Positions 1-36,954 of a stretch of DNA of 36,954 nucleotides are shown piece by piece. Each line of letters starts with the position of its first letter. The first letter of the stretch is position 1. Under the pieces are notes generated by a model. That model did no database searches. It had not been told where the DNA came from and was given only the letters and a program-made list of their open reading frames with translations. A program made the translations under genes and the position numbers. Source of the stretch: a virus; IMG/VR virus record IMGVR_UViG_3300004369_000697, positions 1 through 36,954 of that record. One strand, 5' to 3'.

Positions 1-177
1 ACATATCAACAGTTCAACGGAGCTTCTGGTTTAGCTTTAATTGGATTTAACACAGTCACCCCAATATCCAGTGGAAATTTTTCTGCATCTGGAATGTATT
101 ATGGAACAAATACTATTGTGAATCCTAATAAGATTAGCGGTTTTGATATCACAGAAGTAGAACCAAGGATAATATAA
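1..177 (+). CDS. C-terminal end of a probable virion structural protein (partial)
   Basis: An open frame runs from the first base to a TAA at 175-177 and gives the last 58 residues of a protein whose start lies outside the window. The fragment is rich in Gly, Ser, Thr and Asn (for example NGASGLALIGF near its start and SASGMYYGTN in the middle), which suits a beta-structured tail or fibre-type protein, but no domain can be named. The next gene starts one base after the stop, so the two are probably co-transcribed in the late, structural operon. The Shine-Dalgarno sequence of the next gene (AAGGA, 165-169) lies inside this coding region. The function is inferred from composition and neighbours only. 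Confidence 0.6.
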   Translation, partial: TYQQFNGASGLALIGFNTVTPISSGNFSASGMYYGTNTIVNPNKISGFDITEVEPRII

Positions 178-178
178 G

Positions 179-3100
179 ATGACAACAACGACAACAACGA
201 CTCCCCCACCTTCTATTATTGTTGATTTACAGAAAGACTTTGGCAGCAAAGAAAAGGGGCTGACCCACCAGACATTCTTAGGAGCTTCTATCAGAAACTT
301 TTCTATTGATGCGGGTTTTGGAGATAGCACGTCTAATTTGTCTGTATCTCTAGTAGAAGACGAATACCATAAATCCGATTCAACTGGATTAGGATTAGGT
401 GTAGATGTTTATCACGACGGAGTAGCTGACAATTTTAATCCACCAGCAGTTGGCTCCCCCGTTTATTTTAAATTTGGAGAGAAACCGATAACAATCGATG
501 ATGCTTGGATTGGTAGGTACAACGAGTTATATAACACCAATACACCAGCAGAAAAAAGCTTAGTATTTGGGGGTATTCTTCAAAATTACAGAAGGTCAGA
601 GTCTGCTAACGGTAGCCCAACTTATTCGGTTAGCGTGTCTGATCCTAGAGAAATATTGTCTAATTGTACTCTAATTTTAAATAATTACGCTGGACACACT
701 CATGATAATAAGAACCTGTTTAATATTTATGGTTTCCTTGAATACAACCCAAGCGAAGAACTAGAGCAGCATTTGCAGCTGATGCTTGTTTCAAAAAACG
801 TTCTTTCCAAGGTTACGACAACACCGCCTCCGTTATCACCTTTCCCAACTACGCCACCTCCTAACTTACCACCTATAAACAGTGTCTATACAGGGGATGA
901 TACATATAGATATTTACCATTCACGTTTAGCATATTAAATCATTCAGATGTATTTCCTATTACAGGAACAGGGTTTTCAAGACGGTGCGAACAAGGAATG
1001 CCTTGGTATAGAATTCGTCAAGCTATCAAGGCTTTAATGAATTACGATGGTAGCCTACCTGAAGAATATGTTCGTGCAGGCTTTGGTGGGGTAATAGATT
1101 TTAGAGGCTTTAAATATGTAATAGATTTTAGCGGATTGCCAGAAGAAAAAATATCACAAATGTATTTTGTGAATTACGATCAAATAGATATGCTTTCTTT
1201 GTTGCAGGAGTTATGCGATACAATTTCTCACGATCTTATAGTCTCGTTAATGCCCGTTATCAATGATTCCAACGTTGATTGGTTGTACAATTACAATCAG
1301 TATCAATTATCTATTCAAAGACCAGAGTTAATGATTGCTGGCATTATAAGACTGGATACTGTGGATAGGTCTATCCCTCAAAATCTATCTGCGGTGAAAA
1401 CATTTATTGACCAGATTAGACAGAATGGGATTGAAGTTGAATCTACGGACCTTGGCTATCAACTTACTAACTCTGTTTCAGACAGATTCGTAGTTGGAGC
1501 ACAGCGTTCTGATATGTATATGTTCAGTAGAAACAAAGATAGGGATGAGGCGGATGTTGTAAAATATAATCATGGAGTAACATCCTTTTTACAGGAAAAA
1601 CAATCCAGTCAATGGAAGCTAGAAACAGCATTAAAGCAGCAGATTCTACCGTTCTATGGCTTTCTTGGCGAGAAATGTGTTACCATACCACGTGGCTGGG
1701 GTCCATATCAACAGATCTTATTAGATTCTTCTTCATTGGCGGCTTTTGGCGTCGGTTCTTATTACATAGCCACTGAAATAGAGCTGAGACATGCCTTAGT
1801 GTCTTTTGAATCTTGGAAGTCATTTTTATCTAGATACGACGCTAAGTTCTTAGAGAAAGATAATGGATCTGGAGGTCTTTCGGGGGCAAATATACCACAA
1901 AAAGGAGGAGTACAGGTACGTGTTCACCCTATTAATAACGACAATTTTGTCGTTACTGTTCCTAGATGCGTTTTTGACTCAGAATTTTCTGAGATTGGAG
2001 AAAACGGAGAGGTGAGAAATCACTGCGCCCCACCTTATGGATATCCCCTGTACTACAAACGTTTGTCTAACATAGGCATAAGTAATGGTATGTTGGAACA
2101 GTTCAACCTGAAAGCTGAAGTATTTAAAAAAAGTACTGTATACACTTCATGGGTTAATCAAGTTGAAGGTATTAATAAATTAAAGGATAACGTTCCTTGG
2201 GACAAATTAACTGATACAGAAAGAGACAGCCTACGAAAATTAGGCATACATCCAGAAGATTCTAAGGATAAAAATTTACTAAACAATCTGTCTTTCAACG
2301 TTTTTACAAAAATGAGTCAGGCTACTGGAGAAGTAAACGATTTAATGAAGACTGGATTAGCTAATGCTCATAAAGTTTATGATTTTGTGAGAAATGTAGC
2401 TTCTAATTATTTAGGCACAAAGTTTTTGGTTAAGATTCCTAAATCATGTAATAATGATTTTAGCAACAAGTTAAAAATAAATCCTGTTACTGGTCTAGTA
2501 GACAATGGACCTTTTGGATTCAGGAAGGGTAGGCTTGTCGAAGAAGATAGGGAGCAGATACCGCCACCGTTAACTACCGTTCCTCCAACTACAACTTTAC
2601 CACCACTCATCAATCCTCCCGAGCTTAGATTTACTTCTTTTCTTGAGTTTGAAGAAAACATTTTAAATCTCTATAAGTTGGCTGGACAGCCTTTTAGAGC
2701 TGGTCAAGCAATACAGTCTAATTTTAACCCAATTACAGAGAAGTGGGAATTTAATTATGAGGTAGACACTACTGGTGGCTATATTGACGAAGAATATTAC
2801 AATGAGGTATTCAGTGATATGCTTGCACCAAAAGACTATTCAAATGTTATGAAGGATGAAAGATGGTCTTGCTATGTAAGATTTGATAACAGTCAATATT
2901 TAGATTTAAGCTCTGTTGGAAAAAACAATATTACCCAAGAGAAGGTTGGAGTTAATGGTGGTGTTCCAGATCTTTTAGATGAGATTGATAACATATCTAC
3001 AAATAATGCTAGTATGCCATCGTTTTCTCAAATTCATGGGAATTATTACCAAAACAACATAGACAAAGCTGTCGCTTTTGTTAAATGTGAAGTTGATCCT

Positions 3101-4558
3101 AATTTCTACATGATTCCTAAGTTTTCTAAAAAGGATGTGGTGGTACATTCAAGAGAGGCTTCTGTTGCGTTTATTCCAGCAAACTTAGAAAAGGGTGACG
3201 AGGGGTTAACAATAGTTCCTGTACATCGATTTTATCCAGAAGACAGTGCTATTGAATATGTAACATCAATGTATGATTTTGACAGATATTATGAAAGTAG
3301 AACTGACAACTACTTGATAGATACTAGCGAACATAATTTAGACTCAGATCACATTTATGTTGTAGTTACATTGCCGGGTAAAATAGTTCCTACAAAAGAG
3401 AAGCGTTTTGTTGACTCTAATCTGTCAGGGAAGCATAGCTCTAATGCAAAAATCGACACTATGTTGGGGAGAAATGTTATAGTTGGCTTGGATGGATTTG
3501 ATTCTCCACCGCCACTAAAACAAATAGCCCCTATGGAGGATATGACGCGTAATGTGGGAGCTAGGTCATTTTCACATCCTGAACTCATGCTTACTTTTAC
3601 TTCACCTTCTCCTGTGTATCCAGATTTTGTAGCTGTTCCACTAAGGTCTAAAGAAAGGTGCTATGGACCTTGGATGTCTTTTAGAAAGCCATACGATGAT
3701 GGACTAGTTGATTCTACTACTAACTTTTATTTAAAAGAAAATGGTGAGCCAGATTTACAAGTAGGTGGTAAGATAGAGTTTTCTAAGGATGAACAATTAG
3801 CTCCTTGGAATTATGCTGGATATGATTTAATGAATGAAGCTGGCAATCTAAAGATTAGAAACAACAATGAGTTGTTTATTTCTGAGGATGGAAGTATTTC
3901 TGTTCCCGGCATTCCTTTTGGAGTTTCCGTAGGAAGCCAGCTTATACAGGGTGCTCCATTGGTCACATCAATGAATATAAATGTTGGAGACAGTATTTCT
4001 ACTTCTGTAAAAATGGAAATGTATTCACTATCTTTTGGTAAGCTTAAACAGCAAAAAGAAGATCAGATATCTAAACTAGCTAGAGATAGGCAGCAGATTA
4101 AAGACCTGCTTAACAAAAGCGTTAAATCTTCTGCAATTAAAAATGCTGGTAGTAATCATAGTTTTTTAAAAGCTCAACAATGGGCGGAGACATACTCTCC
4201 TCAAAACGAGTCTGCAACAGTTTATGATATGATAGTTTCCACAGTCACTGAAAATGTGGAAGAAGAAATTTTTCAACCAATTATTCTTAACCCCGATGAT
4301 ACCGAAGATTCAAGCCAACCTCGAACTAAAAAAATAGTTTCTAATTTTTACCATACAGCTTCTATGCAACATAAAGAATACTTAAAAGAGGCTATGGATT
4401 CAGTTCTTGATGATAATGACTATAGAGATTTAATGAGCAGGTCTACTGGAACACATATGTCTGATATTTTCATTTCATATGACGAAGCTCCTTATAATAA
4501 ATACTTACCAACTGTAGAATATTTAAACATAGAAGAAATTATTAAGAGGACGGAATAA
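179..4558 (+). CDS. Large structural protein, probable baseplate/tail hub with Thr/Pro-rich linkers
   Basis: A protein of 1459 residues. The N-terminal 150 residues have the look of a tail-hub beta domain: a run of short strands, then VGSPVYFKFG and VFGGILQNYRR, a pattern seen in gp27/gpD-type hub proteins where the domain describes an axis and an offset. Three Thr/Pro-rich segments occur at residues 2-11, 213-232 and 795-814 and look like flexible linkers between globular parts. Residues about 1288-1312 (rich in K, Q, E, D and R) could form a coiled coil. AAGGA at 165-169, nine bases before the ATG, supports the start. The stop overlaps the start of the next gene as TAATG. The hub assignment is an inference from pattern and size; a large tail fibre or other baseplate component is the alternative. 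Confidence 0.6.
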   Translation: MTTTTTTTPPPSIIVDLQKDFGSKEKGLTHQTFLGASIRNFSIDAGFGDSTSNLSVSLVEDEYHKSDSTGLGLGVDVYHDGVADNFNPPAVGSPVYFKFGEKPITIDDAWIGRYNELYNTNTPAEKSLVFGGILQNYRRSESANGSPTYSVSVSDPREILSNCTLILNNYAGHTHDNKNLFNIYGFLEYNPSEELEQHLQLMLVSKNVLSKVTTTPPPLSPFPTTPPPNLPPINSVYTGDDTYRYLPFTFSILNHSDVFPITGTGFSRRCEQGMPWYRIRQAIKALMNYDGSLPEEYVRAGFGGVIDFRGFKYVIDFSGLPEEKISQMYFVNYDQIDMLSLLQELCDTISHDLIVSLMPVINDSNVDWLYNYNQYQLSIQRPELMIAGIIRLDTVDRSIPQNLSAVKTFIDQIRQNGIEVESTDLGYQLTNSVSDRFVVGAQRSDMYMFSRNKDRDEADVVKYNHGVTSFLQEKQSSQWKLETALKQQILPFYGFLGEKCVTIPRGWGPYQQILLDSSSLAAFGVGSYYIATEIELRHALVSFESWKSFLSRYDAKFLEKDNGSGGLSGANIPQKGGVQVRVHPINNDNFVVTVPRCVFDSEFSEIGENGEVRNHCAPPYGYPLYYKRLSNIGISNGMLEQFNLKAEVFKKSTVYTSWVNQVEGINKLKDNVPWDKLTDTERDSLRKLGIHPEDSKDKNLLNNLSFNVFTKMSQATGEVNDLMKTGLANAHKVYDFVRNVASNYLGTKFLVKIPKSCNNDFSNKLKINPVTGLVDNGPFGFRKGRLVEEDREQIPPPLTTVPPTTTLPPLINPPELRFTSFLEFEENILNLYKLAGQPFRAGQAIQSNFNPITEKWEFNYEVDTTGGYIDEEYYNEVFSDMLAPKDYSNVMKDERWSCYVRFDNSQYLDLSSVGKNNITQEKVGVNGGVPDLLDEIDNISTNNASMPSFSQIHGNYYQNNIDKAVAFVKCEVDPNFYMIPKFSKKDVVVHSREASVAFIPANLEKGDEGLTIVPVHRFYPEDSAIEYVTSMYDFDRYYESRTDNYLIDTSEHNLDSDHIYVVVTLPGKIVPTKEKRFVDSNLSGKHSSNAKIDTMLGRNVIVGLDGFDSPPPLKQIAPMEDMTRNVGARSFSHPELMLTFTSPSPVYPDFVAVPLRSKERCYGPWMSFRKPYDDGLVDSTTNFYLKENGEPDLQVGGKIEFSKDEQLAPWNYAGYDLMNEAGNLKIRNNNELFISEDGSISVPGIPFGVSVGSQLIQGAPLVTSMNINVGDSISTSVKMEMYSLSFGKLKQQKEDQISKLARDRQQIKDLLNKSVKSSAIKNAGSNHSFLKAQQWAETYSPQNESATVYDMIVSTVTENVEEEIFQPIILNPDDTEDSSQPRTKKIVSNFYHTASMQHKEYLKEAMDSVLDDNDYRDLMSRSTGTHMSDIFISYDEAPYNKYLPTVEYLNIEEIIKRTE

Positions 4559-7500
4559 TGCCTAAAAAGAAAAAGATGGAAAAGGTTTTACAGAATAATA
4601 ATATTGACCCTCAAAAGTCTTATTGTATCACTACAGACAACGAAGTTTTAAACAATGTTGGTTTGGGGGTTTTCTCTATTGAAAAGCTTAGAGAGTGGGG
4701 TAGTCACGCTAATAACTTAAGCATGTTGGCGGGCATAAATATACACGAACTTCTTAAGCCAGAGGATGGCATATTTGAATTTCATTATTGGAGGACAAAA
4801 GAGAGGAGTGGTGAATATAAGCACTTTAACCAAGAAATAAACTCAAGCATGGGTTGGGTCTACAATAGTTACAATGCTTCTACGTTAAGTCTTAATCCCA
4901 ACGAATTAGTCATACAGCAGATAATAGACAAAAATATTGAAATTAATAAAAAACTTATAAGTTATCCAGACTTATCAACAAATTGGACTCAACAACAGTT
5001 GGCTTGGCTAGAATTCATTAGGGATATAAAGTCTAGTAAATACAGATGTTTGGAGTGGTGTCCAAAGGGTGGGGGAAAGTGTAGATTATATCTGTACGAT
5101 AACAAGTTAAAAAATACGTATGATAGATCAGTCACTATAAGAGATTTGAAGTTTGTAGATCATAAGTCTGACTCAACTGGAAGGCTGTATACAAAAAAAG
5201 AGGACGGCGAGTTAGTAGAGGTTAGTAAGTCTTACATACCTACAGAGTATGTTGCGGCTAATTTAAGTATGTACTACAATGAATTTTTAGGTAAATGGGA
5301 ATCTGGCACACCTCAGTGTTTAGCTGTACTTACTACTGATATAGAAAGTGCGGATACTGTAGATATTACAGAAATTATTAACAATAAAACCGTAGAACTG
5401 CTAGACCCACTAAATGGTCAAGGAGTAAAGACTGGCTCTGGAATTCCTATTCGAATGCAAAATGCCAACCCACTTCAATGGTCTCCTGAATATTCTACAT
5501 ACAAACAAATAAACGACGAAAGAATAAAAAACGGAGGTACTGCTATATTAGATAAGCAGGCAGTAAAGATATACAACATGTCCAAGAGACCTTGGTCCTC
5601 TGGAGAAATGGTGATATTAAACAAGATTGACGGAGTTTGGATTCCACTGTCTTTTGGAGTTGAAGAAGCTCCAGCTACAGTTATTGAGCCTCAAAACGGT
5701 GAGTGGGAATTCTATAATTTGTCAGCGACAGTAGAAAGTTATTTCCGCAGTTCTGCTGGAGAGCAGTTTAGGTATGATGAGTACGAAGAAGCCTTCCATA
5801 GGGCCTATTATTTCAACGATCCATTAAACAAGGATCTCTATTCAACTGCCAAGGTTTCTTACGTTGATGTTAAAGATACGTTTGTTCAGTTTACTTCTTG
5901 GGATTTCTTAGGACCAAAACTAGGTGGGCTAAGAAAACACAATGGGATAGCTACGACTCAGTTCACAGAAAAAGCTAATGGTAAACCTTTGGGAGAAAAT
6001 GGAGATGGTAAGTTTGTACAAGGAGTGCATTCTTCTAACTTCTTTGGCTGTGTTTTCCCAGATGGGTACGACACACAAGGTAAGTATGAGGAATATATGA
6101 CTACCCAACACCCTGTATTAAAAGGATATGGTGATAAACATGATGAATTTTTTGTAGGCATTGCAGACAGCGTCAAAGTGTTTGAATCAGATAGTGACGC
6201 CAACGCCGATCTAGATGCTGGACCCATGTTGACCGATTCTAATCTCAGGCATCTTCCAGCCGACATCGCTACCAACGCTTCTACCAGTGGGGTAAATGGA
6301 AGACCATTGAGGGCGATTATGACATTCCCAATAGAATCCGCATCTCTATACGAAGATGTACGTAATAAAATGGCAAATGGGCACATGGATAATTGGATAT
6401 ATAGAGGTAATGACATATATGACTCTATGTTCGATTTCAAACCTAAGAATCCGTCTAGAATTCAGTTTAGACCACTAAAGACAGAAACCTATGCTACGTT
6501 TGAGCACATGACACACGTTGATGCCATAAACGCTCCAAATGATGCAAGAGGCGTGTTTGGAGCTAAGAGTTGGGGTTTTGTAAATTCTAATACATCTCCA
6601 TTGGCTACTAAGGTGAAAGATCGGTTGGACGCTCTGCATCCTGGTTTGGGAAATAATGGATTACGTTATGCGAATGATATCGTCGTAGATTTACGTAGTG
6701 ACAACAGTAAGTTTCCTGAGCCTTATTGGGATAGGTGGTCAGATGGTCGACCAGCTGGAGTAGTTGGTATAATAGGAGCCGTATCAACTGCAACAGCGTC
6801 TTCTTCTATCAGGTTTAACGCTGACTGTTTCTTGGGAATGAAGTCCTTCTTTATCAATGGAGATTTCTATCCATCTTGGGGAGGTAACGGTGGGAATGGT
6901 CCACACAATATGAATACCACAATGTTGTATGCTAGGATCTATCATCATTGGGACAGAAACTTAACAGTTTACGATCCAAGGTTTTTTGCTGTGCATCACT
7001 TTAATCCCGGTTTTGATAACATGAATGCAGCATATGGGGAAATATCAGTAGACCTTATAATCCCAAAGGGTAGCGCGGGGCTGCTGGTGGATGGAGCTAT
7101 TGTAGATCATAATTTTAATGTCTTGCCTAAGGATCAGTGGCACACAGACAAACGTAGACGTGGCAAATTATTACCTTATAAGTATGAGTACTTAACCATA
7201 GGTGTGAATAATGATAAAATTCTTTCGGCGGGGTCGGGGTACTCTTCTAAGGATGAGTTTACTACTTCTGGTGGCAGCGGAGCTAATGTACTCGCGAATC
7301 CCATCGTAGATGGGACTGGTGCTATTACTGGCTTTATATTAGTAGATTGTGGCGATGGCTTTGCTGTAGAAGATTTTTCCATAGACCCAGTCGTTAATCC
7401 AGACAGTAAAGTAAGAATCGTCCCATTAAATGTGACTGGAACTGGATTTGACGGAAGATTTTCTACTGGACAGGTGATTACAAAAGAGGGGGAGGATAAG

Positions 7501-7752
7501 AAACCCAAAGTAGCTACGACTGATGAGTATCTACAACTCACTCCAAACCCACCCCTTGGAAATAATGGGGCTGTTGTAAATGAGCTAGATGAACTCAGAA
7601 GTGTAGAAGCTCAGTTGTCCAATAAGAGTTCTGACAACAAATACGACATTTTCTTTCATTTTCACAATGATATTAGTCATACATTCGCTAACTCTTGGAG
7701 TACCCCAAACGCTTTCGAACAAGCTGTAACTTTAGAAGTAATTCCACTCTAA
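4558..7752 (+). CDS. Large virion structural protein with a Gly-rich beta repeat
   Basis: A protein of 1064 residues translated directly after the hub-like gene (TAATG overlap, so probably coupled). It starts with a lysine cluster (MPKKKKMEK), and most of its length is unfamiliar. Residues about 885-960 hold a GSGY ... GGSGAN ... GAITGF ... CGDGFAVEDF arrangement. This matches the 'GxGY' beta repeat found in many tail and virion proteins of large marine phages, where a tyrosine/glycine turn alternates with short strands. CxxKGGGKC at about residue 170 could bind a metal or form a disulfide. There is no signal peptide or membrane segment. Size and position fit a baseplate wedge, fibre or tail-tip component, but the exact role is not known. 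Confidence 0.6.
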   Translation: MPKKKKMEKVLQNNNIDPQKSYCITTDNEVLNNVGLGVFSIEKLREWGSHANNLSMLAGINIHELLKPEDGIFEFHYWRTKERSGEYKHFNQEINSSMGWVYNSYNASTLSLNPNELVIQQIIDKNIEINKKLISYPDLSTNWTQQQLAWLEFIRDIKSSKYRCLEWCPKGGGKCRLYLYDNKLKNTYDRSVTIRDLKFVDHKSDSTGRLYTKKEDGELVEVSKSYIPTEYVAANLSMYYNEFLGKWESGTPQCLAVLTTDIESADTVDITEIINNKTVELLDPLNGQGVKTGSGIPIRMQNANPLQWSPEYSTYKQINDERIKNGGTAILDKQAVKIYNMSKRPWSSGEMVILNKIDGVWIPLSFGVEEAPATVIEPQNGEWEFYNLSATVESYFRSSAGEQFRYDEYEEAFHRAYYFNDPLNKDLYSTAKVSYVDVKDTFVQFTSWDFLGPKLGGLRKHNGIATTQFTEKANGKPLGENGDGKFVQGVHSSNFFGCVFPDGYDTQGKYEEYMTTQHPVLKGYGDKHDEFFVGIADSVKVFESDSDANADLDAGPMLTDSNLRHLPADIATNASTSGVNGRPLRAIMTFPIESASLYEDVRNKMANGHMDNWIYRGNDIYDSMFDFKPKNPSRIQFRPLKTETYATFEHMTHVDAINAPNDARGVFGAKSWGFVNSNTSPLATKVKDRLDALHPGLGNNGLRYANDIVVDLRSDNSKFPEPYWDRWSDGRPAGVVGIIGAVSTATASSSIRFNADCFLGMKSFFINGDFYPSWGGNGGNGPHNMNTTMLYARIYHHWDRNLTVYDPRFFAVHHFNPGFDNMNAAYGEISVDLIIPKGSAGLLVDGAIVDHNFNVLPKDQWHTDKRRRGKLLPYKYEYLTIGVNNDKILSAGSGYSSKDEFTTSGGSGANVLANPIVDGTGAITGFILVDCGDGFAVEDFSIDPVVNPDSKVRIVPLNVTGTGFDGRFSTGQVITKEGEDKKPKVATTDEYLQLTPNPPLGNNGAVVNELDELRSVEAQLSNKSSDNKYDIFFHFHNDISHTFANSWSTPNAFEQAVTLEVIPL

Positions 7753-7794
7753 TCTGTGTATAATAAGTAAAGACATCCTACAAAGGAGAAAATA
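7753..7794 (+). promoter_or_regulatory. Leader of the 233-residue structural gene: strong RBS and a possible -10 box
   Basis: This is the only gap between plus-strand genes longer than one base. It contains AAAGGAG at 7782-7788, six bases before the ATG, a near-perfect Shine-Dalgarno sequence and the strongest in the window. TATAAT at 7759-7764 is a perfect -10 hexamer, but I see no -35 box at 16-18 bases. It could be a late-type promoter recognised through the -10 alone, or chance in AT-rich DNA. The strong RBS suggests the next gene product is needed in many copies. Confidence 0.35.
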
Positions 7795-8496
7795 ATGGCT
7801 GAAGTAAAATTTTATGCAAACGACGTTAACATCGCTGCTACAGGCGAGCCAAGTCTAATCCAGCATGGAGCTGGTTCTGGCATGGGCTTTTATGGAGCTG
7901 GATATGGCGTATCTGTGCCTGTTGGTCAACATCAGGACTCAACCTATGTCACAAACGCTAACGGTACAGCCTCTGGTATCAAGATGAATAATACCAAGTA
8001 TATGTCCGTAAGCGGAGTGTCTCACAATGGTGGGGCAGAAATTGACAATGAGTCAATGCCTAACTATTATGCCCCACTACGCATCAGATTTAGTCATACT
8101 GAGCCAGTTCGCGTACAAAACTGCAAGATGCGAATCTTTGACCGTAATGATATTACCAAACAGGCTAGTGGAGTAAATACCAAGGTGTATGAAGTAAGAA
8201 ACTGTGGGGCAACTGCTGATAGTGGAAACGCCCTAGCTCATCGCGGCGAAGCTTCTCACGCATGGCAGGAGTTTGACCCTGTAGAAGATATGTTCGATGT
8301 AGCATTTACCTCTTCTCCGGGGGTGAGCGGTACGAATGGCACCTTGAGTGACTCTGCTAAGTCTAACGTACTTACAACTGAGGGAGCTGCACATGAAGCT
8401 ATGCAGCACGATTGGTATGCAGCCATTAGTTGTACTCCTGACGAAATTGGAAGCAAGACTAATTACGCCTTGTGGTTCAGCCTTGAATACCTCTAA
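7795..8496 (+). CDS. Abundant-type structural protein of unknown role (233 aa)
   Basis: A protein of 233 residues with a Gly/Ala/Ser/Asn-rich N-terminal half (repeated GAGSGMGFYGAGYG-like turns) and a C-terminal half that alternates short hydrophobic strands with polar turns, ending in YALWFSLEYL. There is no signal peptide, membrane helix or cysteine pair that suggests an enzyme. It has the best ribosome binding site in the window, follows two large structural genes and is the last gene of the plus-strand unit before the terminator. These points suggest a high-copy virion component such as a tail-tip, decoration or fibre-associated protein. I do not recognise the family, so the function is an inference. 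Confidence 0.55.
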   Translation: MAEVKFYANDVNIAATGEPSLIQHGAGSGMGFYGAGYGVSVPVGQHQDSTYVTNANGTASGIKMNNTKYMSVSGVSHNGGAEIDNESMPNYYAPLRIRFSHTEPVRVQNCKMRIFDRNDITKQASGVNTKVYEVRNCGATADSGNALAHRGEASHAWQEFDPVEDMFDVAFTSSPGVSGTNGTLSDSAKSNVLTTEGAAHEAMQHDWYAAISCTPDEIGSKTNYALWFSLEYL

Positions 8497-8533
8497 GGCA
8501 CCAAAACTAAATAAGAGATAGTTTCACTATACG

Positions 8534-8575
8534 AAAAAAGGGGGGTCGGTTTCATGCCAACCCCCTCTATTCATT
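8534..8575. terminator. Bidirectional intrinsic terminator between convergent operons
   Basis: The left arm GGGGGTCGG (8541-8549) pairs with the right arm CCAACCCCC (8557-8565) through nine positions with one C/A mismatch, leaving a seven-base loop. On the plus strand the hairpin is followed by TCTATTCATTT. On the minus strand it is followed by a run of six T (the A run at 8534-8539). It lies in the 88-base gap between the stop codons of the plus-strand structural unit and the minus-strand unit, where a terminator serving both directions is expected. A smaller hairpin (ATAG/CTAT) lies just before it at about 8518-8530. Confidence 0.85.
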
Positions 8576-8584
8576 TATGGCCTG

Positions 8585-8944
8585 TTAAACAGCACGGTTT
8601 TGACCTTTGTCCCATTTCATCCAGCCGCCATCTGGAAGATAGCTACCCTCTTCAAGGCCCGACTGGTCATTCTTACCAGCGGTACGCTTAGGATACAGAG
8701 TTCCTCCAAGCTTGTGTGCTCCAAACGATAGCTTGGCTCCACACTTAGAGCAGCGAAGCTCGTAGTATGTGTTCCCTTCTACTTCGCGTGTAACGAACTT
8801 GACATTAGTGTCGTGACACTTCATGCACTCATTGTTCTCAAACACCTCTTGGAATTGTCCAATTTGCTGAAAGATAGATTTTTGGTCTTCACCCTCAATC
8901 TCCACTGACATTCGCTCATCTGCTGTTGTGTAATTAAACTTCAT
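8585..8944 (-). CDS. Small zinc-ribbon protein of unknown function
   Basis: A protein of 119 residues with two CxxC pairs, C40/C43 and C65/C68, spaced as in a zinc ribbon. The first half is acidic and contains a likely helix (QKSIFQQIGQFQEVF). The C-terminal part is rich in Gly and Lys and ends in GGWMKWDKGQ. The start codon follows the stop of the upstream gene with no spacer (TAA then ATG), and it is the last gene of the long minus-strand unit, just before the terminator. Similar small zinc-ribbon proteins occur next to recombination genes in large phages. A nucleic-acid-binding role beside the preceding possible annealing protein is reasonable, but it is not shown by the sequence. Confidence 0.6.
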   Translation of the reverse strand: MKFNYTTADERMSVEIEGEDQKSIFQQIGQFQEVFENNECMKCHDTNVKFVTREVEGNTYYELRCSKCGAKLSFGAHKLGGTLYPKRTAGKNDQSGLEEGSYLPDGGWMKWDKGQNRAV

Positions 8945-9721
8945 TTAGTTCTCCCATCCGTTTTCAAAACCTAAAATGTTACCCGGAATAGAATCTTTGT
9001 CTTGTTGATACTGATTCAAGGTGTCGATTGCTGTACTAGCACTCTTTTTGTCTACTTTCGTATGTGGGATACCCAAAACTTCTACGAAAAGTTTTCTAGC
9101 GTCAATGTTAAGCTCTTTGCATCGTACAGACACAAAGTTTGCCTGACGCTCTGTCATTCTCGCCTCTTCATTGTATTCCCCCGTAGTAGAACCTGTAGTT
9201 TCTTGTGAACGACTAATACCCTTTACGATAGAAGCAGTGTCTTTTGTAGTCATCTCCTCTGCTGAACATGTTTTGAGCCTCAATGCTTTTCTAAGTGCTC
9301 TTGCTTCAGCCCTAGTCGAAGCTGTTGCTGTAGCAAAAGCACAGAATGTGTCGTCAGTGTTCCCTTCCCAAACATCAGCAACATCGGAAAACCTCGTATT
9401 GTTTTCAAAGATAACTTCAAAGACAACAGTTGCCCTTCCATGATGGATGTCACTTTGTGGCGGAAATACTTGTGTTGGTCCACTACTAACGATCCTCCCC
9501 AATAGAACTTGAGCGACTCTACGCAATCCGTCAACGAGAGGCTTACCGTCAATAAGTTCTGACTCTTCAAAATGAGTCAATACATAATCATTCCACTCTG
9601 GATCAGTGATACTACAAACCGGCTCTACCACATTCTTAACTGACGTGTCTGTGTTCATAGGTGTCTGTAGTCCGTCCCCATCCCCAATATCCACGAACAG
9701 GTCGTCGTCTCCTTTACTCAT
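8945..9721 (-). CDS. Possible single-strand annealing/recombination protein (Rad52/Erf-like pattern)
   Basis: A protein of 258 residues. Residues about 60-150 run through 'PLVDGLRRVAQVLLG', a beta-rich stretch, and then ATASTRAEARALRKALRL at about 131-148. That last segment resembles the motif by which Rad52/Sak- and related annealing proteins end their core domain (TRA-EA-RALR-AL). A flexible Thr/Ser-rich linker follows, then a C-terminal segment beginning MTERQANFVSVRCKELNID, a pattern common at the C-termini of phage annealing proteins. The acidic N-terminus (GDDDLFVDIGDGDG) is unusual. The start ATG overlaps the upstream stop (ATGA). The neighbours (zinc-ribbon protein and endonuclease) fit a recombination role. 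The assignment rests on short motifs, so another DNA-binding function is possible. Confidence 0.45.
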   Translation of the reverse strand: MSKGDDDLFVDIGDGDGLQTPMNTDTSVKNVVEPVCSITDPEWNDYVLTHFEESELIDGKPLVDGLRRVAQVLLGRIVSSGPTQVFPPQSDIHHGRATVVFEVIFENNTRFSDVADVWEGNTDDTFCAFATATASTRAEARALRKALRLKTCSAEEMTTKDTASIVKGISRSQETTGSTTGEYNEEARMTERQANFVSVRCKELNIDARKLFVEVLGIPHTKVDKKSASTAIDTLNQYQQDKDSIPGNILGFENGWEN

Positions 9722-10488
9722 ACTTCAATCTCCACATATTTAGGTGAATTGTTGTTGCCCGACTTGATCTTGTTAAGTAAATCAAGCACATTTTTGAGTG
9801 CGGCTTCTCTTTTATGTAAAGGTGGATTACCAGAGGGGCAAAGAACTCTGATCATCGTGAACCCATATCTAAGCACCAAACCGTTTTTGTCTTCATCTGC
9901 CATTTGCTGTTTCTTTAGTTTGTCTTCTCCCCAGATAGGTAAGAAGTGACTAGGCCCATCCACCTCAATAATAGTCTTACATTCTGGTACATACAGGTCA
10001 ATTTCCAGTTTTTCGTTAACCAGCAAGTTCTTTTTGTGCTGCTCTATCCTGAACCCGCCATAAGAAACGCCGTCAACGAAGAAGTTCTCCACCTTAGAGC
10101 CTTCGTTAGATGACTTCCTAAGCCCCTCAGTAGCCGCCTGTGACATCGCAAGGCGTTCTTCTGGAGTCTTGTCCATCCACAGTTGTCTGCTGATCTCAGA
10201 GCGTTTCTGACGCACCTGATCGCTCATATCGTCCCAATGACTAGACATCGACTTGCTGATTGCCAATTTTTCCTTCTTAGTCCTCTTTCTGCCCTTTGTT
10301 GGATGCTCTTTTCTTCCAGACTCCAAAGCCGCCTTCTGAGCAGTGCTTTTGTCTTTTATCGTTGCTCCCGCCTTCTTCAGCATCCTATTAATAGCATTGG
10401 GGTATGTGTTAAAATGTTCGGCTATTATGTAAGTGCTTTTGTCTTCATCCTGATACATACGTAGCACAGTAGCTAGATCAATTTCCAT
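9718..10488 (-). CDS. Homing-endonuclease-like protein: HTH, NUMOD3-like and Vsr/EDxHD-type nuclease domain
   Basis: A protein of 256 residues. Residues about 5-45 look like a helix-turn-helix (STYIIAEHFNTYPNAINRML). Residues about 58-80 (SGRKEHPTKGRKRTKKEK) and a repeat at about 95-125 match NUMOD3, the DNA-binding module of phage homing endonucleases. The C-terminal half carries a Vsr-like nuclease core with E149, EIDLYVP at 162-168 (D164), IIEVDGPSHF at 173-182 (E175, D177, H181) and a later conserved D. This is the EDxHD arrangement of I-Bth0305I-type homing enzymes. SD GGAGC lies just before the ATG. It overlaps both neighbours and lies at the outer edge of the glycan cluster. It appears free-standing, and I see no intron or intein around it. 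Confidence 0.7.
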   Translation of the reverse strand: MEIDLATVLRMYQDEDKSTYIIAEHFNTYPNAINRMLKKAGATIKDKSTAQKAALESGRKEHPTKGRKRTKKEKLAISKSMSSHWDDMSDQVRQKRSEISRQLWMDKTPEERLAMSQAATEGLRKSSNEGSKVENFFVDGVSYGGFRIEQHKKNLLVNEKLEIDLYVPECKTIIEVDGPSHFLPIWGEDKLKKQQMADEDKNGLVLRYGFTMIRVLCPSGNPPLHKREAALKNVLDLLNKIKSGNNNSPKYVEIEV

Positions 10489-10924
10489 TGCTTGCTCCTA
10501 GTAAAGACATAATGCTGTTTTCTCCAAGATCAATATTGATAGGAGCTTTACCAGTTACCCTTTGTATATACTGTTCATCTTCTTTGTTAGTTACAAGGAT
10601 AGGCATTAGTTGAGCTACTCTAACTAGCTCGAACACATTAATATCTGAGTGGTTAAATAGGTAGTGATTCTTGATGTCGTTAACTACAGAGGACGCTAAT
10701 AGTGCGTTTTTTGCAGTTGTACTAATTAACAACCCATTGAAGCTCCAAAGTTCGGTTGCGTTGAACATGCCGAATTTTGGAGTATTTGCATTAAAGTCTA
10801 TCTTGTTATAGAATAGGCTTGCATCTTTGACTGCATTCCTGCTGAGCAGAGAATTCATTGTTTTAAAGATGCTGGTTGTTTGATCGCTGTCTGACAGTGA
10901 ATCAATGTAAAAAGCTAAGTTCAT
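10478..10924 (-). CDS. Small protein of unknown function at the end of the glycan cluster
   Basis: A protein of 148 residues, translated from an ATG that overlaps the stop of the GDP-fucose-synthase-like gene (ATGA). It has an alternating alpha/beta pattern: a strand-like start (MNLAFYIDSL), a helix (SIFKTMNSLL), then FGMFNATELWSFNGLLIST and PILVTNKEDEQYIQRV. This looks like a small Rossmann- or GT-B-like half-domain. A similar 'FxMFNATELWxFxGLLI' segment seems familiar from phage glycosyltransferase loci, but I cannot name the family. There is no signal peptide or metal motif. Its position suggests that it belongs functionally to the sugar genes rather than to the endonuclease gene after it. 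Confidence 0.5.
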   Translation of the reverse strand: MNLAFYIDSLSDSDQTTSIFKTMNSLLSRNAVKDASLFYNKIDFNANTPKFGMFNATELWSFNGLLISTTAKNALLASSVVNDIKNHYLFNHSDINVFELVRVAQLMPILVTNKEDEQYIQRVTGKAPINIDLGENSIMSLLGASNGN

Positions 10925-11844
10925 AGAGACTCCTTATTGTCTTTGTACCATTGTATTGTTTCTTTTAGTCCTGTTGTAAGGTCGTATGTAGCATGAAAAT
11001 CCAGAGTGCTTCTGGCAACTTGAGTATCGAGACAGCGTCTTGGCTGTCCATCGGGTTTGGACGTGTCATACTTAGACACAGACTTTGATCCAAGTTCTTG
11101 TTTAATCGTATCAACCAGCTCCATAATGGTAATTTCTTTGCCAGTTCCGATGTTGATTGGATCAATATACACACCTTTACACTCTATAGCCTTTTGAACG
11201 GCCACGCAAAAATCTTTCACATACAGAAACTCTCTTGAAGCTTCTCCCGTCCCCCATATTGAAACTGGTTCGTTTTTCTCTCCAGCGTGCTCTATTTTCT
11301 TTATGAGGGCGGGTATAACATGACTGGTTTGCAAATCAAAGTTATCATGAGGTCCATACATATTTACTGGAATCAGATTAACGGTATTTAGGCCGTACTG
11401 AGTTAGGTAGTGTTTGGTTAATTCAACCACTGTATGTTTAGCAATCCCGTAAGGAGCGTTGGTCTCTTCTGGATAACCATTCCACATATCCGTTTCTTTA
11501 AAAGGAACGCGGGTGTGTTTTGGGTACGAGCATACCGTTCCTAGCATGATGAGCTTCTTCACTTGATAGACCATTGAAGAATGAACCACATTAGTTCCCA
11601 TCATCAAGTTCTCATACATAAACTTGCCAGGGTTTAGTTGATTTGCTCCAATACCTCCCACTGCTCCAGCGGCATGAATCACAATATCTGGACGAATGTG
11701 ATCCATCATTTGTTCGCAGACTGCCTGTCTTCTTAGATCATACATTGTGGAGTCTACGGCGTATACACTGTGTTCTTGTTGTAACAAGTGCTCGTGTAGG
11801 TTCTTTCCTACAAAACCACTGCTCCCTGTAAGTAAAATCTTCAT
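10921..11844 (-). CDS. fcl: GDP-L-fucose synthase-like NAD(P)-dependent sugar epimerase/reductase
   Basis: A protein of 307 residues, the usual length for Fcl/WcaG. The N-terminal NADP-binding loop is GxxGxxG at G7, G10 and G13 (TGSSGFVG). The short-chain dehydrogenase catalytic pair is Y132 and K136 (YGIAK), and GTVCSYP at 102-108 supplies the catalytic Ser/Cys region. NMYGPHDNF and REFLYVKD are Fcl family signatures. Known enzymes convert GDP-4-keto-6-deoxymannose to GDP-fucose. The partner dehydratase (Gmd) is not in this window, so the substrate would come from elsewhere in the phage or from the host. It overlaps both neighbours by four bases. A closely related NDP-sugar epimerase of different specificity cannot be excluded. 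Confidence 0.85.
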   Translation of the reverse strand: MKILLTGSSGFVGKNLHEHLLQQEHSVYAVDSTMYDLRRQAVCEQMMDHIRPDIVIHAAGAVGGIGANQLNPGKFMYENLMMGTNVVHSSMVYQVKKLIMLGTVCSYPKHTRVPFKETDMWNGYPEETNAPYGIAKHTVVELTKHYLTQYGLNTVNLIPVNMYGPHDNFDLQTSHVIPALIKKIEHAGEKNEPVSIWGTGEASREFLYVKDFCVAVQKAIECKGVYIDPINIGTGKEITIMELVDTIKQELGSKSVSKYDTSKPDGQPRRCLDTQVARSTLDFHATYDLTTGLKETIQWYKDNKESL

Positions 11845-12686
11845 GATAACCCCGCTAGCTCAAGAATCTTCTTGGCTCTTACTTTGTAGGTATGTTTCTT
11901 AGCTAGTTCAAAACCAGCTTCTGCCATAGTACTTCTTTTTTGATTGGTTGATTCTAGAAGTTGCTTGGTTCTCACCATCAACTCTTCTATGTTCCTGTAA
12001 ATAATACAGTTTACACCGTTAACGAAGCCCAAAGACTTGTAGTGTCGATTGTAATTTGTTACTAATGGCACTCTACATCCAAGAGTCTCAAAGTTTCGAT
12101 AATTAATATCGATTCCGATGTTAGCATTTATGTGCATTTTGTAACTACAAATAGCGTCTACCATATCTTGCCCAAGCACCATAACTTCTATATTGAAACT
12201 ATCGCTCACATGTCTCATGGCGTTCAATATAGGACCACGATTATTGATGTTCCCACAAAAACCCCAATCATACAAAGGTAGACTGTTAGTTGGTTTAATT
12301 ACCTCATCATCATAGCAATTCGGCATCCACACAGAGCCTTGACCTACAAACTCTGGAGTTGCTTGCAAGATCATTGTGTAGTTACCTTCAGCCGCTGTTT
12401 TCATATATGGTTCAATGCCCTTAACGTGAGCATCTATGGACCATAAGAACTTTTTACATCCAACTTTTTTGAGATTTGGAACCCAATTTGTTTCATCATA
12501 GTTTTCAAGGTTAACGATAAGTCCGTACTTACTCCATTCCGGTTCATTGTCGTATTCGGCATGACCAAGCCCCCAAACATCGCTTTCGACGCCAAGTGAT
12601 GAAAAACCCCGTTGTAAGCAGAAAGATTCTCTAAATAATCTGTTCCTTTCATGACGACCATTCTCCTGTATAATTAAAACTTTCAC
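11841..12686 (-). CDS. CgeB-like / GT-B family glycosyltransferase
   Basis: A protein of 281 residues from a GTG start that overlaps the upstream stop (GTGA), with AAGGG about seven bases ahead. The C-terminal half holds the features of a GT-B sugar-nucleotide-binding domain: 'DWGFCGNINNRGPIL', 'INANIGIDINYRNFETLGCRVPLVT' (split here by a few residues) and a closing helix that ends in a family-typical 'HTYKVRAKKILEL'. The E in NFETLGC sits where the conserved acidic residue of CgeB-like and GT1/GT4 enzymes binds the donor sugar. The donor and acceptor cannot be predicted. It lies between the deacetylase-like gene and fcl, all overlapping by four bases. Confidence 0.7.
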   Translation of the reverse strand: MKVLIIQENGRHERNRLFRESFCLQRGFSSLGVESDVWGLGHAEYDNEPEWSKYGLIVNLENYDETNWVPNLKKVGCKKFLWSIDAHVKGIEPYMKTAAEGNYTMILQATPEFVGQGSVWMPNCYDDEVIKPTNSLPLYDWGFCGNINNRGPILNAMRHVSDSFNIEVMVLGQDMVDAICSYKMHINANIGIDINYRNFETLGCRVPLVTNYNRHYKSLGFVNGVNCIIYRNIEELMVRTKQLLESTNQKRSTMAEAGFELAKKHTYKVRAKKILELAGLS

Positions 12687-13354
12687 GATGCCACCCTTCT
12701 AGCTAATTCTTCATATTCTTGCTTCCAAGCCACTCTCTGTACGTCATAAATCCAGTGTAGAGTGATTTGACTTTCAATGCTGTCCAGTCTACTCAGTACC
12801 CCACCTACGAAATCGTAAGAATTGTAAAGCTCAGATTGAATAGGGATAATGTTCTTATGATCGATCTTATCTAGATTGAATCTTTTCCACTCCTGATCAC
12901 AGGTATGAATCCACTGCACTCCCTTTGTGTCTAATACGTTGATTAGTTTTTGATTGTAGCAATTAAACGGAGGGATAAAATGTCGTGGGTCATACGTGGA
13001 AAATCTACTTAAAAGTCTATGGCACTGTTCATATCTTTCTAAGATTTCTGCTTCAGAAAAGAAGCTAAATTCACCACCATCCCTCCAGCAATCAGTAACA
13101 TTGCTCCAGTTTTTCACGTTAGCGAATCCATGAGAAAACCCATGCATGACAATCCTGCCATGATGTATATCACTCAACACATGAAAATGGTTTTCGTTGC
13201 ACAGTAATGGAGACACCCCCCATATGTAGTCTACCCTATGACGTTCAAACATCTCAATGATATCACAAACTTCATTAGCGTAACACTCTTTTTGTTTTTG
13301 ATATAGATTTCGATCCCCATGAGGGAAATCATCCATGCGTATTAGATGTTTCAC
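12683..13354 (-). CDS. Polysaccharide-deacetylase-like protein (NodB/DUF2334-type)
   Basis: A protein of 223 residues. It carries the metal-site pattern of carbohydrate esterase 4 and DUF2334 proteins: RMDDFP with D8-D9, HGFSH with H71 and H75, and FIPPFNCYN at 126-134 (the 'PPxN' motif). These families remove N-acetyl groups from glycans. No signal peptide is present, so it would act in the cytoplasm on a glycan or sugar intermediate. The start is GTG with AAAGG about six bases upstream, inside the end of the kinase-like gene (26-base overlap). An ATG at residue 7 would place the DD motif almost at the N-terminus and is less likely. A catalytic role is inferred from the motif set. Confidence 0.7.
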   Translation of the reverse strand: MKHLIRMDDFPHGDRNLYQKQKECYANEVCDIIEMFERHRVDYIWGVSPLLCNENHFHVLSDIHHGRIVMHGFSHGFANVKNWSNVTDCWRDGGEFSFFSEAEILERYEQCHRLLSRFSTYDPRHFIPPFNCYNQKLINVLDTKGVQWIHTCDQEWKRFNLDKIDHKNIIPIQSELYNSYDFVGGVLSRLDSIESQITLHWIYDVQRVAWKQEYEELARRVAS

Positions 13355-13844
13355 TTTGAGCCTTTTTCATTGCTTCTATAGTGTTTAGGATTCCCGAATG
13401 TGGATGTCTACCAACAAGGTCTATGTTGGAAAATATCCTTTGGTCTACATCGCAGAATAACCCAGACTCCCAATCAATGACTAAAATATGAGTTCCATTC
13501 CATAGCACGTTGCTAACATTGATATCTCCATGTGTGACACCCTTTTTACCTAGATAAGCAAGCACTTCAAATAACTGAGACTTAACTATGACAATTTCAT
13601 CATCAGAAAATTTGTAATTCTCTAAGGTTTCGCCCTCAAAGTATGCAGTCCTTAGTTCATGATAAGTACCCTTGATGCCAGAAGAGATACGTTTTTGTAT
13701 ATACGGGTGATCTAACGAATAGAGCTTTTCAGATTCATTCACGCCTCTATTGATTACAAAATCATGCTTCACAAACACGTCGCCGTCAATAAAGTAACGT
13801 CTATCCTTATTAACTGTTTTGGTTCTTGGGACAAATTCTATCAT
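13329..13844 (-). CDS. Small kinase-like (APH/LPS-kinase fold) protein
   Basis: A protein of 171 residues with the core of a protein-kinase-like phosphotransferase: a lysine in VFVKHDF (K26), VTHGDINVSNVLW with H105, D107 and N112 (the catalytic HGD-x4-N loop), and VIDWESG with D124 (the metal-binding position of the DFG motif). It is much shorter than aminoglycoside phosphotransferases (about 260 residues) and near the size of small Kdo/heptose or RIO-type kinases. ATGA coupling to the methyltransferase gene upstream supports the start. Its place inside the glycan cluster suggests phosphorylation of a sugar or glycan, but a protein substrate or a regulatory role is equally open. Confidence 0.6.
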   Translation of the reverse strand: MIEFVPRTKTVNKDRRYFIDGDVFVKHDFVINRGVNESEKLYSLDHPYIQKRISSGIKGTYHELRTAYFEGETLENYKFSDDEIVIVKSQLFEVLAYLGKKGVTHGDINVSNVLWNGTHILVIDWESGLFCDVDQRIFSNIDLVGRHPHSGILNTIEAMKKAQSETSNTHG

Positions 13845-14515
13845 TTAACACACACCCATACAGGTCTTCCTGTAGCTTGTGTGGCAATTGGGGCGTTAAT
13901 TCCAACATCCGTAGTTTCTTCCATACGAACAACTTTCCAATCCTGTGTCCTCAGAAGGTTTTCATATCTGACATCCCTGCCTAGTAGAATATCCTCACTA
14001 TGACCTTCTACGATACATATTTGATCTGTCATGTTGAATAATTCACTTACAAAATCCTGCTTAAATGTTATGTATTCAAACATAGATAGGGCTGTTATAA
14101 CATCAAAACGCTCTTGGAACAGGCTGGTCAAAGGCTTGTCATTCAAGTTGGCTAGGTGGAATTTGCTTTTCGTTTCTGGATAAAGAAACCTACACTGCTC
14201 TATGTAGTACGAGTCTGCGTCTACACCTTCAGATGATTTGAAGATATCTTTTAAACTCTCAACAAAGACGCCCAAGTTACAGCCAACATCTAAATGGGTT
14301 GTTGGCTTGTTAGCGTAATCTCCAATGATGTCACGCAGTAGATTTATACGTTTTTCATTCTCACGCAATCCCTCTAATTTATGTTCTCCAATTTGAACGG
14401 TAGAATAAGGGATGAAATAGCTTTTACCTTCAAACTTCATCTGCCTATGTTCCACACGATTAGCTTGACATCTGCTTAAGAACTCGTGAGGGTCTACGTT
14501 GCTGATACTATCCAA
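13841..14515 (-). CDS. Class I SAM-dependent methyltransferase
   Basis: A protein of 224 residues with the SAM-binding motif HLDVGCNLGVF at 74-84 (D76, G78, G82), an acidic residue in GVDADSYY at about 97-104 that would bind the SAM ribose, and FDVITALSMFEYI as motif IV. The start is a TTG at 14515 with AGGGAG eight bases upstream. The frame is closed by a TGA two codons earlier and the next internal ATG is too late, so TTG is the best choice. It overlaps the FkbM-like gene by eight bases. The likely substrate is a sugar or a glycan intermediate made by its neighbours, which is inferred from context. Confidence 0.75.
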   Translation of the reverse strand: MDSISNVDPHEFLSRCQANRVEHRQMKFEGKSYFIPYSTVQIGEHKLEGLRENEKRINLLRDIIGDYANKPTTHLDVGCNLGVFVESLKDIFKSSEGVDADSYYIEQCRFLYPETKSKFHLANLNDKPLTSLFQERFDVITALSMFEYITFKQDFVSELFNMTDQICIVEGHSEDILLGRDVRYENLLRTQDWKVVRMEETTDVGINAPIATQATGRPVWVCVK

Positions 14516-15125
14516 AATTCACACTCCCTACTAAGTCACGTCTCACGAATAGAGACTCTTGAATGATTCGTTCTGGCAGGTTGGTTGACCGTGCCACTTC
14601 TATGTATCCAAATTGGATGATTCTATCAATAGTTCTTAAAGTGTCTTGCACTGTGTATTCACGTCCCAACCAATGGTGCCACTCTACACATACTTGATCT
14701 ACATTCAAACTATCTAGATGCTTAATAACGGAGTATTCAGAGCCTTCAATATCCATCTTAAGTAATGACACATCGATATTATCCATTATCTCATTAAGAG
14801 AGGTAGCTGGATAGATAGTGGCATTGTTTGACTGTAGAATAGAATTTGCGTCACCTCCCAAACTTACATGTCTCTTAGTACCATGCAGAGCTTTATCTAT
14901 GTAGGTAAATCTATCCTTGAATTCAGGATGTAGTTTATCAACAGAGTGTTTTGACGAAGGAGTAGGGTCAATACCAATGATTTTTATAGTACTGTTCATT
15001 TCCATCAAAGCTGTGTCGAATGTAATGTCGTGTGCCAGCCCTGCCGACACCACAAAGCTATTATCTCTAACTAAAGATGTCTCTATCAACCATCCGCCCC
15101 AAGCGGAGCCTAGTTTTCTGATCAT
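14508..15125 (-). CDS. FkbM-family methyltransferase
   Basis: A protein of 205 residues. VSAGLAHDITFD at about 26-37 is the SAM-binding glycine loop in the FkbM variant, GIDPT at 51-55 gives the acidic SAM-ribose residue, and LLKMDIEGSEY at 121-131 is the FkbM hallmark (K-x-D-x-E-G-x-E). FkbM enzymes O-methylate hydroxyl groups, often of sugars in polysaccharide or glycolipid pathways. It follows the DxD glycosyltransferase-like gene after one base and overlaps the second methyltransferase gene. Two methyltransferases in a row suggest a glycan methylated at two positions. Confidence 0.8.
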   Translation of the reverse strand: MIRKLGSAWGGWLIETSLVRDNSFVVSAGLAHDITFDTALMEMNSTIKIIGIDPTPSSKHSVDKLHPEFKDRFTYIDKALHGTKRHVSLGGDANSILQSNNATIYPATSLNEIMDNIDVSLLKMDIEGSEYSVIKHLDSLNVDQVCVEWHHWLGREYTVQDTLRTIDRIIQFGYIEVARSTNLPERIIQESLFVRRDLVGSVNFG

Positions 15126-15126
15126 A

Positions 15127-15789
15127 TTATCTGCCCCTCGTCATATTACCAAGACCCGGAGCACATTCTGTATCATCTCCATTGAAAGCTTTGCCAACAA
15201 ATTCATCTTCTATCCTGTCTGTTGGAAATGGGTTGCGCTCAAAGAATGGATCATGTACCTTGGAGTATCCGCGTACTTCGGGATATATTATAGTCTTGAG
15301 AAAGTCTTGATCAATCTGCCATCTGTCTTCTTTTTCAAAAGCTTCTATTTTTTTAGAGACGCCTTTGAGAATGCCGTATCTAGCTCCCCACATTCCCCCT
15401 AGTATTGCCGTAGCATGATAGGGGTGATCCCTCATAATGTGAAAAGACGATCCGCTCTCAAGCCAGTCGTTGACGGCATCCACCTCTCTTTGCGTTATTC
15501 TAGAGTCTGTATCTCTAGACAGTACCACGTCATCACTATCAGCGGCTAAGAACCTCCAGAACATACCAGTCCAATCTGGATTACATAAGACTGCGTTAGT
15601 ACTCATATCGATCAAATTTACATTTATGTAGCTATTCAGTTCTGTGATAATTTCATCAGGCACGTCAGCGTAGTAGATACGGCACTCCCATCCGGGATAC
15701 AGCTTGTTCACTCCTTCTGCGTTCCTAATCGCCCCAATTGTATACTTTGGGTTATCTCCCCATAATGAGTATGAAACTATGTTAGTCAT
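15127..15789 (-). CDS. GT-A-type glycosyltransferase-like protein with DxD motif
   Basis: A protein of 220 residues. It starts MTNIVSYSLWGDN and has the order of a GT-A transferase: strand, helix, then 'RFLAADSDDVVLSRDTDSR' with a DxD at D93/D95 that would bind the metal and nucleotide sugar. A stretch with conserved aromatics follows (HIMRDHPYHATAILGGMWG). The pattern resembles GT32-like and related enzymes that add hexoses. It overlaps the GT2-like gene upstream by eight bases. Donor and acceptor are unknown. Confidence 0.6.
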   Translation of the reverse strand: MTNIVSYSLWGDNPKYTIGAIRNAEGVNKLYPGWECRIYYADVPDEIITELNSYINVNLIDMSTNAVLCNPDWTGMFWRFLAADSDDVVLSRDTDSRITQREVDAVNDWLESGSSFHIMRDHPYHATAILGGMWGARYGILKGVSKKIEAFEKEDRWQIDQDFLKTIIYPEVRGYSKVHDPFFERNPFPTDRIEDEFVGKAFNGDDTECAPGLGNMTRGR

Positions 15790-16483
15790 TAGTTATCCTT
15801 TCTTTAGGATATCCCAGCATTTTTCTTTGTTGGTATACCTGACCGTCTCTTCCAGACAATTGAAGTGTCTTGCGAGCAGCCAAGTCAAGATCGCCGCTAT
15901 TCATGTTCCCCTCTTCTGCGTAGTGATCGTGAGAAAACAATACCTCGTCGATGTACACAACTTTCCCCAACCTTTGTACTTCCTCAGTGAATTCATTGTC
16001 ACAGTACAACACTTTGTAATCTGGATGATAGATGTATCCAAAATGCTCGTACAGATTGCGACCAAGAATCGAGAAGGTGATCAGTTCTTCCTTAGCTCTC
16101 CCGTCGTTGTAATTCAGCGATCCGTCGAGTTGTGGAAAATTCTTTACCATATCAGAGGCTACGATACTGTCCCAACCATCTCGTTGAGGGTTCATATCAT
16201 CTGAAGCACAGACAACGATATCAAACGCCTTTTGCTCGATATATGCGTTGATCGCTGAAATCTTGGTTGAGTTTTTCATAAAGTTGATGTCACAATTCTG
16301 AGAGCCGCATAGAAGCCGAATGTCTTGTTGTATCCCTTCGTTCAACATGGTATGATCGTCAGCGTCACAGTTGATGTTAAAAAACACTTCGTGATCACCA
16401 CTGAGTTGATTGACATATCTGGACAAACAATCGAAAAATTTTTGAGGTCTGCCTAAAGTGGGAAATTGTACTAATATTCTCAT
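15782..16483 (-). CDS. GT2-like (GT-A fold) glycosyltransferase
   Basis: A protein of 233 residues. It begins with a short strand and a helix typical of GT2 enzymes (MRILVQFPTLGRP), then NINCDADD, and VVCASDDMNP at 91-99 gives the acidic metal/nucleotide site (D95, D96). YCDNEFTEEV, about 100 residues later, supplies the likely catalytic-base region (D-x-E). No membrane helix is present, so it is a soluble transferase. It overlaps genes on both sides. The acceptor cannot be told. Confidence 0.65.
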   Translation of the reverse strand: MRILVQFPTLGRPQKFFDCLSRYVNQLSGDHEVFFNINCDADDHTMLNEGIQQDIRLLCGSQNCDINFMKNSTKISAINAYIEQKAFDIVVCASDDMNPQRDGWDSIVASDMVKNFPQLDGSLNYNDGRAKEELITFSILGRNLYEHFGYIYHPDYKVLYCDNEFTEEVQRLGKVVYIDEVLFSHDHYAEEGNMNSGDLDLAARKTLQLSGRDGQVYQQRKMLGYPKERITND

Positions 16484-17337
16484 TTCAACTCTCCAATAGC
16501 TTTGTCAAGGTTAGCAGTAAACTCCTTACACTTTAGTTTCTGTAGAAATCTCTTGGCTCTATGTAGACATGTATGACTCCTCAATATTGGAACTCTACTG
16601 TCAATATTGTTCATTTTCATGCTATCCATGATCTGTGAACATTTTTCTGCGTCGTTCTTGTTAGCACAATAGATAGAGAAGTTTTTACCGTGGAGTGCGG
16701 CGTCAAAGAACCTTTGTGTAAAAACCTTTTCTAGCTTGCCAATAAGAACCAGCCTCTCATAGTTTCTGTAGATAGACGGTCCCTGATGAATAGGAACAGT
16801 AGCATCAAAGTCGTAAGACTCTTCTGCTCCAGCGTTAATAATATGAGTAGAGCCTTGCATTGGATAGATATTTGGATCTACTCCACCCACGGCAAGGATG
16901 GCTGTGTTAATCGAAAAGTTGGGATCGGCACTTGGGAGCCAGATATCTGCTCCGTTAAGTATGCTTTCGATTTTAAGCCTTGTGGTTTGTGGTACAAGAA
17001 GGGTTTCTGGAGTGTTAGTAAATACGAAGGGGGCAGAAACACTTGTATTCTGTAAGAAGGTTTCAATGGCACTAAGCTGTCTTTCAGCAGCGTTTGTAAC
17101 GTTGAAAACAACGTCGATTTTCTTCTTGGCAGACGCTAGGTATTTAGCCAAAGTGGGATCGATTCGTTTATAGTCGGTGACAAACACGTCTGGAGCAAAT
17201 TGGTCGAAAGTGTCATACAGAGAACTCCTATTTCTATCCCATAGTGCTGAGGTAGCTCCAGCGATCTTAAAGCAACGGTCAAGATATACTGGCTCGGTAG
17301 ATTGGTGTGTTACGTAATTATCAACTAATATTCTCAT
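16480..17337 (-). CDS. Probable GT-B-like glycosyltransferase of unknown specificity
   Basis: A protein of 285 residues. The N-terminal part has a Rossmann-like pattern: STEPVYLDRCFKIAGATSALWD, then FDQFAPDVFVTDYKRID, like the first domain of GT-B transferases where 'xxxPDVFVTxY' closes a strand. The second half contains 'IHQGPSIYRNYERLVLIGK' and HTCLHRAKRFL near the end. I do not see the standard E-x7-E motif, so this is either a diverged transferase or a related non-catalytic protein. ATGA coupling to the GT2-like gene downstream and a 17-base overlap with the upstream gene place it firmly in the cluster. Confidence 0.45.
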   Translation of the reverse strand: MRILVDNYVTHQSTEPVYLDRCFKIAGATSALWDRNRSSLYDTFDQFAPDVFVTDYKRIDPTLAKYLASAKKKIDVVFNVTNAAERQLSAIETFLQNTSVSAPFVFTNTPETLLVPQTTRLKIESILNGADIWLPSADPNFSINTAILAVGGVDPNIYPMQGSTHIINAGAEESYDFDATVPIHQGPSIYRNYERLVLIGKLEKVFTQRFFDAALHGKNFSIYCANKNDAEKCSQIMDSMKMNNIDSRVPILRSHTCLHRAKRFLQKLKCKEFTANLDKAIGELK

Positions 17338-18091
17338 TCAATATCCTTTGTAAGCTTTTAGCGTTGTTTATTTTAAAGGTATGGTGTTTTGAGTTTTCCA
17401 CTTTAAGTAGTGTCTTCTTGCACATAGCATTTATAGCCTCAAATAGAAACTTAGTCTTGAATTCTGTAGATGCTAGATGCGTTTTTAACGAAGAGATACT
17501 TCTTTTGCTGGACAGGTAAAGCATTTCAGACCAAAACTCCCCCTTAATTCCAAGGTTTATGCTTTCTAAACGTCTATCATTCTGAATGATACCCATTTCC
17601 ATATTGCCTCCAGAGTAGTCTTGAGACAATACGGATGAGCTAGTTAGGTCAATAGATTTAAGCTGATTTTGGTTCAGCATTAACTCTCCATTGCAGACTA
17701 GAACTCTATCATTAGATATATTGTTAAGGGAGAGGCGGGTGCTTTCACAGCAGTTAGTTATCGAGTAGGTTTGATTTTCAACCACTCTTATTGGAGTGTG
17801 TTTTAGTTTAAACTGAACGAAACTAATAACCTTTTCAGCTTCAAACCCACAGCATAAAACGATTTCATAGTTTGAGAATGACGAAGAAATAGCTTCAACT
17901 TGATGCTCTAATAAAGTCTTATTGCCTACCTTGATAAGAGATATGGGGCCACACGATTTCATTCTGTATCCATAGTTTTCGCCAAGGAGTATAATTGAAA
18001 CAAACTGATTTTGAACTGGATTGCTTTTTTCTCTTTTAGACTTAGACTTCTTGGCTGAAGTCATATAGCTCTCTGGTTTTCTAGACATCAT
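17321..18091 (-). CDS. Sugar-nucleotidyltransferase-like (MobA/RmlA fold) protein, degenerate active site
   Basis: A protein of 256 residues. After a Lys/Ser-rich N-terminus, residues 30-64 (SIILLGENYGYRM, then GPISLIKVGNKTLLEHQ) match the start of sugar-1-phosphate nucleotidyltransferases, which reads 'xxAAGxGxRMxxxxPKxLxxVxGKPLLxHQ'. The loop is altered (GENYGYRM) and the conserved Lys after Pro is missing (P49-I50). VLVCNGELM at the expected DxD-like position has E instead of D. Known members activate sugars as NDP-sugars. Here the changes suggest altered or lost activity. It overlaps the neighbouring cluster genes (four and 17 bases). Confidence 0.55.
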   Translation of the reverse strand: MMSRKPESYMTSAKKSKSKREKSNPVQNQFVSIILLGENYGYRMKSCGPISLIKVGNKTLLEHQVEAISSSFSNYEIVLCCGFEAEKVISFVQFKLKHTPIRVVENQTYSITNCCESTRLSLNNISNDRVLVCNGELMLNQNQLKSIDLTSSSVLSQDYSGGNMEMGIIQNDRRLESINLGIKGEFWSEMLYLSSKRSISSLKTHLASTEFKTKFLFEAINAMCKKTLLKVENSKHHTFKINNAKSLQRILNENIS

Positions 18092-18819
18092 TTTACCATA
18101 TCGTTAGTAATTACTTTGTACATCCCAGCTTCTCTTGAAGACTGTCTTATAGCATCTATCATCAGTTTGTAGCTTTTATAGTCTCTGTATGTTTTATTAG
18201 CTACATACGTTGGAATACATGTCCACCCGACTCCTTCGAACATGAGAATTCTACTCAAGTCGTCGTTGATGTACTTATCTATCTTCTTGAAAATTTTTGA
18301 GCTAAAGGTCGCATAATCTTGTATCTGTAAGAGATAATTAGCACTACTAACACCGTTGAAACTATTAAAGTCTCTCTCAAACTCTAGAGCCTGCCAAGTG
18401 TTCATGACCAGTCTAGCATTTATCCCTTTTTCTCTCATTACATTTACTTCATGCACCAGAGAGTTTACATCAGTGTCGTTCTGAGAGTTAATAGCCACTT
18501 GTAAGTTTTGTACTTTGTAGTAGTCGTCACTAAGGCATAGACATGTTTTTCTTAGAGATTCCATGTTACCTCTAAACTCTATTACTATACCAAATGTTTT
18601 TTCTATTTCTGCTCTAGCAACTTCAACAGTTGGGTTATCCACTTGCCACGCATTGGTTCTGTGCATATTACACAGAGCTTGAACAACTGGAGCGTCTCTT
18701 GTCTGAACGAGCTTTCCCTGCATGTTGAATATTTCATGTCTTCCAGCCAGACATTCTTTATCCTTGAAGAATACGCATTCTTTACAAGAAGTTCTAACCT
18801 CTCTGTGCTTCGATTTCAT
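18088..18819 (-). CDS. GT-like protein with N-terminal cysteine cluster
   Basis: A protein of 243 residues. The N-terminus has CKECVFFKDKEC (C12, C15, C22) and a fourth Cys in ALCNMHR at about residue 49, a set able to hold zinc or an iron-sulfur cluster. From about residue 75 the pattern changes to a GT-A-like beginning: FGIVIEFRGNMESLRKTC, then VQNLQVAINSQ and EKGINARLVMN. No clear DxD is seen. Phage proteins with a CxxC lead and a GT2-like body occur in other glycosyltransferase clusters, as far as I recall. The enzymatic role is uncertain, and a redox or binding role for the Cys cluster cannot be excluded. Confidence 0.4.
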   Translation of the reverse strand: MKSKHREVRTSCKECVFFKDKECLAGRHEIFNMQGKLVQTRDAPVVQALCNMHRTNAWQVDNPTVEVARAEIEKTFGIVIEFRGNMESLRKTCLCLSDDYYKVQNLQVAINSQNDTDVNSLVHEVNVMREKGINARLVMNTWQALEFERDFNSFNGVSSANYLLQIQDYATFSSKIFKKIDKYINDDLSRILMFEGVGWTCIPTYVANKTYRDYKSYKLMIDAIRQSSREAGMYKVITNDMVK

Positions 18820-19210
18820 AATGAACTCCGTTAATATAAGAAGCGATTATTCTTAGTCCACACTGTCTTAGTATATTCATGACTGTCTTCGATGTAAGCA
18901 TACATTTAGAATTATTGATCATTTTTGAAGCAGACTCTTCTTTCATAGTCCCATTAATAATCATTTTTGAGAATACTCGAAGATCCGTTCCTCCAATAAC
19001 CACTCTTCCATGCAGTCTCATTTTGCTAACAATGCTCTGAATAGTACCGACCACTTTTTCGCTATCTACAAGGTCAATTAGATCGTTAGCAAAAATTTCT
19101 TCAAGCTCATTGTCTACGTAGCTGTTTAGGCTTAAACCAAACGCTCCAATCTCTTCCTTTTCGAACCCATCGATAGCCTCTTCACCCTGTTTAACAATGT
19201 GTAGCTTCAT
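18794..19210 (-). CDS. Methyltransferase-like protein lacking a SAM-binding loop
   Basis: A protein of 138 residues. The order 'LEEIFANDLIDLVD', 'SIVSKMRLHGRVVIGGTDL' and a C-terminal strand (GLRIIASYINGVHYEI) resembles motifs IV-VI of class I methyltransferases, where a helix after the SAM site leads to 'xxLxPGGxxxIxxxD'. The GxGxG loop and acidic ribose residue that should precede these are absent, so it looks like the C-terminal half of such an enzyme or a diverged, non-catalytic relative. No frameshift is visible upstream because the frame starts at an ATG coupled to the GT4 gene (ATGA). Similar small proteins occur in phage sugar clusters. The function is unknown. Confidence 0.4.
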   Translation of the reverse strand: MKLHIVKQGEEAIDGFEKEEIGAFGLSLNSYVDNELEEIFANDLIDLVDSEKVVGTIQSIVSKMRLHGRVVIGGTDLRVFSKMIINGTMKEESASKMINNSKCMLTSKTVMNILRQCGLRIIASYINGVHYEIEAQRG

Positions 19211-20193
19211 TTAACGCTCCTGTAGACTGCTTGAAATGTTTGATTCCAATTGTTGATAAATACTTTTTCGGAAAAATCTCTAGTAATAGTCTCTCTAGCT
19301 CTTTCACCCATAGCCCTAGCTTGGGCTGGATTGTCGAGCAGATACTGGATTTTACCCCTAAGCTCGTTCTCGTCGTTACTTATGAAGCCATTAACTCCGT
19401 TTTCAATAACTTCTGGAATACCGCATGTTGCAGTTGTGACAACGGCACATCCACAAGCCATCGCTTCAAGCATTGAGGTTGGCAATGGACTGTGTGTAGA
19501 AGTGTTAAGAAAAATCAGAGATGATCTGTAGATATCTGCTAAATGCTGAATACCATTAGCTGGAGAGGACAGGCCGGGGTTGTCACCAATTAGTAAATAA
19601 TCAAAGCCTTCAACTATTCTTTTCCACCCCTCGTAGTTACAACAATAGTCTCTTTGTGAGAATTGATTGACCACACTTAGCACTTTGAAGTTTCTTGCCC
19701 CCTTCGTGGTGTCAAAAACGTGGGTATCTACAGAGTGTGGGATAACAGAATATGTAGCGGGGCATCTCCATTGGCGTGCTGAAAAGTCAGTGATAAACAC
19801 GTTATGTTCAGAAAAACATTCAGACAATCCCTGTTTTTTTTCCTCTGTCCAATCACTGTTCGGAGTGGTGTGCTCTAAACATAGCAACGGCACTTGCAAG
19901 ACTTGTTGGATTTTTTTTGCTGCTTGATATTGCCCGAATTTGCTTTGTGATAAGATAATATCAATATCTAGCCCGTTGTATACAGTATTGTTGGGTAATG
20001 TATAGTAGTTAGGGGGCTTGCTAGCGAATCTCTCATCCCAAGTTTTCATCTGTTCAGCTTGAAAGGCGTAAAAATTATGACCAGTTTTAGCCATTTGAGA
20101 CTGATATCTTTCGTGAGTGTCAAAAGTTAGAATGTTCAACTTCTGTTTTGGCTCACCAACTCTGGATAATATTTGTGCTGTACGTCTACTCAC
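19207..20193 (-). CDS. GT4-family glycosyltransferase
   Basis: A protein of 328 residues from a GTG at 20193. AAGGAG at 20201-20206 lies seven bases upstream of that codon. A longer frame exists from a TTG at 20220 but has no RBS, so I chose the GTG. The C-terminal domain holds the GT-B donor site: HLADIYRSSLIFLNTSTHSPLPTS (split by a few residues) then MLEAMACGCAVVTT and GIPEVIENGVNGF. The glutamates are those that bind the NDP-sugar in GT4 enzymes. No membrane helix is present. It overlaps the upstream GT4 gene by eight bases. Confidence 0.85.
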   Translation of the reverse strand: MSRRTAQILSRVGEPKQKLNILTFDTHERYQSQMAKTGHNFYAFQAEQMKTWDERFASKPPNYYTLPNNTVYNGLDIDIILSQSKFGQYQAAKKIQQVLQVPLLCLEHTTPNSDWTEEKKQGLSECFSEHNVFITDFSARQWRCPATYSVIPHSVDTHVFDTTKGARNFKVLSVVNQFSQRDYCCNYEGWKRIVEGFDYLLIGDNPGLSSPANGIQHLADIYRSSLIFLNTSTHSPLPTSMLEAMACGCAVVTTATCGIPEVIENGVNGFISNDENELRGKIQYLLDNPAQARAMGERARETITRDFSEKVFINNWNQTFQAVYRSVK

Positions 20194-21295
20194 TGAGAAG
20201 CTCCTTAATTTCCTTGCCAACGCTTTCGTAAGAGAATTCTTCTGCTGTAGCTAATCCAGCTTTTCTGTAAGTATCTGGCTCTCGGTGATCATAGTAATAT
20301 CGCATAGCTTTCATAATTTCTGCTTCACAAGGCTGGAACCACGTCTCTCTTCCAGTAAACATATCTGGAAAAGCCGAGTCTTTTGAGGTGCATACGGATC
20401 TTACTCCGGGAATAAGGGAACCTGTAGTTTTCTCACTAATGTACTCTGTAGGTCCACCAGAATACGAGCAGATGGGTGTGCTTCCAAACGCCATAGCTTC
20501 AAAGGCTGGAATAGACCATGCTTCACCATGAGAAGGTGATACAAAACAATCCGCGTACTGGTGCAGCGACATGAGGTTTTCTTCTGGAGTATGTTCGGCG
20601 ATGATGATATCTCTGATATAGTCTTCTACATTTGGATACATCCTTAGAGAAGTTTTAACTTGTTTGATCATTTGATCAACACGCACATGTAACTGTTCAG
20701 CACTTAAGCCAAACTTGCCTACTTTTAATATCAACGACACTGGCTCGCTCTTGTCAAACTCCGCGTGAAAACATCTTATGATAGATTCAATGTTCTTTCT
20801 ATCGTTGAAATCCCCAATGAAGTAAAACTTAAAAGTCCCATCTGCTTGAGGAATATTCATGGGACTATAGGTCTTTCTATACTTCTCAATATCGTGAGCG
20901 TGAGGAACAACTGTAGTCTTAATTCCTAATTGTTGTAAATTAGCTGCCGTATCACTATTTGACACCCATACTTCATCAACTAAGCTTAGATGATCCACCC
21001 AAGGTAGGCATTTAACATCATTTGTTTCCAGCTCTACATAAGCAATATTCTTATCAAACTTATCAGATCCAATAATGTGATGAGGCAGGACGTGTTGGAT
21101 ACAGATATTACAGTCTGATGGATCGCCCTGCTCTAATTCTAAGACTCTTTTAGGAACTTGAACTGACTTATTAGTTAACTTAATATCCCTGCAAACAACA
21201 TCAATTCCACATCTATCCATCGCTAGGATAAAGTCAGTACTGGCGTTGGACCAGCCCCCACCCTCTTTGTAATGACCAATAAACAATACTTTCAT
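20186..21295 (-). CDS. GT4-family glycosyltransferase
   Basis: A protein of 369 residues, the usual length for GT4. The N-terminal domain starts MKVLFIGHYKEGGGWSNAS, a typical glycine-rich acceptor-domain loop. DFNDRKNIESII at about 190 is the inter-domain region. SHGEAWSIPAFEAMAFG (about 254-270) contains the E-x7-E catalytic/donor motif, followed by SGGPTEYI. These residues predict a retaining transferase that uses an NDP-sugar. It overlaps the next gene by eight bases if that gene starts at its preferred GTG, and the upstream gene by four. Confidence 0.85.
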   Translation of the reverse strand: MKVLFIGHYKEGGGWSNASTDFILAMDRCGIDVVCRDIKLTNKSVQVPKRVLELEQGDPSDCNICIQHVLPHHIIGSDKFDKNIAYVELETNDVKCLPWVDHLSLVDEVWVSNSDTAANLQQLGIKTTVVPHAHDIEKYRKTYSPMNIPQADGTFKFYFIGDFNDRKNIESIIRCFHAEFDKSEPVSLILKVGKFGLSAEQLHVRVDQMIKQVKTSLRMYPNVEDYIRDIIIAEHTPEENLMSLHQYADCFVSPSHGEAWSIPAFEAMAFGSTPICSYSGGPTEYISEKTTGSLIPGVRSVCTSKDSAFPDMFTGRETWFQPCEAEIMKAMRYYYDHREPDTYRKAGLATAEEFSYESVGKEIKELLSE

Positions 21296-22008
21296 ACTTT
21301 GTTTGTCTCCAAATTATCACTTAGTAGGCGGTAACCAGCTTGGTTAAATGAGCCATGAAAACCAAAGGAGTCATAGCTACTTAACACAGAGTGGTCGTAT
21401 GTTTTTTCTTCAATGGGGTGTTCTACAGAGAACTTAGCGGCAAGATCAAGTGGGGCAAATTTAATACGCTGCTTTAATAACGTATGATAGTGTTTCACAC
21501 ATAAAAACCAATCTTCATGTGCGTGATCGTGAAAATCAACGTTTGTTATTGGATCATACACTAATTCCGAGGATTTCTTTAAGAAACGCTTGCTTCTAAG
21601 GGAAAATCCACCATTACCGACCCTGTTCTCGAAACCACACATTTTGCTCCAAGGAGAACCAATGTAGTCGTAATCGAAAAACCGTTGATCCCACTTTCCT
21701 ACATCTATTATAGCTGAATCATGCTGAATATTCAGTAAGTATTTTGTAACTAGGTATTTATGGAGGTTTTTAACCATAAACCTAGAGAATTCGTGAGCCG
21801 TCATAGGTTCTATGTGATGTTGAACAATGCCAAATCTGTTTAAGAGGTTTTTATACCTAAGGCTCTGTTCTGTGGGGCAAATTAGTTTTACAGCACCAAA
21901 TTCACATTGTTTGTGACAGAAGATGAGAGCGTCGATAGTGCGTTGAACAAAATCCTCACCCCATGCCACTCCGACAGTTGTAATATCTGAAAACCCCTTA
22001 CGCGCCAT
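21292..22008 (-). CDS. DUF5672-type putative glycosyltransferase
   Basis: A protein of 238 residues with the signature of DUF5672 proteins: YLLNIQHDSAIID in place of a DxD region, then FFDYDYIGSPWS and VGNGGFSLRSKRFL. HAHEDWFLC a little later holds the acidic pair expected near the active site. DUF5672 proteins are GT-A-like transferases common in polysaccharide clusters of bacteria and of large viruses. The start ATG follows the stop of its neighbour within a short overlap. The acceptor is unknown. Confidence 0.75.
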   Translation of the reverse strand: MARKGFSDITTVGVAWGEDFVQRTIDALIFCHKQCEFGAVKLICPTEQSLRYKNLLNRFGIVQHHIEPMTAHEFSRFMVKNLHKYLVTKYLLNIQHDSAIIDVGKWDQRFFDYDYIGSPWSKMCGFENRVGNGGFSLRSKRFLKKSSELVYDPITNVDFHDHAHEDWFLCVKHYHTLLKQRIKFAPLDLAAKFSVEHPIEEKTYDHSVLSSYDSFGFHGSFNQAGYRLLSDNLETNKV

Positions 22009-23689
22009 TATTCTGTCTTGCCCTCATTACATCACAACGTCTTGTTTCCCACGCATTTATTCTATTGCGTAGTTCAGTCATGTGTCTGTAAGCGAGGTCA
22101 AAACTAAAGGGGTGCTTGTTAGAGCTACCATCGAATGCTGCTGATGATTCATTGTAATACATTCCTCCGGTTGTGCCAGTTGTGTACTTATACATTAAGT
22201 CTCGCGTCAATCTAGACTCAAAATGAGTGTTTAGTTTAGTTGGATCACACAGAACTTTTGTAATTAGCCATCTAGATAAATCTTGGTGCGTAGCATTTTG
22301 ATTGATATTTGCAGGCATAGCCTCTGATTGTGCTACTTTAGGAGGGGATAGCCAAGACTGTTCAATTGGAATAGTATCTGTTTGATCAAAGTAATTTTCC
22401 CATACTTTACCGCTTTTATCCCACTGGTAATGTTCCAAAAACCTCTCTCTTGTTTCTTTCCCCTTATTTTGTCTCTCTTCTTCACTTAGAGATAGGAACT
22501 CAGTAAATAGTTTAGCAGCCAGATCGTTATCGGGCACCGCTCTATAACAACCCGTTTCTAACTCTTTGTACAAAGCTTTTGGTTTTACAGGAATACCACC
22601 AAGTTTACGAACTACGCTTTCCATAGCAGAATAGTCTGTACTCATTACGGGAACAGCACATGCGGCTGCTTCTACTTGGGGGAGTCCGAACCCTTCGCAG
22701 TTGGCGTATTGGACATAGAGGTCGAAGGTATTGATTATGGCTGATAAGTCTTCATAGGACGCTCCGCGCTTCGCGTTAGTGAGCGTGCCATTCCATTTCC
22801 CGGTATAAGGCGATTGAGTCATTGCTCCACGAAAAAGAGAGACGAAAGGTTTGAGCGTGTCACCACAGATGTAAGTGAAGTAGACACGTGAGCTGAGGTT
22901 ATACTGTTGTAGCAGTTCTGGAATGTCCCATCCAAGATCTGGATAAGATGTGTGGCAATACAGGTAGGTGTCTGTTCTTTGAGTGTCATCTAACATCTTT
23001 CTAAAAGCTTCAAACAAATCTGGATACAGTTTACGTCTTTGGTTACGCATAACCGTGCCAATGATTTTGTGGTTTGGATCAATCCCCATCTTAGCTTTAT
23101 GAGCCTTCTTATCTTCAACTGGCTTGTAAGCCGGATGAGCAGACGGGGGAGAGCTACCTAGATAGTTGATTTTGCCGCCTGATTGACGTTCTAAGACACC
23201 TCCAGCCCAATCTGAGTAAGTTAGACAGGCGTCGGCAGACTGGTACGTAGCGATCCACTGACGAGCTTGTGGAGCGGCGTCTACAGTAGGCATGACTACC
23301 CACCTGAAGTAATTACGGAAAGGTGAGCGTTCAGCAAAGTCCAGCATCCAAAAGTCACGGATATCGCACACAAAATCTGGCATGAAGTCAAGACAGACAT
23401 GCTCAAACAAAGCTTCTCCAAACTGATTTGATGGTTTACTTTCATAGTCTTGTAGTTCTTCTTGAGTGGCTTTTGGCTCACAGGTAGTATTGGGCATTAC
23501 GCCGTAGTACTTCCACGGAATGTCCTTGGCTCTTGGATCGTTTCTCTCTCCATAAGAAGACATCTCTGCTAACTCGTACTTTCCTGTACTATGCAGGTAA
23601 TTCAAAGTTTCACGAATGTAAGTAGCATATCCAGTATTCAGGAAAGTAGCTTCTCCACAAAACAACACTCTTTTCTTACGCACTATCAT
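21998..23689 (-). CDS. GT4-family glycosyltransferase with C-terminal extension
   Basis: A protein of 563 residues, about 180 longer than a simple GT4 enzyme. RKKRVLFCGEATFLNTGYATY opens the N-terminal domain, split here at the glycine loop. 'IGTVMRNQRRKLYPDLFEAF' starts the donor domain, and CEGFGLPQVEAAACAVPVM gives the E-x7-E motif. The last 130 residues (after about residue 430) are not part of the GT fold. They contain 'GGMYYNESSAAFDGSSNKHPF' (split) and a basic end (ETRRCDVMRARQ), and their role is unknown. It is the first gene of the glycan cluster and overlaps SSB by four bases (ATGA), so it is translated with replication genes. Confidence 0.85.
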   Translation of the reverse strand: MIVRKKRVLFCGEATFLNTGYATYIRETLNYLHSTGKYELAEMSSYGERNDPRAKDIPWKYYGVMPNTTCEPKATQEELQDYESKPSNQFGEALFEHVCLDFMPDFVCDIRDFWMLDFAERSPFRNYFRWVVMPTVDAAPQARQWIATYQSADACLTYSDWAGGVLERQSGGKINYLGSSPPSAHPAYKPVEDKKAHKAKMGIDPNHKIIGTVMRNQRRKLYPDLFEAFRKMLDDTQRTDTYLYCHTSYPDLGWDIPELLQQYNLSSRVYFTYICGDTLKPFVSLFRGAMTQSPYTGKWNGTLTNAKRGASYEDLSAIINTFDLYVQYANCEGFGLPQVEAAACAVPVMSTDYSAMESVVRKLGGIPVKPKALYKELETGCYRAVPDNDLAAKLFTEFLSLSEEERQNKGKETRERFLEHYQWDKSGKVWENYFDQTDTIPIEQSWLSPPKVAQSEAMPANINQNATHQDLSRWLITKVLCDPTKLNTHFESRLTRDLMYKYTTGTTGGMYYNESSAAFDGSSNKHPFSFDLAYRHMTELRNRINAWETRRCDVMRARQNNGA

Positions 23690-23982
23690 ACCTCATGAAC
23701 GTCAAAGGAATTGATTCTAAAATAGACACTACCATTTTCATCGGTTTTTGCGCTGGCATGGACCGTTACTTTTGATCCTGATTTTGCAATCTTACTAAAA
23801 GCTTCCGCTCCAGAAGACCACACCTCGCAATCCAGCATTGACTCAATTTCGGCGTTAGTGCCGTCAGACTTCTGTTTTCTAAATTGATACACGGCTAAAG
23901 AGAACTCGGCTACGGGTTCTTGGTTTTCATAGCTCATCACAATATCACCGTCTACGTATCCAGTGATTACACAAATATTCAT
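23686..23982 (-). CDS. ssb: Single-stranded DNA-binding protein (short, OB-fold)
   Basis: A protein of 98 residues with the SSB OB-fold order: VITGYVDGD, VAEFSLAVYQFRKQ, MLDCEVWSSGAEAFSKIAKSG, SKVTVHASAKTDENG and VYFRINSFDVHEV. 'F-LAV' followed by 'DCEVW' and 'A---K-G--V-V' is the core of bacterial SSB. It is much shorter than E. coli SSB (178) and ends straight after the OB fold, so it lacks the Gly/Pro-rich linker and the acidic DDDIPF-type tip that recruits partner proteins. GGAG lies about six bases before the ATG, in the only sizeable gap (42 bases) of the left half of this operon. It should coat single strands at the phage replication fork. Confidence 0.85.
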   Translation of the reverse strand: MNICVITGYVDGDIVMSYENQEPVAEFSLAVYQFRKQKSDGTNAEIESMLDCEVWSSGAEAFSKIAKSGSKVTVHASAKTDENGSVYFRINSFDVHEV

Positions 23983-24024
23983 CCATTTCTCCAGTATTAT
24001 AGTTTATTAGGCGGTTGGCGACAC

Positions 24025-25587
24025 CTATATTTCATGAATTTTATCCACCAACAGTGATCCTTCTCCACGTTTTACTTCTCCGTGAAACAGTAAATTATTT
24101 CCTTCGTATAAGAGACACGAATACTGCTCCCTCACTTTTGGAAAGACGATAACGCTGTCTAATGTTCCAGTTTCGTCTTCAATGGTTAGAAAACTCATTA
24201 GCTCTCCAGCAGACTTTCCCTTTTTTGTCTTATGATGATTCACACGGTACACGTTGCCAGCTACTGAGATGTTTGATCCAAACTTGCCGTCAACTATCTC
24301 CTTGCAGCTACTATTTGATGTAAATACTGTTTCAGATGTTTCAAGTTTTGACATAGATATAGGACATCCAAGCAGTGCAATTTCTGACTCAATAACCCAC
24401 TGTGGATCGTCTACAAGTTCATAGGGTGGATTATCAAGAAAATGAATCTCGTTTTTGATCTTATTCTCTCTGCTGACAGTATTAGTACCGCCACCTTCTT
24501 TTTTAGTGGGAGCCAAGTCTACTAAGCAGTCTTTTAGAGTCTTCCATTTTCTCTTGGGATATTGTTCTATTGCCCAAGCAAGTTCGTTCTTATTGAGAAC
24601 TCTAAATGTATCATATTGAAACTGTGCAGTGTTTCTATTAACACCTGTTTCTTTTGTGGTAAAGAAACCAACAGAGCACAATGGGTCAAAACCGCTCTTA
24701 GTACACTTACTGGAAACAAACAGTAGTATCTCTAGCCAAGTCAATTTTCCGGGAGGTTTACCTAATTCAGCAGAACCATCTACGATAGCCCTACAAGTCT
24801 TATCTCCGTATATATTGCCCATCCCCTTAACGCTTTTTACGCCAAATAAGATATTATCACCACTGCGTGAATAATCTTCAACCCAATTGTTAATTCTGCA
24901 CATAGAACAGTTAATACCATGCATTTTAGCGTCTGCTACTAGTTCATACACTTCTTGGTGCGGTTTTGGAGAATCTTTTGAGTGCCGTAGGTAAGAAACA
25001 AAGAATTCTATGGGATGATTTGCTTTGTAGTAGGCACTTGTGAACGAATTAAACGCATATGATACAGAATGGGATTTATTGAACGAATATCTAGCACTCT
25101 TCTCAATCCAACCGAAGATTTCATCCCCCTCATCCCTTGTCACTACTTTATTTTTCTCGCAACCATCTAGAAACTTAACCTTGATCTTAGCCATAAGGTC
25201 AGCCTTCTTCTTGCCGATAGCCTTTCTCAAGTCGTCGGCCTCAATTAGGTCAAACCCCGCTAAATCTTGAGCTATACGCATAGCCTGCTCTTGGTACACA
25301 AGAACGCCATAGGTGTTTTTAAGGATAGGCTCTAGGGATGGATGTAAATAAACAGTGGTATCCTTACCGTTTTTTCTGTCAACAAAGTGTTGAGATAATG
25401 ACTTACCATCCATCATAGCATGAAGACTTCCCGGTCTAATGATAGCAATAAGAGCGGATAATTCTTCTATGGAGCTTGGAGATACCTTCTTTGCCCAACT
25501 CTTTCCCAAGTTACTCTCTAGCTGGAACACACCTTTTGTACGCCCCTCTTGTAGTAATGCCCAAGTTTTATCATCGAGTAAATTCAT
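24025..25587 (-). CDS. dnaE: DNA polymerase III alpha, C-terminal half (split gene)
   Basis: A protein of 520 residues that matches the part of Pol III alpha beginning just after the third catalytic Asp. It opens with LLDDKTWALLQEG and GVFQLES at 19-25, then RPGSLHAMM, LVYQEQAMRIAQDLAGF, ADDLRKAIGKKK and SARYSFNKSHS (169-174 hold FNKSHS). A helix-hairpin-helix-like region and a C-terminal OB fold (about 430-520) follow. The tau-binding domain of E. coli alpha is not visible, and I see no clear internal clamp-binding pentapeptide. The ATG overlaps the stop of the exonuclease gene (ATGA) with GGAGA upstream. Together with the 26267-27850 product it gives about 1047 residues (E. coli: 1160). It must pair with the N-terminal half to work. 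Confidence 0.85.
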   Translation of the reverse strand: MNLLDDKTWALLQEGRTKGVFQLESNLGKSWAKKVSPSSIEELSALIAIIRPGSLHAMMDGKSLSQHFVDRKNGKDTTVYLHPSLEPILKNTYGVLVYQEQAMRIAQDLAGFDLIEADDLRKAIGKKKADLMAKIKVKFLDGCEKNKVVTRDEGDEIFGWIEKSARYSFNKSHSVSYAFNSFTSAYYKANHPIEFFVSYLRHSKDSPKPHQEVYELVADAKMHGINCSMCRINNWVEDYSRSGDNILFGVKSVKGMGNIYGDKTCRAIVDGSAELGKPPGKLTWLEILLFVSSKCTKSGFDPLCSVGFFTTKETGVNRNTAQFQYDTFRVLNKNELAWAIEQYPKRKWKTLKDCLVDLAPTKKEGGGTNTVSRENKIKNEIHFLDNPPYELVDDPQWVIESEIALLGCPISMSKLETSETVFTSNSSCKEIVDGKFGSNISVAGNVYRVNHHKTKKGKSAGELMSFLTIEDETGTLDSVIVFPKVREQYSCLLYEGNNLLFHGEVKRGEGSLLVDKIHEI

Positions 25588-26264
25588 TTGATAAACAAGT
25601 CTCCATTAGCGAAACAGTTTTTTAACTTTAGGTTTCTGTAGACCGCTCTGTGAGTCTTGAGCATTTTAATCATGATATTAGCCGTGTCTTTTACGTCCTG
25701 CATAGCATCATGAGCGTTTTCATGTGAAAGGCCGACGTGCTGTCGCATTGCATCCATATTGATCTTTTTTATTTCTGGATCATTCTCCGTCCAAATCCAC
25801 ATATTATCCATAAGATCAAGCTTGAATACTTTACTGAACAGGGTTTGTTGGCCACTGTTTTTATCATATGGGCCAAATTGTTGACATAACCGTTCTACTA
25901 TAGGCATGTCGTAGCCAATAATGTTGTATCCACATGGAATAGGAGCGAAGAATGGAGTCTTCTTCCAATTATATTGGTTTACGAAGTTGGTAAACTTCTT
26001 CCATACAGCAGGTAGTTCTGGAGCAGCGTCAATTTCTTCTCGGGTGTGTCCAGTTACTTTTAACGCTCCCTCTTCTAAAGGGGCTAAACCCTTGGCTATA
26101 GCCTTATCATCATCAATCTCAGCACGGATCATAGACTGGAATTCACCCTTCTTGCGAAGGGTTCTTCCGTCTAATGCAATGGCTGCTAACTGTGTTGGTT
26201 GACAAGTTTTTGGGTCTCTTCCCCCTGTCTCAAAGTCAAAGCAAACGAGGTCTCTGTTAGCCAT
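25584..26264 (-). CDS. dnaQ: DnaQ-like DEDDh 3'-5' exonuclease (proofreading subunit)
   Basis: A protein of 226 residues with all DEDDh motifs: Exo I CFDFETGG (D10, E12), Exo II GYNIIGYDMP (D119) and Exo III AHDAMQDVKD (H185, D190). This is the fold of the Pol III epsilon subunit. QQTLF at 139-143 resembles the beta-clamp-binding pentapeptide (QL-LF type) and lies in a loop after Exo II. The gene sits exactly between the two halves of Pol III alpha, two bases after the first and overlapping the second by four, so it is expected to be made with them in similar amounts. It most likely supplies proofreading for this split polymerase. Confidence 0.85.
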   Translation of the reverse strand: MANRDLVCFDFETGGRDPKTCQPTQLAAIALDGRTLRKKGEFQSMIRAEIDDDKAIAKGLAPLEEGALKVTGHTREEIDAAPELPAVWKKFTNFVNQYNWKKTPFFAPIPCGYNIIGYDMPIVERLCQQFGPYDKNSGQQTLFSKVFKLDLMDNMWIWTENDPEIKKINMDAMRQHVGLSHENAHDAMQDVKDTANIMIKMLKTHRAVYRNLKLKNCFANGDLFIK

Positions 26265-26266
26265 AT

Positions 26267-27850
26267 TTATCTATCTCCAATCAATGCTTCAATACACATA
26301 GTTTTATCCAAGAAATTAATCGACAAAAGGTCGAACTTAACGTGCCCCATAGCTTCCAACGCTGACATCTCAAGGGCGGCAATTGGGTTCCCTTCCTTAT
26401 CTATAGTCATGGGGCACACTTCCTTCAACGGTTTTTGAGAAATTACAATACCCGCAGCGTGTTTTCCTTGTGATTTGAATGTTCCCTCAATCGAAATCGC
26501 TGTTTTGAATAGTTCTGCATGTGGGCCACAAATCTCATCATTCTCAATATAGCAATAGTCTTTCAACCCCTTGCTTCCAAATTCCAACGCCCACCTGATG
26601 ATAGAACGATCTTCCTCATCCATCATCTGTAGCTCGTCAGAGATATCGTCCTCGTCAGGAATGAACTTTGTAATCTCATTCACTTCGGCGTGATGGCAAG
26701 ACTCGGTTACACGAGCCACTTCTTTGATCGCCCCCCTTCCCTGTAATCTACTAAGCGTGATCATTTGACTCACCCGATCTTCTCCGTATCTTCTTTTTAC
26801 ATAGTCAATAATCTCTACCCTATGTCTTTTTGGCAAGTCCATATCAATATCAGGCAGAGAAACATGTCCATCAGCAAGTCTTCCAGCATTGAAGAACCTT
26901 TCAAACAGTAAGTCGTATTGTATCGGATCAATACCAGTAATTCCAATAAGATATGATATTAAACAACCGGCACAGCTCCCTCTTCCTAAACCAGTCATCC
27001 ATCCTTGACTTTTGGCGTAATTGATAATATCCTGTACAATGAGGAAGTAGCCGAATAGCTGAGCTTTCTCAATGACGGCAAACTCTTTGTTGAATCTATC
27101 CAGATACTCTTGCTTCTTCTCTCGTGTGAAGTTGTTACCATTAATAAACTGCCTCCACCCATCTCGACACATTTCCTTTAAATACGCTTCTTCTGTTTCT
27201 CCATTAGGAGTTGGAAATGTGGGGAGCATAGGTTCGTGGAGAATTTCAAAGTGTTCAACTGAGTCAATTACACTCTTTAGAATAGACATACCTTCTGGAT
27301 CATTAATCGTAGCAGCTTGTTCTTTGGTAGGCACATAAAAATCATCTGACAAAAAGAATTCTCTGCACCACATATTCTCACCACCCGCAGCTAATTTTTT
27401 AGCCTTACGCATCGTGGTCTTCATTTCTGAAGCCAGTAGGATACGGTGAAGCTCAGCTTGTGACTGCTCGACATAGCAGTTCTGACGCAGGGCTGGGCCT
27501 TGGTGAGTGACTTTGATCAAGTTGCCGTTGGCAATCATGTCTTGGGTCAACTCTAGGTCTTCCTCTCCGTCTCTATCAACAGATGAGACTACTTGGATGA
27601 GTTCAGACCACCCTTTAGAGTTTCTTGCGTAAAGTTGATAGCCATCGAATGAGCACCCGAGTATTGGCGTAATATTCCGTTTTTGACATTCTTGTGAGAA
27701 TGCCACTGTTCCAGCGAGAGTTTTGTAATCAGCGATACCGGCAGCGGCAAAAGACTCTTTATTACATTTTTCTGATAATTCATTTGGTTTTGAGAAGCCC
27801 TTAAGCAAACTGAAATGAGTTCTGTTATTCAGTGGAAACCACTGTGTCAT
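26267..27850 (-). CDS. dnaE: DNA polymerase III alpha, N-terminal half with catalytic residues (split gene)
   Basis: A protein of 527 residues. I chose the ATG at 27850 because GGGAG (27856-27860) lies five bases upstream. An in-frame ATG at 27868 has no RBS. The N-terminal PHP domain is recognisable (THFSLL, then GIADYKTLAG and PILGCSF) but lacks the first His pair, and TDH reads ADY, so it should be inactive. The palm carries GRGSCAG at about 289-295 and PDIDMD with D336 and D338, KHAAGIVIS at about 463-471, and KFDLL with the third catalytic D507. The protein stops 20 residues after that Asp, where ordinary DnaE continues without a break. The exonuclease gene follows after two bases. Confidence 0.85.
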   Translation of the reverse strand: MTQWFPLNNRTHFSLLKGFSKPNELSEKCNKESFAAAGIADYKTLAGTVAFSQECQKRNITPILGCSFDGYQLYARNSKGWSELIQVVSSVDRDGEEDLELTQDMIANGNLIKVTHQGPALRQNCYVEQSQAELHRILLASEMKTTMRKAKKLAAGGENMWCREFFLSDDFYVPTKEQAATINDPEGMSILKSVIDSVEHFEILHEPMLPTFPTPNGETEEAYLKEMCRDGWRQFINGNNFTREKKQEYLDRFNKEFAVIEKAQLFGYFLIVQDIINYAKSQGWMTGLGRGSCAGCLISYLIGITGIDPIQYDLLFERFFNAGRLADGHVSLPDIDMDLPKRHRVEIIDYVKRRYGEDRVSQMITLSRLQGRGAIKEVARVTESCHHAEVNEITKFIPDEDDISDELQMMDEEDRSIIRWALEFGSKGLKDYCYIENDEICGPHAELFKTAISIEGTFKSQGKHAAGIVISQKPLKEVCPMTIDKEGNPIAALEMSALEAMGHVKFDLLSINFLDKTMCIEALIGDR

Positions 27851-27851
27851 A

Positions 27852-28238
27852 TTATCTCCCGAAGGCATATCTTAGGTAGTTGTTTATAGTAGAGTTCAAT
27901 TTTTCAAAAAATCCTGCGGGTTTCGTAAAATTTTTAATAGGTGGATTTGTCTTTAACCATTCAGTAGAGTTCAACCTGTGTATAAACCTAGTCGTTTGAG
28001 TTGCCCTTTCTGGAAAAGCTAGATTGTGGCAGACAGTATCAATAGGGTCACTAAGTGACCAAAGTCCGGTACTACTTGATCTTGTGGCGTACCGATCTCT
28101 TTGATTATGTAGTAATGTGTTCGCCCCGGCGAAACTTTGTGTGGGGGTTGACCAATCTATCAAAACACCAGACACATGAAATTGTAAATGATCTGGCAGT
28201 ATCACATGAGCCAAAGCTGAACTGTCTAATTCAATCAT
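27852..28238 (-). CDS. Protein of unknown function (128 aa) beside the polymerase gene
   Basis: A protein of 128 residues, coupled to the gene before it (ATGA) and ending two bases before the preferred start of the Pol III alpha N-terminal half. The N-terminal half contains hydrophobic strand-like segments (LAHVILPDHLQFHVSGVLIDW), the middle is rich in Ser and Arg, and the end is basic with a likely helix (FFEKLNSTINNYLRYAFGR). There is no CxxC pair, P-loop or signal peptide. I do not recognise the family. Two short reading frames and the DUF1501 gene lie next to it, so the group may work together. Confidence 0.5.
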   Translation of the reverse strand: MIELDSSALAHVILPDHLQFHVSGVLIDWSTPTQSFAGANTLLHNQRDRYATRSSSTGLWSLSDPIDTVCHNLAFPERATQTTRFIHRLNSTEWLKTNPPIKNFTKPAGFFEKLNSTINNYLRYAFGR

Positions 28239-28498
28239 TTACGAAACTCAATATCTAGAAGTCTATCAATAGGCGATCTAGAGAATGTGTTTTCTCTAAA
28301 GTTGGGAACCAACTCTGTTTCAGATAACTTCCCACTTAGCAATTGGATCGAGTCCAGCACGGCTTTCTTATTTCCATTCCGGTATTTCAGCGGTTCGTTC
28401 TGCACCCATATTTGTCCTAAGTCCAATACCCCTGATCCCCTTCCGTACTCTGAATGAGGAACATCTGGCATAAAAAACACTTCAAGTCCTTTAATCAT
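28235..28498 (-). CDS. Small protein of unknown function (87 aa) after the DUF1501 gene
   Basis: A protein of 87 residues, coupled at both ends by ATGA overlaps (28235-28238 and 28495-28498). The coupling and the absence of any other use for this stretch make it a likely real gene. It begins MIKGLEVFFMPDVPHSEYG, has a mixed charged middle and ends with a likely helix (SPIDRLLDIEFRK). No domain, metal site or membrane helix is visible. Its place directly after the DUF1501 gene suggests a partner, but that is not proven. Confidence 0.5.
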   Translation of the reverse strand: MIKGLEVFFMPDVPHSEYGRGSGVLDLGQIWVQNEPLKYRNGNKKAVLDSIQLLSGKLSETELVPNFRENTFSRSPIDRLLDIEFRK

Positions 28499-29709
28499 AC
28501 TTCCCCCTTACTTTTAATAACACGGCCACCATTACCTAGACTCATTGGCCTTCCATTTTTGCTCATGTAGAGCTTTTCTGGATTAATTCCCATTGCAGTG
28601 TATCCTGTAACCAAGAGGTCGGCAGCAGTGAACCCTCTGCCGTCACGAATCTCTGTACCATCTTTATTCGTAGAGCCAACTGCCATTCCTCCATTGAGCA
28701 GACCTCCCGCCACAACAGATGACCAAGTCTTGCTCCAGTGATCTCTTCCTGCATTTTGATTAATCCTTGGTGTTCGGCCAAACTCGCCCATCATAATAAT
28801 AGCAGTATTATCCCACATATCCAAGCGTTTTAAATCGGCAAAGAGAGTTGAGACAACCTTGTCCAATTCTGGCAGCTTCTGTTCAAGTGTGTCATGAGTC
28901 GACACGTGTAAGTCCCAGCCTCCAAAACTTACCTCGACAAAAGCAACGCCTGTTTGCAGCAAACGTCTTCCCATTAGAACAGATTGTCCAAATTGAGATG
29001 CTCCGTAGGCATCTCTGACGTTCTGTGGTTCGTGTTCAACTTTAAGAGATTCTAGTTGATCACTGGTAGTTAACCTGATAGCTCTATCAACTAGCTTCTT
29101 GTGATCATTAGGCAGGTCTCCACGCCGAGACTTGGAAAATTCTTCTTCTACCAATTTAAGCAGATTGATACGTTCTTGAGTGATTGGTTTTCCAACGTTT
29201 GGAATTTCTCCATTGCTATTTATGCGAAATGGGTTATACTCTGCTCCTAAGTAACCACCTCCATAGTTACTATTCCCAATAGAGCAGTAAGCTGGTAAAT
29301 CTAAATCTGGTCGATCTGGACCTAGTTCTCTTGCTACGATAGAACCAATAGATGGATGAACAATGGAAGGGTTGGGTACATAGCCGGTGTGAAGATAATA
29401 GGAGCCGCGTTGATGATCAGCTTCTCGCGTAGACATGGTGCGGACAATTGAGAAGTCTTTACCCATTTTTGCTAACAAGGGCATTTTCTCGCATATTTCA
29501 AAGTCGCCAGTCGTAGAGATAGGCTTGAATGGACCTCCATTCTTGGAATCTGGCTTCAAGTCCCACATATCAATGGTTGGTGGACCTCCAGATAGCCAAA
29601 TAAGCATCATATTCTTCTGATCTGGCTTCGGTTTGGCAGTATCTCCAAAGGTGGGCCTGAGCATAAAAACAGATGCTAAGGCACTCATAAACTGTCTTCT
29701 GTTCGTCAT
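28495..29709 (-). CDS. DUF1501 protein with twin-arginine export signal
   Basis: A protein of 404 residues that follows the DUF1501 pattern throughout. LIWLSGGPPTIDMWDLKP at 36-53 (GG at 41-42, D47, D50), READHQRGSYYLHTG around H99, a His at about 118, GGWDLH at 263-268, MGEFGRTPRIN at 307-317 and GRDHW at 321-325 are the conserved sites of this alkaline-phosphatase/sulfatase-superfamily group. The start is MTNRRQFMSALASVF, a twin-arginine signal (R4-R5, hydrophobic stretch to about residue 18), so it should be folded in the cytoplasm and exported. DUF1501 is abundant in Planctomycetota; I recall few reports in phages. GGAG lies just before the ATG. Its real substrate is unknown. Confidence 0.85.
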   Translation of the reverse strand: MTNRRQFMSALASVFMLRPTFGDTAKPKPDQKNMMLIWLSGGPPTIDMWDLKPDSKNGGPFKPISTTGDFEICEKMPLLAKMGKDFSIVRTMSTREADHQRGSYYLHTGYVPNPSIVHPSIGSIVARELGPDRPDLDLPAYCSIGNSNYGGGYLGAEYNPFRINSNGEIPNVGKPITQERINLLKLVEEEFSKSRRGDLPNDHKKLVDRAIRLTTSDQLESLKVEHEPQNVRDAYGASQFGQSVLMGRRLLQTGVAFVEVSFGGWDLHVSTHDTLEQKLPELDKVVSTLFADLKRLDMWDNTAIIMMGEFGRTPRINQNAGRDHWSKTWSSVVAGGLLNGGMAVGSTNKDGTEIRDGRGFTAADLLVTGYTAMGINPEKLYMSKNGRPMSLGNGGRVIKSKGEV

Positions 29710-29711
29710 AA

Positions 29712-29912
29712 TTACTGCTCCATTAATTCGTTCATATGTCGTAAAAGGATATCATTAGTCGATCTAAAAACGTTTGACGTGTAGTTGCTAACTGGAGAAC
29801 TCGTTTTACTTATAGAGAGTGCGTTATAGTTAACGTTTCTATAACCACCAACCGGAACCTGCCAGAAAAAAGTACATTGCAAAACTTCATATGTGTCAAA
29901 TGTCCACTTCAT
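29712..29912 (-). CDS. Small protein of unknown function (66 aa)
   Basis: A protein of 66 residues whose ATG overlaps the stop of the gene upstream (ATGA), ending two bases before the DUF1501 gene. The tight fit makes it likely to be real despite its size. It is rich in aromatic residues (WTFDTYEVLQCTFFWQVPVGGYRNVNY), which suggests a beta-rich fold, and ends with a likely helix (NDILLRHMNELMEQ). No known motif is visible. A small partner for the next gene is possible. Confidence 0.45.
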   Translation of the reverse strand: MKWTFDTYEVLQCTFFWQVPVGGYRNVNYNALSISKTSSPVSNYTSNVFRSTNDILLRHMNELMEQ

Positions 29913-30283
29913 TGGAATACAGACTTTCCTTTAATATGCATAGAGTAATCATCGTAGTTAACTTCTACTCCAGTTACCTCAAACCTAATGTTCCTGAGCG
30001 TGCTAAAATCAAACCCGCCATTCTTTTTATACACGCAACTGCATGTATCCCCCGGCGTTATTTCATAGACATTTTCAGCGTACATCCACGCATAATCCTC
30101 ATCACCAGTCATTTGAAAGAACCGGCTCTGAGGAAGATTTAACCTGTCAAACGACTTTTGAAACTTACACCTGACATCGTAGGTCTTATTGTCAGCCACC
30201 TTCTGCGGGCCTAGTACAGAGAAGATGAAGTGCGAACTCCCACCCACCTCTGTACTAAACACATGTTTAAGATTATGTTCCAT
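29909..30283 (-). CDS. Protein of unknown function (124 aa), upstream of the DUF1501 gene
   Basis: A protein of 124 residues starting at the ATG at 30283 (MEHNLKHVF), with GGGA at 30291-30294 seven bases upstream. An earlier in-frame TTG (30313) lies inside the end of the nuclease gene and has no RBS, so I did not use it. The protein alternates short strands and turns (YAWMYAENVYEITPGDTCSCVYKKNGGFDFSTL, split) and ends in VNYDDYSMHIKGKSVF, like a small beta-sandwich. One CxC pair (TCSC) is present. I do not recognise the family. It is coupled to the 66-residue gene by ATGA. Confidence 0.5.
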   Translation of the reverse strand: MEHNLKHVFSTEVGGSSHFIFSVLGPQKVADNKTYDVRCKFQKSFDRLNLPQSRFFQMTGDEDYAWMYAENVYEITPGDTCSCVYKKNGGFDFSTLRNIRFEVTGVEVNYDDYSMHIKGKSVFQ

Positions 30284-30287
30284 GAGA

Positions 30288-31322
30288 CTATCCCGGTGCT
30301 GAGTAGTAGCCAATGCTGAAACCTTTGTCCGTCAGATTTTCAACTGCTGAATCCATGCCTTTAGTCTTAATGTGATCTTGAACGTGATTGCACATTCTTG
30401 TTTCAGTGCCCGGCCACTTAGTTTTGTAGAAGTGACACAAACGAGAGCATTTCCAGTTTGGTTTTGGGTCGTCTCTGTAGGGCAAGATTTTCGGATTAGA
30501 GCTGTTTTTTATTTCTTTAAATCTTTGTTCCAGCATTCCAAGAAATTTATCTTTGTCAGAGTCGTCAAAGCATAGACTAAATGGACCTCCGTCTCGCACA
30601 AAGAAGATCGTCATGATCGTATGCTTGAATTGAGGAAACATGTGAGATATAGCATAGTAATAGAGCAGTAGCTGGGGGTCGTTTTGAAGATACTCTAAGT
30701 CTTTCGGCTTTCCCGTCGCCCAATTCTTTCGCTGTCCAGTTTTCCAGTCGATTACTTCTATTGTATCATCACTTACGGTGGTTACAAGGTCAATCGTCCC
30801 TTTTATCGCAAGTTTTCCCTTAACAGGATTACCTTCCGTGTCTTTACCCTCAAACTCAGCCCAAGGTTCGTCAATTACTATATCAAAATGCGGCTCTGGA
30901 TACAGAATGTCCCTATTTCTAGGGTCAAACATTCCATCACTCCAATTAAGAATCTGATCTGTAAGAGTTGAAACTTCTTTGATGTGACGCGGCTGCCACT
31001 TATGTATTGATGTGGAACGATAGTGATCGGTACTTCTTTTTATAAGTGATTTTAGAAGCTTTGCACTTCGTAATTCATTTTTATGACACTCTACTAATCC
31101 AACGGCATCATCGGTAAACGATAGTTTAACTCTTTGGCCTTTCAAGTCTTGCTCACACTTCTTCAGGTTAGCTAAACATTCTAAGACTTTATGAACCATA
31201 GTTCCTAGTTCAGCCTTTTGCCCACTTGGGCTTTGGTGACCTAGAACATAAGTCATAAAATACTGCATCTCACAGAAGTCCCACTGATTGTAGCTAGAGC
31301 TTCTAATGTACTCACATAGCAT
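30288..31322 (-). CDS. RecB/Cas4-like PD-(D/E)XK nuclease with a four-Cys (iron-sulfur) site
   Basis: A protein of 344 residues with the Cas4/AddB-type nuclease core: GTMVHKVLE at 40-48 (H44), IKGTIDLV at 173-180 (D178) and EVIDWKTG at 189-196 (D192, K194). One Cys lies early (C17) and three near the end (C292, C296, C311), the spacing of the iron-sulfur-containing RecB-like nucleases. There is no helicase domain. In phages such exonucleases help to resect DNA ends for recombination. Context with a RecA-like recombinase and possible annealing protein agrees. The gap to the kinase gene upstream is 29 bases. Confidence 0.8.
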   Translation of the reverse strand: MLCEYIRSSSYNQWDFCEMQYFMTYVLGHQSPSGQKAELGTMVHKVLECLANLKKCEQDLKGQRVKLSFTDDAVGLVECHKNELRSAKLLKSLIKRSTDHYRSTSIHKWQPRHIKEVSTLTDQILNWSDGMFDPRNRDILYPEPHFDIVIDEPWAEFEGKDTEGNPVKGKLAIKGTIDLVTTVSDDTIEVIDWKTGQRKNWATGKPKDLEYLQNDPQLLLYYYAISHMFPQFKHTIMTIFFVRDGGPFSLCFDDSDKDKFLGMLEQRFKEIKNSSNPKILPYRDDPKPNWKCSRLCHFYKTKWPGTETRMCNHVQDHIKTKGMDSAVENLTDKGFSIGYYSAPG

Positions 31323-31351
31323 GTGTTGATCTTTCTGCTGTAGAGTATGAT

Positions 31352-32092
31352 TTAAGTTATTACTCTTGAGTAAATTCTATTCAGACTAGAACATAAGTCT
31401 TGAATATCAGAGTTTGAGTTGTCAATCACGTGTGTGAACTTATTGAAGTCAAAGTTCTCCGGGTCTAAAGCAGTTTCACTTTCGTGACTATCTTGATATG
31501 GATCTCTAGTGAGTCTAACTACTTCACCACCAGCACTCAGAATGGCATCTACTTCTCCGGGGAATCTCACGTCTGCAATTACGGCAAACTTGCTACCTTC
31601 TCCTTCTATACGCTTGATAGTATTGTTTACCCATACGTTGTGGAATATTTTTCTCATAACGTTGGTGCCAAAGTGCTGCATAAACTCTCTGCCTGTCATA
31701 CACCCCTCTTTGCGCAGGCCCGGCATGTCTTTCCATTGGTATTGTGTAAGTTCGTTTTTTTGCTCGTCTGTACCGTAAATCTTGCGGTGATCAATTTCAA
31801 ACAGATCAACACATGCCCATTTTAAAGTGTCTGCAAAGCTATACATTTTTATGTACGGAAATAGGTTGTCTTCTGCATAGGTCAGAAATCCCCCGTCTCT
31901 TCTTGTTGGGTCTAAAATCCCCCAATCCACCACTCCATTGGCGTTGGATGTTTGAATAATCAATTGGCCTTCTTCACTAATCTTGAAGTCCTTCACTCCT
32001 CCAATAGCCTTTAACATCATGCCATGTAGCATGTTAGCAGAAGTGCCTTTGCCAGATTGTTTTTTTCCAGAGAAACCGATTATGTGCGTCAT
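31352..32092 (-). CDS. Deoxynucleoside monophosphate kinase
   Basis: A protein of 246 residues with an N-terminal P-loop GFSGKKQSGKGT at 6-17 (G9, G14, K15, T17), a later LRKEGCMTGREFMQHFGTNVM (split at the G), and VIADVRFPGEVDAI, a signature of the T4 gp1-like dNMP kinase group. VIDNSNSDIQDL at the end is also typical. The known enzymes raise dNMPs to dNDPs for phage DNA synthesis. The start overlaps the primase stop by one base (TAATG). It has no obvious regulatory domain. A shikimate- or adenylate-kinase-like assignment is less likely because of the ADVRFP motif. Confidence 0.8.
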   Translation of the reverse strand: MTHIIGFSGKKQSGKGTSANMLHGMMLKAIGGVKDFKISEEGQLIIQTSNANGVVDWGILDPTRRDGGFLTYAEDNLFPYIKMYSFADTLKWACVDLFEIDHRKIYGTDEQKNELTQYQWKDMPGLRKEGCMTGREFMQHFGTNVMRKIFHNVWVNNTIKRIEGEGSKFAVIADVRFPGEVDAILSAGGEVVRLTRDPYQDSHESETALDPENFDFNKFTHVIDNSNSDIQDLCSSLNRIYSRVIT

Positions 32093-33075
32093 TAGTACAT
32101 TCCCTCTATTTGGTTTAATATAGTCTTCTTAACTTTATCAATAGGTAAAGTTCCTATGTCTTTTGATTTCATCGATGGGAAGATTAATTCAAACGAGTCA
32201 AATAACTTCCTTTGAATCGCTCTTTTTGATTCACGTCCAGCTTGATCGTTGTCAGTCAATACTACAAGCCTTTTCACATTGTATTCCTTGAGCAGTTGTA
32301 TTTGGTAATAACTGATATCTTTACCCATAATAGATACAGTGTTCTCGGCTCCAGCCTCATGCATTCTCCATACGTCCCCCGGCCCCTCTACTAAGATCAT
32401 AGTTTGATTCTTGATCTTTTTAACAGCCCTATGCATATTGTAAAGAAATAAAGTCTTTTTGAAACCTTTAGAGTTTACAAATTTAGGGTACATAAACTTA
32501 GTGTTCCCCCTTGCTGTGTAACCCACTATGACCCCTTCTTCACATTGAACTGGAATAATCGTTCTTTTAAACATTGCGTGACCATGACTTTTACAGTCCT
32601 GTACCATAAACGTTTTCATAGTTTCCGCTTTATACCCCCTATCGACGTAATATGTAGAGCTTCCTATGGTAGGAACATCAAGAGTAAAACGCTTCCATTC
32701 ACGTGGAGGCATTACAAACTCTCGTTCTTCGGTTGGTACGTCTGAGATATCTATGTCATACAAGTCTTTTAGATATTGGATAGTAGCTGGAAACGAAACA
32801 GGAGTGCCCTCATTGATTGATAGAACACCTCTTACAAAACCCAACACCCCCTTGTACTCTTCGTGACAGCTTCTCGTCCAACATCTCCACACCCCTTTGG
32901 ACAAAAGGATTGAGCTACTTCTAGGTTCATCACTAAAATGTATTGGACATGGCATAAAAACTGATCCGTTGTAATAATAGTGATCAATACCTAGATCATT
33001 CAAGAGTTCTTCAGAATGTTCACAAATATGACTACTAATTGCAGACAAATCACTCTGTGGTATCATCATTGCCAT
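32092..33075 (-). CDS. dnaG: DnaG-type primase (zinc finger and TOPRIM domain)
   Basis: A protein of 327 residues from the ATG at 33075, which has GAGG nine bases upstream. An ATG at 33084 has no spacing to that site. The zinc-binding part is CPIH (C43, H46) and WRCWTRSCH (C65, C70). The TOPRIM core is MILVEGPGDVWRM (E230) and RLVVLTDNDQAG (D275, D277), the metal site for primer synthesis. The helicase-interacting C-terminal domain of bacterial DnaG is absent, which is normal in phage primases. It is coded directly after DnaB with a short overlap, so the two probably work as one complex. Confidence 0.85.
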   Translation of the reverse strand: MAMMIPQSDLSAISSHICEHSEELLNDLGIDHYYYNGSVFMPCPIHFSDEPRSSSILLSKGVWRCWTRSCHEEYKGVLGFVRGVLSINEGTPVSFPATIQYLKDLYDIDISDVPTEEREFVMPPREWKRFTLDVPTIGSSTYYVDRGYKAETMKTFMVQDCKSHGHAMFKRTIIPVQCEEGVIVGYTARGNTKFMYPKFVNSKGFKKTLFLYNMHRAVKKIKNQTMILVEGPGDVWRMHEAGAENTVSIMGKDISYYQIQLLKEYNVKRLVVLTDNDQAGRESKRAIQRKLFDSFELIFPSMKSKDIGTLPIDKVKKTILNQIEGMY

Positions 33076-34552
33076 TAACAACATCCTCTTTAAACGGAAG
33101 TTCTGCGCCCTCTATCGCCCCACTAATGTGAGGATTAGCCTTGATTTCATCTCTGGTTCTTAGTTCTCTAATTCTAGCATGAGACCCCTCCATGTTTATA
33201 TTTATGTAGTTGCCATCCTCCATTCCAGCTCCATGTCTGCAAACCAGTGGGACCAGCTTCCTGTTTCCGCCCTGTGGACCGTCCTCAGCAAGCTCCTCTG
33301 GAGACTTGAGCTTGAAGATGCTAAATGAGGTGCATAGCCAAATAAGTCTGTCAGAGCCGCTCACAGCGTCTGTAGACTCCTTGGTAATGCCGTCTCTATT
33401 TAATTGCACGAAAGCCAAACATGCAAAATCGTACTTAACAGACAGGTTGTGCAAAGCTGTAATCTGAAATCCTAGAGCTTGGTACTCTTGAACATTGTTA
33501 GTTACTGAGGAAGCCGACATTAGCTTAAGATAGTCAAAGACTACTACGCAATCATTCGTTCTGCCAGTTTCATCCAAGCCAACATCGTGAATAACCCAGC
33601 GTTTGATAATATTGAGAATTTTTTCAATTGGTTGACCAGCAACACTAGCATATGTATAAGACATCCCCTTAATAGTCTCTACCGCATTGTAAACTGCTAT
33701 AGATTGATCTTCATCACTATGAAAAGATCCCGTAGCAATATCATTGATAGGAACTCCACTCAAGTTAGCTAATATCCTGTTAAAATGGTCTTCCTTAGAC
33801 ATCTCTGTGTCGAGCATGAGCACTGGAATCCCCTGCTTAGACACGTTAATAGCTACGTTATCTCCAAAGACGCTCTTACCTACCTTAGGTCGAGCCGATA
33901 CTAAGTCGACACATTTCCTACGTAGTCCACCACCGATAGCGGCGTCGAATCTAGGTAGGCCGGTTGGGATACCAATTTGGTCACACTGATTATCCTTAAG
34001 AAACTCCATATACTCATCAATACCTTCTTTGATAAGTTCTGTCTGTTTCGATGGATCATCTTCTTGTAGCAAGTCAACTAATGGCGTTTCAGCAATAGCT
34101 AAAATTTCATCAATGCTCTCATCTCCACGTAGATTATTTACATCAATGGAGATTCGTTTCGATATCTTGAGTATTTTTCTAGCGAACTCAAACTTTTTTA
34201 TTTGAGCAGCAAAGTTCATTAGGTTGTTTTGTCTAACATGCCCCTTCATTAGGGACTCAATGTGACTAGCGGCTCCATTTGTTGTCAGGTGATTTTCAAT
34301 ACCTAACTGACTTGCGGCAGACATAACCGTTGGTAAGTCAACTTGCACACAAGTTTGAAAGGCTTTTTCTAGAGCCTTATAGATGAACTTGTTTCTGCTG
34401 CTCGAAAAAGTGTCTGCTGTAATTATATCACAAAGCTCAACGTATACATCGATTCCATGTTCAAACATTGCTGTTAATATAGCGTTTTCAGCCGCCATAT
34501 CTGATAGTTTATCTACTGCCGACACACCGGCTGCATCTGTGGTATTTTCCAT
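33050..34552 (-). CDS. dnaB: DnaB-type replicative helicase
   Basis: A protein of 500 residues, close to the 471 of E. coli DnaB. The N-terminal helical domain begins AAENAILTAMFEHG. The RecA-fold motor has Walker A SARPKVGKS (219-227, K226), LMLDTEMSKEDHFNRI with E250, and Walker B VVVFDYLKLM with D340. AFVQLNRD about 50 residues later is the DnaB H4/sensor motif. It should unwind the phage fork and recruit the primase encoded next. It overlaps the zinc-ribbon gene by 44 bases. A shorter start at the internal MAAENA is possible. Confidence 0.85.
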   Translation of the reverse strand: MENTTDAAGVSAVDKLSDMAAENAILTAMFEHGIDVYVELCDIITADTFSSSRNKFIYKALEKAFQTCVQVDLPTVMSAASQLGIENHLTTNGAASHIESLMKGHVRQNNLMNFAAQIKKFEFARKILKISKRISIDVNNLRGDESIDEILAIAETPLVDLLQEDDPSKQTELIKEGIDEYMEFLKDNQCDQIGIPTGLPRFDAAIGGGLRRKCVDLVSARPKVGKSVFGDNVAINVSKQGIPVLMLDTEMSKEDHFNRILANLSGVPINDIATGSFHSDEDQSIAVYNAVETIKGMSYTYASVAGQPIEKILNIIKRWVIHDVGLDETGRTNDCVVVFDYLKLMSASSVTNNVQEYQALGFQITALHNLSVKYDFACLAFVQLNRDGITKESTDAVSGSDRLIWLCTSFSIFKLKSPEELAEDGPQGGNRKLVPLVCRHGAGMEDGNYININMEGSHARIRELRTRDEIKANPHISGAIEGAELPFKEDVVNGNDDTTE

Positions 34553-34943
34553 AAACTACTTTTTCACTCACTTTCTGCATTTTGCCACAAGCTGAACATT
34601 GCACTTCAAGAATTTTTGCCGCAGGTCTTCTTTTTGTTTTTTCAATAGATGGCGTTTCAACATCAAGAGCCTCAGTTTCATCATCTTTCCACAGATTCTT
34701 ACTAGCTTTCACTACTGTCCGAACTCTGTCTTTATCAGAGATGTCTTTATTAACAGTGAAGTCATCGTTAATCTTTTTTACAGGAGTCTTTTGCTTTACT
34801 ACTTGCGTTACCTTTTTTCTTTTAGCTCTTTTTCGTTTGGGAGGCGATTCAGCCACATCTCCTTCTGGTAGCCCCTTCGACAGCTCCGTGATCAACGCCG
34901 CTTTTTGTTCATTTGTCAGTGTTTTAAAAAAATCGTCTAACAT
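34509..34943 (-). CDS. Small zinc-ribbon protein with basic middle
   Basis: A protein of 144 residues starting at the ATG at 34943, which overlaps the stop of the gene before it as TAATG. A longer form starting at 34973 is possible but its RBS is weak. It has an N-terminal helix (MLDDFFKTLTNEQKAALI), a very basic segment (PPKRKRAKRKK) and a C-terminal zinc ribbon VQCSACGKMQ with a second pair in HRCSRCVG. A basic tail plus a zinc ribbon suggests a nucleic-acid-binding protein at the head of the replication operon. The family is unknown. It overlaps the helicase gene by 44 bases. Confidence 0.55.
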   Translation of the reverse strand: MLDDFFKTLTNEQKAALITELSKGLPEGDVAESPPKRKRAKRKKVTQVVKQKTPVKKINDDFTVNKDISDKDRVRTVVKASKNLWKDDETEALDVETPSIEKTKRRPAAKILEVQCSACGKMQKVSEKVVYGKYHRCSRCVGSR

Positions 34944-35419
34944 TATAGTCTTTTCCCCTTTTCTATCAGGCATTCTGCTTTCTTCTTTAGAAGATACTCT
35001 TTGTTTTTCAAAGAATCGCGTCTAGCTCCAGCAACGGTTTGCCATTCTCTGATTTTATGGATAAATTCGTTGTCCACGGCCAGTCTAGCTACTTTTATTT
35101 CAATACGATTAAAACTTGAGGTAAAAAACTCATCACGCTCTCTTGAGATGCATGTATTTAGAGCGTTGGTACACCACGTATGTACTATAGCTTGTTTGTT
35201 CATCTCATGCAAGATGTTATCGCAATATTGATATAATGCATATCCATAGGCAAAACATTCGCTTTGAGTGAGGCTGTTCATTTCTTCAAAAGTCATACTA
35301 TCTGCTTCGTGTGCTTCATCAGGAACCTCTGAAGGTTCTGCATTCTTTAGCGTAATATAGTCATCAATCCTTTGTAGAAATAAGTCTAATCTTTCTTGAC
35401 CAGTAAGTACATCACTCAT
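34943..35419 (-). CDS. Helical protein of unknown function between nuclease and helicase genes
   Basis: A protein of 158 residues, strongly helical. The first part is acidic (EPSEVPDEAHEADSMTFEEM). The C-terminal half is basic (KIREWQTVAGARRDSLKNKEYL then LKKKAECLIEKGKRL) and could form a coiled coil. The position, after the recombinase and before the helicase, and the Trp/Lys helix recall the UvsY-like recombination mediators, but this is a guess from place and composition. There are no enzyme motifs. It overlaps both neighbours (eight and one bases). Confidence 0.5.
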   Translation of the reverse strand: MSDVLTGQERLDLFLQRIDDYITLKNAEPSEVPDEAHEADSMTFEEMNSLTQSECFAYGYALYQYCDNILHEMNKQAIVHTWCTNALNTCISRERDEFFTSSFNRIEIKVARLAVDNEFIHKIREWQTVAGARRDSLKNKEYLLKKKAECLIEKGKRL

Positions 35420-35831
35420 TCAATTGTTGCTCCCATTCTTCATCCGAATCTGAATATTTAAGTACATACAAGTTGAGGTCGTTCATTTCACACCACTGAG
35501 CCTTTAAAGCGTCTCTCTTCAAGTGCTCCCTCCATCCTCGTTTATCACCGTGAAAGTGGGCAACAAATTGATAGTGCTGTCTACCATGCACCTCTATAGC
35601 AATATCAAGTCTAGGAATGAGGAAGTCAAGAAACAGAGCAGATTTAAGGGAGGGGTTCCTTGAACCCGGCAGCTTGACTTCCTCGTACACTAGGTAACCC
35701 GGATACATCTTTGTTAGCAATGCTCTTACCCGCAGATGAAAGGATGATCTAGGTCGCATGTCGTCCAGACGTGGAGCATACTTATTGAGTGGAATCCGAT
35801 ACTCTCTATTGTTGAGTCCCACTACTTTCAT
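35412..35831 (-). CDS. Vsr-like/EDxHD-type endonuclease domain protein
   Basis: A protein of 139 residues made almost entirely of a nuclease fold: a helix (SSFHLRVRALLTKMYPGYLV), EEVKLPG with E50/E51, LFLDFLIP (D69), IAIEVHGRQHY (E80, H82, Q85, H86) and HLKRDALKAQW with D107. This resembles Vsr/DUF559 and EDxHD enzymes and shares the order of motifs seen in the homing-endonuclease-like product of 9718-10488. It lacks DNA-binding modules, so it could act in repair or in resolution of branched DNA beside the RecA-like protein. ATGA couples it to the recombinase gene. Confidence 0.55.
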   Translation of the reverse strand: MKVVGLNNREYRIPLNKYAPRLDDMRPRSSFHLRVRALLTKMYPGYLVYEEVKLPGSRNPSLKSALFLDFLIPRLDIAIEVHGRQHYQFVAHFHGDKRGWREHLKRDALKAQWCEMNDLNLYVLKYSDSDEEWEQQLNE

Positions 35832-36954
35832 GCTTTTACTTTCTCCGCAAGAAATTCTACAAGTGATTCGTTTTCATTTATGAAAGCGTCTAGATTGTCC
35901 CCACCTTGAAATTTGAAGAATCTCTCAACTTCTTCTTCATTCGTAGTATCAACGCCGTATGCATCTGTGATGGTTTTTATTCTTGGGTCTTCCAAATTAT
36001 TGATGGCTGCTGTGATAGTAAACCACGCTCCAGATTTTTTAATTAGAGTTAGTTCTATAGCAATATCTCTAACCTCTTTTGCTTCGTCGATACCCACACC
36101 ATATCTGATCCAGCTAGCGGCTAGGCTATTAGGAGTTCCTCCAGCGGCAGAAGTCATGATCTTCCAATTAGCTACTTGACCAATATGTTCTCCAGACTCT
36201 GCATCGCCCTTTATCCACTTACCACGGTGTGTAATAACCATATTCGTACCAGCTTGGTACTGAACCATATTGCCAGAGTCGGCCTGTTTCTTAGGGGAGA
36301 ATGGACCTCCAGCGGTATTAGCGATGTTATGAAGTATGAAGATAACGATAGACTTATTACGTGTTACATCACCACTGACACGCTTCAAGAACATAGCCAG
36401 TAACCTTGGCAGGTTGTTTCTTACTCCTGAACGAATTTCACCTTCCATTTCGTCTCTTGGAAGCATGTTAGACACAGAGTCGACAATAGCTACTACACCC
36501 GGCTCAGTTTTGATGTAAGTCTCAAGTATATTCAAGTAGTCTTCTGCGCAGATTAAAGGTCTCTCGGGTGAAGTTTGCACGATATGTATGTCTTTTGGTA
36601 TCAATCCCTTAATACCTCGAAAGTTCTCCTTAACTAAACGGCCTTCTGTGTTCAAATAAATAACTGGCTTACCGAGTTTCTGTGCTTTAGCCGCAAAATG
36701 AAGAGAGGTAACCGTCTTGCCGGTCTTAGGGTCGCCAGACATGATAACACAACTCCCCTCTCGTAATCCACCACCTAACGCATCGTCTAAAGCGGGAGAA
36801 ACACCTACAACTTTCAAGTTCTCTAAGTCATTTAGCACTTTGTCTCCAGACTCTACAATATCTCCATACTTTTTAATGATATCATTACTGACTGATCCAC
36901 CCTCAAACTTATTAACTGTTGAGACCTTTTTTTTCTTCGCTGCTGTTTCCTTCT
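35828..36954 (-). CDS. recA: RecA/UvsX-like recombinase (5' end outside window)
   Basis: The frame stays open to the window edge, giving 374 visible residues. A GTG at 36838 is internal and not the start: the residues before it form a Lys-rich, then flexible N-terminus (AAKKKKVSTVNKFEGGS), usual for RecA-like proteins. VIMSGDPKTGKT holds the Walker A loop (about residues 73-80 of the visible part), VIYLNTEGRL the catalytic Glu region and GVVAIVDSVS Walker B. 'IFILHNIANTAGG' and 'DSGNMVQYQAGTNMVI' match the DNA-binding loop region. It should form filaments on ssDNA for strand exchange and recombination-dependent replication. UvsX/RadA-type details (LNTEG) make it less close to bacterial RecA. 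Confidence 0.8.
   Translation of the reverse strand, partial: KETAAKKKKVSTVNKFEGGSVSNDIIKKYGDIVESGDKVLNDLENLKVVGVSPALDDALGGGLREGSCVIMSGDPKTGKTVTSLHFAAKAQKLGKPVIYLNTEGRLVKENFRGIKGLIPKDIHIVQTSPERPLICAEDYLNILETYIKTEPGVVAIVDSVSNMLPRDEMEGEIRSGVRNNLPRLLAMFLKRVSGDVTRNKSIVIFILHNIANTAGGPFSPKKQADSGNMVQYQAGTNMVITHRGKWIKGDAESGEHIGQVANWKIMTSAAGGTPNSLAASWIRYGVGIDEAKEVRDIAIELTLIKKSGAWFTITAAINNLEDPRIKTITDAYGVDTTNEEEVERFFKFQGGDNLDAFINENESLVEFLAEKVKA

Follow-up and report, generated by a model that had tools for sequence, protein, structure and literature searches.

The window analysed here is a linear fragment, an IMG/VR virus record of 36,954 bases, in which the alpha subunit of DNA polymerase III, normally a single chain of ~1,100 residues, is encoded by two genes. 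On the minus strand, the gene for the N-terminal half (alphaN) is followed by a DEDDh exonuclease gene and then by the gene for the C-terminal half (alphaC). The features of the locus, in the order of transcription and with the evidence in brackets, are:

30288..34552, minus strand: upstream replication genes for a RecB/Cas4-like exonuclease, a dNMP kinase, a TOPRIM primase and a DnaB helicase (NCBIfam, PHROGs)
26267..27850, ORF up to 27868, minus strand: alphaN, ending in the palm-to-fingers linker (Pfam PF02811, PF07733; AlphaFold, Foldseek)
26265..26266, minus strand: 2-nt gap from the alphaN stop to the exonuclease start (sequence)
25584..26264, minus strand: DEDDh 3'-5' exonuclease of 226 aa, between the alpha halves (PF00929, PHROG 192)
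25584..25587, minus strand: 4-nt overlap of the ATGA type, exonuclease stop and alphaC start (sequence; GGAG site upstream)
24025..25587, minus strand: alphaC, beginning in the palm-fingers linker and running through the remaining fingers domain to the C-terminal OB fold (PF17657, AlphaFold, Foldseek)
23686..23982, minus strand: SSB, the gene after alphaC (PF00436; order kept in 7 relatives)
21998..23689, minus strand: glycosyltransferase adjoining SSB (PF00534; order kept in 7 relatives)

The coordinates, the spacing (+2 and -4 nt) and the gene content given in an earlier, sequence-only reading of this DNA were confirmed by the sequence and by Pfam. All three genes begin at start codons of their own, each preceded by a GGAG-type sequence that resembles a ribosome site, and the 4-nt overlap likely couples the translation of the exonuclease and alphaC. 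Since GGGAG lies just 5' of the ATG at 27850 and no comparable site precedes 27868, position 27850 is the likelier start of alphaN. The upstream replication neighbourhood is also present in three relatives (L004, L007 and L008).

The two halves and the break between them

The sequence-only reading had proposed an HMM search of the two halves and the exonuclease. In this search, Pfam assigned PHP (7e-13) and DNA_pol3_alpha (2e-68) to alphaN, RNase_T (5e-12) to the exonuclease and DNA_pol3_finger (8e-46) to alphaC. The N-terminal half comprises a truncated, degenerate PHP domain, the palm and the thumb, and all three catalytic aspartates were found in it, as had been claimed (D334, D336 and D507, numbered from the ATG at 27850); they are invariant in 41/41 diverse members of the clade described below. 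The PHP domain had been called inactive-looking, which holds for the window but had to be narrowed: deep members of the clade have an intact-looking site with the HxH, TDH, GHLGS and PDAHY motifs, and therefore the eroded and shortened site is a derived state of the window's subclade. The C-terminal half had been read as the rest of the fingers and the OB fold, in agreement with PF17657, with Foldseek and with a profile match that starts at residue 591 of E. coli alpha (Taq 650) and, after a break, continues with the OB fold (E. coli residues 981-1055).

When modelled alone with AlphaFold, alphaN and alphaC reached pLDDT values of 90.7 and 91.0, respectively. The top Foldseek match of alphaN was Taq alpha (2hpi, E=1e-33), alphaC matched the Taq, M. 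tuberculosis and E. coli alphas, and the two models fit complementary parts of the same solved bacterial enzymes. Structure matches to DnaE (~1e-33 for alphaN and ~1e-22 for alphaC) were closer than those to PolC (6e-18 and 5e-6), and with homologous PHP, palm and fingers and an OB fold the protein belongs to the DnaE type of family C. It departs from DnaE-type alpha subunits in not being a single polypeptide, with two ORFs in all complete clade loci listed.

The matches of alphaN end at Taq residue 637 and those of alphaC begin at 650; therefore, the cut lies in the palm-fingers linker, between the palm strand that bears the third Asp and the TxGVFQLES motif of the fingers. Relative to the Taq and E. 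coli alphas, ~12 residues of this linker are missing between the halves. PHROG 405 (DNA polymerase) spans both of them, the alphaN match stopping at profile position 605 and the alphaC match starting at 628. In deep members (L007, L080 and L171-L174) alphaC is headed by a CGCxF motif, which is lost in the window's subclade.

Occurrence of the arrangement and comparison with known systems

Related genomes were searched for the same gene order, a check that the sequence-only reading had also suggested. The first search gave 7 contigs, all with the order alphaN, exonuclease, alphaC, SSB and glycosyltransferase; the next profile searches, of viral and genome contigs, placed the exonuclease between the halves in at least 157 loci, and a deeper search did so in 77/77 complete loci. 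The order alphaN-exonuclease-alphaC is kept in at least 175 loci from many samples, counted after the removal of identical exonuclease genes, on contigs of up to 223 kb. These relatives are the best 80 matches per search and are skewed to near relatives, and the outer edge of the clade lies beyond their reach. No fused alpha was found within the clade among the loci listed, in which the other types were fused phage comparators (L010, L011), a split Cellulophaga comparator (L009) and bacterial DnaE from genome contigs. In a tree of 69 alphas, the rows with the exonuclease in the split were monophyletic (SH-aLRT 100). What had been claimed for one sequence, a truly split alpha with a DEDDh exonuclease gene in the split, proves to be fixed across a large clade of viruses.

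For a close pair of relatives (L002 and L004), dN was 0.058 for alphaN, 0.041 for the exonuclease and 0.021 for alphaC, with dS of 1.15, 2.18 and 0.71, respectively; the coding sequences point to purifying selection on all three genes. Synonymous sites were saturated in the comparison with the nearest relative (L012). Judged from these sequences, the layout is real, conserved and old, and the gene order is almost surely functional. Among isolated phages no close alpha was found, all alpha matches being below 60% identity.

The sequence-only reading had named a full-length alpha elsewhere in the genome as evidence against the split. The window is a linear fragment, and in 19 virus contigs of 71-167 kb the single PF07733 match of each was the split alphaN; the 7 first relatives had no extra PF07733 match either, so that a second full-length alpha was found in neither set. 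Neither PolA nor PolB (PF00136) was found in 13 long contigs; because these are fragments by the IMG/VR classing, the absence of other replicases is not proof. No viral DnaN-type clamp was found in 20 records, and the viral replicase presumably uses the clamp of its host. A search for a T4 gp23-type capsid gave no match, and its controls gave none either. A SAR202 MAG that holds a contig of the same kind (L170) has its own alpha, a frame of 1,071 residues, on a different contig.

In many relatives, the split holds further genes beside the exonuclease, among them those for uracil-DNA glycosylase, methyltransferases and DUF1559. Endonuclease_7-type ORFs make up 14/57 inserts in the split and in many relatives sit between the exonuclease and alphaC. 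Between alphaN and the exonuclease, one relative (L006) has an HNH-like ORF, and deep members have small ORFs of 60-80 residues.

Several known systems resemble this locus in part. In cyanobacteria DnaE is likewise encoded by two genes, but its halves carry intein N and C fragments, absent here, and are rejoined by this split intein at a site other than the present one and downstream of it. PolC of Gram-positive bacteria also has an exonuclease encoded within the polymerase region; there, however, it lies inside the PHP domain of one chain, whereas here the chains are separate and the fold is DnaE-like. Split inteins have been noted (PMC3919608). A minimal split Pol III alpha, whose N- and C-terminal proteins are expected to rebuild one enzyme, was reported in group 2.2 jumbo phages, where the two genes lie far apart and a family B polymerase is encoded as well (Iyer et al. 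2021, PMC7824862); in contrast to these minimal catalytic modules, the halves described here are domain-complete and adjacent, and PolB was absent from the 13 long contigs. Rossellomorea phage phiT1 (PV767480) encodes alpha in two adjacent genes, gp20 and gp18, with the break in the same palm-fingers linker, but its sequence is distant and a 49-aa ORF, instead of the exonuclease, lies between the halves; no publication on this split was found in the literature searched. Cellulophaga phages phiST / phi13:1 (gp38-gp39) also have alpha in two adjacent genes, but with the break just before the catalytic PDID motif and nothing between. In fractured genes, such as PolB of phage MIJ3, a homing endonuclease lies between intein-bearing parts (Dassa et al. 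2009; PMC6892783). The present locus likewise has a nuclease gene between the parts of a divided gene, but the nuclease is a DEDDh exonuclease and there is no intein at the break; the fractured-gene arrangement was met at another site of alpha, in L008.

A divided Pol III alpha in phages thus has precedents, in the published jumbo-phage split, in phiT1 and in the Cellulophaga phages. No other example was found of an exonuclease gene between the halves, a gene order that the sequence-only reading did not know of: among the systems compared and the loci listed it was seen only in the present clade, and no paper describing it was found in a literature search that left out most subscription papers.

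The exonuclease

The catalytic residues of the exonuclease (D10, E12, D119, H185 and D190) are invariant in 41/41 diverse members and form a DEDDh active site, as in the DnaQ/epsilon proofreading subunits. NCBIfam gave weak matches to several families, none near the cut-off, and the best phage family was PHROG 192, 'DNA polymerase exonuclease subunit'. The solved structures closest in sequence, apparently nearer than epsilon, are of exonuclease I (E=1e-8), and therefore the earlier label 'DnaQ-like' is valid at the superfamily level but not beyond it. Among isolated phages no close relatives of the exonuclease were found, and its matches in 50,697 phage records were all weak; in two of the four records with such matches that were inspected (MA9V-3 and Rctr197k) no annotated alpha surrounds the match.

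A probable two-polypeptide replicase

We consider it probable, at roughly 0.78, that the locus encodes a two-polypeptide viral replicase, in which a DnaE-type alpha assembles non-covalently and the exonuclease is most likely its dedicated 3'-5' proofreading subunit. alphaN, with PHP, palm and all catalytic Asp, and alphaC, with the rest of the fingers and the OB fold, would be translated next to each other from a single message and would pair via the palm-fingers interface, with no covalent join, into a DnaE-type Pol III alpha. The exonuclease would be made between the halves, its translation coupled to both, and would provide 3'-5' proofreading. The sequence evidence for a two-chain enzyme is good; reassembly of the halves and polymerase activity are predicted here. 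It seems unlikely to us that the core replicase is an obligate complex of three chains, with the exonuclease produced between the two halves in order to bridge them as they assemble and no polymerase forming without its proofreader.

A particular origin would be compatible with the two-polypeptide replicase, namely that a homing endonuclease cracked alpha at the linker and the exonuclease replaced it, leaving a position that is historical and without functional meaning. We regard this as possible, but rather doubtful. The Endonuclease_7-type ORFs and the HNH-like ORF of L006 are consistent with it, as is the same-linker split of phiT1 with its 49-aa ORF: one thinned tree grouped phiT1 as the sister of the clade (support 99), and with a sister that has no exonuclease in its split, the split may predate the exonuclease. 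However, the fuller tree of 69 alphas did not fix the place of phiT1; because its long branch moves between trees, we left it aside as proof of a single origin. Moreover, none of the loci listed has a split occupied by an endonuclease alone, as an intermediate would, and the constancy of the exonuclease in at least 175 loci suggests that its position is kept by selection.

The exonuclease might instead be an independent ssDNA nuclease, similar to exonuclease I, that merely stays in the replication operon, with alpha proofreading by its PHP domain or not at all. Its closest solved relatives and the PHP metal motifs kept in deep members agree with this, and because unrelated genes also occupy the split of relatives, position alone is no proof of a partnership between exonuclease and alpha. 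We nevertheless find it improbable. The exonuclease is never missing from the split in the at least 175 loci listed and is its one constant component; it is the only RNase_T protein in each of 13 long relative contigs (fragments by the IMG/VR classing), with its position, where compared, that of the split exonuclease; its best phage family is a polymerase subunit; and the eroded PHP site would leave the window's subclade with no other proofreader.

As to the two-polypeptide state itself, a one-chain alpha made by joining the halves after translation or transcription, through an undetected split intein or a trans-spliced intron, is very improbable. Relatives do have inteins at other sites of alpha, with one in alphaC of L008, a split intein between NK and SHS in L008 with a nuclease ORF between the intein halves, and a split intein between GPGRG and S in alphaN of L067 and L069. 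However, at most ~20 residues separate the final conserved palm motif from the end of alphaN, and at most ~15 residues precede the first fingers motif in alphaC; in every locus these ends are near conserved polymerase sequence, often with gaps of a few bases, and no intein blocks were found at alphaN tails or alphaC heads in the loci listed, in keeping with the earlier claim that the break is unlike the intein-healed cyanobacterial one. An intron would not fit into the spacing of +2 and -4 nt, and Rfam matched no intron in the window and no group I intron at the alphaN break of L171 and L313. Since relatives carry inteins at other breaks and none at this one, we infer non-covalent assembly. 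An assembly error, frameshift or decaying pseudogene is scarcely tenable even for a metagenome-derived fragment, as nothing was found in its support, the same break with the same gene between recurs in at least 175 loci from many samples, which excludes chance or an assembly error, and purifying selection and invariant catalytic sites rule out a pseudogene.

A stable two-chain alpha with a probable proofreader encoded in the gap is a natural test of enzyme modularity, of interest to replication and phage specialists, and the palm-fingers break offers a natural place at which to divide a polymerase when two-part enzymes are to be built. The arrangement is also a marker for an uncultured virus group that is absent, at the sensitivity used, from the 50,697 phage records, and the clade documents how replication genes come apart and remain divided.

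Inteins and interruptions in the split alpha

Among the relatives compared with the window, inserted elements were located in both parts of the Pol III alpha, alphaN (PHP, palm and catalytic aspartates) and alphaC (fingers to OB fold):

L008:7417-11050, alpha region with inteins
L067:1570-4337 and L069:2337-4308, alphaN broken at GPGRG|S by a split intein
L313:3385-4478, alphaN interruption of ~1.1 kb, immediately upstream of the catalytic PDID region

Since the L008 alphaC carries two inteins, one following RPG and a split one at NK|SHS, the alpha of this locus consists of three genes plus inteins. The two halves of the NK|SHS intein are separated by a nuclease ORF (9036-9923), and a further intein is found in the neighbouring glycosyltransferase gene (11638-14406). 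In L067 and L069, IntN forms the end of its ORF, and IntC terminates in ...VHN, directly preceding SAAGC.

The L313-type interruption recurs in L171, L314, L316 and L322; no Rfam intron was found in it and no intein was obvious. In L320, the frame is broken at the PDID-region site and the catalytic stretch is missing.

PHP domain and accompanying genes

In an alignment including the window alphaN (26267-27850, minus strand), the PHP metal-site motifs were intact in the early-branching members; in the window's subclade they are eroded and the domain itself is shortened. In L268-L270, L274 and L277, a PF03167 uracil-DNA glycosylase superfamily gene lies between alphaN and the exonuclease gene. 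The window itself contains:

10921-23689, a run of roughly twelve genes of glycosyltransferase, epimerase and methyltransferase-like type, adjoining the replication genes
homing/HNH-type nuclease ORFs at two places, 9718-10488 and 35412-35831 (PHROG 559, 9084)

Database records and possible host

The viral alphaN-exonuclease-alphaC order was also found in five MAG-binned contigs, L170 (VFHP01000007.1) and L171-L174, which are probably virus contigs placed in bins; the MAGs are labelled SAR202, Alphaproteobacteria, Flavobacteriales and Lokiarchaeota. The unverified record OQ572403 ('Pseudomonas phage Y1', L336) may include bacterial DNA, because its alpha clusters with bacterial Pseudomonadota DnaE.

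Two protein families may bear on the host:

window 28495-29709, DUF1501 protein
L282:3581-4564 and L317:3794-4867, DUF1559 proteins in relatives

Both families are typical of Planctomycetota, and their presence offers a lead to Planctomycetota as the possible host.
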